In this document: positions 1 through 64,000 of the stretch, piece by piece
Position numbering within the stretch: position 1 is the first letter of the stretch
Layout of the letters: each line of letters begins with the position of its first letter
Origin: Zanthoxylum bungeanum
Taxonomy: Eukaryota; Streptophyta; Magnoliopsida; Sapindales; Rutaceae
Direction of reading: 5' to 3'
Assembly (NCBI GenBank): GCA_019454045.1
Contig: SKCR01025361.1
Location: 186,001-250,000 of the forward strand
DNA: 64,000 nt
Made by a program: the position numbers and the translations under genes
The notes under the pieces: generated by a model
What the model was told of the DNA's origin: nothing
Databases searched by the model: none
Seen by the model: only the letters and a program-made list of their open reading frames with translations

Positions 1-890
1 TCGAAATCGAATTTCGATTATTATATCGAATATAATAATTTTACGATTAATTCCAAATTAATCGTTCTCTCTCTATGTATAGTACTTTATCCAAGATAAA
101 GTCTCTCCGTAATTAATCCAAGATTAATCGAGTTTGAATCATACGTCATTGGTGAATCTTCGGGAAGCGACCCAAGAGATCTCTGTGGATGTTGGCAGTA
201 AATACGGCCGTCAGATTATCCGAACACGTACGTACCAAGTACTACGTTTTTACCGACGATTTACAAGACAAGGTTAGCCTCTAGCAAAACGCCATGCCTA
301 CCCAATTCTCCAGAAATATTCTTATTGGAATATAAGATCTATAACAGGCGTAGTATACCATAGTATAGTGTATACTGATCCAGTATCGGATGATCACATG
401 TAAGGCCTGGGGCTGGAGAGTGTGTCTGCCCCGTACGATACATATATCGGACATCAAGCAACTAGTCTCTTTGAATCGGATAATCCTGACCTTGTCATAT
501 TATCCCGATGGTTGCAACCATTATAGAGTACTAGTTCTGTATCCTGCGCGATCATCATCTCCATATGTCTGAAGTGATACTTCCGTCTTGACATCACACC
601 CAATACACTACGATTCCCGATAAACCTAGAAGAGGTGTACACAGAACCTGTTAAAGCCCTGGACGACCAAAACTAAAGTCTACCGATTGTCGCAAGTACT
701 AGCGATGCAAGTCTCAGGTTAAGACCATATGCACCTACCCTGAAGCGGACTCCCATAGACACGCAGACATACTACCAATGGGATTCCGCGGGGTCTATCC
801 AGAGCGAAGCTGTTTTCCGTACCATCGGTAAAACACAACCTCCTACCGCACTTGCATAAGTATCCTATACTTAAATATATGAGAACTATG
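1..890 (-). repeat. Copia-1 3' LTR, partial
   Basis: Aligns base for base with 7732-8619 of the 5' LTR, with a few small differences near 185-250. The window starts inside it. At 890/891 it jumps straight into RNase H coding sequence. The 292 bases matching 8620-8911 (start of U3), the polypurine tract and the last pol codons are therefore deleted. Confidence 0.88.
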
Positions 891-1790
891 CCACGATGCG
901 ATCTTTTCGATCTTCACATCGCCACGATGTATGATCTCTCGAATCAGATGGAATCGTCGAAGAACATGTTTGGATCGTTGATGAGACCTTGGTTCCTTAG
1001 CCTGTGCTATAGCCCCGCTATTGTCACAATACAATGGAACGGGCTCAGCTGCTAACGGAACTACTCCTAATCCAATTAGGAATTTACGGATCCAAACTGC
1101 CTCTTTTGCTGCTTCAGCTGCTGCAATGTACTCCGCTTCAGTTGTTGAATCGGCAACAGTATCTTGCTTGGAAGATTTCCAGCTCACTGCTCCGTTATTC
1201 AAACAAAATATGTACCAAGATTGCGACTTAAAGTCGTCTCTGTCGGTTTGGAAACTTGCATCGGTATACCCAGATACCTCAAGTTCTCCATCTCCATAGA
1301 TTAAGAAAGCATCCTTAGTTCTGTTAAGATACTTAAGGATACTCTTAACCGCCATCCAGTGATCTTTACCTGGATCGGCCTGATATCGACTGCACATGCT
1401 CAAAGCATGGGACACATCAGGTCGTGTACATATCATGGCATACATGATCGATCCGACTGCCGAGGCGAACGGAGTCCGACTCATGTTGTCTCTCTCATCT
1501 TGTGTTTTAGGACACATGTCCCTAGATAGATAGACGCCATGTGATATTGGTAACAGTCCCCTCTTGGACTGATCCATGTTGAATCTCTTCAACACTTTAT
1601 CAATATATGTACTCTGGGAGAGTCCAAGTAGCTTTCTAGATCTATCCCGGTAGATCTTTATTCCTAGAATAAAAGCTGCCCCTCCCAGATCTTTCATGGA
1701 GAATTTCAATGAAAGCCAAGCTTTCACCGACGTTAACATGGGAATGTCATTGCCGATAAGCAATACATCGTCGACATAAAGGACAATAAA
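891..1790 (-). pseudogene. Copia-1 pol, C-terminal part: end of RT and RNase H
   Basis: The frame opens just downstream of a single-base frameshift in RT. It encodes the RT catalytic YVDD (about 1769-1780), then LLIGND and the RT connection region. A Copia RNase H follows, with SGYTDASF and DSTTEAEYIAA as acidic motifs, ending near residues RGDVKIEKI. The last 25-30 residues and stop are missing, because the deletion at 890/891 fuses the frame to LTR sequence. The frame is otherwise free of stops, which is unusual among the elements here. RNase H removes the RNA template during reverse transcription. Confidence 0.85.
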
Positions 1791-1792
1791 AG

Positions 1793-4750
1793 TCAGTGCA
1801 CTCCCACTAACCTTCTTATATACACAAGGATCATCTTGTTTTGAATGAAATCATATTCTTTTATGATCTCATCAAAACGCTGGTTCCACGACCGCGATGC
1901 TTGCTTCAGTCCATAAATGGACCGATTTAACTTACAAACCTTGTTTGCAAGTCTAGGTGCGATAAAACCGTCAGGCTGTTGCATATAAACATCCTCCGAA
2001 AGGTTTCCGTTAAGGAAAGCGGTTTTAACGTCCATCTGCCATATTTCATAATCGTAATATGCAGCTATTGCAAGCATTATCCGAATGGATTTAATCATGG
2101 CAACGGGTGAGAAGGTTTCGTCATAATCAACTCCAAGTCGTTGACGATATCCCTTCGCTACAAGCCTAGCTTTGTACGTTTGTACGTTGCCATCCATGTC
2201 AGTCTTCTTCTTGAAGACCCATTTGCATCCAATAGGCTTTACGCCTTCTGGTGCATCAACCAGTGTCCAAACTTGGTTGGTATACATGGAATCCATTTCG
2301 GCCTTCATGGCTTCTTGCCATAAAGCGGATTCGATACCTTGTATCGCTTCCTCATACGTAGCCGGTTCATTATCCTCAATAAGATTAATATCTACATGAG
2401 GTGAGATCAGGAATCCATACCTCTCAGGTATTACCCTGACTCTCTCCGACCTACGCGGTCCTTGTGTATTTGAAGATTGTGGTTCAGTCTCATCCCAGAT
2501 GGACTGTTCATGTTCCGTTGATAATTCATTGCCAAGAACAGTATCACTACGACTTTCATCGAGTTCTACTTTCTTCCCACTAAACACTGCATTTAGGAAT
2601 TCCTTCTCAAGGAAAACCGCATGTAGAGCAACAAATACTTTGTTCTCTTGTGGGTGATAGAAGTAATATCCTTTGGTTTCCCTAGGATATCCAACGAATA
2701 GGCATTTATCTGATTTGGGTTCAAGTTTGGTACCTTCCAAACGTTTAACGTATGCCCAGCAACCCCAAATCTTCAGGAATGAGAAACCCGGTTTCTTTCC
2801 TGTCCATATCTCATATGGTGTCTGTTCAACAGACTTTGACGGAACCTTATTCAAAATAAGAACTGCACTGTTTAATGCATATCCCCAGAAGGAAATTGGC
2901 AGCTCAGTGCGACTCATCATCGACCTTACCATGTCCAACAAGGTACGGTTTCTCCGTTCGGACACACCATTTAATTGTGGTGTTCCAGGAGGAGTCCACT
3001 GTGAAAGAATACCATATTCTTTCAGGTAATCTTGAAACTCATTACTTAAGTATTCGCCACCACGGTCCGACCGTAATGTCTTAATACTCTTGCCTGTTTG
3101 TTTTTCAACTTCGTGTCGAAACTCTTTGAATTTCTCAAAAGTTTCCGACTTGTGCGTCATTAGATACACATAACCGTAACGTGATGCATCATCGGTAAAG
3201 GTTACGAAGTATCGATATCCACCTCTAGCCTGGCTAGACATGGGCCCACAAACGTCACTATGAACGAGGGCTAACAGTTCAGTGGCGCGTTCACCTTTAC
3301 CGCTAAAAGGTGATTTAGGCATTTTGCCTAATAAGCAAGATTCGCAGACGTCATATGAATTTGGATCAAATCCGTCCAAGTACCCACTCTTCGAAAGTGT
3401 GGATATGCGAGTCTTGTTAATGTGTCCCAGACGACAATGCCACATATAAGTTTCATCATTTGGATCACTCTTTTTAAGCCTTTTGTTTGTTAATTTATAT
3501 GTAGGAGATTCATTTATATTCAAAATATAAAGACCATTATTTGCAACTGCAGTGCATATTTCTGCATCATTTTTATATAAATAACACCCAGTGTTTCTAA
3601 ATACAAAAGTGTACCCATTTCGGGTTAACAAAGATACAGATATAATATTCCTAGTCAAACTAGGTACATAATAACAGTCATTTAGTTTAAGTACATGCCC
3701 CGAGGGCAGTTCTAATACAAAAGTGCCCACGGCCAAAACAGCAACAGGAGTTCCGTTTCCAACTCGTAGATCAATCTCCCCTGAAGCCAGAGTCCTGCTG
3801 TTCTGCAGATCCTGCACATCAGTACATATATGAGAACCACAACCAGAATCAAAAATCCAATTTTTAAAACTAGAAGTAGCCATGTTTATTTCAATAACAA
3901 ACATACCAGAGGTCGGTGCCTTGCCCGCCTTGATCTCCCTTCTGATCGCCTTGTTCATGCGGCAGTCACGCTTCCAGTGACCTCTTTTGCCGCAGTTAAG
4001 GCATATGTCTTGTGACTTGTTCCTCGGCTTCCCAGAAGCCATCGGCATCTTGGCCTTGCCCTTGTTCTTACGCTTCTTCTTTTTCACCCCTCCAGTTGCC
4101 TTGGGCCCAGCCCTTGACGTCTGAGAGGTCGATGCAAAGTGCGCCTCGCGCTTGTTGCCTTTAAGAAGCTCTTTCTCTGACTCCTTAAGAATGGACAATA
4201 GCTCTCCAAGAGTATCGTCCGTATCCATCAACTTGTAGTTGATGATAATCTGCTTCCAAGTATCGGGAAGTGACTGTAAAAGCATGTCTACAGTCAGCTC
4301 AGCCTCCAAGACTATTCCCATCTTGGCCAGCTCATCAATGTCAGCTATCATTTGAGTCCCGTGGGCCTCAACTGAAGCGCCATCAGTCATACGGGAGCGA
4401 AAGAGTTTCTTCACCAACTCATACCTCTCCATCCGCTTATTAGTGCGGTGAAGATCCTTTAGTCTAGCCATCATATTATAAGGATCCAAGTCCCTATTCT
4501 GGCGACGAAAGTGTTGAGTCATGGAAGCAAGCATGATCGACTGAGTTGTATCACAATCATCGCTATGAGTTCTCCATAACTCCAGCTCAAGTGGCTCAGT
4601 GGGCCTCGGCCCGAGAGGTCTCTGTATGGTGTACAACAGCCTCTCTGCCCCAAGGACTATCCTCAGGTTCATTTCCCAGTCAGCAAAGTTCGTGCCCTTA
4701 AATACATTATCACCCATGATTATGTCTCGGACATTTCCTTTGTTTGCCAT
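1793..4750 (-). pseudogene. Copia-1 gag-protease-integrase-RT polyprotein (985 codons before frameshift)
   Basis: Starts at ATG 4748-4750 (MANKGN). Gag capsid-type region spans residues 1-240, a Lys-rich stretch follows, and a CCHC zinc knuckle CLNCGKRGHWKRDC lies near residue 250. Aspartic protease motif FDSGCGSH is near residue 300. A GAG-pre-integrase zinc region (WHCRLGH, CESCLLGK) follows. The integrase core has HSDVCGP, SDRGGEY and GVSERRNR, supplying the D, D, E triad. RT begins near residue 860 (VDAPEGVKPIGCKWVFKKK) and continues through QMDVKTAFLNG and YGLKQASRSW. Near 1845 the frame shifts by one base just after the FIQN residues, and the correct frame (DDPCVYKK) continues in the next entry. 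One repaired base would give a full-length gag-pol, so this copy is close to autonomous. Confidence 0.92.
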
Positions 4751-6940
4751 CTTAACTACGATAGTCCAACTATCTAGTTAACGATATATGGGTACAGTCA
4801 AACTGTTACAAAATAACATTTTATTAGTCCAACTAATGTTAAAATATTGACGAAATAAATTTTGTAAGCGCGTAAAGCTAAGTATCTGAATGAAATTGCA
4901 AATTCAATACTAGCCTCCCACTATTTTCTACAAGTCTCTAACCCTCTGTCGAGTACTCGGGAAATCCAATTTCCTAGTGGGCTAGGATCCCGTTAAATAA
5001 CACACAACCTTGACTTTGGCCAACAAGTTGTATGATATTTAACTAGGTAGATCTCGAAGATCAATTGGATCCCATCCAATTCCTAGATCCGGTAGGTGGA
5101 CATCCAAGTCCGAAACATATATATCTAATACATATGTCAATGTATCCAATACATTTTCCTAACCATTTCCTCTGAATCAACTAAGTCTTGGCTTTGGCAC
5201 AACAAACTTAATGATTCCAGTTAAGCGGGACCCATTGACATGGAAAGTTTCGTAATCAATGTCGATGGACAAGAAGTGATCTTGACTTTGGCCAACAAAT
5301 CACAACTTGGACAAGACACCGATATGGAACAAAACTCTCATGATTCAAACACATCCTCAATTGACAAAGGTCTTGACTTTGGCCAACAAACCAATGCCAA
5401 TTTCGGATCTTGAGAAAGAATCACTCAACGGAAGGAAAATCGCTTAATATTGTTTGAGGGATTTTCGTGTAATTGGCAACCAATTAATTTATCTTTGTTA
5501 GGTCTCATCATCATACACCCTTAAGCATGCTTCTAAAACATCATAAAGCGCGTAAAGTAAAGTAATAGCGATATACGGATGGATATGAACAACAACTTGT
5601 TCCTAGAACAAATCACTCCCTTTCCTCTCCCCGCTAGAACTATTCTACTCTTACCCAATTACATAATACAATAAGAGAAACCTCATTTACATTGAGGGGA
5701 ATTAGGTGAGAAGAGAATACAAAGAGACAATAAGAGAAAGGCTGGACACGCAGGTCCAATTTATAAATTCTAAATTTACAATAATTTCTAAAATTACCCT
5801 TCCCTTCTAATATCCATCCGATATACACTATTCATACATTACATCCACATTCATTCATTCAAGGCATGTTATACAACCAATCAAATCCAATTAATTAGTC
5901 TTTAATTAGGTGACAATACAATGTTCAAACAATTGTTTGCATTTGCGCGAGTCCAACTCAATTTGAGAATAAATACTTATAGTATGAATTCACGAATTAT
6001 ATCGAACTACTCGTCAAATCCAATTTAAGTCGTATTCAATACTAATCCTTATATTTAATTCCAAATTAAATATTTACACTTTTATTGTGCTTTTATGACT
6101 TAGATTCCAAATCTAATTCTATCGGGTCTCAAAGCCCAATCAACATCCAATGTCCGTTTAATTAAAGTCCGATGGGCTTTCAATTGATTTCATTAGGCTT
6201 GGGCCTTGGTCAATGTGGGTCAAACCCAATTTCCAAGCCCAATAAGGAATCACCCTCATTTGCCATAAAAATCAATATCAAGCCCATAAGGCCCAATTAA
6301 ACATAAAAGCCCATTTATTACATTTGGACTTAATGGAGTGATTTAGGCCCATTTTTGGATCCAATCCAATTTGCCCAAACCTACTTGGTCCAACCAAGCC
6401 CATTATGTCCAAATATAATAGTTTTAGGCCCAATTCAAAATTAAGCCCAATTAATCAAATTTTAAAATTCCAAATTTTATAACTTAATTAATTAAAGTGT
6501 AATGTCATGATTAATCCTTTAAATCAATATTTCCAAAATATCAAATTAATCCATTAATCATATTTTTATCTTAAATACATGTCCAACATTATTTAATCAA
6601 AAAATCAAGTCCCTAATCTTCTTCCATGCATTCGGCCAAGGTGATGAAAAATTACCGATTTCGTTTTCAATCCAATCGAATCACAAATCGTCATTTTATG
6701 TTCGTTTAAAGTCATCCAATGATCTTATAAACAACAAATCATCATCTCCATGGTCTAGGTAGTATTCGGCCAAGCCTCTCCAAGAGGGGAAAAATTAATC
6801 CAATTTATTTTTCATGAAATTGATAATGTATAACATAATGTAACATACATTTAAGCATACTTAATCAATCAAAATCATCAAATCATGCTTCAATCAATTT
6901 TGCCCAAATATTACCCTAATATATTTTCATGCTCTTTAAG
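4751..6940 (-). other. Copia-1 untranslated leader
   Basis: This 2.2-kb AT-rich stretch lies between the primer-binding site and gag and has no long ORF. The gag-proximal part (5005-5395) has four copies of a motif that reads, on the element strand, close to GTTTGTTGGCCAAAGTCAAG. The middle (6120-6450) has more than ten GCCCA/TGGGC motifs. Palindromes with CCA centres occur at 6051-6073, 6100-6116, 6463-6479 and 6527-6541. The same layout recurs in Copia-2, Copia-3 and Copia-4, so it belongs to the family. Long leaders are known in BARE-type elements. Confidence 0.8.
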
Positions 6941-6953
6941 CTCAATGATACCA
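6940..6953 (-). other. Copia-1 primer-binding site (tRNA-iMet type)
   Basis: On the minus strand the bases next to the 5' LTR read TGGTATCATTGAGC. This matches the usual start of plant iMet primer-binding sites (TGGTATCAGAGC) for the first eight bases or so. One spacer base separates it from the LTR end at 6955. Confidence 0.8.
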
Positions 6954-6954
6954 T

Positions 6955-8911
6955 TGTTGGAAATTCTAATCCATGTCCCAAGATCAAAAGAGCAAACAAA
7001 TATAATAATGAATGAACAATATTGAAGTATGGCGGAATCATACTCACAAAGATCGGAATGCGGATGCGTTGATGAAATAAAATTTTCTCCTTTGTGCAGT
7101 GAGGTTTCGGCCAAGGTGAGTGGGGAAGCTCCAAGCTTTCTTTGATCCTTCCAAGCTCAAGATTAGTTTCCCATAACACCTTTGTATGATCCCTTGAAGG
7201 TGCTAGCCTTATATGTGATTTAATGTTCCAAACACACACACTTTCTTCAAGTTTTTGCAACAAAAACAGAAAAGGGAGAGGGCTGTGAAACTTCACAGTT
7301 TCGGTCAGAGGTGAAGAGAGAAGGATGATGATTTTTGTTTCAAAATCAATTTATATTTATGCCATAATATTTATTAAATTAATAATAAACTTATGACACA
7401 AATCATGCAATGGCTTAGAGTGTCAAACACTCAAACTCCATGCAAAACCATTGAGTGTATTGTACACTATCACCATGCAATGTATTAACAATTAAATAAT
7501 GCATAAAATGACATGTGTCATGTGGGCCCCACACAACCCAAATGAAAGTGGGCCCACGCGTACTCACGCGTTCGGGTTCGATATTTCCGAAATACCGAAC
7601 TTTCGTCGCGACGTTAATTAAATCGAATTTAAATAAATAATTGCGCCTAGCGAAATTATTATTTACGTCGCTAACGAATTAATTCTAAATTAACTCGTTT
7701 GCCCGAATTAAAATCTAATTTTAATTTCGCGTCGAAATCGAATTTCGATTATTATATCGAATATAATAATTTTACGATTAATTCCAAATTAATCGTTCTC
7801 TCTCTATGTATAGTACTTTATCCAAGATAAAGTCTCTCCGTAATTAATCCAAGATTAATCGAGTTTGAATCATACGTCATTGGTGAATCTTCGGGAAGCG
7901 ACCCAAGAGATCTCTGGATATGTTGGCAGTAGTAATACGGCCGTCAGATTATCCGAACACGTACGTACCAAGTACTACGTTTTTACCGATTTACAAGACA
8001 AGGTTAGCCTCTAGCAAAACGCCATGCCTACCCAATTCTCCAGAAATATTCTTATTGGAATATAAGATCTATAACAGGCGTAGTATACCGTAGTATAGTG
8101 TATACTGATCCAGTATCGGATGATCACATGTAAGGCCTGGGGCTGGAGATGTGTCTGCCCCGTACGATACATATATCGGACATCAAGCAACTAGTCTCTT
8201 TGAATCGGATAATCCTGACCTTGTCATATTATCCCGATGGTTGCAACCATTATAGAGTACTAGTTCTGTATCCTGCGCGATTATCATCTCCATATGTCTG
8301 AAGTGATACTTCCGTCTTGACATCACACCCAATACACTACGATTCCCGATAAACCTAGAAGAGGTGTACACAGAACCTGTTAAAGCCCTGGACGACCAAA
8401 ACTAAAGTCTACCGATTGTCGCAAGTACTAGCGATGCAAGTCTCAGGTTAAGACCATATGCACCTACCCTGAAGCGGACTCCCATAGACACGCAGACATA
8501 CTACCAATGGGATTCCGCGGGGTCTATCCAGAGCGAAGCTGTTTTCCGTACCATCGGTAAAACACAACCTCCTACCGCACTTGCATAAGTATCCAATACT
8601 CAAATATATGAGAACTATGTTGTTGTGCCCTCACAACACGCACAAGTGCAGTACTAGTCTATTCCGCATTATCGATGTCCAATCTCGATAATACTACGAC
8701 TAGGGATATTTAATGATTAAACCTTTATGGATTGATACTGTCTCATATCATCTCAATCCGGAATTAATCATAGGGACTTTTACCATTTATATATCAAAGT
8801 AAATAAATTACAAAACGGTAAAAGGCAATTTCATTACTACATAGTTAATTTTGTACAATGATACAATATCATTTACAAAATAGTGACGCTATGGGTCATT
8901 ACTGTCTAACA
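6955..8911 (-). repeat. Copia-1 5' LTR (1957 bp)
   Basis: On the plus strand it runs from TGTTGGAAATTC at 6955, next to the primer-binding site, to ...CTGTCTAACA at 8911. Both ends match the Copia-2 and Copia-3 LTR ends. It contains a run of nine palindromes at 7618-7859 (see findings). The C-rich end at 8820-8911 is the start of U3 in element orientation. I could not place a TATA box with confidence. Confidence 0.88.
7618..7859. repeat. Palindrome array in Copia-1 LTR
   Basis: Nine consecutive inverted repeats, each with a 3-base centre: 7618-7632 (CGA), 7644-7652 (CTA), 7673-7699 (CTA, one mismatch), 7706-7726 (CTA), 7732-7748 (CGA), 7748-7770 (CGA), 7774-7796 (CCA), 7815-7833 (CAA), 7843-7859 (CAA). 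Arm lengths run from 3 to 12 bases. Every centre has the form C-N-A. Confidence 0.85.
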
Positions 8912-10690
8912 GGAAAATGGTAGCTCAGAGCGACTCATGATTAACCTTACTATGTCGAACAAGGTTCGGTTTCTCTGTTCGGACACACCGCTCAATTGAG
9001 GTGTTCCGGAAGGAGTCCACATTGAAATAATACTATACTCTTTCAAGTAATTTGAGAAACTTATTGCTTAAGTATTTTCATCACGGTCTAATCATGATGT
9101 TTTAATACATTAGCCGATCTGTTTGTCTACTTCGTGTCGAAACTCTTTGAATTTATCAAAAGTTTCTGATTAGTGTTTCAAAAGAAACACATAACCATAA
9201 CGCGATGCCACATCCGTAAAGGTTAGGAAGTGTTCATATCCACCTCTAGCCTAGCTAGATATGGGCCCACTTACGTCACTATGAACGAGGGCTAACAGAT
9301 CAATGACACTTGTACTTTTACCAAGTAAAAGGTGTTTTAGGCACTTTGCCTAATAAACTAGATTCGTAGACATCATTTGAATAGAATCAAATCCGTCCTG
9401 GTATCCACTCTTCAAAAGTGTGGATATACGAGTCTTGTTTAATGTGTCCCATATAATAATGCTACAAATAAGTCTCATCTGATAAATTCAGTTTGAGCTA
9501 TTTTTTTGTCATGTTATACGTTTGAGATTCATTTATATTCTAAATATAAATACTGTTATTCACATCTAATGTGTTTATCTCAATATCATCTTTATAAAAT
9601 GAAACACTTTAGTGTTATTGAATATAAAGGTATATCCGTAACGGATTATACTCTGATATAGAGATAATGTTTCTAGTCAAACTAGGTACATTATAACAGT
9701 TTCCTAATTTAAGTACACACCCAAATGGTAGTTCCTAAACTTAGGTTTCTACGGTTAAAACAACGACTTTCATCCCGTTTCCTATTCGCAGATCAATCTC
9801 AACTGAAGTCAGTCTCCTGCTAATCAGCAGATTCTGCACAATAGTACATATATATGTACCACATCTAGTATCAAAAATCCAATTTAGAAACTAGTAGTGA
9901 ACATGTTTATGACAAACATACTTGAAGCTGGAGCCTTGCCCCGCCTTCACTTCCTTCATGTCTGCCTTGTCCATACAGCAGTCACTCTTCCAGTGACCCC
10001 GTTTTTCATAGTTTAGGCAGACATCTTGGGATATGTTCTTTGTCTTCCTAGAAGACTGTGATGATTTTGCCTTTGCCCCTTTTAGAAGCTCTGGCTCTGC
10101 CTCCTAGAGCATAGCCGTCAATTCTCCAAGAGTTTACTCTTGATTCACAATGAACCTGCCCCAACTTTCGGGTAGAGACTATAAGATCAAATCTTTGGTA
10201 GTCTCGGCCACGTAGGTAATGCCCAGCTAACCTAGCTGATCGATGTCAGCAATCATCTGCGACACCTAGTGCTCGACAGATGTACCCTCTGACATACACG
10301 AGCTAAAGAGCTTCTTTTGCAGTTTGTACTTCTAAGATCTAAGAATAAATCTATGAAGATCTTTAATTTCATCATCAAGGTACAATGATCTAATCCTTAA
10401 TTTTGATGTCGGAATTAAAGTATCATTGCATTAAGCATAAAGGACTGAGCACTAAAGTTATCATCACATGAATCTTCCAAAGATCATGTTCTACTATTTT
10501 CTCAACTCCGGGCTTATGCCCAAGAGATTGCTCTATCAAATAGAGTAACTTCTCAGTTCCTAGGACTATCCTGAGGTTCTATTCCCAATCTGAAAATTAA
10601 AGCCGTTTAATGACATTTTCACCCAGGTTTATGTTTTAAATGCTAATCTTTCAGTTATCTTGATTGTTATAGTCCAACTATCCAATCAAC
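8912..10690 (-). pseudogene. Copia-2 gag-protease-integrase remnant
   Basis: Minus-strand DNA here is collinear with Copia-1 2900-4750. It begins in the integrase segment around the SRSELP-type residues, passes GAG-pre-integrase, protease and zinc-knuckle regions (about 9950-10030), and reaches the gag start near 10670. No frame stays open for long. Assignment rests on nucleotide resemblance to Copia-1, for example the CTTGTTCGACATAG-type and TGGGCCCAC-type stretches. Confidence 0.8.
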
Positions 10691-12982
10691 TATTTCAGGT
10701 ACTATTGAATATAATGATTACTATAGTCTAACTAAATAATCAACTATAATTTGATTGGTTAAATTCAAATATATTGATTACTATAATCCAATTATATAAT
10801 CAACTATAATTTGAAGCAGTTTGAATACAGTCCAACTGTTTTATTAAAACAACGATTAAATATTAGTCCAACTAATATATTTTTTAATTAATGACGAAAA
10901 ATGAAATGAGCGCGTATTGGCAAATATCTAAACAAAATTGCAAATTTAATACTTGCCTTCCACTATTTTTCGGCGAGCCTCTAACCCTCTGTTGAGTACT
11001 CGGGAAACCTTGTTTCATAGTGGGCTAGGATCCTGTTAAATAACACACAACCTTGACTTTGGCCAACAAGCTGTATGATATTTAACTAGGTAGATCTCTA
11101 AGATCAATTGGATCTCATCCAATTCCTAGATCCAGTAGGTGGACATCCAAGTCCGAAACATATATCTAATATATGCCAATATATCCAATATATTGCCTAA
11201 CCTTTTTCCTCTGAATCAATTAAGCCTTGGCTTTGGCACAACAAACTTAATGATTCCAGTTAAGCGGGACCCATTGACTTTGGAAAGCTTCGTAATCGAT
11301 GTCGATGGCAAGAAGTGATCTTGACTTTGGCCAACAAATCACAACTTGGACAAGACATGCGATATGGAACAAAGCCTTCATGATTCAAACACATCAGCGA
11401 TGGACAAAGGCCTTGACTTTGGCCAACAAACCAGTGCCAATCTTGGATCTTGAGAATGAATCATTCAATGGAAGGAAAAACGCTTAATATATGTTGAGGG
11501 TTTTTCGTGTAATTGGCAACCAATTAATTATCTTTGTTAAGGTCTCATCATACACCCTTAAACATGCATTCTAAAAACATAATAAGGCGCGTAAATAAAT
11601 TAATAATGATATGCGGATGGATATTTAACACATTTTGTTCCTAGAACAAATCTCTCCATTTCCTCTCTCCCGCTAGCACAAATCTTACTTCTACCCAATG
11701 ACATAACACTTCTAAAGAAACCTCATTTACATTGAGGGGAATAGGTGAGAAGAGAAATACAAAGAGTCAAGAGGTAATAGGCTGGACACGCAGGTCCAAT
11801 TTAATAAATTCTAAATTTATTACAACAATTTCCAAAATTGCCCTCACCCATCTAATATCCATCCGATATACATTATTCATACATCACATCCATGTATTCA
11901 CACAAAACATGTTATCAATCAATCTAATCCAATTAATTAATCTGAAATTAATGACCATCCAATGTTCAAACAACGATTTGATTTTGCGCGAGTCAAACTC
12001 GTTTTAAGATAAGTACTCAAAGTACGAATTCTTGAATTATATTAAACTACAATATTAAATCCAATTTAATGTGTATTTAATACTAATTCTTTATTTAATT
12101 CTAAATTAAATAATTACACTTTATTTAATGTGCCTTTACGACTTAGATTCTAAATCTAATCTTTTCGGGTCTCAAAGCCCAATTAACATCCAATGTCAAT
12201 TTAATTAAAGTCCAATGGGCTTTCAATTAATTTATAAGGCATGGACTTTGGTCAATATGGGTCAAATCCAAATACCAAAGCCCAATTAAGGAATCACCCT
12301 TATTTGCCAAAAATCAATTTAGGTCCATTAGGCCCAATTAAAATTTTAAAGGTCCATTATATTATATTTGGACTTTATGGATATGGTTTTGGGCCCAATT
12401 GGATCCAACCAATTAACCTAAACCAAACTTGGCCCAACCAAGCCCATTAAGCCCAAATACAACTTTAAAAGCCCAATTCCAAATTTAGCCCAACTAATTA
12501 AATTTCAATATTCCCAATATCACAATTTAATTAATTCAAGTGTATTAGCCATAATTAATTAGTCAATTAACATTTCGAAAATACCAATTACACTAATTAA
12601 TCATGCTAATCATCATCAACACATGTCCAACATTATTGAATCAAAAAATCAATTCATTTCCATTCTTGTAACTCACGACATTTTAGGGTTTTTGTTCAAT
12701 TCCGATTTCAATCCAATTGAATCTCAAATCAACATTTCCCAAGTCTTTTAAACTCATCCAATGATTCAAAAAACAAAATTACCATGACATTAGGGCAAGC
12801 TAAACTTTCGGCCAAGCCAACAATTTGGGGAAAATTTGATCCAATTCAATTTTCATCAAATTGATCATGCATAACACTATGTTATCATCATTCAAGCATA
12901 TTCAAACAATCAATTTCATCAAATCATGCTCAAATCAATTTTACCCAAATTTTACCCTAATTCCAATTTCATGCTTAATTAA
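10691..12982 (-). other. Copia-2 untranslated leader
   Basis: Same layout as the Copia-1 leader. The TTGGCCAA-containing motif recurs at about 11053, 11226, 11320 and 11413. A block rich in GCCCA/TGGGC lies at 12170-12500, and AT-rich sequence lies on either side. The 69- to 91-codon open stretches here are chance frames in AT-rich DNA and are not called. Confidence 0.75.
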
Positions 12983-12996
12983 GGCTCTTGATACCA
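12983..12996 (-). other. Copia-2 primer-binding site (tRNA-iMet type)
   Basis: The minus strand reads TGGTATCAAGAGCC immediately beside the LTR start at 12998. This is the plant iMet primer-binding site with one inserted A. Confidence 0.85.
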
Positions 12997-12997
12997 T

Positions 12998-15001
12998 TGT
13001 TGGGTTTCTAGGTTATCCCAAGATCAAATTAAGCAATGAAAACATGTGAATACATCAAAGTTAAGTTGCGGAAATACTCACTTTGATCAGAGTTGCGATG
13101 CAATGAAACACAAAAAATTTCTTCACCCTTGAAGCTCTCGGCAATGCCTCCATTCTATGCTCCAAGTTTCGGTCAACCTCCATGGAAATGGTCTTCAAGC
13201 TCCAAGCTTTGTGAATGGATTCCATGCTCAGGAGTTGGTTTCCCTATCACCTTTGTGAGACTCCTTTGGTGTGCTAGCACTTGGAAATTTTGCCACAAAA
13301 TTCCCTTAAGCTTCTTACATCTCTCGGCCAAGGAGAGTTTTTAGAGAAAATGGCACCTTGTGCCGTGAGGTAGGAGGAGGGAGAGAGAGAGGATGAGTTG
13401 GTTGTTTTTTGTGTATATGTTTTCTAAAAAACTAATACTAATTACCAAATTCAAAATTTGGTACAAGACTTTAAGTCTTCAACCACCCCCATCAATCACA
13501 AAAAAATGACAAGCATCACATCACTCAAAGTTGATGTGACTTCCATCACAAGAATGACTAATGATGTGACGCGTGATGTGACTTGTGGGCCCCACTTGAT
13601 TCGAAATGCGAGTGGGCCCGTAAACACTCTCGGGCTCGGGTTCGCTAATTCCTAATTAATTAATTTTCATTGCGACGTAATTAAATCAAATTTAATTAAA
13701 TAATTATGCCTAGTAAAATTATTATTCACGACGCTAGCGAATTAATTCTAAATTAACTCGTTTGCCCGTATTAAAATCTAATTTTAATTTCGCGTCGAAA
13801 TCTAATTTCGTTTAATATATCGAATATATTATTTTATCGATTAATTCCAAATTAATCGTTCTCTCTCTCTTTAAATAATATTTTATCCCAGATAAAATAT
13901 CTCCGTAATTAATCCCAGATTAATTTTCTCTCTCTAATAATTAATCCCAGATTAATTATGTGCGAGTCATACGTCATCGGTGAATCTTCGGGAAGCGACC
14001 CATGAGATCCCCAGATATGTTGGCAGTAAATCTGGTCGTCGGACTATCCGAACACGTACGTACCTAGTACTACGTTTTTACCGATTTACAAGACATGGTT
14101 GGCTTCTAGCAAAGCACCGTGCCTACCCAATTCTCTAGAAATATCCTTAAAAGAATATGTAATCTATATCAGGCGTAGTATACGTAGTATTGCATATTGC
14201 GATCCAATATCTGATGTCACGTGCTAGGCCTGGGGCTGGAATTGTGTCTGCCCCGTACGAAGCACATATCGGATCTCTGGTAACTAGTCTCTATAATCGG
14301 ATAACTATAACCTAGTCATATTATCCCGATAGCTGCAGCATATAAGAGTACCAGTTCCGTATCCTACGTGACCATCATCTCCACTATGACTGGAGTGATA
14401 CTTCCATCTTGACAACACACCCAATACACTATGATTGTCAATATACCTAGAAGAGGCCTACACATAACCTGTTAAAGCCCTGGACGACCAAAATCAAAGT
14501 ATATTGATTGTCGCAAGTATTAGCGGTGTAAGTCTCAGGTAAAGACCAAATACACCTACCCTGATTCGGACTTCTATAGACACATAGTCGTACTACCAAT
14601 GGAATTCCGAGGGGTCTATCCAGAGCGAAGCTGTTTCTGTACCATCGGTAAACACAACCTCCTATTACACTTGCATAAGTATCCAATACTTAAATATATG
14701 AGAACTATGCCATTATACTCCCATAACACGCACAAGTGCAATACTTGTCTATTCCACATTATCGATGTCCAATCTCGATAATACTACGACTAGGGATGTT
14801 TTAATGATTAAACCTTAATGGATTGATACTGTCTCATATCTTATCAATCCGGAAATAATCATATGGACTTTTATCATTTATATATCTTGGTAATCCAATT
14901 ACAAATGATAAAAGAGCAATTTCCTTTGTCACATAGTTAATTTGTACAACAACACCATGTTCTGTACAAATAGTGATGCTATTGGTCATAATTGTCCAAC
15001 A
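12998..15001 (-). repeat. Copia-2 5' LTR (2004 bp)
   Basis: Runs on the plus strand from TGTTGGGTTTCTAGG to GGTCATAATTGTCCAACA. The latter is the exact complement of the Copia-3 LTR start. The palindrome array is conserved at about 13675-13960, including AATTAATC arms around CCA twice and a TTTTATC/GATAAAA pair around CCA. Confidence 0.88.
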
Positions 15002-16555
15002 ACAGCAATCTTGCTATCATACGCCAAACATGTACCATCATCCCATGCTGGTGACACTACACGTCATTGCTTACATCAGCATCGTGACATGCAAGCCTTC
15101 ATGCATCGCGATGCTGAGCCAATAATTTTGTCGACAGCCACGTGTCATCATCTCGTGAAAATCGCGTACACGTGTCAAAGATCAATGGCGTGTCACGACG
15201 CGCAAAGCATTATGCGTCGCGACGCGTGGCACCAAATTTTACCTATAAATTAGGCCGAAATCAGAATTCCAATTCATACCTTCTTCTGGTGATTTCCTTA
15301 AGAATACTAAGAAGATTGTATATTGTTTGTTTATTTACAATTTTTTGTATTTAATTTTTATTTTATGCAATAGTTCTTTATTTATTTTACTTTTCAGTCT
15401 TTATTTCACTTTTCAGTATAAGGAGTTAACTCCCATCTGCTGGGGTGAAAGGTTATGCTTTTATTACTAATATTTATATTAATCTCCCTTAGTTATAATA
15501 TATAAAATATTTTAAAACATGACTTAATGGGATACCGCCTTTATGGTCGGTTGAACTTAATTAAATTGATTTTAAACTGACTAAATTGGATACCGCCTTT
15601 ATGGTCGGTTGGAATTAATCATAAATCTGACTTAATCAGGATACATCATTTATGGTCGATTGGTAATGTCATGTAAAGTTTGTATATTATAATAAGGGAG
15701 AAATCTAAATTAGAAGTAATAAAAGTGGATCCTCTAACCCCCAACATTTTATTTATTGCTTTATTTATCTTTTTAATTTCCAAACTTTACTTTATGTCAT
15801 TTACTTTATTTATGTCTTTATTAGTCCTAGATATGTGTAGTAACTAAACCCCTTATCTAGGGTTGTGATGAATTCCAATATCACCGGTTTATAAGGGGTT
15901 ATTTTATGTTTGGGTAATATAAATGTTTATTTATTGAGTCTTAAGCTTAATGCTCATTCTTAACCGGTCATTAATAGGATTGATCTGGTAAATTTAAAAT
16001 AAATTTGACGAAGGAATTTTCGGTTTCAGCCTTAAATTCAATAGCTCACGATCTCATCTTGGGGCATGGTGATCCTTAGGTAGATTTCCTTCCAGGATAG
16101 ACATATACCTATCGGGCGGGGTAGCCTCAATTGGAAATTAATCTTAATGAATTTCGGTGATTTGGTTAACATAGACATATGATTAATTGGATTACTTTGG
16201 GTGTTTACATTTGACCATCGACAGAGGCTTTTGCATAATTTCGTGTTCCAAGTTAATAAACCGATATATTGCACAAACATGAGATAGTCACTTCATCTTT
16301 AAAAGATATTGGAATGATTCACAACCCTAGATAGTTTTATAATATTGAATTTTCCTTTAATTTACTTTCGTACTGTTTTATTTACTTATATTTAGACAAA
16401 AAAATCACCATCCAAACAACATTCAATCTTTTAGATACTCGTAAATATTTAACGTCATAAATTAATAGCTTAGGTATTAAGTCCTCGTGGGATCAATATA
16501 TTTTATACTACTTGAGCGATACGTGCGCTTGCGTTACGTGAGTGATTTCACCGAT
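15002..16555 (+). repeat. Athila-like LTR fragment
   Basis: Shares several features with the Athila LTRs at 23452 and 57506: two CACGTG boxes (15139, 15169), TCGCGAC (about 15215), a TATA box (15244), a TTGTTTGTTTATTTAC run, three copies of a TACCGCCTTTATGGTCGGTT unit (15530-15660), and AAAGTGGATCC (15721). The 5' part is missing because Copia-2 lies against it. After about 15770 it diverges from the Athila LTR. The GTCCTCGTGGGATCAAT segment near 16480 is of a kind found near LTR ends. Whether it is one LTR or two joined pieces is uncertain. Confidence 0.55.
15244..15250 (+). promoter_or_regulatory. TATA box of the Athila-like LTR fragment
   Basis: TATAAAT lies 70 bases downstream of the second CACGTG box and 30 bases after the TCGCGAC motif. 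This is the same arrangement as in the Athila element LTRs. Confidence 0.55.
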
Positions 16556-16821
16556 CACATTGCTTCTCTCATCCTCTTGGCCTTCTATCTTGTGATTGGC
16601 CCTGTTGGTACTTGCAAATGTTCTACTTTTATATTGGTCGTGTCCTTTGGTGCTTCGAGTGTGCCTTGGTTCATGTCATTCTGCCTCTCTTGAAAAGGAT
16701 TCGACCTCGAATCTGCACCTGCATCAAAATAAGATAAGTCAGAAACATTAAACGTTTACAGACACATCATACTCACTAGGAAAATCAAGCTTGTAAGCAT
16801 TGTTGTTGATCCGCTCCCGTG
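16556..16821 (-). pseudogene. Chromovirus-like Gypsy pol, 3' end (after integrase core)
   Basis: Minus-strand translation gives RINNNAYKLDFPSEYDVS, the conserved segment near the C-terminus of plant Gypsy integrases. After a frameshift come residues resembling SNPFQERQNDMNQGT and a PTGPITR tail, typical of the polyprotein end. The rest of pol is missing. It probably belongs to the same element as the gag fragment at 17546-18010, with most of the interior lost or replaced. Confidence 0.65.
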
Positions 16822-17545
16822 TGCCTAACGTGTTTTCGCCGCGCTAGGAAAGTGGTTCCTACAATTGGCATCAAGAGTGAGGTCGAAAAGAGTTCTTAAC
16901 CCTTTTTTTTTTATTTAAAGTTACTTTTTTATTTATTTATATGAGTTATAAATAATAATATGCATGTATAGATGAGTAGACACAAAATAGTATTAATGAG
17001 ATGATTAATTTTGTTATTTCATGTGATGAATAGATTTTGCATTGGTCGTAAATTTTTCCGACTTTTATTTTTATGTTGATTTGGGTTTTGGGATGTAAGG
17101 CCATAAGGCCATTGTTTACAAATACTGTAATTTAATTTTCCCATGTAAAAATTTCAATTGTTGTAATTTGGAGCACCGAAGTCGCAAAAGGAGCCAACAC
17201 CACCTTGGAGTGAGATTTAAAGACCAATCGATGCCTTGGGAATTTTTTTACTAATTAGATTAGTATAGGAAAAAAAATAAAGTCCGGTCAATGCAACATA
17301 TTTTTTTTTATATTGTATGTATGTTTAATTCGAAATGTTTGAATAACATGTCATATAGCTTAGGGTGTCTACTTTTGCATTTCACATGTCGTAACATGCT
17401 TTGGATGCATATATATTTTAGACATGAAATATCATTTTATTTGATTTAAAATGGTTAAAAATGAATATGGTATGCATGGAAATCGATTAATTGCATTAAT
17501 AGGTTTTATAGTTTAAAATTTGAAATTCTAATAAAATGGGTTTAA
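16822..17545 (+). other. LTR-end and leader-like fragment of an unidentified element
   Basis: No gene. At 16855-16885 the sequence reads as an LTR end (TTCCTACA) followed by TTGGCATCAAGAGTGAGG. The latter is a weak tRNA-Met-like primer-binding site. AT-rich leader-like DNA follows, with a purine-rich GGAGCACCGAAG stretch near 17171. It separates two pieces of minus-strand Gypsy DNA, so it may be an insertion or filler. Confidence 0.4.
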
Positions 17546-18010
17546 TAAGTGCACATTTCCTCATGAGACTTCGAAGTTCTTCCCATGTCTGAACTGGCCT
17601 CTCATGATTCCTCATTCGGTTGGTGACAATCTGATCCCGCCAAATCATCGCATAATCAGTGAATTCTATGGATGCCGATTGATCTTTTTCTCATCAGAGT
17701 AATGATGACAATTTAAACTCAACTCGATCTTCTTCTCCAACTCTAAATACGCTTCATGATCATTCTTTCCCCGGAAGTTTGGTATCTTGATATTGATGCT
17801 GCTCAAATCACCATGTCTACCATAACCTCTCCTGTCATAATCCTCACGTATGTCATCAAGTATACCTCTACCATCAAACCAAATATCCCTCCTATCAAAC
17901 CTCCTATTAGGACTCCTATCAGGTCCCTGGCTGAAATCTCTCATCCACATCATTAAGATCATCAGAATCATCAAACTCTTTTTCAGTTTCTTTTTCATAT
18001 AGTGGTACAC
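17546..18010 (-). pseudogene. Chromovirus-like Gypsy gag fragment
   Basis: Minus-strand residues SSINIKIPNFRGKNDHEAYLE followed by KKIELSLNCHHYSDEKK match the capsid region of plant chromovirus-type gag. After a frameshift near 17680 the match continues (DYAMIWRDQIV, then TWEELRSLMRK). The frame stays open N-terminally with DRR/RGYGR low-complexity residues. It ends abruptly at about 17546, before any zinc knuckle, protease or RT. Confidence 0.75.
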
Positions 18011-19127
18011 GTCGTGGTGTCACATTCTGAGGTGGGGTATATGCTGAGGTGGTGGTGCTTTGGGAATACTGCCTGTTTGATTACTCTCTACACTCTAGGA
18101 CAACCTCTCGAAAGCAGCATTCATGTTCTCCATCAGATCCATAAACTTCCTATTTAAAGCATCAAGCTTCTCATCCACTGTTAAACCAGTACTTGTCGTC
18201 TCAAAGCTTCAACAAACAAATTAGAAGTAACAAATATGTGAAAATAATTATATAACCTCACAATCTCACACGCTCATATGTTTGCACTTAAATATGTATC
18301 ACTCCACTCCACTCAACTCGTGTTTACACTCAAAATAATGTGAATATAACTTACCAAAGAGCATCACAACAATGTGTAGCATTTAAGCTAGCATAACCAA
18401 TAAGAAACCAATATAAGACAAACAGAGTAATACGACTTAGAATTAGCAAATACGTAGACTTAATTCAAAGAAAACCTAAAGCTAGAATACTTGGAATAAA
18501 GAAATAACAACTAGCACAACAAGTAATCAAACATGCAAACAATTGCGAACATATGCAAATTGGGACGGAAATTTGATACCTCAATAGAAATTTTGATGAA
18601 TTACCATCCACAGACACCCAAATGATAATATGAAACCAACCAAATTCAAACAAATTTATGAACTTTTTTACTCTTTTTTTGCTCCTCAAATCACTTGACC
18701 TCTTTAAAAAAATTCTAAGTATTGACCGATTTGGATCTCGATATTGTACTGGTATTGTTGCTTGCCGATTCCAATAGCTATAATTTACTCCCATGTTAAC
18801 TGGATGTAGACCGATATAGTACCAATATGAAACTAGATCGGTTTCTGTACTATGTAATCTCTAGGTATACCGGTATGGAACTACAATGATTTTCGTATCT
18901 ATGTAATGCTCATGTAGACCGGTATGAAGGCTGGTATGGGACCAGTATGCCAGTCATCGAAAAATCAGAAAGGCAAAAAAACACTTAAGAAACACACAAA
19001 CCAACAAAAACCAAGAATAAAGATAAACAAATATCTTGATGACCAACAAACACAATAAAAACTAAATAAAAAACACAAAGTAAAGATAGAAAAATCAGAC
19101 CTTGGAACCATATGCTCTGATACCTAA
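18011..19127 (-). other. Leader of the minus-strand chromovirus-like Gypsy, with primer-binding site
   Basis: AT-rich DNA without convincing genes. At 19107-19124 the minus strand reads GGTATCAGAGCATATGG, a tRNA-Met primer-binding site with one substituted first base. It adjoins an LTR start (TGACGCAG) at 19128. Around 18800-18950, TACCGGTATGGAAC-like words recur. Confidence 0.55.
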
Positions 19128-19359
19128 TGACGCAGAACTCACATGGAGGATTAGGCCAAGCAAATCCCTCGCAACGGATAAAACTCCAAGAATCGCGAAT
19201 TTGATTTTATAGGAACAAAACCCTTCCAAGGCCACAAAGACAACCCCAAAGAACTTGTCTTTGAGAACCCTTAAGATGATTCCTTGTAGTGTTTTTCTAG
19301 CACGGAGATGCCACTAAAGTTGCCACGCCTTAGATAAGTCAAAGCTGAAACAAAAGAAA
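19128..19359 (-). repeat. Start of the 5' LTR of the chromovirus-like Gypsy
   Basis: Begins TGACGCAGAACTC next to the primer-binding site. I cannot follow it beyond about 19359, where TGTAACATTCC begins. The LTR may be truncated or interrupted there. Confidence 0.4.
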
Positions 19360-21440
19360 TGTAACATTCCTCTCTCGAAAATGCTACCAATAGTGAATAG
19401 GCCGACCTATCCCCCTAATCCTCTGACTTTCTAACTATGATCGTCACTATTAATCTCATCTCAATCACAAACTCATGCATAGGGACCATTGCCCAACTCA
19501 ATAACATGAAATGCAACTTAATACTCATATGTACGTACTCAATAAAAATACAGTTTATAACTCTGTCATAGATACTTTAACTTATTTTACACACAATCTT
19601 TACTATACAATTGTCTGATACATGACTTTACTCTTACTCTGGCTAAACTGTGTCTCTAACTTGACCTGATGAACCAAAATGCCCTAGTGACTGTCATCAG
19701 TATCATCCTCTCGAGCTAGTCCTCCGAGTATACCTACAAAACAGAAACACTGGAAGTGGGGAGGTTAGATCTTTTGAATGACATAGTGAGTGGACAGTTG
19801 AAAACGGAAACTGAAATATTTTTTGAAACATTCATTTTTCTGAAATCGAAATCATCTCGATAAAACTGATCTTTTTTGAAAACTATTTCTTGTCTGGAAA
19901 CACATCTTTTTCCTGTAAAAACTCTTCTAGAAATCATTTATGTATGTAAAATTATGAGATTCTCATAAAATTATTTCTTTTGAAAACACTTTCATAAAAC
20001 TATCTTTTTCTGAAAATCATATCTCTTCGAATCTATAGAAAACCAGAAGCATGAGGTCGTTACGTATCGCCGTCCCCCCATACGCCTAAACTAGTGCCTT
20101 GGGGCGTTACATATCACTGTCCCCCAACCCAGTGAACTAGAGCGGAATGTGCTAATCAATGCCATCATCTTGACCCTGAATCTAGGGTCTTGGAACGTTA
20201 CGTATCGTCGTCCCCCTAATCTTGATCTACATGTGCACATGTCATAAGTCACATCTGAGGTGGGGTTTTCCCCATGCCTACAAAAATTATGAAATCTCAT
20301 ACTTTTAAAATCAAAGCCTTCCAAAACATTCTCAATCATCATATAACTGAAAAATAAACTTGGCTACACCATATATTCTTAAAAGTAAGTCTCAATTCAA
20401 AACAAATAAGCAAATATCATTTTGAAGAGAAAACATCCACTCACTATTTTGGAATCTGGCTGACATTACTTTACTTCGCAGAAGGAAATTATGGTTCCTA
20501 CTGACAATTTATAATCGATAAAATTAATTAGTACATAAGTCATGAATTTTGCTTCGGAACTAGGCTAAGCTTTTCAATTTAACCAATTATTATCATTATA
20601 TGATGTATTATGCTTGTGACATGTCATAATGCGTGTATATGTGCCGATATGAAACCCTTAGGGTGGCCTTTAACATCCTAGGATTTATTTGGAATGGCTA
20701 AAATAGATCCTGAGAAAAGGGTACGAGTCGCGACGCCAGACGTTGCGTATTACGATGCCCACTCGGTCATAGTTGAGGCATGAATATCCTTTTATTACGC
20801 ATCGCGACGCTGGGTGTTGAGTGTCGCGACGCTCACATGATCAGACCCGAGGCAGAGAGCCTCCGCTTGTTAAGCACCGCGATGCCAGATGTTGAATGTC
20901 ACGACGCTCACACGATCATACCCAAGCAAAGAGCACCTTCTTACTCAGTGTCGCGACGCTAGCCTTATTTCAGGGCCTAACATCAACTCTTAAATAACAA
21001 TGCCCAAGGTAATCTCAACGCTACCCTTTAAACTTCAATATAAATCAAAACTCATCTTATATCATCCACCCAAAACACAAACCCTTATCTAGCATCATTA
21101 AGTCACAAAATATAATCCATCCATACACAATTGGCCAATGGCTTGATCACACTACATTGGGATCTTTCAACTACAAACCAAAGAATTCATGTCTAAACAT
21201 TTTTATTTTCCTCATAACACAACAAAAACAACAATCCCCCTCCCTTATCACTTTCAGCCAACCCACTCTAAATTGTGGAAACTTGGATATTTTGATGAAC
21301 AAGTCTAATACATGCTTATATCTACATGAATGTGCATAACTACATATGTTATCAACTTGTCTCAAGCTCAAATGCCCAAAGTTGGAAACTATGGTTCATG
21401 GGAATTTCGAAAATAAAGCTCGTGCATTAAAGGAACCATA
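19360..21440 (-). repeat. LTR-like DNA, possibly a Tekay/Del-type solo LTR (minus)
   Basis: Starts with TGTAACATTCC, like many Tekay LTR ends. It has three ACGTATCGTCGTCCCCC-like words (20060-20215) and a GC-rich repeat block (20720-20960). On the minus strand, 19730-19790 resembles Tekay U5. No gene is visible. I could not find a matching right-hand end or target duplication, so the boundaries are unsure. Confidence 0.35.
20720..20960. repeat. GC-rich tandem repeat containing TCGCGACGC
   Basis: Three or four imperfect units of about 85 bases. Each has CGCGACGC(CAG)-like words, a (G/A)TTGAGTGTCGCGACG-like segment, and a CGATCA(T/G)ACCC-like segment. It stands out from the AT-rich surroundings. 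Confidence 0.6.
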
Positions 21441-22121
21441 AACCAAGATGGCCAAAATGCTCTTGTCTCTCTTTGTGATTTGCTCCTTTTCTTTTTTTTT
21501 TGAGTTAGATCTTGTGTTTCACTCCACGGCTTCTTCACCCTTTTTCCTCTTCGCACTTTCCTCTTCTTTCATTTCTTATTCATCTCTCTTTTCGATTTCT
21601 CAGCCTTTGATTCCGCTCTATTTTTGCTCTTACTTCTCTCCATTCTCTTCTTTGTGTTAATGGATTCTTCTCTTTTGGCCGAGTTAAGGTCCGGTCTCCC
21701 TTATGTGTTTGGTGGCGCCATGGGTCGCGAAGTTAGCCAGCCTATTTCTTTTGTACTCCCATTGGTGTCTCCTGTCCAAGCTCCCCTCAGGGGGCCCATT
21801 TCGACACCTATCACTTCTTCTTCCTCGGTGATTGCGAGACCCAGATCTTGCCTTCTGGGGTCCTTGCCGGGTCTGACGAGCTGTAGCTCGGTTGTTGGTA
21901 GTCTTGGATCTAGCTCATTCAGCCTTTCCGGTGATACTTCTCAGTCTTGCACTTACAACCCTTCTGATCCTCTGTGCACACCGAGTCATGCATCTCCTTT
22001 ACTCGGATCGGTTTCTAAGCCTCCTGAAGGTCCTTCTGGTCAATGTACCAATGTGAGCTCTGCCTGCCTTCCTTCTTTTGATGTGCTTCCCCTTGGGAAT
22101 ATGTGCTGTTCTGGGAATATT

Positions 22122-22520
22122 AGTAGTGTTTCTGCTGCCCCCATTATGAACGGAGGTGGTTTGGCAGTGAGTGTAGAGAATGTGCAGATGAACTGGAAAA
22201 TGGGTGATACCTGTGATGATGTTGAGGTGGAGGTGAAGAGGCTGGGTAATGATTTGCTCAGTAAGGGCGGTGTTTGTGAGGCTGTGTGTTTGTCTGAGCA
22301 GGCTATTGTTTCTTGGAATTTTAGTAGTGCTCCTGCCACCCCTGCTGTGAACGGAGGCAGTGTGGCAGGGGGTGTAGAGAATGTACAAGTGAACTGAAAA
22401 ATGGGTGAAATCTGTGATGATGTTGAGGTGGAGGTGAAGAGGCTGGGTAATGTTTTGCTTAGTAAGGGCTGTGTTGGTGAGGCAGTGAGTTCACCTAAAA
22501 AAGCTGTTGATTTAGTCCCT
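22122..22520 (+). repeat. 201-bp in-frame tandem duplication in LINE ORF1
   Basis: TAGTAGTG at 22122 recurs at 22322, and GTTGAGGTGGAGG at 22221 recurs at 22422. The period is about 201 bases (67 codons). Copies differ at scattered sites, including the TGG/TGA difference that creates a stop. Confidence 0.85.
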
Positions 22521-23446
22521 AGAATTGCAAAGTGCATAAATGTCCAAATGGCGACTGTTATAGTGGTGGAGAGGTTTGGGGAGGCAGAGAAGAAATGCAG
22601 GGAAGTAGTGAAGTTGGCTCCTAAATTTTCAAGGTCTCATAGTTTTGGTATGCCAATGTGTTGAATAGTTCTATTGATGCTGATAGAAGTGTTCCCTCTC
22701 CATATTCTGTTGCACTTCAATATATTAAACTGAATATGATTGATGGTCGAATCAAGGTTTGTCCCCATGTGGATGTTGCGAAAGAAGGTAGTGTAGCGAG
22801 GAGAACTACTTTGTTTGGCTACTTTGTTGGTAATAAGCTTCCCTTTAAAGTGGTTGATTATAATGTCCATAAGATTTGGGGCAGAATTGGTTTGCATGAG
22901 TTGTTGTCCTCGGACAATGGTTTATTTTTCTTTAGATTTTTGAATTTCCAAGATGCTTGTGTAGTTATGGAGCGCGGTCCATGGGATATGGCCAATCAGC
23001 CATTGGTTCTCAAACATTGGCAACAGAGTTTGCCACTTTCTAAAAAAGACGTTAATAAGGTTATGGTTTGGGTCCGTCTTTACAATGTTCCTTTTGAGTT
23101 TTGGACTTCTAGGGGGCTGAGTTTTGTGGCTAGTGCGGTTGGATGCCCTCTTCATGCAAACCATATTACTCTTACTCGTAGAAGGTTGAGTTATTATCGA
23201 GTTTGTGTTGAAATTGATGCAAGGGATGAATTGGTTGAAGACTTTGATTTTCAATGCTCTAACAATATTGGATTCAGGTTCGGGCATAATTTGAGTGGGT
23301 TCATATGAAGTGTTCTTCTTGTGGGGTTTTCGGCCACACTTTGGGTACTTATCCTAGGAGTTCTATAAAGGAAGAGGAGAGTAAGCCTACTGCAATCTGG
23401 GTGCCAAAATCTACAAAACCTTCCGTTAGTATGATTTCTAAAATGG

Positions 23447-23451
23447 ATAAT
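23447..23451. repeat. Target-site duplication of the Athila-like element, left copy
   Basis: ATAAT immediately before the LTR start at 23452. The identical five bases follow the 3' LTR at 58899-58903. Confidence 0.95.
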
Positions 23452-23520
23452 TGATGAATACTAAAAAGTGTATATTTATTAGAAGATAAGTTAATCATTT
23501 TACACTTATAGTTTCACTAA

Positions 23521-23740
23521 TCCCCTTAAATTGACACATTTGTGTAAATATTTTAAAGTTATGCTTTGAGTGTTTTTACTGTATTTTTTTATGTTTTTGT
23601 CAGAAAAAATACTGCTCGGAAGCTCGACGGTCCCCTTAAATTGACACATTTGTGTAAATATTTTAAAGTTATGCTTTGAGTGTTTTTACTGTATTTTTTT
23701 ATGTTTTTGTCAGGAAAAATACTGCTCGGAAGCTCGACGG
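23521..23740 (+). repeat. 110-bp tandem duplication in the 5' LTR only
   Basis: 23521-23630 and 23631-23740 are identical apart from one base (CAGAAAAAA versus CAGGAAAAA). The 3' LTR has a single copy near 57575-57684. Confidence 0.95.
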
Positions 23741-23844
23741 GACAAATCAGACATGAAAAAAAATATTCTGCAAGCACATCGTAAAATCTGCAAGCACGTC
23801 GTAAAATCGGCAAGCATGTCGTAAAATCTGCAAGCACGTCATGA

Positions 23845-23988
23845 CACGTGGAACCTTTACGTCGCGACACGTGTCCCCAACGTGGCTTCACCATTCTCTG
23901 ACACGTGTCCCCAACGTGGCTTCACCATTCTTTGACACGTGTCCACAACATGCATTCGCTAGTCTAGGCGGCGAATTTACCTATAAAA
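23845..23988 (+). promoter_or_regulatory. Athila-like U3 promoter: G-box array and TATA box
   Basis: CACGTG cores lie at 23845, 23868, 23902 and 23936, spaced 23, 34 and 34 bases. They sit mostly in GACACGTGTCC contexts, typical of ABRE/G-box sites bound by plant bZIP and bHLH factors. A TCGCGAC lies at 23862. The TATA box CTATAAAAA is at 23981. The 3' LTR keeps three CACGTG boxes and the TATA box at 57872. Regulation by these factors is inferred. Confidence 0.65.
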
Positions 23989-24281
23989 ATGAGCATCCGG
24001 CATTAGAAATTTTCATACTTTCTTTCCTGATTCCTCTGTAATTCTTGGAGAGAGAGTGTCTTGTTTGTTTATTTACTTAAAGCTTTTTGTAATGTCTTTT
24101 TCTTTCAATAATAAAAGTACGAATATGTTTTATTACAAAATGAGTAGCTAATTTCTTTTCTGCTGGAGTAAGGGTGAAGCTTTTATAATGAGAACATAGA
24201 TTTAACTCGCTTTTATTATAATAAATAAATTGAAATCTAATGATTAAAACTTGATTTAAATCTAGATTAATTATTGACAAT

Positions 24282-24513
24282 CTTTATACCGCCTTTATGG
24301 CTGGTTTTATCTTTATACCGCCTTTATGGCTGGTTTTATCTTTATACTGCATTTATGGCTGGTTTTATCTGTCTACCGCCTTTATGGCTGGTTTTATCTT
24401 TATACCGCTTTTATGGCTGGTTTTATCTGTCTACCGCCTTTATGTCTGGTTTTATCTTTATACCGTCTTGATGGCTGGTTTTATCTGTCTAACGCCTATA
24501 TGGCTGATTTTAT
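24282..24513 (+). repeat. 29-bp minisatellite in Athila-like 5' LTR (8 units)
   Basis: Units alternate between CTTTATACCGCC and CTGTCTACCGCC starts, followed by TTTATGGCTGGTTTTAT. Two isolated units follow near 24570 and 24645. Open frames translating to repeated MAGFIFIPPLW are products of this repeat, not genes. Confidence 0.9.
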
Positions 24514-24985
24514 ACGATTTTGGCATAATTAAGTACCTTGGTAGGACTTGTTATAGACAAACGGTATCACCGACTTTATGGCTGGTTTTATATTTTTGGC
24601 ATGCTTAGTACCTTGGTCGGACTAATCATTGACAGAAATGAATACCGCTTTTATGGCTGGTTCTTTTTATTGGCATAATTAATTCCTGTAATAAATTAAG
24701 TGAGTAAAAATGACAATTTACAAATTATGATAAAGCGGGATTTCTAAATGTTTAAAAGACTAAAAGTGTATCCCATAACTCCAGCATTTCCTTCTATTAT
24801 TGTATTCCAACCTAAAATCCTCCAACTACTTCAACAAAGCAAACTTTTCTTTTCCGCATTGTTCAATATTCTACTTTGCTAAATCTTTTCTCTATGGATT
24901 GACCCCGGACTCACCGGGTTATTTTATTACTTTGACACTCTTATACTTGGGAGTAAAAGTCCATTTTCCGAGCGTGTCAAGTTTT

Positions 24986-25003
24986 TGGCGCCGTTGCCGG
25001 GGA
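24986..25003 (+). other. Athila-like primer-binding site (tRNA-Asp)
   Basis: TGGCGCCGTTGCCGGGGA starts six bases after the LTR end. It is the complement of the plant tRNA-Asp 3' end, the usual primer for Athila elements. Confidence 0.9.
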
Positions 25004-25159
25004 AGTATTATTAGGTAGATAGAATATTTATCAATTTCTTTTTTCTCTACTTTTCTTTTCTTTATTTTTATTTCGTATTTTATTTTTATTTAATTTCTGC
25101 ATCTTATCTTCCTCTTATTTTCTTTTATTTTTGTAGATCCAAACTGTCCTGATTAATCC

Positions 25160-25402
25160 TTGATGAACCCTGAACCCAGAAATCCCACATATAGGGAGAC
25201 CTTATTCTTAATTTTTCTTGGTTATAGGAAACAGAAAAATCAACTTAAAAGATGTTTGCTGTTCATAAAAGAATTTTTTGAACCATCCCCACGTAAAGAT
25301 GCACTCATAAAGCTTCACGAAAACATAATTCAAGACATTGAGAAAAATGAGCGAGAGATTCAATTGAGATCGGAATTAACAAGGGTTAGAGGACGTTTTT
25401 AG
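25160..25402 (+). CDS. Short ORF in the Athila leader, unknown
   Basis: Eighty codons starting ATG, with ENIIQDIEKNEREIQLRSEL-type helical, charged residues near the C-terminus. It lies between the primer-binding site and gag. It could be a leader ORF or an N-terminal gag piece separated by stops. I recognise no family. Confidence 0.3.
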   Translation: MMNPEPRNPTYRETLFLIFLGYRKQKNQLKRCLLFIKEFFEPSPRKDALIKLHENIIQDIEKNEREIQLRSELTRVRGRF

Positions 25403-25524
25403 ATCTAAATAACTGCATTTGTATTTTCCTTAATTTGTTCTTTTTTTTTTTAGTTTAATTTCATTTTTCAAATTTTGTATTTGCAATTTCATATTTTTAC
25501 ATATAGTTTTTTTTTTTAAGTTGC

Positions 25525-26575
25525 ATGAAATACTGGTCTCGAACATCTAGTGGCAGATTAAAAAGAGAGTCCTTATCACCTTCATTGTTAGTCAGAATGG
25601 CTGAAAACCAAATTGAAAATCTATCTGCCCAAGTTGAAAACCCAGTTAATCAGGAAGAAAACGAGTCTCAGCATGGAGATCCTAATCACCCTAGGACACT
25701 CAGACAATTCATGAATCCCACTAGGTCAGGATCACCATCTTGTATTTTTTTTCCTCCAGAAGCAACACGTTTCAATTTTAAATCAAGTGTCATCAATCTT
25801 TTACCCACATTCCATGGTCTAGAATCAGAAAACCCTTATCAGCACCTAAGAGAGTTCGAAGAATTATGTAACACTTGCACAGACCAAAATTGTAGCATGA
25901 ATATAATTCGGTTAAAGTTTTTTCCCTTTTCTTTAAGGATAAAGCTAAAATTTGGCTACAAAACCTTAGGTCAGGATCTATTAGAACATGGAATGATTTA
26001 CAAGAGCAGTTTCTTAAAAAGTTCTTTCCCCCTCATAGGACAAATTCCTTTAAGAGAAGAATCACAACATTCACACAAGAGTCGGGGGAAACACTTTACC
26101 ATTGTTGGGAGAGGTATAAAGAAATGTTAAATATTTTTCCACATCACGGGTTTGAAACATGGAGGTTAGTTTCCCAATTATACGAGGGTTTAACACCCCA
26201 AGGTAGACAACTAGTGAAGATGATGTGTAATGGTGAGTTTAGGGACAACTATCCCGAAGATGCACTAGATTACCTAGAGCATATAACAGATAATACACAA
26301 CAATAGGATACAATTGGTACATATGAGTCATCTGTTAAACCAAAACCATCTGGTAGAGGTATGTTTAACCTTAGGGAAGACCATGACCTTGCTGCCAAGT
26401 ATGCATTTTTGTCTAAGAAAATTGAGGCTTTAGAAACAGGGAAAAAGGATCATATCAAGTCAGTTTAGGAAATCATATGTCAAATTTGTAGTTCAAATGA
26501 ACATGTCACAGAAGTTTGCCCGTCTTTAGCAGCCCTAAAAGAATGTCTCCATGACCAGGTCAGTTCCATAAATAC
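25525..26575 (+). pseudogene. Athila-like gag
   Basis: ATG 25525 or, more likely, 25597 (MAENQIENL). Capsid residues TLRQFMNPTRSGSPSCIFF and PTFHGLESENPYQHLREFEE match Athila gag. After a frameshift near 25925 and return near 26120, residues HHGFETWRLVSQLYEGLTP are recognisable. A zinc knuckle CQICSSNEHVTEVC lies near 26477-26518. In-frame stops lie near 26304 and 26466. The short ORF at 25160-25402, upstream of gag, encodes a charged 80-residue peptide I do not recognise. Confidence 0.85.
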
Positions 26576-27870
26576 ATTCAATAGACCAAATCCAAACCCA
26601 TACTCACAGACCTATAATCCTGGTTGGAGAAACCATCCAAATTTCAATTGGAGGAATGATAACCAAGCACAACCTTCACACCAACCTCCCCAGTTTCACC
26701 AGAATTTCTGAAACTCCCAGAATTATGCACCATATGTCCCACCACCTAAGAAAACCATTGAAGATAACTTGAGTGCATTCATGGAAAAACAAGAAACCAT
26801 CAATAACCAAAATGCACAAATGATGAATGAGTTGAAAGAAACTTTTGATAAAATCACATCTGCTTAGGCCATTAAAGAGAAAGTTAAGTTTCCCGTAAAA
26901 TCTCAGTCAAATCCCAAAAGCCATCAAAACCCTCATGAGGGTAGTTTTGGAAGTCAACACTTAGACCAAGTCAAATATATTATTACTATTCGTAGTGGTA
27001 AGACCATCTACAAACCTATTCTTGAACCTCGTGAAACTGAGGAAAAATCAGAATCAGAGGGTAAGGAAGGGGTTGATGAACCATTACCCGTCGTTGATAA
27101 TAACAGTTTTTCTCATTCACCTCCATTTCTTCAGGCATTAAAAACAAAGAAATTGAACCATTCCCCAGAGATTTATGAAATATTCAAACAGGTAAATGTC
27201 AATATCCCTTTGTTAGATGCCATTCAACAGATACCATCTTATGCCAAATTTCTGAAAGATCTGTGCACCGTTAAAAGAAAACACCAGGTAAGAAAGAAAG
27301 CTTTTCTAGTTGAACATGTAAGTTCCATTCTCTCAACTAATAATGCATTAAAATACAAAGACCCTGGTTGTCCAACTATTTCTTGTATTATTTGAAATCA
27401 AAACATTGAACATGTTTTGCTTGATCTTGGAGCTAGTGTAAATTTACTGCCATTTTTGGTTTACCAGCAACTTAATATTGGTGAGATGAAACCAACCTCA
27501 ACTACCCTTTTACTTGCCGATAGATCAATTAAGGTACCAAAAGGAATTGTGGAAGATGTGTTATTGCAAATCGATAAATTCGTATATCTTGTGGATTTTA
27601 TTGTTTTAGAAACACAACCTGTGGCAGAGAGTTATAAGCCAATCCCTGTAATACTTGGTCGGCCATTTTTAGCAACAGGTAACGCTTTAATAAATTGCAG
27701 GAATGGAATCATGAATCTTTCTTTTAGCAACATGACATTAGAGTTAAATATTTTTTTATCATGTGCAAACATCAATATGATGAAGATAATGAAAACGAAA
27801 GTGCATAATCAATTGAACCTGTTGTGGATGAGCATATTCATGGGAGTTTATCTGATCCCATGAAATTTTT
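26576..27870 (+). pseudogene. Athila-like gag C-terminus and aspartic protease
   Basis: A Pro/Asn-rich linker with stops near 26709 and 26866 leads into NHSPEIYEIFKQVNVNIPLL and the protease. The active-site region reads LLDLGASVNLLP (about 27417-27455), D-L-G as is usual in Athila rather than D-T/S-G. The flap side is IPVILGRPFLATGNALINC (about 27645-27700). A TGA at 27394 lies just before the protease start. The protease would process the polyprotein. Confidence 0.82.
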
Positions 27871-27949
27871 TACTCCTAATTATGTTGAGTCAAGTGCACA
27901 AACTGATTCATATATTACTAATGATTTTCTACTTGACTCTATTTAGGTA

Positions 27950-29603
27950 TTGGAAGACGATGAAGAACTGGGAACACTGGAAGAAGAAAAACATGAAGAA
28001 GCACCCAATTTGGAGTTAAAAACTTTGCCAGAAGGACTGAAATATGTATTTATAGAAGATAATCAAACTTACCATATGGTAATTTCTTCTTCTCTCACAA
28101 GCGATCAAGAAGGTAAACTTTTAAATGTGTTGAAAGAACATAAACTGGCAATTGGATGGACTTTAAAAGACATAAAAGGTGTTAATCCATTAATTTGCAC
28201 ACATCGAATACATCTAGAAGATAATGCTAGGACATATCGTCAACCCTAAAGAAGATTAAACCCTCACATGAAAGAAGTAGTAAAAACTGAGGTCCTTAAA
28301 CTTCTTGATGCATGCATTATCTATCATATTTCTGATAGTAAGTGGGTAAGTCCTACACAGGTTGTACCTAAAAAGTATGGAATCACTTTTGTAAAAAATG
28401 ATAAAGGGGAATTAATCCCAACTCGCATTTCATCTAGTTGGCGTATGTGCATTGATTATAGAAAATTGAAAGACGCAACTAGAAAAGATCATTTCCCTTT
28501 GCCATTTCTTAACCAAATTTTAGAAAGAGTAGCTGGACACCCTTATTATTGTTTTCTTGATGGTTACTCAGGTTATTATCAGATTCCCATTGCTTTAGAA
28601 GACCAGGAAAAGACCACATTCACATGCCCATTTGGAACATTTGTATTTAGAAAAATGCTCTTTGGACTCTGTAATGCACCTGTAACATTCCAACGATGCA
28701 TGTTGAGCATATTTAGTGACATGGTTGAACACTGTTTAGAGGTCTTTATGGATGATATAACTGTCTTTGGAAATTCATTTGATAATTGCTTGACTAATCT
28801 GGAAAATGTTTTGAAAAGATGTAAAAAAAAAGGACTTGTGTTAAATTGGGAAAAATGCCATTTCATGACTGATTCAGAAATTGTTTTAGGACACGTTGTG
28901 TCGTCTAAGGGTATTGAGGTTGACAAAGCAAAAATAGAGGTCATTTCTAAATTACCATCACCAAAAATAGTCAGGGACATTCATTTTTTTAGGACATGAA
29001 GGATTTTATAGGAGGTTCATTAAAGACTTCAATACCATATCCAGACCCTTATATAACCTCCTATTAAAAGATGCAACATTTGAATGGACATAAGAATGTC
29101 AAAAATCATTCCAAAAAATTATCAGTCTTTTGACTTCTGCTCCTATTATGCAATCCCCTGATTGGTCCTTGCCCTTTGAGCTAATGTTTGATGTTAGTGA
29201 TTATACAATTGGTGCAGTTCTAGGGCAGAGAAAGGAAGGTAAACCACATGTGATATATTATGCTAGTAGAACATTAAACAGTGCACAAATGAATTACACT
29301 ACCACAGAAAAATAACTACTTACTGTAATATTTGCATTGGATAAATTTCGATCATATTTAATCGGTTCTTCAACTAATGTTTACTCTGATCATGCTGTTG
29401 TTAGATATTTGATGTCTAAACAAGATGCCAAGCCAAGATTAATACGGTGGATTTTGTTGCTTCAAGAATTCAATATCACAATCAAAGATAAAAAGGGGGC
29501 AGAGAATGTGGTTGCAGATCACTTATCGAGACTCACAAATGAGTCTCTAATCGATACCACTCCTATCAATGACTCTTTCCTCGATGTATTTTTATTTCGG
29601 TAA
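27950..29603 (+). pseudogene. Athila-like reverse transcriptase and RNase H
   Basis: RT starts after a TAA at 28247 and reads SSWRMCIDYRKL, CFLDGYSGYYQIP (motif A Asp present), GLCNAPVTFQRCM and VFMDDITVFG (catalytic DD present). There is a frameshift near 28995. RNase H continues at 29130 with ELMFDVSDYTIGAVLGQ, then a TAA at 29313, and [13 protein letters not shown] and [11 protein letters not shown] at 29337-29540. Key catalytic residues are still present in RT despite the stops. Confidence 0.88.
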
Positions 29604-29605
29604 AT

Positions 29606-29909
29606 TTAATGCCTTGGTATGCTAATATTGTCAATTTTCTTGCGACATGAAAGATACCCCCAGACTGGAGCCAACAAGATAAGAGGAAATTTTTGACCGA
29701 AGTCAAAAGATTCTACTGGGATGATCCTTATCTGTTTAAATGCTGCCCTGATAAGATTTTCAGACGATGCATACTTGACAGCGAGATAAATGGTGTTATT
29801 CAATTCTGTCATTCAGAAGCATGTGGAGGTCATTTCTCATATAAGAAAACCGCTGCAAAAATCTTGCAGTGTCGATTTTATTGGCCCACCATTTTTAAAG
29901 ATACATACA
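29606..29909 (+). pseudogene. Athila-like integrase, N-terminal part
   Basis: The zinc-binding N-terminus has HSEACGGHFSYKKTAAK as the HH half (about 29812-29862). FYWPTIFKDTY runs up to the insertion. The frame is cut at 29909 by the ATACA site. The matching continuation TFCKTCENCQ, with the CC half, starts at 43781 in the same frame. Confidence 0.88.
29905..29909. repeat. ATACA, left copy of the duplication around the Tat-like insertion
   Basis: Identical ATACA at 43776-43780. Joining 29909 to 43781 restores the integrase frame. Confidence 0.85.
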
Positions 29910-30060
29910 TGTAGGCATTGCATTTTTGCATGTGAAACCCGATGATGAGTCTCAGTTGGAGGCACTACCTTTTTAGTTAAGGATATTGCGGGAAACGGTC
30001 GTCGGAAGGGAATCAGTATTTCGTTAGATCCTTATTCACTTGTTTAGCGTCAAACTCACT
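29910..30060. other. 151-bp segment between the ATACA site and the Tat-like 5' LTR
   Basis: Starts TGTAGGCATTGC and ends CAAACTCACT. It matches neither the Athila integrase nor the region before the 3' LTR (40607-40757). Its origin is unknown (see findings). Confidence 0.7.
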
Positions 30061-32974
30061 TGTTGGACCTCCGTTTAGAGCACCTTTGGCCCAAAGAAAA
30101 ACCCGCAAACCTTTTAACCTTGGCCTACAACCCTTGCCACCCACCTTAGCCCACTCACCAAACCAACACAACACCTAGCCCACCAAGAGAGGCCCACAGG
30201 CCAATATCACCCTAAATTACACCCAAATTAAATCAAATATTAATTAAATTAAACATTAACTAAATAAAATATTAATTAATTGATATACCAAATTAAATAA
30301 GACATAAAATATAATTATACCAAATTAAAATATTGTAACTTCCTAACTTAAAATATTATATACTAAATTAAAGAAATATTATGCCTAATTAAAATCAATC
30401 ATAACCAATTAAACATATTGACTTCCTAATCTAACAAATTGTATTCCTAAAACAAGCCAATCAAATATTCAACCTTCCTAATTCACCAAAATTTGTCCCC
30501 CCCTCAATCCATTGATTTCCTTATCCAACACCAAATCAAATCCTCTATTTAATGCCAAAATCCCTTCCTTGTGAGACAAGGAGAAGCCCTAGCCCTTCTC
30601 TATATAAACAACCTCTAACCAAGACATGCACTTCCTTCACAAGATACAACTCACACGCAAATCACAAGAAAAATAATAAACATTTCTCTTCATCTTCTCT
30701 CTCCATAGCCGAAAACAACTCACACGTAAATCACAAGAAAAATAGCAAACATTTCTCTTCATCTTCTCCCTCCATAGTCGAAAACATCACTCTCCTCAAC
30801 CCCTCCATTGCCGAAAATATTACAACCCCTACAACCATCAAAACAGCCCCTAATCACCACTGAAAACTAGCCTCATACACCCCCCAAATATCACCGAACA
30901 TTCCCCCAAAAACAGCAGCTGCATCACCGAAATTTACACCAAAAACTGCACTGTTTCACACACCTAAACAGCAGCAAAAACACCTTAAAATACCCCCCTA
31001 AATCACCTAAACCAGTAACAAAAAAAACTACACTTTTAATCCTTAAGATAATCACAAAAAACTGCACCTAAAACCCCTAAAAAAAAAACAGTAGCTTTGA
31101 AGACCTGAAACAGTAAGCAGAAAATACAGAGGAAACAGTAGCAAAATGGAGGTCAAAGAGCAAGCAAAACAGCAAAACAGTGAGCTAAGACGCTAAACCA
31201 GTGAACCAGAGAAGTTGAGGAGCTTTAACCCTTCCGATCTCCGTGAAACGCAAGTCCGAAAGTCGGCAAAAAAGGTTAGACCTGAGGGTATTTTTCACAC
31301 TCGTTTTCAGTTTTATTTTTATTATTTATTGAGTACTGTTCGCTTGATTATTATGTTAAAATGCATGTTGTGGTCCTTGAGTAGATAAATATGCATGTAT
31401 TACGAAATATTATATGTTGTGGCCTTGGAATAAAATGAAAGATGTGTCAACTCTCGTGGTATATCGGATGGAAACCCGGACATAAATTTCATAGCCGATT
31501 CCGAATGAACGGTAGTATGATCTGTACTCGGGATACAACTCCATGCACCGCTGGAGTAAACGGCACATTCTTTTGTTTTATGTTGCTTTAATTTATTTAT
31601 TATTCGTCATTTAAATTCCGCCTGTTATTTTTTTATATGCATGATGTGATCGAGCGCATGGGCTTAGTAAGTTGGATTAAAGGTCCCCTATTCTGAGGGG
31701 TTACAATCCTTTACCACGATGCTTTGTCGCACCGATTAATGTATATTCGGTTGAATGTAAGATGTGTTCAATCAGGTATACGAAGTCTGATGTTATTGTC
31801 TTTATTTTTATATGCATGATGTGATCGAGCGCGTGTGCTTAGTAAGTTAGATTAAAGGTCCCCTATTCTGAGGGGTTACAATCCTTTACCACGATGCTTT
31901 GCCGCGCCGATTAATGTATATTCGGTTGAATGTAAGATGTGTTCAATCGGGTATACGAAGTCCAATGTATTGTCTTTATTTTTATATGTATGATGTGATC
32001 GAGCGCATGGGCTTAGTAAGTTGGATTAAAGGTCCCCTATTTTGAGGGGTTAAAATCATTTACCACGATCCTTTGCCGCGCCGATTGGTGTATATTCGAT
32101 TGTATGCGAGATAAGTTCAATCGGATACGTGAGGTCTCACATTGTGGATTTGTTTGTCTATGAATGTGTTGCATACATCAGGTCTGGTTCCGTTCGAACG
32201 CGTTCTTGAACGCCATACGAATGTGAACCTTCTATTTACCGTTCGAACGCGTTCTCGAACGCTACGCGAACACACACATATTTTCTTAGTTTCATCATGC
32301 ATCAGGTCTGGTTCCGTTCGAACACGTTCTCGAACGTTATACGAACGTGAACCTTATGTTTACCATTCGAACGCGTTCTTGAACGCTATGCGAACGCGCA
32401 CCCACTGAACTGAGTCCTTTTCATCAGATTTCGTACATAATTGTTCCTAGTAGCTATCCCTTCGTATGATGAACCTGATTGCTTCTCTGTATTACGCAAG
32501 ATTGTGTAGGTGTCGTTCATCTGTATTCCCCACATGTATGAGTACGATGTGTTTATTAACTTGTATGCTTGTCGTATGCTAATTTATCTTTATGTATGCA
32601 AATTGAGACATAGATTACATGCAAATAGGCTGTATGCAAATTCGGATATATGTTACATGTAAATTTAGATGAACTTGTTGATGTATGCATGCGAACTTAG
32701 GGGTAAATCATCCTTGGAAATATGTTGCTTAGGCTTGGTTAGATTATTGCACAAATCATTTTATTACAAGTGGCATAAGTAAGAGACCATTCCGAACCCA
32801 ACGGTTTGAGGTTTTCCCTTGCGAGGGGTGAGTGCGGCCTTAAATCTTTGTCCCGGTTCACACCGGGTGGCGACTCCATTGTTCTATGGTTTAGTCCCCC
32901 GTGGGCTACTCCGTACTCCCAACCGGGCCGCGAGCCCGAAACAGCATGCGTCGCCCAGTTTCTGTGTTCCCATA
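30061..32974 (+). repeat. Tat-like 5' LTR (2914 bp)
   Basis: TATA box TATATAAA at 30601. A 69-bp tandem pair lies at 30650-30785. Three units of about 176 bp lie at 31628-32150. Two 125-bp units rich in CGTTCGAACG palindromes lie at 32165-32405. It ends GTTCCCATA, where the 3' LTR has GTTCCCACA. Open frames of about 100 codons after the TATA box occur in both LTRs and are not convincing genes. Confidence 0.9.
30601..30608 (+). promoter_or_regulatory. TATA box of the Tat-like 5' LTR
   Basis: TATATAAA follows CCCTTCTC and is conserved at 41294-41301 in the 3' LTR. It is the likely transcription signal of the element. Confidence 0.7.
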
Positions 32975-32977
32975 GTC

Positions 32978-32995
32978 TGGTGACTCCACTGGGAT
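32978..32995 (+). other. Tat-like primer-binding site
   Basis: TGGTGACTCCACTGGGAT lies three bases after the LTR. The form is known from Tat/Ogre elements. I do not assign the tRNA firmly. Confidence 0.65.
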
Positions 32996-34138
32996 AGAGA
33001 ATCGGCCCCAAAATAATGTCTTGTAATATTATGATTTGTGCTTTAATTGACCGTGTCTACAGTGGGTTAAAAGGGGTTTAATCAAAGGCATTTTGAGGCT
33101 AGGTAATGGTTTGGTGTCTTCCTTCACTCACTACCTTTCTAGAAGGAAAAACTGTGAAGGCACCTAGATAGCCATCTACTCGTAGCCTATTTTGATGGAC
33201 TAATTTGGAGGACTCGTTGTTTATTCCTAACACCAAGCTATAAGAGCCTAGGAGGCTTGGGTATTTAATGAGCCTCGCTCCACCCTCCCTCTGGGGAGTC
33301 TACAATGGGAAGTCCATTTGACAGTCAGTCACACACCATAGCTCGTTGGCACGTACCTTAGTGTATAAAAAAGGGTGCGCTCACTTGGTCACTCGAACCC
33401 TTGAGTGGGGAGACCTAGTTGTGGGCCATCCTTCGCCGGTGAGAGCCTTTGTCTACACCCTTGCGAACCCACACGTAGACCGGGGTTGTATGACCTATAG
33501 CAACTATTTCCTTGTGTTTGTGGGCCATCCTCATTTGGATGCAGTTGGACTTCTTGTCAGAAATGCGTTGTTGGGCCATTTAAACTGGGACGAGTTCATA
33601 TCCTATGACAATTGGGCCAAAAGCTTCTGAAATGTTGATGGGCCACTCTATAGAAATTATTATTTTATGTTTGCATTACCTTTTTTTATGCTTGTGTTTG
33701 GGAACATCGTCGTTTGGATCCATTTGGACCATTTGTCATGGGATGTGGGCTTGTTGGGCCATTTAAACTGGGACAAGAACGCATCCTATAACAATTGAGC
33801 CAAAGGCTTCTAAATATGGATGGGCCATGTTGTGCTTGTGTTCGGAATATTACCATTTGGATTTAGTTGGACTCATTGCCATGAGATGTGAACTCGTTGG
33901 GCCATTTAAACAAGGACGAGTTCACTCCTATGACAGTTAGCCCAAAAACTTCTAAAATGATAATGGGCCGATTTGTTTGAAAATTTTAATTGATTTAGTA
34001 TGTTCTATATGTTACATGCATCTCATGCACCTCATGCATACATACATCATGTTAACACCCTCTGTGTCTCAAAAAGACATCATAGATACCGTTTGGGTTA
34101 GAGAAGGGACAAGACTCACTAAAAGAACAGTAATAAGC
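32996..34138 (+). other. Tat-like leader with three tandem repeats
   Basis: Three imperfect repeats start at about 33516, 33693 and 33838 (GTGTTTG/GTGTTCG...). Each contains a GGGCCATTTAAACTGGGACGAG-like core. A 94-codon open frame at 33346-33630 overlaps the first repeat and has no recognisable domain, so it is not called. Confidence 0.65.
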
Positions 34139-35338
34139 ATGAGTGAATCCGATAACGAGGTATCCCGTATGGATCAGTTAGAGAACGGTCTCGCCAAGAT
34201 CACTGAACAGTTGCAAGCTTTGACTACTACTGTGGCTGGTATAGCCGGGTCTCGCGCTGGGGGTAGTTCTGGGGATGTGAGTCAAGAGGAACCTCCGAAC
34301 AGATTGGGGGATGATATCCCCACTTTTGATGATGATATGGCAGAGTATGCAACAGGCAGAGTATCTGGGTCTTAGGTAGAGTTACAGAAGCTCTGGGATC
34401 AGGTTGAGTCAGTTACCCGCAAGATGAGGGGTAAGAATGAGGATTTTCTGGATTATAACACGCTGACTTTCGAAGAACAGTTGCCGGCATAGTTCAAGAT
34501 GCCTGATATGGCTAAGTTTAGCGGGAATGGGGATCCAAGGGTGCATCTCCGACAGTTTGTATCAGTCATGAGTTCAGTTGGCCTATCTCAGCGCCAAGTG
34601 CAGAAGATGTTTGGAATGTCGCTCGAGGGAACTCCCGTGGTGTGGTACCACAGTTTGGAGAAGAAAGTGAAGGAAGATTGGAGGGAGTTGGCTGATGCCT
34701 TCCTGAAGCAGTATGTCACTGACCTAGAGATCGATCTATCACTCCGCGATATGGAGAATGTTAAACAAAAATCGGAGGAGAGTTTTAAGGAATATGTGGA
34801 CCGATGGAGAGGTCAGTTGTTGAAGATGCAGACTAGGCCTTCGGAGAAGGATCAAATTAAAATGATTATCAAGGGCACCAAGCCCTCCATTTACAGCAAG
34901 TTGAGGAGGATGACCTCCATGATTATAGACTTTCGGCAGTTGAGGGAAACTGTCATTGACATTGAAGACGAAGAGGCGGAAAACAGGAAGTTTTATGGCT
35001 TAAGTAGGAGGCCTGTTGGAGGGACATTGGGAACTAAGCCTGTTTCTGCGGAAGTTGCTGCCATCCGGAACCGAAGATTTTCCAACTTGGGAAGGCCCCT
35101 GTCAAAGGTACTAGAGAAATTGAAGAGGCAAGGACTCTTAAAACCCTTGGAAGCCAAACCATTACCCAATCCCCCACCAACACATTATAACCTAAGCCTT
35201 TACTGTCACTTTCACCAACAAAAGGGCCATGACACTGACAATTGCGCTCGACTCCGCCATGAAATCCAAGACCTGATAGACTCCAAGAAAATACCTGACC
35301 CAGAAACAGAACAGCTTGACACAAAAAAAAACCCCTAA
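34139..35338 (+). pseudogene. Tat-like gag (399 codons, two in-frame TAG stops)
   Basis: ATG 34139 (MSESDNEVSRMDQLENGL) opens a coiled-coil-like N-terminus. The capsid region has KFSGNGDPRVHLRQFVSVM, WYHSLEKKVKEDWREL and SLRDMENVKQKSEESFKEYV. A Cys/His motif CHFHQQKGHDTDNC sits near residue 365. The only lesions are TAG at 34373-34375 and 34490-34492. Both could come from CAG or TGG by one transition, as expected for methylated elements. The stop is TAA at 35336. Confidence 0.85.
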
Positions 35339-35371
35339 CCCAACTACCGTGCCGTACCACCACCAACCTAT

Positions 35372-37052
35372 ATGATCAATTCTGGCCTCCCAGAAGACTT
35401 TGTCCTAAAATCCTTTCACCCTCAAGCCTTTTGCCTGAGAATCTGGGATAGTAATAGTGAAGATGAGACTGAGCAGGGGAAGAAATTTTGGCTTGATTTC
35501 TCTAGTAGTGATGAGGAAGAGCTGAAGGGAATGACACGCAGCGGTCGTTTTTACAATGATATGACAGAAATGGTAAGGAAGTTTTGACAGATGGCAGAGA
35601 AGTGGTTGAGAATGCAGAAATTACTGAGGGAGATACAGTGCTGAGACAGTTGAAGAAGACCCGAGCACAAGTGAGTATCTGGGATTTGTTGTGTGCATCT
35701 CAGGAGCACAGGCGGGCCATGGTTGAGGCTTTAAGTAAGATAGTGGTGACGGAAGATGCCAACCCCGCAATGTTTGTTGGGTCAGTGCAAGAGGAGACTT
35801 TGCAGACAATCACTTTTTCTGAGGAAGAACTCCCGACTGAAGGGAGAAATCATAATAGACCCTTGTTTATCAGAGCTGAAGTGAGGGGTAAAAGGACCTA
35901 TTATGTGATGGTGGATGACGGCTCATTCATTAATGTGTGCCCGTTGAAGATTTTGGCCAAGCTGGGTATAAAGGCAACAGATTTGGATCCCTCTAGTATG
36001 ATTATCAAGGCTTATGATGATAGTAAGCGAGGAGTTGAGGGTACATTTGTGGCAGCAGTCAATGTTGGTCCTATTGAGGACGAAGTTGAGTTCACTGTGC
36101 TGGATATCCCAGCCACTTTTGCCTTATTGTTGGGAAGGCCTTGGTTTCATAAGCTTGGGGGCGTTCCCTCTACTCTGCACTAGATGATTAAGTTCCCGTA
36201 TGGGGGAGAGATTGTCACCATCCGAGCTGAGGTGGACAATGTTGTGGCCGCTTTGGAAATACAACCTTTCACGAGGTTCCAAGTGTCGACAACTTTTGAG
36301 GAATGGGTGGATCCTAAGGTGGCTAGGATCATGGGAAAAATGAAGTATGAGCCGGGTGAGGGTTCAAAATTGCCAGATTTCAGAGGACAGACTACTCGGA
36401 AGGGTCTAGGATACAAGTCTGATGAAGATAAGCCGAAGGTTAAAAAGAAGGGGTTGAAACTGATGGAATGTTTTGTGAAAGCTTCAGAGTATCAAAGGAG
36501 CCTGAACCTGTGGAAGTTAATGGGATTGTGGTGCCTGGATTTGAGATCTTCCAGGATTTTTTGGGTGAGAAACCGCTGACTAAAGAAGCTGTGGAAGCAG
36601 AGAATTGGGAAGAAGAATTGATGAAGTTGGAGAGCCTGACTCTGGGAGAGGACAAAAAGCCTGAGGAAAACCTGGTTGCAGAGGAAGAAGTGTCTATAGA
36701 TGATGAAGACATTTACCTTCCTGATTTGTTTGAATGTACTTCCGCATTATCCAATAATAAAGACATTTCTTTTCCTTACTTGCCTGAGTCATTTCCATTT
36801 ATTCTACACGAATCAAGCAGATTTGACATCAGTACGGCCAGAACTACTGCATTTAACTTGGGTACACTTGAGAACCCCAAGGAAATTCTGATTGCAAGTG
36901 AAGTTACCTCCGAAGAGAGGGAGAAATTAGAAGAATTATTGGTCAGATATGCCAAAGTGTTTGCTTGGTCCTATGAGGACATGCCTGGGGTAGACAGAAA
37001 CATTGCCCAACACACAATACCAACTTATCCGAATATGAGGCCAGTAAAATAG
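35372..37052 (+). pseudogene. Tat-like pol: spacer and aspartic protease
   Basis: The frame starts at 35372 with acidic residues, then shifts near 35580. The protease reads VMVDDGSFINVCPLKILAKLG (about 35905-35970) and LLLGRPWFHKLG (about 36124-36160). The middle active-site residue is D in D-D-G. TAG lies at 36181, and there is a frameshift near 36470. The linker to RT includes EEREKLEELLVRYAKVFAWSY (about 36913-36975). Confidence 0.8.
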
Positions 37053-38470
37053 AAACTCCGACGGATGAGACCAGAATGGGCTGAGAAAGTCAGAGAGGAA
37101 GTTAAGAAACAGATAGATGTGGGGTTCCTGGAAGTAGTAAAGTATCCTGAGTGGTTGGCTAATATAGTGCCGGTGCCAAAGAAAGACGGGAAGGTCAGAA
37201 TGTGTGTGGACTACAGAGATCTCAACAAGGCTTTTCCGAAAGATGATTTTACTCTGCCGCATATAGATGTTCTGGTTGATAGTGCGGCTTTATCTGCTAT
37301 GTATTCATTTGCAAATGGGTTTTCAGGTTACAATCAGGTCCTTATGGCTGAGGAAGATAAACACAAGACTGCCTTTGTTACTGAGTGAGGTACTTATTGT
37401 TACAAGGTGATGCCGTTTGGGCTCAAGAATGCGGGAGCTACTTATCAACGGATGGCCACTACAGTATTCCGTGACTTGATGCACAAAGAGATTGAAGTGT
37501 ATGTGGATGACATGATGGTGAAATCAGAGACAAGAGTTGGGCATATTGAAGCACTGGAAAGGTTCCTTCAGAGAGTTGACAAAGACAACCTACGGCTAAA
37601 TCCCAAGAAATATGTGTTTGGGGTGACATCAGCGAAATTGCTTGGTCATACAGTGGAAATGGGCGGAATAGAGGTAGATTCTGAGAAAATCAAGGCAATC
37701 ACAAAATGCCAGCACCGAAGACTGAGAAAGAAGTCAGAGCATTCCTGGGGAAGATTCAGTACATCAGTCGGTTCATTGCCAAGTTGACATCAGTGTGTGA
37801 GCCTATCTTCAAGCTGTTGAGGAAAAATCAACCGGTAAAGTGGAACGAGCAGTGTCAAGCAGCCTTCGACAAGATCAGAGAGTACTTGGTAAAGCCTCAT
37901 GTATTGAAACCTCCGAGATTGGGCAGACCTTTGATATTGTACTTGGCCGTAGAATCAGAAGCACTGGGGGCAATGATGGTACAAGCAGATGAGACAGGGG
38001 TAGAACATGCAGTTTACTATCTGAGTAAGAAGATGCTCCCGTATGAGGCCCGGTATCAGGTAGTAGAGAAGATCTGTCTCGCAGTGGTATGTGCTTCTAG
38101 AAATTTACGGCATTATTTCCAGTCATACAAGATCCAGGTAGTGGCAAAGGAGAATCCTCTGAAATATCTGCATTCAGTGCCTTCTCTAGAGGGGAAATTG
38201 GGCAGATGGTTAGTATTGCTGACAGAGTTTGACATTGAGTATCTCACCTCCAAAGTGATCAAAGGGCGAGCAGTAGCAGAGTTTCTGGCATTGCAACCTG
38301 TTGATGGGGATCAGTATAAGTTTGAATTTCCAGATGAAGAGATCCAAGCAATAACAGTTCAGAGATGGAAGATGTATTTTGACGGAGCAGTAAATTACAA
38401 GGGAGCCGGAATTGGGATCGTGATAGTGACCCCGTGGGAGAGACCTTTCCTTTGGCCAAGAGGTTGACAT
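37053..38470 (+). pseudogene. Tat-like pol: reverse transcriptase and RNase H
   Basis: RT has PEWLANIVPVPKKDGKVRMC, VDYRDLNKAFPKDDF and SFANGFSGYNQV. In the last, motif A reads A-N-G, so the first catalytic Asp is lost. GLKNAGATYQRM and YVDDMMVKSE follow, with the DD present. TGA at 37386 replaces Trp, and a frameshift lies near 37705. The Gypsy RNase H runs through ESEALGAMMVQ and YEARYQVVEKICLAVV to about 38300. Next comes the start of a second RNase H, KMYFDGAVNYKGAGIGIVIV (about 38368-38430), with a frameshift near 38450. Confidence 0.87.
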
Positions 38471-38950
38471 TCAGAGTAACTAACAACATGGTCGAGTACG
38501 AAGCATGTGCTTTTGGTTTGACATCATTGATAGCCTTGAAGGCCGGGAGTGTGGAAATCTACGGAGATTCTATATTGGTAGTCCAGCAGATGCGAGGAGA
38601 ATGAGAGTTGAAAGAAGAACGGTTGAAACCTTAACTTTTTCACCTCAGAAAGTTGGCACAGGTTATCCAGATTGTAAGTTTCAGCACTTGCCGAGAGAAG
38701 AGAATCAGATGGCAGACGCACTGGCTACACTTGCAGCAACTTGGGAAAATCCAGAAAAGTTAGTGATGAGACCGTTAATACTGACGACAGCAAGCAAACC
38801 TGTTTATGAGATAGAAAGAATTCTAGAAGTAGAGGTCGATGATGGTAAACCTTGGTATCATGACATTAAGATGTATCTGGAACATGAGGAACTCCCGGAA
38901 GGGGCAAGCAGAAAAGACAGAATAGCCGTTCAGAAGTTAGCTTCCTAATA
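38471..38950 (+). pseudogene. Tat-like pol: second (archaeal-type) RNase H, remainder
   Basis: Plus-strand frames give VTNNMVEYEACAFGLTSL (about 38478-38530), VEIYGDSILVVQQMRGE (about 38551-38600), and after another shift HLPREENQMADALATLAATW (about 38684-38745). The D-E-D pattern (FDG, EYEA, YGDS) and position between the Gypsy RNase H and integrase match the additional RNase H of Tat/Ogre elements. That lineage placement is established knowledge. Confidence 0.8.
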
Positions 38951-38989
38951 TGTGATTTTGAAAGGGGAACTATACAAGAGGCAAGCAAA

Positions 38990-40097
38990 CGATATTTAGT
39001 TGAGGTGTTTGAGGAAAGAAGAAGCTCAACATGTAATGGAAGAAGTACACGCCGGGGTATGTGGTCCGCACATGAACATGTTGAATTTGTCCCGTAAGAT
39101 AGTGAGACAAGGTTTTTATTGGTCAACCATGGAAACAGACTGCGCGAAGATGGTAAAGCACTGTCATGATTGTCAAGCACATGGTAATTTGAATCACTTG
39201 ATGCATACAGAGTTGCACGGGTTGTCAGAGCCGTGGCCTTTCTCAGCATGGGGAATTGATATGATTGGAGAAATTTGACCGAATGCATCGAATGGTCATC
39301 GCTTCATAGTAATGGCAGTAGATTACTTCTCGAAGTGGGTGTAAGCCGAATCATTCCGCAATGTTACAGCAAAACAAATGGCAAAGTTTATAGCTCAGAA
39401 CCTCATTTGTCGGTATGCTATGCCGCATCATTTAGTGACAGACAACGAAGTTCAGTTTCAAGGAGAGATGAAGGCAATGTTGCAGAAATACGGTATAGGC
39501 CACCACAAGTCATCACCGTACAGGCCACAGGTAAATGGGGCAGTTGAGGCAGCCAACAAGACTATAAAGACGATTTTAGCCAAGATGACAGAGAACTGCA
39601 TAGATTGGGCCGAGAAACTACCATATGCTTTGTGGGGGTACAGAACATCAGGATGAACAGCAACAGGGGCCACACCTTACTCTTTGGTCTATGGAATGGA
39701 AGCAGTATTGCCAGTAGAGGTGGAAATACAGTCTATGAGGGTATTAGCAGAGGCAGAATTACCGGAACAAGAGTGGGCCGCACATAGGTTTGATCAGTTA
39801 GCACTATTGGATGATAAGAGAACGAAGTCTCTGTATCACATGCAGTTGTATCAGAAGAGACTAGCCCGAGCATTTAACAAGAAAGTACGCCCCACCAAGA
39901 TCAGAAAGGGTGATTTGGTACTTAAGCAATCAAGGCCGTCGACGACAGATCCAAGAGGAAAGTTCAGACCTAACTGGGAAGGACCTTACATAGTGCAAAA
40001 GGTAATGAGAAATGGAGCAGTGAAGCTATCAGACTTGGAGGGGAACGAGTTCACCGAGCCAATCAACGTAGACAGATTGAAACAGTACTTTGCCTGA
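38990..40097 (+). pseudogene. Tat-like integrase
   Basis: Zinc region: EEVHAGVCGPHMNMLNLSRK and HCHDCQAHGN. Catalytic core: AWGIDMIGEI (D), LVTDNEVQFQ (D; the usual G after N is E), and PQVNGAVEAANKTIK (E). It continues to RPNWEGPYIVQKVMRNGAVKL and ends at TGA 40095-40097. Stops: TGA about 39278, TAA about 39344, TGA about 39654. All three catalytic acids remain. Integrase joins element ends to target DNA. Confidence 0.87.
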
Positions 40098-40269
40098 GGG
40101 AGAGAAGACCAGGCAGTCACCACGGGAATTGGCAGAAGACCTAACCCAACAAAATAAGAAAATCATTCATGCATACACATAATATTGCATTCTCTTCATG
40201 TTTGTTTTGTGTTCGCAGGTTCGAAGAAAGGAGAAAGCGGCAGAAATGAGCCAAGCAGGGTCAACACAA

Positions 40270-40640
40270 TTTCAGTTTTTTGGGGATGAGTACTAAGGGG
40301 CGAGGCCCATATCAGTTTGGGGGCGAGACCCATATCAGCTTGAGGGCGAGGCCCATATCAGCTTGAGGGCGAGGCCCACATCGTCAGCAATTCTGGCATG
40401 CGTCCCAGGGTCGAGGTACCCCTGTTGACAGTTGCAGTTCCGGGATGCGTCCCAGGGTTGAGGGCCCACTGCATCATCAGTTGTAGTTTCGGGATGCGTC
40501 CCAGGGTCGAGGGCCCACTACATCATTTGTTCTAGGGCGAGGCCCTCATTTCCAGCGGTATCGGGATGCGTCCTAGGGTCGAGGTGCCCCCATTGTCGGT
40601 TGCAGTTATTGGGATGCGTCCCAGGATCGAGGTCCACTGC
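40270..40640 (+). repeat. Minisatellites between pol and the Tat-like 3' LTR
   Basis: First block (about 40296-40382): four units of about 25 bp built on GGGCGAGGCCCATATCAGCT. Second block (about 40390-40640): five units of about 55-65 bp built on GGGATGCGTCCCAGGGTCGAGG. Both are GC-rich against AT-rich surroundings. No ORF is supported. Confidence 0.85.
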
Positions 40641-40742
40641 AGCACCAACTCAGCTCGAGGCAGCAGACGAGCCAGGTAAGTGAAAATGCATTGCATAACT
40701 TTGATAGGATTGTTCAAAGTCACACACTGCACAAGTCCCATC

Positions 40743-40757
40743 AAAGTGGGGGCGACT
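40743..40757 (+). other. Tat-like polypurine tract
   Basis: AAAGTGGGGGCGACT ends directly at the LTR start TGTTGG at 40758. It would prime plus-strand DNA synthesis. Confidence 0.8.
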
Positions 40758-43700
40758 TGTTGGACCTCCGTTTAGAGCACCTTTGGCCCAAAGAAAAACC
40801 TGCAAACCTTTTAACCTTGGCCCATAACCCTTGCCACCCACCTAAGCCCACTCACCAAACCAACACAACACCTAGCCCACCAAGAGAGGCCCATACGCCC
40901 ATATCACCCTAAATTACACCCAAATTAAATCAAATATTAATTAAATTAAACATTATCTAAATAAAATATTAATTAATTGATATACCAAATTAAATAAGAC
41001 ATAAAATATAATTATACCAAACTAAAATATTGTAACTTCCTAACTTAAAATATTATATACTAAATTAAAGAAATATTATGCCTAATTAAAATAATCATAA
41101 CCAATTAAAAATATTGACTTCCTAATCTAACAAATTGTATTCCTAAACCAAGCCGATCAAATATTCAACCTTCCTAATTCACCAAAATTCCCCCCCTCAA
41201 TCCATTGATTTCCTTATCCAACACCAAATCAAATCCTCTCTTTAATGCCAAAATCCCTTCTTTGTGAGACAAGGAGAAGCCCTAGCCCTTCTCTATATAA
41301 ACAACCTCTAACCAAGACATGCACTTCCTTCACAAGATACAACTCACACGCAAATCACAAGAAAAATAGCAAACATTTCTCTTCATCTTCTCTCTCCATA
41401 GCCGAAAACAACTCACACACAAATCACAAGAAAAATAGCAAACATTTCTCTTCATCTTCTCCCTCCATAGTCGAAAACATCACTCTCCTCAACCCCTCCA
41501 TTGCCAAAAAATTACAGCCCCTACAACCATCAAAACAGCCCCTAATCACCACTGAAAACCAGCCTCATACACCCCCCAAACATCACCAAAATTCCCCCAA
41601 AAACAGCAGCTGCATCACCAAAATTTACACCAAAAACTGCACTGTTTCACACGCCCAAATAGCAGCAAAAACACCTTAAAACACCCCCTTAAATCACCTA
41701 AACCAGTAACAAAAAAAACTGCACTTTTAATCCTTAAGATAATCACAAAAAACTGCACCTAAAACCCCTAAAAAAACACAAAACAACAGCAGTTTTGAAG
41801 ACCTGAAACAGTAAGCAGAAAATACAGAGGAAAAAGCAGCAAAACGGAGGTCAAACAGTGAGCTAAGACGCTAAACCAGTGAACCAGAGAAGTTGAGGAG
41901 CTTTAACCCTTCCGATCTCCGTGAAACGCAAGTCCGCAAGTCAGCAAAAAAGGTTAGACCTGAGGGTATTTTTCACACTCGTTTTCAGTTTTATTTTTAT
42001 TATTTATTGAGTACTGTTCGCATGATTATTATGTTAAAATGCATGTTGTGGTCCTTGAGTAGATAAATATGCATGTATTACGAAATATTATATGTTGTGG
42101 CCTTGGAATAAAATGAAAGATGTGTCAACTCTCGTGGTATATCGGATGGAAACCCGGAAATAAATTTCATAGCCGATTCCGAATGGACGGTAGTATGATC
42201 TGTACTCGGGATACAACTCCACGTACCGCTTGAGTAAACGGCACATTCTTTTGTTTTATGTTGCTTTGATTTATTTATTATTCGTCATTTAAATTCCGCA
42301 TGTTATTTTTTTATATGCATGATGTGATCGAGCGCATGCGCTTAGTAAGTTGGATTAAAGGTCCCCTATTCTGAGGGGTTACAATCCTTTACCACGATGC
42401 TTTGCCGCCCCGATTAATGTATATTCGGTTGAATGTAAGATGTGTTCAATCGGGTATACGAAGTCCGATGTTATTGTCTTTATTTTTATATGCATGATGT
42501 GATCGAGCACATTGGCTTAGTAAGTTGGATTAAAGGTCCCCTATTCTGAGGGGTTACAATCCTTTACCACGATGCTTTGCCGCGCCGATTAATATATATT
42601 CGGTTGAATGTAAGATGTGTTCAATCGGGTATACGAAGTTCGATGTATTGTCTTTATTTTTATATGCATGATGTGATCGAGCGCATGGGCTTAGTAAGTT
42701 GGATTAAAGGTCCCATATTTTGAGGGGTTAAAATCCTTTACCACGATGCTTTGCCGCGTCGATTGGTGTATATTCGATTGGATGCGAGATGAGTTCAATC
42801 GGATACGTGAGGTCCCACATTGTGGATTTATTTTTCTATGAATGTGTTGCATGCATCAGGTCTGGTTCCGTTCGAACGTGTTCTCGAATGCCACACGAAC
42901 GTGAACCTTCTATTTACCGTTCGAACGTGTTCTCGAACGCTACGCGAACACGCATGCATTTTCTTAGTTTCATCATGCATCAAGTCTGGTTCCGTTCGAA
43001 TGCGTTCTCGAACGCTATACGAACGTGACCCTTCTGTTTACCGTTCGAACGCATTCTCAAACGCTACGTGAACGCGCACGTATTTTCTTAGTGTTTCATG
43101 CATCAGGTCTGGCTCCGTTTGAACACGTTCTCGAACGCTATACGAACGTGAACCTTCTGTTTACCGTTTGAATGCGTTCTCGAACGCTACGCGAACGCGC
43201 ACCCACTGAACTGAGTCCTTTTCATCAGATTTCGTACATAATTGTTCCTAGTATCTATCCCTTCGTTTGATGAACCTGATTGCTTCTCTGTATTACGCAA
43301 GATTATGTAGGTGTCGTTCATCAGTATTCCCCACATGTATGAGTACGATGTGTTTATTAACTTGTATGCTTGCCGTATGCTAATTTATCTTTATGTATGC
43401 AAATTGAGACATAGATTACATGCAAATAGGCTGTATGCAAATTCGGATATGTGTTACATGTAAATTTAGATGAACTTGTTGATGTATGCATCCGAACTTA
43501 GGGGTAAATCATCCTTGGAAATATGTTGCTAAGGCTTGGTTAGATTATTGCACAAATCATTTTATTACAAGTGGCATAAGTAAGGGACCATTCTGAACAC
43601 AACGGTTTGAGGTATTCCCTTGCGAGGGGTGAGTGCGGCCTTAAATCTTTGTCCCGGTTCACACCGGGTAGCGACTCTATTATTCTCTGGTTTAGTCCCC

Positions 43701-43775
43701 CGAGGGCTACTCCGTACTCCCAACCGGGCCGCGAACCCGGAACAACATGCGTCGCCCAGTTTCTGTGTTCCCACA
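40758..43775 (+). repeat. Tat-like 3' LTR (3018 bp)
   Basis: Nearly identical to 30061-32974. It has three rather than two CGTTCGAACG-rich 125-bp units (42858-43205), which accounts for most of its extra length. It ends CCCACA, followed by ATACA. Confidence 0.92.
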
Positions 43776-44757
43776 ATACACTTTCTGCAAAACTTGCGAA
43801 AATTGTCAAAAGTTGGGATCTATTTCAAAAAGAAACATGATGCCTTTAAATCCCATCCTTGTCATCGAAATATTTGATTGTTGGGGGATAGATTTTATGG
43901 GCCCATTCCACAATCCTTTGGATTTTTATATATTTTAGTTGCAGTCGATTATGTTTCAAAATGGGTCGAGGCAATTCCTTGTCGGAACAATGATCACAGA
44001 ACTGTGATCAAATTTTTAAAAGAAAACTTATTGAGTCGATTTGGAATTCCTCGGGCCATAATAAGTGATGGAGGTAAACACTTTTGAATCCTTAATGAAA
44101 AAGTATGAAGTCACACACAAAATTTCCACCTCTTATCACCCTCAGATAAATAGACAAGTAGAATTAGCAAATAAGGAAATTAAACAAATTCTAGAAAAAA
44201 TGGTTAACCCAAATCACAAAGATTGGTCTCTTCGACTAACTGATGCACTCTGGGCATATCGAACAGCTTTCAAAACATCCTTGGGTATGTCTCCCTATCG
44301 TCTAGTTTATGGAAAACCTTGTCATTTGCCTGTAGAACTTGAGCATAAAGAATTTAGGGCTATTAAAGCATTTAATTCAAACCTTGAAAATGCTGGTCAT
44401 GAACGTAAATTGCAACTAAATGAAATTGAAGAGTTAAGGAATGATTCATATGAAAATACGAAAATTCTTAAAGCCAAAACTAAAGCCTTTCATGATAGTC
44501 GAATTTCACGAAAAATATTTGAAGTTGGTCAAAAGGTTTTGCTTTATAGTTCTCGTCTACATTTATTTCCTGGAAAGTTAAGATCCAAATGGAGTGGCCC
44601 ATTTATTGTGAAACATATTTACCCATACGGGGCTATTAACATTGAGAATCCTAGGGACGGTGATGTATTTAAAGAAAATGGACAGCGTCTGAAACCCTTT
44701 TTGGAGTACTCAAAATTTCAAGAAACTTTTTTCCTGTCAGACCCAATATACCTTGAT
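43776..44757 (+). pseudogene. Athila-like integrase, remainder
   Basis: The first five bases, ATACA, are the right target copy. TFCKTCENCQKLGSISKRN completes the zinc domain. The core has CWGIDFMGPF (D), IISDGGKHF (D) and [17 protein letters not shown] (E). It continues to [16 protein letters not shown] and stops at TGA 44758-44760. Frameshifts lie near 43930 and 44080. The catalytic triad is retained. Confidence 0.88.
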
Positions 44758-44937
44758 TGATGTAGTTTCTTTCATGTTCTGTTTAATATTTCTGTAATTT
44801 CCATTGTTCTTAGTTTTGCAGTGTTCTTGTTCTTTTATTTTATCTCACACCCCGGTAAAACAGCGGATAACGGTACTCCGTGACTCAAGTCAGTTATTTC
44901 AGTTTCCTAAAATCACTAATACCCTACAAACTAAGGC

Positions 44938-45177
44938 ATGGAAGAAACTCTTGCAACCCTCCATAAATATTTTCCTGCACTTCCCCGAAATGCTCTGATT
45001 AAAATTTACAAAGCCCGCACAGAAAGATTGAGAATTCTTATGATTCATGGTATTCCTAATGATTTTCGTTGGGTAATCGAAGCAAGGGTTCGTTTGGCAG
45101 GTGAGTCACATGACTCCTTCATTCCTTACATGCCTGGTTTAGGGAAAATCACCTATTCTAAAAAACGAAGAGCTAAA
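44938..45177 (+). pseudogene. Athila-borne Cys-rich ORF, 5' exon-like part (interrupted by Copia-3)
   Basis: ATG at 44938 opens a frame of 80 codons up to the Copia-3 insertion. It lies 178 bases after pol. It is rich in Arg, Lys and aromatics (LPRNALIKIYKARTERLRIL) and ends in a basic patch, YSKKRRAK. The frame continues in phase at 55032 once Copia-3 and one CTAAA copy are removed, giving 182 codons in all with no other lesion. I do not recognise a family firmly. Its position is where Athila elements often carry an env-like ORF, but it has no membrane segment. Confidence 0.65.
45173..45177. repeat. CTAAA target-site duplication of Copia-3, left copy
   Basis: CTAAA directly precedes TGTTGG at 45178. 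The right copy is at 55027-55031. Confidence 0.95.
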
Positions 45178-47159
45178 TGTTGGACAATTATGACCCATAG
45201 CATCACTATTAATACAGATCATGGTGTTATTGTACAAATTAACTATGTAACAAAGGAGATTGCACTCTTATCATTTGTGATTAGATCACCTAGATGTATA
45301 AATGATAGGAGGTCCCTATGATTTGTTCTTGGATGGAGAATGATATGAGACAGTATCAGTCCACGAAGGATAAATCATTAAATATCCCTAGTCAGAGTAT
45401 TATCGAGATTGGACATCGATAAATACGTAAAAGACTAGTATTACACTTGTGCGCGTTGTGAGGGCACAACGACATAGTTCTCATATATTTGGGTATAGGA
45501 TACTCATGCAAGTGTAATAGGAGGTTGTGTTTCACCGATGGTACGGGAAACAACTTTGCTCTGGATAGACCCCCTCGGAATTCCATTGGTAGTATGACTA
45601 TGTGTCTATGGAAGTCCGAAATCAGGGTAGGTGTATTTGCTCTTAACCTGAGACTTGCACCGCTAATACTTGCGACAATCAATATACTTTGGTTGAGGTC
45701 GTCCAGGGCTTTAACAGGTTCTGTGTAGGCCAATGCTGGGTATATTGAGAATCGTAGTGTGTTGGGTGTGATGTCAAGACGGAAGTGTCACTCCAGTCAT
45801 ATGGAGATGATGGTCACGTAGGATACGGGACTGGTTCTCTTAAATGCTGCAGCTATCGGGATATTATGACAAGGTCATGTTTATTCGATTATAGAGACTA
45901 GTCACTAGACATCCGACATTTGCTTCGTACGGGGCAGACACAATTCCAGCCCCAGGCCTAGCACGTGATTATTTGATACTGGACAAAAATACGTAATACT
46001 ACGTATACTACGCCTGATATAGATCCTTTATTCCTGTAAGGATGTTTCCGGAGAATTGGGTAGGCATGGCGCTTTGCTAGAGGCCAACCTTGTCTTGTAA
46101 ATCGGTAAAACATAGTACGAGGTACTTACGTGTTCGGATAGTCCGACGAACGAATTTACTGCCAACATATCCGGGGATCTCATGGGTCACTTCCAAAAGA
46201 TTCACCGATGACGTATGACTCGCACTCTAAATTAATCTGGGATTAATTAGAAGAGAGAGAAAATTAATCTGGGATTAATTGCGGAGATATTTTATCTGGG
46301 ATTAAATATCAATTAAAGAGAGATAACGATTAATTTGGAATTAATCGATAAATTAATATATTTGATATATTAAACGAAATTAGATTTCGACGTGGAATTA
46401 AAATTAGATTTTAATTCGGGCGAACGAATTAATTTAGAATTAATTCGTTAGCGACGTGAATAGTGATTTCGCTAGGCGTAATCATTTAATTACGACGCAA
46501 CGGAAAATTCGTTAATTTGGAATTAGTGAACCCGAGCCCGGGATTATTTGAGAGCGCATTCGCATTTCTAATTCGAGTGCGGCACGCAAGTCAAATAAAG
46601 AGTCAAATCGCTAGTCGCAACTAGCGTCACATCATTCGTCAATCAAGTGATGGATGTCTTTCACTTTGAGTGATTGACCCAAGTCACTATTCATGATTAT
46701 TTGTTTTTGGAAAATAAATAAAGTGTATTAGATACACTTTCCATCTAACACACACATCTCTCTCTCCTCTCTTTCTTCTTCCTCTCCACACGCCCAAGGG
46801 GCTCAAAAACCTTCTGGTTTTGCAGTTGCTGCCGAGATAAAAGGGAAGCACTAGAGTGGGTTTTATGGCAAAATCACAAGTGCTAGCACACTTACGAGAC
46901 ATGCGAAGGTGATAGGGAAGTCCACTCATGAGCCGGGAATCGTTCGACGAAGCTTGGAGCTTGACGAAGGACCCAAATCGAGCCAAAACAGTGAGCTTCA
47001 CACAGCTCACTATCGAACCAGTGAAGAGGCAGAAAGTTGAGTTTTTGTTGCCTCCGCGGTTCTCAACTGCTCGATGTAAGTATTCCGCAACTTCTTCGAC
47101 TTGTATTCGCACTTGATTCATGCTTATTATTGATCTTGGGACCTTAATAGAAACCAACA
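45178..47159 (+). repeat. Copia-3 5' LTR (1982 bp)
   Basis: Starts TGTTGGACAATTATGACC and ends GAAACCAACA. It lacks a 91-bp stretch present in the 3' LTR (about 54482-54572). The palindrome array lies at 46230-46480. A further hairpin, arms AAAGTGTAT/ATACACTTT around TAG, lies at 46720-46740 next to AATAAATAAA, a possible polyadenylation region. Confidence 0.93.
46230..46470. repeat. Palindrome array in Copia-3 5' LTR
   Basis: Consecutive inverted repeats with 3-base centres: 46230-46248 (TGG), 46262-46280 (TGG), about 46286-46310 (TGG, one mismatch), about 46327-46346 (TGG), about 46351-46372 (TTG), 46375-46389 (TAG), about 46395-46418 (TAG), about 46423-46450 (TAG; arm AACGAATTAATT perfect over 12 bases). 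Centres are T-N-G, the complement of C-N-A in the minus-strand copies. Confidence 0.85.
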
Positions 47160-47160
47160 A

Positions 47161-47177
47161 TGGCATCTAGAGCAAGG
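47161..47177 (+). other. Copia-3 primer-binding site (degenerate iMet type)
   Basis: TGGCATCTAGAGCAAGG starts two bases after the LTR. It resembles TGGTATCAGAGC with changes. Confidence 0.7.
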
Positions 47178-49560
47178 TTTGAGCATGAAAAAAGTTTAGG
47201 GCTTAAAATTTGGGTAATTTGTATTTGAGCATGATTTGAATGAATTGGATGTTTGAGTATGCTTAATACATGTTTAATTGAATATTGATTGGATCAATTT
47301 CATGAATTTTTGTTTGGAACAATTTTTCCCCAAAATCTTAGCTTGGCCGAGAGTTTGATGCCCTAATTAGTCTTGGAATTTTGATTTTTTGTTCATTGGA
47401 TTAATTGGAATCATTCGGGAATGTTGATTTATGTTGATTTGGGATTTAATTGGATTGAAACCAAATTGGAAATAAATTTCCCACCATTGCCGAGACTTAA
47501 GCATGTAATTGGGTTTGATTTTAATCAAAATGTGTTGGACATGTGATGATGAAAATGAGCATGATTAATTATGTATATTGATGTTTTAGAAATATTAATT
47601 GGGGTAATTAATCATTTATACACTTTGGTAATTAAATTATGAATTTGGAATTTGGTAATTTGATTATTTGGGCCTTAAAATTGGATTTGGGCTTTAAGTG
47701 TTGTAATTGGGCTTGTTGGGCTTTGTTGTACAAAGTTGGGTTTACGAAAAATTGGTTGGATCCAATTGAGCCCAAAACCACTTCCATAAAGCCCAAATGC
47801 GACTTAATGGACCTTTAAAGTTTAATTGGGCCTAATGGGCCAAAATTGATTTTGGCTTATTGGGGTAACTCCGGATTGGACTTTGGTTATTCGGTTTGAC
47901 CCGAGTTGACCAAAAGTCCACGCCTTAAGAAATTAATCAAAAGCCCATTGGACTTTAATTAAATTGACGTTGGACGTTAAATCGGGCTTTGAGACCCGTT
48001 GTAATTAAATTTGGAATTTAAGTCGTAAAAGTTGATTATTAAAGTATAGTCTTTAATTTGGAATAATATATGCGAATTAGAATTGAATGCATATTAAATT
48101 GGATTTAATAATGTAGTTTAATTTAATTCGAGAATTCGTACTTTAAGTACTTATTCGTAAAACGAGTTTGACTCGAACAAAATCAAATCGTTGTTTGAAC
48201 ATTGGATGGTCAATAATTATCAGATTAATTAATTTGATTAGATTGATTGATAACATGTTTGTGTGAATACATGGTTGTGATGCATGAATAATGTATATCG
48301 AATGGATATTAGATGGGTGGGACAATTTTAGAAATTGTTGTAATAAATTCGATTTATTAATTGCACCTGTGTGTCCAGCCTTATTACCTCCTCATTCTTT
48401 GTATTCTCTTCTCACCTATTCCCCTCAATGTAAATGAGGTTTCTTTAGAACTGTAGTTGTATGTAACGGGTAGAAGTAAATACTTGTGCTAGCGGGAGAG
48501 AGAAATGGAGAGATTGATCTAGGATCAATGTGTTAAAGTATCCATCCGCATATCATTATTATTTATTTATATGTGCTTTATTATGTGTTTAGAATGCATG
48601 TTTAAGGGTTGTATGATGATGAGACCTTAACAAAGATAATAAATTGGTTGCCAATTTGCACGCGAAAAACCCTCAAACAATATTAAGTGTTTTTCCTTCC
48701 ATTGAGTGATTCTCACTCAAGATCCGAGACTGGCATTGGCTTGTTGGCCAAAGTCAAGGCCTTTGTCCGTTGAGGATGTGTTTAAATCACGAAGGCTTTG
48801 TTCCATATTGGTGTCTTGTCCAAGTTGTGGTTTGTTGGCCAAATTCAAGACCACTTCTTGTCCATCGACATTGATTACGAAGCTTTCCATGGTCAATGGG
48901 TCGCGCTTAACTGGGATCACTAAGTTTGTTGTGCCAAAGCCAAGACTTAGTTGATTCAGAGGAAAAAGGTTAGGTAATACATTGGATGTATTGGCATATA
49001 TAAGATATATATTTCGGACTTGGATGTCCCCCTACCGGATCTAGGAATTGGATTGGATCCAATCGATCTTAGAGATCTACCTAGTTAATTATCATACAAT
49101 TTGTTGGCCAAAGTCAAGATTGTGTGATATTTAACGGGATCCTAGCCCACTAGGAAACGCGGTTTCCCGAGTACTCGACAGAGGGTTAGAGGCACACCGA
49201 AAAATAGTGGGAGGCAAGAATTGAATTTGTAATACTCGTTCAATTACTCACCATACGCGCTCAACAAATATCAATTCGTCAAATAAATTAAATTTTAGTT
49301 GGACTAATATTTAAATTGTTGTTTTAATAAATAGTTGGACTATATATTCACACTATTCATTTATAGTTGATTTTAAAATTGGATTATAGTAATCAATATA
49401 ATTGAATTTAATCTATTAAATTATAGTTGATTAAATAGTTGGACTATTGTAATCATTATAATAATTAGTACCTTAATCGTTGATTAAATAGTTGGACTAT
49501 TAGAATCAAGATTAAATTGAAAGATTTACATTTAAAACATAATCATAAGGAAAATGTATT
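47178..49560 (+). other. Copia-3 untranslated leader
   Basis: Same layout as in Copia-1. A TGGGC-rich block lies at 47660-48000. TTGGCCAA-type motifs lie at about 48742, 48831, 48929 (variant TTGTGCCAA) and 49101. No supported gene. The open frames at 48706-48954 and its complement are chance frames over the motif region. Confidence 0.75.
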
Positions 49561-52500
49561 TAAATGGTTTTAATTTTCAAATTGGGAATAATTTCAGGAT
49601 GGTCCTGGAAAATAATAAGTTACTTTATTTGATAAAATAACATATTAAGCCTAAGCCCGGAGTTAAGCAAATAGTGGAGCATAATCTTTGGAAGATTTAT
49701 GTGATGAGAACTTTAGTGCTTAATCCATTATACTTACCGCAGTAGAAGTAGACTCCTTATTTTGAATCAGAACTAAGGATTAGATCCTTAAAATATGATA
49801 AAGGAATTGAAGGATCTTCATAAATCTATCTTTAGATTTTAGAAGTACTAAATTGCAATAAATAACTCTTGGAGAGTTAATGACTATTCTCAAGGAGATA
49901 AAGTCAAACTTTGCAATTAGGCAGGTGGCGCAAGGCGCACCTTACTTCGATATTCTAGAAACCCGAGGCTTGGCCAAAGGCTATCGGAATGTGAAAAAGG
50001 GCAAATGCAAAATCATTATAATCTTTTAGGAAGATAAAGGTCATATCCCAAAATTTCTGCCTAAATTGTGGCAAACGGGAACGCGGAAGCGTGACTGCCG
50101 TTTGGACAAAGCAGACATAAAGGAATTGAAGACGAGCAAGGCTCTAACTTCAAATATGATTGTCATAAATATATGTTCACTACTAGTATTAAAATTAGAT
50201 TTTAGATACTTAGTGTGATATATATATATATTGATGCTCAGGAATCTGCTATGAGTAGGATACTGACTTCAATTGAGATTAATCTGCGATTCGGAAACGG
50301 GACAAAATTCGCTGTTTTAACCGTAGATACCTAATTTTAGGAACTACCCTCAGGTGTGTACCTAAATTTGGAAACTGTTATAATGTAACTAGTTTGACTA
50401 GATACATTATCTCTATATCAGTGTTTGACCGCTGCGGGTGAACCTTTATATTCTAGAACACTAAAGTGTTTTATTATACAAAGAAGATATTGAGATATAC
50501 ATATTAGATGTGAATAACAGAATTTATATTTTGAATATAAATAAATCTCAAACGTATAAAATGACAAACAAACAGCTCATACTGATTTGATCAGATGAAA
50601 CTAATTGTGGCATTGTTGTATGGGACACAATTAAACAAGACTCGTATATCCACACTTTTGAAGAGTGGATACTAGGACTGGTTTGATTCCATTCAAATAA
50701 AGTCGACGAATCTAGTTTATTAGGCAAAGTGCCTAAAACACTATTTACTTGGTAAAAGTGTAAATGCCACTGATCTGTTAGCCCTAGTTCATAGTGAAAC
50801 AAGTGGGACCATGTCTAGCTAGGCTAGATGTGGATATGAATATTTTGTGACCTTACGGATGTGGCATCGCGTTATGGTTGTGTGTTTCTTTTGAAGAAAA
50901 CAAATTGGAAACTTTTAAGTTTCGACATGAAATAGACAATCAGATCGGCTAAAGTATTATACCGTCACGGTAAGACCGTAATGGAAAATACTTAAGCAAT
51001 AAGTTTCTCGTATACTTGAAAGAGTATGGTATTCTTTCAATGATGACTTCTCCCGGAACACGTCATCCTGACGGTGTTTCCGAACTGAGTAACCGAATTT
51101 TGTTGGACATGATAAGGTTAATCATGAGTCGCTCTGAGCTACCATTTCCTTCAATGGATACGCATAAACAGTGCATAACTTATTTTGAATAAGGTTCCAT
51201 TAAAATCTGTTTGACAGATTTCATACTAGATATGAACGGGAAAGAAACCGGGTTTCTCATTCCTGAACATTTGGGATGCTAGGCATAAATTTGGATGATA
51301 CCCAACTAGAACCCAAATTGGATAAGTGCCAAATGTAGGTAATCCCAGGGATACCATAAGTATTGTACTTATACAACTCACTAGAGAACAATTAGATTGT
51401 TGCTCACCATGCGGTTTTCCTAAGAGGAATACCGATATGCAGTGGTAAGTGGGAGGATAGTAAAACTCGATGAAAATCAGAGTGATACTATTCAAGGCAC
51501 CGATTCCTAATGGAACACATAAATAGTTCTCAAGGTTTGAAAACTATTACCATTAATCTTCAAATACACAAGAACCGCGTAGATCTTAGAGAGTCAGAAA
51601 AAAACCTGGGGTATGGGTTTCTGATCTCACCTCATAAAGATGTCTATCTTATTGAGGTATAACAACTGACTACGTATGAGGACGTGATACAAGGTATCGA
51701 CTCCCTATTATGGCAAAGTGCCAGAAGTCCGAAATGGATTCCATGTATATCAACAAGTTTGGATACTAGTTGATGTACCGCAAGGCATTGTGCCTATTGG
51801 TACTATATAAGTCTTCAAGGAAGACGTACATGGATGGCAACATACCAACGTATAAAGCTAGGCTTTTAGCGGAAAGGTATCGTTATCAACATTGTGTTGA
51901 TTACGATTCAACCTTTTACCTGTTGCCACGGTAAATCCATTTGGATAATGCTTGCTAACGCTGCATGTTTCATTTATGAAATATGTCAGCTTAACGGGAA
52001 AATCGCTTTCCTGAAAAGGAAACCTTTTGGAGGATGTTTAAAACATCCTGTCGGTTTTGTCGTACCAAAACAAGCAAACAAGGTTTGCGGGTTATTCGAT
52101 CCATGTTTGGATTGAAGCAAGCATAGGTTCTTGGAATTATCGTTTTGATGTAATCATAATAGTTTATGATTTAATTCAAAACGAAATGATTCTTGTGTAT
52201 ATAAGAAGGTTTGTGGGAGCGCACTAACAGTGGTTGTCCTATAAATAATGATAATATGTCATTTCTTGGAAATGATATTCCCATAATAATAATCGGTGAA
52301 AGCTTGGCTTTCGAAAACTCTCCGAGAAATCGTACATTGAAAAATGTACGCGACCTGGTGTCTCATACGCTTTGAGCATATGGATTCAAAAACAGGCCAA
52401 TCCAAGTGATAGTCACTGGATTGATGTTAAGAACATCCGTTAGTATCTTAGAGATATAAGGATGTTGTCTTAATCTATGGAGATGGAGAACTTGAAGTGA

Positions 52501-52940
52501 CTGGGATCACTGTAGCAAGTTTCCTAAACCGATAAGACGACTATAAGTCACAAATGGTACTATATAGTTTAAATAACGGTACATTGAGCTGCAAATCTTC
52601 CAAGCAAGATACTGTTACCGTATAAACAACAAATGCGGGTTATTGCTGCAGCTGAGGCGGCAATAGAAGCTTTCTGGGTCGATAAACAAATCTAATTAGA
52701 TTAGATATAATTATGTTAGCAGCTGAGCTAGGCTTGAGCACAAGTTAAAGAATTAATGGTCTCATCAACGATCCATATACATACTTCGATAATCATCTGA
52801 TTCGTTCGGATCATACATCGTGGCGATGTGATGATCGAATAAATCGCATCAGATGATAATCATGCAAATCCACTGACGAAAGCATTTCTCAGCAATTTGA
52901 GTCAACCGTACATAGTTCGGGTGTAAGACACTCGAGTGAC
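49561..52940 (+). pseudogene. Copia-3 gag-pol remnant
   Basis: Collinear with Copia-1 gag-pol but full of stops and frameshifts. Landmarks: a CLNCGKR-like zinc knuckle remnant near 50055-50100; protease and GAG-pre-integrase near 50250-50700; integrase near 51050-51150, where residues like MSRSELPF are visible; RT near 51900-52200 ending in DSCVYIRRFVGAH-like residues; RNase H near 52610-52690 (AAEAAIEAFW). No frame exceeds about 90 codons, so it cannot code for its own transposition. Confidence 0.8.
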
Positions 52941-52941
52941 T

Positions 52942-52953
52942 GGCTATAGGCCA
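52942..52953 (+). other. Copia-3 polypurine tract
   Basis: AAGTGGGAGAT lies directly before the LTR start TGTTGG at 52954, as is usual for plant Copia elements. Confidence 0.85.
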
Positions 52954-55026
52954 AGTGGGAGATTGTTGGACAATTATGACCCATAGCGTCACTATTTGTA
53001 CAGATCGTGGTGTTATTGTACAAATTAACTATGTGACAAAGGAGATTGCACTCTTATCATTTGTGATTAGATCACCTAGATGTATAAATGATAGGAGGTC
53101 CCTATGATTTGTTCCTGGATGGAGAATGATATGAGACAGTATCAGTCCACGAAGGATAAATCATTAAATACCTCTTGTCAGAGTATTATCGAGAATGGAC
53201 ATCGATAAATACGTAAAAGACTAGTATTAAACTTGTGCGCTTTGTGAGGGCACAACTGCATAGTTATCATATATTTGGGTATATGATACTCATGCAAATG
53301 TAATAGGAGGTTGTGTTTCACCGATGGTACGGGAAACAGCTTCGCTCTGGATAGACCGCATCGGATTCCATTGGTAGTATGACTATGTGTCTATGGAAGT
53401 CCGAAATCAGGGTAGGTGTATTTGGTCTTAACTTGAGACTTGCACCGCTAATACTTGCGACAATCAATATACTTTGGTTGAGGTCGTCTAGGGCTTTAAC
53501 AGGTTCTGTGTACGCCAATGCTGGGTATATTGAGAATTGTAGTGTGTTGGGTGTGATGTCAAGACGGAAGTGTCACTCCAGTCATATGGAGATGATGGTC
53601 ACGTAGGATACGAGACTGCTTCTCTTAAATGCTGCAGATATCGGGATATTATGACAAGGTCATGTTTATGCGATTATAGAGACTAGTCACCAGACATTCG
53701 ACATGTGCTTCGTACGGGGCAGACACAATTCCAGCCCCAGGCCTAGCACATGATTATTTGATACTGGATAGAAACACGCAATACTACGTATACTACGCCT
53801 GATATAGATCCTTTATTCCTGTAAGGATGTTTCCGGAGAATTGGGTAGGCATGGCGCTTTGCTAGAGGCCAACCTTGTCTTGTAAATCGGTAAAACGTAG
53901 TACGAGGTACTTACGTGTTCGGATAGTCCGACAACCGAATTTACTGCCAACATGTCCGGGGATCTCATGGGTCACTTCCCAAAGATTCACCGATGACGTA
54001 TGACTCGCACTCTAAATTAATCTGGGATTAATTAGAAGAGAGAGAAAATTAATCTGGGATTAATTGCGGAGATATTTTATCTGGGATAAAATATCAATTA
54101 AAGAGAGATAACGATTAATTTGGAATTAATCGATAAATTAATATATTTGATATATTAAACAAAATTAGATTTCGACATGGAATTAAAATTAGATTTTAAT
54201 TCGGGCGAACGAATTAATTTAGGATTAATTCGTTAGCGACGTGAATAGTGATTTCGCTAAGCGTAATCATTTAATTACGACACAACGGAAAATTCGTTAA
54301 TTTGGAATTAGCGAACCCGAGCCCGGGATTATTTGCGAGTGCATTCGCATTTCGAATTCGAGTGCGGAACGCAAGTCAAATCAAGAGTCAAATCGCTAGT
54401 CGCAACTAGCGTCACATCATTCGTCAATCAAGTGATGGATGTCTTTCACTTTGAGTGATTGACGCAAGTCACTATTCATGATTGATGGATTGATGTGTGT
54501 TGATGGAAGTGGTTGAAGCCATTAATGACTTGATTTTTGAAATCAAAAATTTGGTAAATCATTTTATTTGTTTTTGGAAAATAAATAAAGTGTATTAGAT
54601 ACACTTTCCATCTAACACACACATCTCTTTCTCCTCGTTTTCTTCTTCCTCTCCACACGCCCCAGGGGCTCAAAAACCTTCTGGTTTTGCAGTTGCTACC
54701 GAGAGAAAATGGAAGCATTAGAGTGGGTTTTGTGGCAAAATCACAAGTGCAAGCACACTTACGAGACATTCGAAGGTGATAGAGAAGTCCACCCATGAGC
54801 CGGAAATCGTTCGACGAAGTTTGGAGCTTGACAAAGGACCCAAATCGAGCCAAACCAGTGAGCTTCACACAGTTCACTGTCGAACCAGTGAAGAGGCAGA
54901 AGGTTGAGTTTTTGTTGCCTCCGCGTCGCTCAACCGCTCGATTTAAGTATTCCGCAACTTCTTCGAATTGTATTCGCACTTGATTCATGCTTATTATTGA
55001 TCTTGGGACCTTAATAGAAACCAACA
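52954..55026 (+). repeat. Copia-3 3' LTR (2073 bp)
   Basis: Collinear with the 5' LTR with scattered substitutions and the extra 91 bp. In the array, the TTTTATC/GATAAAA palindrome (about 54072-54096) is perfect over 11-base arms here, while the 5' LTR has one mismatch. It ends AAACCAACA before CTAAA. Confidence 0.93.
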
Positions 55027-55340
55027 CTAAACAAATGGGTGTGTGTTATAAGTGTGCACGTTGTACGTGCAACACTCGTTGTCGTTCTTTAGGAATGGTG
55101 TCTGATAATCGTGAGGATAAAATACAATTCATTAGGGATGGACTGAGTAAGGAGCCTTTTGATGATATATCATTGACTCTTGAGACGCATCCTAGTGGAT
55201 ATGTTCATCGTGAAATTCTCAGATTATGCACACAATTTCATAAAGAAAGACAACCATACAGTCTCGGGAATTTGACTTTAAAATACCATGTTTGCCAATT
55301 TATAAGAAAATTGGATGGGAAGCCTATCCTCGACCCATAG
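55027..55340 (+). pseudogene. Athila-borne Cys-rich ORF, 3' part
   Basis: Begins with the right CTAAA copy. From 55032 the frame continues from 45177 and encodes a tight Cys cluster, CYKCARCTCNTRC (C-x2-C-x2-C-x-C-x3-C), right after the basic patch in the other part. An acidic/polar C-terminal half follows (EDKIQFIRDGLSKEPFDDI) and the frame stops at TAG 55338-55340. A basic stretch plus Cys cluster suggests metal and nucleic-acid binding. This arrangement recalls small Cys-rich proteins of some plant RNA viruses, but that likeness is weak and unconfirmed. Confidence 0.6.
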
Positions 55341-55619
55341 AGGGCATTCAAGCCGTTACTGGACGTAAAACCAGAGGAAGATGTGAGCCACAATCACAAC
55401 TATGAGTACATGTTATTGCATTGATTTTCTTTACTTTAAATTACTGTTCTCTTTTACTTTTTGCCGATAGTATCTAACATTTTTTATTCACGATCTATTT
55501 TTCTGATAGTGGCCATTTTGCAGATATTAGTGCATTTCTCACTCACCCTTTTCAGGATATATAAATTCAGCTCGTCATTTCCATTTCCTCAACACATCTA
55601 GCTAAGAGAGGCAGCACAT
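55341..55619 (+). other. Spacer between the Cys-rich ORF and the LOG-like gene
   Basis: No gene. AT- and pyrimidine-rich. ATATATAAATTC near 55557 is a possible TATA-like word about 60 bases before the LOG-like ATG. I cannot tell whether it is used. Confidence 0.4.
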
Positions 55620-56266
55620 ATGTAGATAACTTCAAAACGACGATTCACTAATATCTGTGTATTTTGTGGAACTAGCTCGGGAACTAAACCAGAATTTGTT
55701 GAGGGAGCACGAGAATTGGGTAGAGTTATGGCAAACATAAATATGCACTTAGTATATGGCGGTGGAAATCTTGGATTGATGGGGTGTATTTTAAAAGCTG
55801 TATATGAAGGTGGAAGTCAAGTTTTGGGAATCATCCCAAAACCTTTAACAGAAAGCCACATCATCGGAAAATCAAATGGAGAAGAATGTATTGTCCCAGG
55901 TATGTCTGAAAGACTACTGAAATGATCAATCATGTTGATGCTTTCATTGCTTTACCAGGTGGGCTCGGAACGTTGGAAGAAATATTCACTGTTGCGTCAT
56001 GGGCAAACTTGAATATTCACCAAAAACCTATTGGGCTATTTAATGTTAATGGATTTTTCGATTTTCTTTTTGTATTTCTTGAAGATGCTAAAAGAAATGG
56101 GTTTATTTCAAAACCGGTAAGAGATATCTTCCTAACTGCACGAACAGCTGATGATTTAATTGATCAACTTTTAGCTTATGAACCAAAAATGGACCCTATT
56201 ATTTCCAAGTTGAACTGGTCTGGTAACGATCTTGGAAAAAAAACGCAAAGTAAACTTGGACCTTAA
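55620..56266 (+). pseudogene. LOG-like gene (cytokinin riboside 5'-monophosphate phosphoribohydrolase family) inside the Athila-like element
   Basis: LOG enzymes cleave ribose 5-phosphate from cytokinin nucleotides to give active cytokinin. Visible in order: ICVFCGTSSG (N-terminal strand and loop), LVYGGGNLGLMG (nucleotide-binding loop), QVLGIIPKPL, then MSERLLK, DAFIALPGGLGTLEE (the signature PGGxGTxxE) and KPIGLFNVNGFF, with a C-terminal helix to TAA at 56264-56266. Length is about 215 residues, as in plant LOG proteins. There are no introns, unlike the multi-exon LOG genes of plants. Lesions: the ATG at 55620 is followed at once by TAG, and one base is missing at about 55921, shown by the 1-base overlap of frames at ATGA. 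Everything else is intact. It lies 280 bases after the Cys-rich ORF and just before the polypurine-like region of the element, so it is element cargo. Confidence 0.85.
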
Positions 56267-56344
56267 TCTGTAATCTTTAGTTATGACTGTCAATTTCACA
56301 ATTACCAGGTGATATCTTCTAAACTCTTTCTTTATTTCTTTAAA

Positions 56345-56382
56345 CATTGGGGACAATGTCTCATTTTGGTTGGGGGGAGATA
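56345..56382 (+). other. Athila-type conserved 3' motif with G-rich polypurine run
   Basis: CATTGGGGACAATGTCTCA, then TTTGGTTGGGGGGAGA. A GAGGACAATG...TTTGGGGGG block downstream of the coding region is characteristic of Athila elements. It shows that DNA on both sides of the LOG-like gene belongs to the element. Confidence 0.7.
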
Positions 56383-57495
56383 ATAGTTTAAGAAATAAAT
56401 AATTTTCATGTTTATGTCTGTTTCATTGATGTTAGTTTTTACCGTGTTGTTATTTTGTGTGTAAAAATATATATCCATATATATACACACAAACTAACAA
56501 CAAATTTGTTTTCTAAACCAATTGGAATTTTTGTTCAGAGGTGGCTGTGTAATGAGTTTTCACTCCTGAGACGCATCTCAATATAATTCATAACAAGTTA
56601 TTTATCGTTCCTTTCTTTTTTGAATCATTTAAATTTGTGAATTCTCCATAACATTGATTAAAAATGATCTTTATATGTTCGTCTGGCTGATATTATCAAC
56701 AATATGGTAACATATGACCATGGGTGGTAAGTGAAAATTTTTTAATATTCAGTTCTCTAATTTATTGGAGGTAACACCTAAAAGTAGTGAAATTTCTTAT
56801 TTTGCAAAAAAAAAAAAAAAAAAAAAGAAGAGAAGTTTGAATAAAGTTCGTTTCGTAGCCTTTCTAACCCGAGCAATTAAGTTCGAAGGGGTGTTTTAAC
56901 ACTTAGTACCCTAAGACCAACTGGTCTGGGAATTACTGGCCCAAAGCTCGTTACAAGGGTTAAAAAGAAAGCTTAAGGAAATCGGACACTGTTTATCTGA
57001 GATCTGAGCAATTAAGCCCGTAGGGGTGTCTTAACACCTAGTGCCCTAAAACCAACTGGTTTGGGAGTCACTGGCCCAAAGATTGATATATGGATTGAAG
57101 ATATATTTTAGACACTGATTATTTGATATCCGAGCAATTAAGCCCGTAGGGGTGTCTTAACACCTAGTGCCCTAAAACCAACTGGTTTGGGAGTAACTGG
57201 CCTAAAGTTCGATACATGGATTGAAGATATGTTTATAAATAAACTTTCACTGCCAAAAAAAGTGTAAACTCTAATTTAATATTAGGACAAAAATATTACT
57301 CTCTTTTCAATAAATACCTGTGATATTGTGGGCACAATATATTGATTAATACCTTGTTTTATTAGTATATTGAAGAATGGTAAAAAAAGTACAGGAGAAG
57401 TCATTTATTTGATCATTCAGAAAAAAGAAAACAATTGTTGACTTAGATAAGAATTTTTCTTCCGCTTGAATTACTAGGGACTAGTAATAAGCTGG
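56383..57495 (+). other. Athila-like 3' untranslated region with A21 tract and tandem repeats
   Basis: A run of 21 A at 56806-56826. From about 56866 to 57240 there are three units of about 122-138 bp, each with GAGCAATTAAGCCCGTAGGG and CCAACTGGTTTGGGAGT. Units two and three are nearly identical; the first is more diverged. No gene. Confidence 0.8.
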
Positions 57496-57505
57496 TTGGG
57501 GGGTG
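57496..57505 (+). other. Athila-like polypurine tract at the 3' LTR
   Basis: GTTGGGGGGTG directly precedes the LTR start TGATGAATAC at 57506. Confidence 0.8.
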
Positions 57506-58898
57506 TGATGAATACTAAAAAGTGCATATTTATTAGACGATAAGTTAATCATTTTACACTTATAGTTTCACTAATCCCCTTAAATTGACACATTTGTGTA
57601 AATATTTTAAAGTTATGCTTTCAGTGCTTTTACTGTGTTATTTTATGTTTTTGTCAGGAAAAATACTGCTCGGAAGCTCGACGGGACAAATCAGACATGA
57701 AAAAAATATTTTCTGCCAGCATATCGTAAAATCGGCAAGCATGTCGTAAAATCTGCAAGCACGTCATGACACGTGGAACCTTTACGTCGCGACACGTGTC
57801 CCCAACGTGGCTTCACCATTCTCTGACACGTGTCCACAACATGCATTCGCTAGTCTGGGCGGTGAATTTGCCTATAAAAAGAAGCATCCGATATTAGAAA
57901 TTTTCATACTTTCTTTCCCGATTCCTCTGTAATTCTTGGAGAGAGAGTGTCTTGTTTGTTTATTTACTTAAAGCTTTTTGTAATGTCTTTTTCTTTCAAT
58001 AATAAAAGTACGAATATGTTTTATTACAAAATGAGTAGCTAATTTCTTTTCTGCTGGAGTAAGGGTGAAGCTTTTATAATGAGAACATAGATTAAACTCG
58101 CTTTTATTATAGTAAATAAATTGAAATCTAATGATTAAAACTTGATTTAAATCTAGATTAATTATTGACAATCTTTATACCGCCTTTATGGCTGGTTTTA
58201 TCTTTATACCGCCTTTATGGCAGGTTTTATCTTTATACCGCCTTTATGGCTGGTTTTATCTGTCTACCGCCTTTATGGCTGGTTTTATCTTTATACCGCC
58301 TTTATGGCTGGTTTTATTTGTCTACCTCTTTTATGGCTGGTTTTATCTTTATACATCTTTATGGCTGGTTTTATCTGTCTACCGCCTTTATGGCTGGTTT
58401 TATCTGTCTAATGCCTTTATGGCTGGTTTTATACAATTTTGGCATAATTAAGTACCTTGGTAGGACTTGTTATAGACAAACGGTATCACCGCCTTTATGG
58501 CTGGTTTTATAATTTTGGCATGCTTAGTACCTTGGTCGGACTAATCATTGACAGAAATGACTACCGCTTTTATGGCCGGTTCTTTTTATTGGCATAATTA
58601 ATTCCTGTAATAAATTAAGTGAGTAAAAATGACAATTTATATATTATGATAAAGCGAGATTTCTAAATGTTTAAAAGACTAAAAGTGGATCCCATAACTC
58701 CAACATTTCCTTCTATTATTGTATTCCAACCTAAAATCCTCCAACTACTTCAACAAAGCAAACTTTTCTTTTCCGCATTGTTCAATATTCTACTTTGCTA
58801 AATCTCTTTTCTGTTGATCGACCCCGGACTCACCGAGTTATTTTATTACTTCGACACTCTTATACTTGGGAGTAAAAGACCAGTTTCCGAGTGCGTCA
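57506..58898 (+). repeat. Athila-like 3' LTR (1393 bp)
   Basis: Matches the 5' LTR apart from lacking the 110-bp duplication, having three instead of four G-boxes, and having nine rather than eight minisatellite units (58173-58432). TATA box CCTATAAAAA at 57871. Ends GTGCGTCA before ATAAT. Confidence 0.93.
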
Positions 58899-58903
58899 AT
58901 AAT
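58899..58903. repeat. ATAAT target-site duplication, right copy
   Basis: Identical to 23447-23451. The LINE ORF1 frame (KMDN, then DVECVTVLRKHKGKR) reads through when the element is removed. Confidence 0.95.
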
Positions 58904-59398
58904 GATGTGGAATGTGTGACAGTCCTTAGGAAGCATAAAGGTAAGAGAGTGCCAAAAGGATGATGTTTTTTTTTGCCTTTTGATATATTGGTATCAGGAT
59001 CTCTAGGTCATGATGGTGCTTCTGAGACAATTCTTTCAAAAATATTGGATGTTATTGTTTGTGAAACTAAGGAAGAGGGTGAATGCTCCCCTATTGTTCG
59101 AGAACTGAATAGTGAGGTCAATCTAGTCTCTTATGAGGGTTTCTGTAGTGGGGAAACTCCAGAGCCTAATGTTGTTGAGTCTATACATAGTCTGGATGCT
59201 GTAGCTAGTCTTGAAAATGATATAATGTCTGAGCCTTGTGAGGATGTTGCTTCTCCCAAGTCTACTATTAATTCTCTGGCAGTGATAACTAAAGATTCCT
59301 TAGAAAAGAAGCCGAGTAAGGGTGGTAAGAATAAGAAGGCCTTATGTGGTAAGAAAGGCCTTAAAAGTCACTCCCCTCAAGGGGGTAAATGGAGCTGA
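58904..59398 (+). pseudogene. LINE ORF1, C-terminal part
   Basis: Continues the frame from 23451 and meets TGA at about 58960. A Ser/acidic low-complexity region follows in the frame 58973-59398. It ends Lys/Gly-rich (KKPSKGGKNKKALCGKKGLK), typical of the basic tail of plant LINE ORF1, then TGA. Confidence 0.7.
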
Positions 59399-59442
59399 TT
59401 GGCTTGTGTTGGGGTTTTCTTTCTCTTTAATTTTTTTAATGA

Positions 59443-60139
59443 TTTTTGGTTGTTGGAATATTCGGGGTCTTAATGACCCTATGAAGCAAGCTGAAGTTCG
59501 AAGATTTTTTCGAGATGAGAAACTGTCTTTGTGTGGGTTGGTTGAGACTAAGGTTAAAGAGAGTAATGTTGTGAATGCCTCTAGAGCTATAAATCCGAAA
59601 TGAAAATTCTTTTGTCATTCTAATGTTCTTCCTTTTGGTAGGATTTGGGTTGTTGGAACCTTTTTGATGTGGAGGTAGATGTTATTCGGTTTTCCTCTCA
59701 AGCTATTCATTATCGGGTCACGCATGGCTCTTCAATATTTAGTTGTGTGGTTACAGTGGTGTATGGGGATTGTGATTATGAGAAGCATCGAGAGCTTTGG
59801 GTTAACTTTGTGGAAAGTAGTAGTGGCTTTGATACTTCTATGTGGCTGGTCATTGATGATTTTAATGCGATATGTTCTTCTTTTGATAGTAGTTGTGGTT
59901 CTCAAGATTGGCCTTCGTGGAAAGATGAGTTGGGTATTTGTTTGGGTAGGGCTGGTTTAGTAGATGTCCAATTTTTTGGTTGTCGTTTTACTTGGTATAA
60001 TAAGCAAGTTGGCTATTTTATTTGGCGAAAGATTGATCGTGTCATTGCAAATGCCTTTTGGGAGTCTTCTTTTCCTGGTTCGGTTGCTAGATTCCTTCTG
60101 TCTAGTGTTTTAGATCATTCTCTATGCTTGTTACTCTAG
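59443..60139 (+). pseudogene. LINE ORF2: APE-like endonuclease
   Basis: Starts MIFGCWNIRGLNDPMKQAEV, the usual start of plant LINE endonucleases, followed by LSLCGLVETKVKE with the catalytic Glu. A stop at 59601 and a shift near 59640 follow. Next come LVIDDFNAI (D and N of the active site), FFGCRFTWYNKQ, KIDRVIANAFW and a final LDHSLC, where SDH is usual. It would nick target DNA. Confidence 0.83.
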
Positions 60140-61983
60140 CTGAGCTCCCTAAGAGGAAGATCTTGTTTAAATTCTTCGATTATTGGGCAGACCATCATGA
60201 TTTCCTTTTGAATGTGGCTATGTCTTGAGACATTGATGTTCAGGGTACTCCTATATTTTATTTTTGCAAGAAGTTGCGTAATGTGAAAGTGGAATTCCAT
60301 AAGCTTAATCATGAGTATTTTTGAAACCTTTTTTTTTTGGATAAGGTAATAGGGTTAACGGGGTTAGGAGGGAGTTTGAAGAGGTTCAATGTGCTTTGCA
60401 GGAGTCTTATACTGATCCTTTATTATTGAGTGAGGAGGCGAGGTTGTCTTTATTATATTGCAATTTGAGTAGAGTTGAGGAAAGTTTGTTCAGGTAGAAG
60501 TCTCGGGTTCAATGGCTTAATCTTGGTAATTAAAATACAAAGTTTTTTCTTTCAAGCTATGAAGCCTCATCATCGGCGTAGTAAGATTATGTCTATTTGT
60601 AAGGAGGATGGGACTCGTGTGGAGGATCCCGTTTTAGTGCGTGAGGAGATTGTGTCATTTTATAAGACTCTCTTAGGGCCTCAACCGAGTCTGCAGGGAA
60701 TTGATAAGAATCTCCTTCATTCTTCTATTACTCAGTTTTTTTCAGATGAGCAGAGGAAGGTTATTGATCGAGATATTTTAGATGAGGAGATTAAGATGGT
60801 GATGTTTTCCATGAAGAATAATAAGGCCCCCAGGGATGGATGGTTTTAATTCAAGTTTCTTTAAGAAGGCCTAGAGTGTCGTGGGTGATGATGTCCTTCT
60901 TACTATTCGGTCTTTCTTTTGTTCGGGGAATCTTTTAAAGCAAGTGAATGCTACTAAAATTGCTCTAATTCCAACGGTTCCTAATAATGCACAGGTCAAG
61001 GATTTTCGACCCATTTCATGCTGCAACAGAATTTATAAGTGTATTACCAAAATTATTGCTGATTGGATTAAAATGGTTCTTCCCTTTGTGGTTAACCCTA
61101 GCCAATCTACTTTTGTTGTAGGTCGGCATATTAGTGATAATATTTTATTATGCCATGAGTTGATGAGGAATTATCATAGGAGAGGTGAGGTTCCACGATG
61201 TGCTCCAAAGATTGATTTGATGAAGGCTTATGATACAATCCGTTGGGATTTCATGGTTGAGGTGTTGAGAACCATTGGGTTCCCTGATATGATGGTTAGG
61301 TGGATTCGAGAGTGTGTGACCTCTACTATGTTCTCGATTTCTATCTTTTGGGAGTTAAATGGTTTTTTCTCTGGTGGTCGTGGGTTGAGGCATGGGGATC
61401 ATATGTCTCCTTACTTTTTTGTTTTGGCTATGGAGGTTCTTTCAGGTTTACTGCGTTAGACGGTTCTTGAGCACAGCTTTAGGTTTCATTGGCGATGTTC
61501 GAAGGACCGTCTCACTCATATTTGTTTTGTATATGATCTTATGATTTTCTCAAGGACGGAGGATGCCTCGGTTTATTTGATTGGGGAATGCTTGTATCAG
61601 TTTATGAGGTTGTCTGGATTAGTTCCTAATCTTGCAAAGAGTCGGTTATTTACTTATGGTGTTTCCTTAACAGTAAAACAACATTAACTTAGCATTTGGG
61701 CTTTCAGGAGGGTGTGATTCTGACTGTACTATCCTTATTGAGCACATTATTTGGCGTGCTAGGACTTGGATTTGTAGGACCCTTTCCTTTGCGGGACGTC
61801 TTCAACTTATTAAGTATGTGCTCTTCTCCATTCAGGTCTATTGGTCTTCTTAGTTCATTTTACCTAAGGCTGTTATACGGAAGGTGGAGGCTACTTTAAG
61901 ATCATTTTTATGGAAGGGGAGTGAGCTAGTGTCTACAGGGGCAAATGTGGCATTATCCGTTAAGGAAATTAGTTTTGACGATT
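60140..61983 (+). pseudogene. LINE ORF2: reverse transcriptase
   Basis: After stops (60226, 60322, 60495), the RT region reads SKIMSICKEDGTRVEDP, VKDFRPISCCNRIYKCITKI, and FVVGRHISDNILLCHELMRN. It continues with PKIDLMKAYDTIRWDFM (motif A Asp present) and GGRGLRHGDHMSPYFFVL. The catalytic box reads FVYDLMIF (about 61525-61550) instead of FADD, so one of the two catalytic Asp is Tyr. Segments resembling AGRLQLIKYVLFSIQVYW and LRSFLWKGSE follow in shifted frames up to 61930. Inactive. Confidence 0.85.
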
Positions 61984-63428
61984 AGCTGCCATATTTCATA
62001 AATGAAATATGCAGCTATAGCAAGCATTATCCAAATGGATTTAATCATGGCAACGGGTAAAAGGTTTCGTCGTAATCGACACCATATTGATGACGATACC
62101 CTTTCGCTACAAGCCTAGCTTTGTACGTTTGTTTGTTGCCATCCATGTCTGTCTTCACCATGAAGACCTATTTACAACCAATAAGCTTTACGCCTTCTTG
62201 TGCATCAACCAGTATCCAAACTTGGTTGGTATACATGGAATCCATTTCAGACTTCATGGCTTCTTGCCATAAAGCGGAGTCGATACCTTGTATCGCTTCC
62301 TCATACGTAGCCGGCTCATTATCCTCGATAAGATTAATATCTACGTGAGGTGAGATCAGAAACCCATACCTCTCAGGTTGTTTTCTGACTCTCTCCGATC
62401 TACACGGTTCTTATGTATTAGAAGATTGTGGTACAGATTCATCCCTGATGAACTGTTCGTGTTCCATAAGGGGATCGGTACCAGGAAAAGTATTACTCCA
62501 ACTTTCATCGAGTTCTACTTTTCTCCCACTTACCACTGCTTTTATGTATTCCTCTTACAAGGAAAACCGCATAGAGAGCAACAAATTTCTTTGTTCTCTT
62601 GTGAGTTGTAGAGGTAATATCCTTTGGTTTCCCTAGGATAACCAATTACAAATAGGCACTTATCCAATTTGGGTTCTAGTTTGGTACCATCCAAACGTTT
62701 AACATGCCCAGTATGCCCAAATCTTCAGGAATGAGAAACATGGTTTCTTTCCTGTCCATATTTCATATGGAGTCTGTCCAACAGAGTTTGTCGGAACCTT
62801 ATTCAAAATAAGTATTGCACTATTTAATGCATATCCCGTGAAGGAAATTGGTAGCTTAGTGCGACTCATCATTAACCTTACCATGTCCAAGTTCAATTTT
62901 TCTGTACGGACACACCATTCAATTGAGGTGTTCCGGGAGGAGTCCACTATGAAAGAATACCATAATCTTTCAAGTAATCGAGAAACTTATTGCTCAAGTA
63001 TTTTCCACTACGGTCCAACCGTAATATCTTAATACTTTTGCCCGTCTGGTTTTCTACTTCGTGTCGAAACTCTTTGAATTTATCAAAAGTTTCCTACTTG
63101 TGTTTCATCAGATACACATAACCATAACGTGATGCAACATCCGTAAGGGTTACGAAGTATTCAAATCCAACTCTAGCCTAGCTAGACATGGGCCCACATA
63201 TGTCACCATGAATGAGGGCTAACAGCTCGGTGGCACGTACACCCTTTACCGCTAAAAGGCGTTTTAGGCACTTTGCCTAATAAACAAGATTCGTAGACAA
63301 CATAAGATTTATGATCAAATCTGTCCATATATCCACTCTTCAAAAGAGTGGATATACGAGTCTTGTTAATGCGTCCCAGAAGAAAATGCCACAAATAAGT
63401 CTCATCTGATTTACTCAGTTTGAGCTTT
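61984..63428 (-). pseudogene. Copia-4 pol fragment (GAG-pre-integrase, integrase, start of RT)
   Basis: Collinear with Copia-1 from about 2040 to 3470. Minus-strand residues include MWHFLLGRINKTRIS (63360-63394) and a MMSRTKLPISF block (about 62860). Also visible are NSVGQTPYEIWTGKKPCFSF (about 62740-62800) and FLEEYIKAVVSGRKVELDES-like sequence (about 62500-62560). Several frameshifts and stops are present. The integrase core is incomplete. Confidence 0.8.
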
Positions 63429-64000
63429 TAGTTAAGCGTGACCTGTTGACAGTGGGAAAGCTTCGTAATCGAAGTCGATGAACAAGAAGTGACCTTGACT
63501 TTGACCAACAAGTCACAACCACCCAAGACATACGATATGGAACAAAGCTTACGCGGTTCAAACACATCCGCGATGGACAAAGGTCTTGATTTTGGCCAAC
63601 AAACCAATGCCAATCTTGGATCTTGAGAGAGAACCACTCAATGGAAGGAAAAACGCTTAATATTGTTTGAGGATTTTTCGCGTAAATTGGCAACCAATTT
63701 ATTATCTTTGATTAGGTCTCATCATACACCCTTAAGCATGCATTTTAAAAGCATAATAAGGCGCAAAATAAATTAATAATGATATGCGGATGGATATATA
63801 ACAAACTTTGTTCCTAGAACAAATCTCTCTATTTCCTCTCTCCCGCTAGCACTATTCATACTTCTACCCAATTACATAATACTTCTAAAGAAACCTCATT
63901 TACATCGAGGGGAATTGGTGAGAAGAGAAATACAATGAGAAAAGAGATAATAGGTTGGACACATAGGTCCAATTTATTAAATTCTAAATTTATTACAACA
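63429..64000 (-). other. Copia-4 leader
   Basis: Matches Copia-1 5218-5790, including TTGGCCAA-type motifs at about 63500 and 63590 and the TCTCCCGCTAGCAC segment near 63840. No gene. Confidence 0.75.

Follow-up and report, generated by a model that had tools for sequence, protein, structure and literature searches.

The Athila4, Calypso and Bagy-2 elements carry env-like ORFs, and they resemble the element described here in that an additional sense ORF separates pol from the 3' LTR, with the difference that the extra ORF is env-like there, whereas one extra ORF here is a LOG enzyme by sequence. The abstract of Steinbauerova et al. (2011) is said to report two Athila-like elements similar to LOGL4. 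According to the accessible part of PMC9289625, a YgdH/LOG domain occurs in LTR-element consensuses of two Citrus species and, with a filter off, of P. trichocarpa, and that text cites Steinbauerova et al. (2011) for LOG domains in LTR elements. These elements share with ours a LOG-family ORF inside a Ty3/gypsy element, and the kind is thus already known, so that a LOG gene in a retroelement is not the novel cargo for which it had been taken in an earlier note on this DNA. The element described here differs in being broken, and the accessible part of that report makes no mention of the C-terminal tail, the pocket change or the wide clade described below. A literature search, supplements aside, likewise did not find in print the single wide clade or the two family features, the LxLxL tail and the pocket change, as far as the sources were accessible. 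The same report describes orchid Gypsy elements with an AlkB m6A demethylase, which are similar in that a host-type enzyme domain is fixed in a large gypsy element; the enzyme is a different one and its activity was shown in vitro, whereas the LOG element is known from sequence (PMC9289625, accessible part). Athila4, Calypso and Bagy-2 are named in the accessible parts of PMC7264820 and PMC6317226.

We analysed a window of 64,000 nucleotides from Zanthoxylum bungeanum (assembly GCA_019454045.1, contig SKCR01025361.1, positions 186,001 to 250,000), in which a LOG-fold ORF lies inside an Athila-like LTR retrotransposon with an LTR pair, ATAAT duplications, a primer site and gag-pol (Table 1). 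We think it quite likely that an Athila-like lineage has long carried this ORF as an accessory gene, probably under selection, and that the gene has changed its substrate and location; the local copy is dead. The LTRs and the ATAAT duplications were found outside the LOG gene, as the earlier note had described them. The LTR pair encloses approximately 32.5 kb, and gag, RT, RNase H and INT follow each other in gypsy order within the LTRs, with a 5-bp duplication around them, as in the Athila lineage (Ty3/gypsy, OTA). The outer frame around ATAAT is presumably a LINE ORF, judged by its motifs; the primer site TGGCGCCGTTGCCGGGGA is presumably of the tRNA-Asp type, and the CATTGGGGACAATG...GGTTGGGGGGAG motif is typical of Athila/Tat 3' regions. 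The substitution rates used for LTR dating are 1.3e-8 and 7e-9 per site per year, and the divergence between the LTRs (K2P 0.042 over 1365 aligned bases) would place the insertion of the window copy roughly 1.6 to 3 million years ago (~1.6 My at the first rate and 3.0 My at the second). Pfam did not find a protease family in the element pieces searched, and the nine pieces submitted gave no second RNase H, although broken frames may conceal one. In the accessible part of PMC6317226, tRNA-Asp is listed among non-chromovirus primers, and an additional RNase H (aRH) is a mark of Tat.

Table 1. The Athila-like element, its LOG gene and the insertions nested in it, in positions of the window
Feature	Position	Strand	Evidence or remark
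Target site duplication ATAAT, left copy	23447..23451	.	inside apparent LINE ORF
5' LTR, Athila-like element	23452..24979	+	self-BLAST; contains 29-bp tandem units and a partial internal duplication
Primer binding site TGGCGCCGTTGCCGGGGA	24986..25003	+	sequence, just behind 5' LTR
gag core, Retrotrans_gag	25896..26303	+	Pfam E=4.4e-19
Reverse transcriptase, RVT_1	28250..28996	+	Pfam E=2.9e-28
pol RNase H, RT_RNaseH	29316..29600	+	Pfam E=3.6e-13
Integrase part 1, Integrase_H2C2	29651..29909	+	Pfam E=5.7e-8; cut by nested element
Nested second LTR element, ATACA duplications	29910..43775	.	ends read by eye
Integrase part 2 and pol end	43776..44757	+	aligns to P0121 residues 309-587
Extra ORF part 1, between pol and LOG	44938..45177	+	57% identity over 61 aa to Citrus P0123
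Nested LTR element splitting extra ORF, CTAAA duplications	45178..55026	.	self-comparison and sequence
Extra ORF part 2	55032..55402	+	frame change before GWEAYPRPIEGIQAVTGRKTRGR; GWEAYPRPIEGIQAVTGRKTRGR common to Citrus P0121
Pyrimidine-rich stretch, ends in CAG (to 55555), then TATATAAATTC (55558-55568)	55539..55568	+	echoed before LOG in P0006, P0012, P0067
LOG-family ORF, ~217 codons	55620..56273	+	three lesions: codon-2 stop, two frame changes
C-terminal tail KKRKVNLDLNL and stop	56238..56273	+	basic cluster plus LxLxL
CATTGGGGACAATG...GGTTGGGGGGAG motif	56345..56379	+	sequence
124-nt unit, three tandem copies, 3' untranslated part	56850..57234	+	
Polypurine-like tract before 3' LTR	57491..57505	+	sequence
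3' LTR	57506..58898	+	self-BLAST
Target site duplication ATAAT, right copy	58899..58903	.	outer frame resumes, 19 codons to stop

The homology of the window gene to LOG is far above chance. Its first half matches LDcluster4 (SLOG) with E=2.4e-8 and its second half matches Pfam Lysine_decarbox with E=4.5e-24 and AtLOG3 (2a33) with E=3e-27; the PGGxGTxxE motif of the LOG family is present, and the three LOG motifs that had been read from the letters were confirmed, as were their order and the intronless frame. The number of lesions and the end of the gene had to be revised. Besides the stop at codon 2 and the frame break near 55921, which had been reported as the only two, there is a third lesion, a frame change in an A-run (56236-56243) that hides the real C-terminus, and because it had been missed, the end had been misplaced at 56266. 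After this lesion the frame reads KKRKVNLDLNL to the stop at 56273, and 11/11 of these residues equal residues 207-217 of the intact relative P0001, which is 91% identical over 99% of the query in the protein search and 94% identical over the aligned residues. We rejected a special preservation of this LOG copy: it has three lesions in 0.65 kb, compared with nine in-frame stops and five frame changes, the latter counted by eye, in the 5.0 kb of gag-pol from 25896, and is thus no better kept than its pol. The window LOG is a relic like the rest of the element and no longer codes for a product.

To place this copy, we used 125 relatives, consisting of the best 120 of 7969 matches, closest first, and five of the 11 matches obtained when the search was restricted to proteins much longer than LOG. 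The trees and pocket counts exclude ten of the 125, which are fragments or joined models, and use only the LOG part of three Citrus rows. As cellular set, 50 LOG3-type proteins were picked by hand from 120 listed, 25 of which entered the tree and the pocket counts together with AtLOG3 and AtLOG8. With FastTree (144 rows) all 116 element-type LOGs fall together (SH-like 0.918), apart from the 27 plant LOGs (0.988), and with IQ-TREE (62 of the 144 rows) the 47 element-type rows group with a UFBoot support of 97 and the 14 plant LOGs with 100. The closest relatives thus form one clade, separate from the cellular LOGs sampled (LOG3-type and LOG8). A closer cellular LOG donor may exist, since the cellular sample consists of these two types. 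Among the relatives listed, the named rows of the clade come from Populus, Reevesia, Diplodiscus, Xanthoceras, Paulownia and Citrus; of these, Populus, Reevesia, Xanthoceras, Citrus and Paulownia represent the orders Malpighiales, Malvales, Sapindales and, with Paulownia, the asterid Lamiales. Vertical descent is uncertain because the trees place the Paulownia rows close to Reevesia, and horizontal transfer or repeated capture of the element LOG is possible.

The likeness to canonical plant LOGs (AtLOG3, 2a33; AtLOG8, 1ydh) lies in the fold, the PGGxGTxxE motif and the catalytic pair R99 and E122, here numbered as in CgLOG. The AlphaFold model of P0001 (mean pLDDT 85.2) is confident in the LOG core, and AtLOG3 is the PDB entry closest to it (rmsd 1.1), which gives P0001 the LOG fold. 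In CgLOG, R99 and E122 are catalytic, M96, K100 and E121 lie around the adenine, and M96, H97, K100, E125 and W129 are proposed to lie around the prenyl group; the alanine substitutions tested in the AMP site, S19A excepted, nearly abolished activity, and K100 may or may not have been among them (PMC4979012). Both catalytic residues are retained in the window copy and in P0001, and in 101 of the 116 element-type rows, which were drawn from the best 120 of 7969 matches plus five of 11. The difference from the canonical proteins is that the element LOG is a single open frame in a mobile element, ends in a basic/LxLxL tail, is 41 to 45% identical to them, and has lost three residues, H97, K100 and E125, that every one of the 27 plant LOGs sampled has, as does the Pseudomonas LOG. 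Among the 116 element-type rows listed, H97 is kept in 25 and K100 and E125 in nine each; all three are kept in 9/116 and all three replaced in 91/116, and K100 has become L, I, M or F in 107/116. The window copy keeps M96 and W129, has S, L and T for H97, K100 and E125, and therefore lacks the full proposed cytokinin pocket. Activity is not universal either, because 15 of the 116 rows listed miss a catalytic residue and three Citrus rows have a degraded PGGxGTxxE. It is doubtful, judging from the replacement of the three pocket residues in 91/116 rows, that the element LOGs activate cytokinin. However, the changes in the pocket need not end cytokinin activity, as the prenyl pocket is a proposal and the mycobacterial MmLOG already differs there (PMC4979012, accessible part).

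The reading of the earlier note, that a host LOG mRNA was captured recently and privately and that its product simply raises active cytokinin, is improbable in the light of these data. It agrees with the intronless frame and its LOG motifs, with the catalytic pair in the window copy, with the fold of P0001 and with the nine relatives among the 116 listed that keep the whole proposed cytokinin pocket. However, over aligned residues the window copy is only 45% identical to AtLOG3 and 41% to AtLOG8, compared with 57% to Populus, 58% to a Xanthoceras relative and 50% to Citrus, and one clade spans Sapindales, Malvales, Malpighiales and the asterid Paulownia, which speaks against a recent or private event. 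The prior report in Citrus and Populus elements also argues against it. Plain cytokinin activation is not supported, since all three of the residues invariant in plant LOGs are replaced here, and K100 is an adenine-pocket residue in CgLOG (accessible part of PMC4979012).

The C-terminal tail is the second feature that distinguishes the element LOGs. LxLxL lies within the last 12 residues in 93/125 relatives (the best 120 of 7969 matches and five of 11) and in 0/50 LOG3-type proteins, and in 92 of the same 125 it closely follows a basic pair within the last 18 residues. Where the C-termini are complete, LxLxL occurs in the last 13 residues in 90/111, versus a mean of 15.3 in 1000 tail shuffles, a result that is not a probability because the rows are related. 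LxLxL is one of two plant EAR repressor motifs, the other being DLNxxP (PMC6479872, accessible part), and LDLNL in the window copy and in P0001 thus makes a putative repressor tail. In the model of P0001 the pLDDT is below 50 from residue 204, that is, in the tail.

Tail and pocket can be compared in the 110 rows with complete ends, five of 115 rows being set aside. A changed pocket goes together with LxLxL in 90 rows and with a near-LxLxL in 10, and one row has a changed pocket without LxLxL; eight rows have the cytokinin pocket without LxLxL, and P0030 has the cytokinin pocket together with LxLxL. In the IQ-TREE tree the Xanthoceras type branches first (UFBoot 96; 99 for the rest), followed by P0030 and then by the rows with changed pocket (99). 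This order suggests that the tail may have been gained first and the pocket changed second, or that the tail was lost in the Xanthoceras type, perhaps in very few events.

Whether the gene is of any use to the element has to be weighed against the view that LOG hitchhikes as a passive passenger without benefit and that the apparent constraint comes from young database copies. The broken window copy, no better preserved than its pol, and the Citrus rows with lost active-site residues would fit such a passenger, but relatives whose identity to the window copy is only 52 to 72% (Populus, Reevesia, Paulownia and P0002) still retain the 217-aa frame, PGGxGT and the tail. Furthermore, replacements recur at H97, K100 and E125 from lineage to lineage, whereas the catalytic pair is for the most part conserved, and we therefore give this view only a slim chance. 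Exactly 217 aa are found in 74 of the 125 relatives (the best 120 of 7969 and five of 11), and the element LOG has probably been kept by selection.

Four of the 11 long matches join Athila-type sequence to LOG when aligned to the window: in Citrus sinensis, a single model, P0121, combines RT, INT, a GWEAHPRPIEGVQAVSGRKTRGR piece and LOG, P0123 combines the extra ORF with LOG, and the Acer models P0124 and P0128 have gag-pro and LOG. From the first search, Xanthoceras P0003 has an Athila gag-pro stretch joined to LOG. The other seven (P0122, P0125, P0126, P0127, P0129, P0130 and P0131) show no Athila join; in P0122, a Citrus model, LOG is attached to a BED-type protein, P0125, P0126, P0129, P0130 and P0131 bear other domains, and P0127 has LOG domains only. 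The RT of the window is 74% identical to that of the LOG-carrying P0121 over 221 aa. A Citrus piece KKTGWEAHPRPIEGVQAVSGRKTRGR directly before LOG aligns to window 55271-55402 with 57% over 44 residues, and P0123 residues 742-802 align to 44938-45120 with 57%. The order pol, extra ORF and LOG is thus common to the window and Citrus. The joined models are automatic and show neighbourhood, not a real fusion protein, and the element neighbourhood of LOG is seen in these five models only (two Citrus, two Acer, one Xanthoceras). That the LOG-family gene is part of an Athila-like element has nevertheless stood, given the order shared with Citrus and the Acer and Xanthoceras models that join gag-pro to LOG. 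Its position between a Cys-rich ORF and the 3' motif was also correct, but the Cys-rich ORF is the right part of the split extra ORF. No Pfam match was obtained for the extra ORF in the two pieces searched (44935-45177 and 55029-55337), and no relative turned up in viral contigs scanned with P0001, P0108 and P0039.

We rejected the view that a cellular LOG was retrocopied independently and landed in this Athila copy by chance, which is hardly credible. In its favour are the intronless frame and a stretch of 21 A (56806-56826) that lies some 530 bases downstream of the stop codon of LOG. However, no tight duplication surrounds LOG (55520-55640 and 56230-56400 share no 7-mer or longer), and the A-run is separated from LOG by the 3' motif of the element. 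In addition, Citrus has the extra ORF next to LOG in this order as well, and the upstream stretch recurs in P0006 and P0012.

An old accessory gene of the Athila-like lineage thus remains the preferred reading, and a course of events can be proposed for it. An Athila-like (Ty3/gypsy) lineage would long have carried an accessory LOG between the extra ORF and the 3' LTR. The donor would have been a plant LOG gene, and the gene was probably acquired through RNA because it is intronless; a spliced mRNA may have been captured. Conservation of the protein suggests that active elements have maintained a functional gene. The product would have the LOG fold, in most relatives both catalytic residues, a disordered basic/LxLxL tail and three lost pocket residues, and it could be expressed from the element through its own TATA-like site or splice acceptor. 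The CTCACTCACCCTTTTCAG and GATATATAAATTC that precede the LOG ATG, in this order, might serve as splice acceptor, as TATA box or in both roles, and a YKFS reading at the upstream stretch is found in P0006 and P0012, as N-terminal overhangs, and in Xanthoceras P0067. With its basic tail the product may enter the nucleus, where it might possibly touch the TOPLESS co-repressor, and most likely it would hydrolyse a nucleoside monophosphate, with or without a prenyl group on the base.

A bolder proposal, which we make tentatively and which is on balance unlikely, is that the element LOGs form a neofunctionalised lineage in Athila elements of rosids and at least one asterid, with the catalytic core of the phosphoribohydrolase retained, a swapped base pocket and a nuclear-type basic and EAR tail. 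Through it the element would supply the nucleus with a nucleotide hydrolase that engages TOPLESS and may tune the hormone response or the silencing of the element. A stepwise order for such a lineage would follow from the tree, with the Xanthoceras type, then P0030 and then the rest. Should a gene for a hormone enzyme have been retained over so long a divergence while its pocket changed and a repressor-type tail was added, it would offer a directly testable case of a plant mobile element that acts on host signalling.

Several further observations were made in the window and among the relatives. The extra ORF has a motif LHK.FP.LP.NAL..IYKAR.ER (44938-45177 and 55032-55402) that is conserved in Citrus P0123 and P0121. 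The 29-bp tandem units (ATCTTTATACCGCCTTTATGGCTGGTTTT) occur in both LTRs of the Athila-like element (58171-58459 and 24280-24513). The nested gypsy-like element at 29910-43775 has repeated ends (30058-32972 and 40755-43773) that are ~94% identical in self-comparison, and its RT and INT match P0121 with 37% and 33%, respectively. Related elements, ~76-98% alike, are found in both orientations at 1-15000, 45178-55026 and 61900-64000; judging by their motifs, all of these, the one splitting the extra ORF included, are copia-like. The Citrus entries P0122 and P0123, named 'BED-type' and 'protein kinase domain', contain the Athila-type LOG and are likely chimeric gene models. The Populus entries P0041, P0048 and P0096 are named LOGL10 and have the element-type tail and the changed pocket inside the element-LOG clade, so that this name may mislead, and plant gene models named LOGL10, for example in Populus, may be element genes and not cytokinin enzymes.
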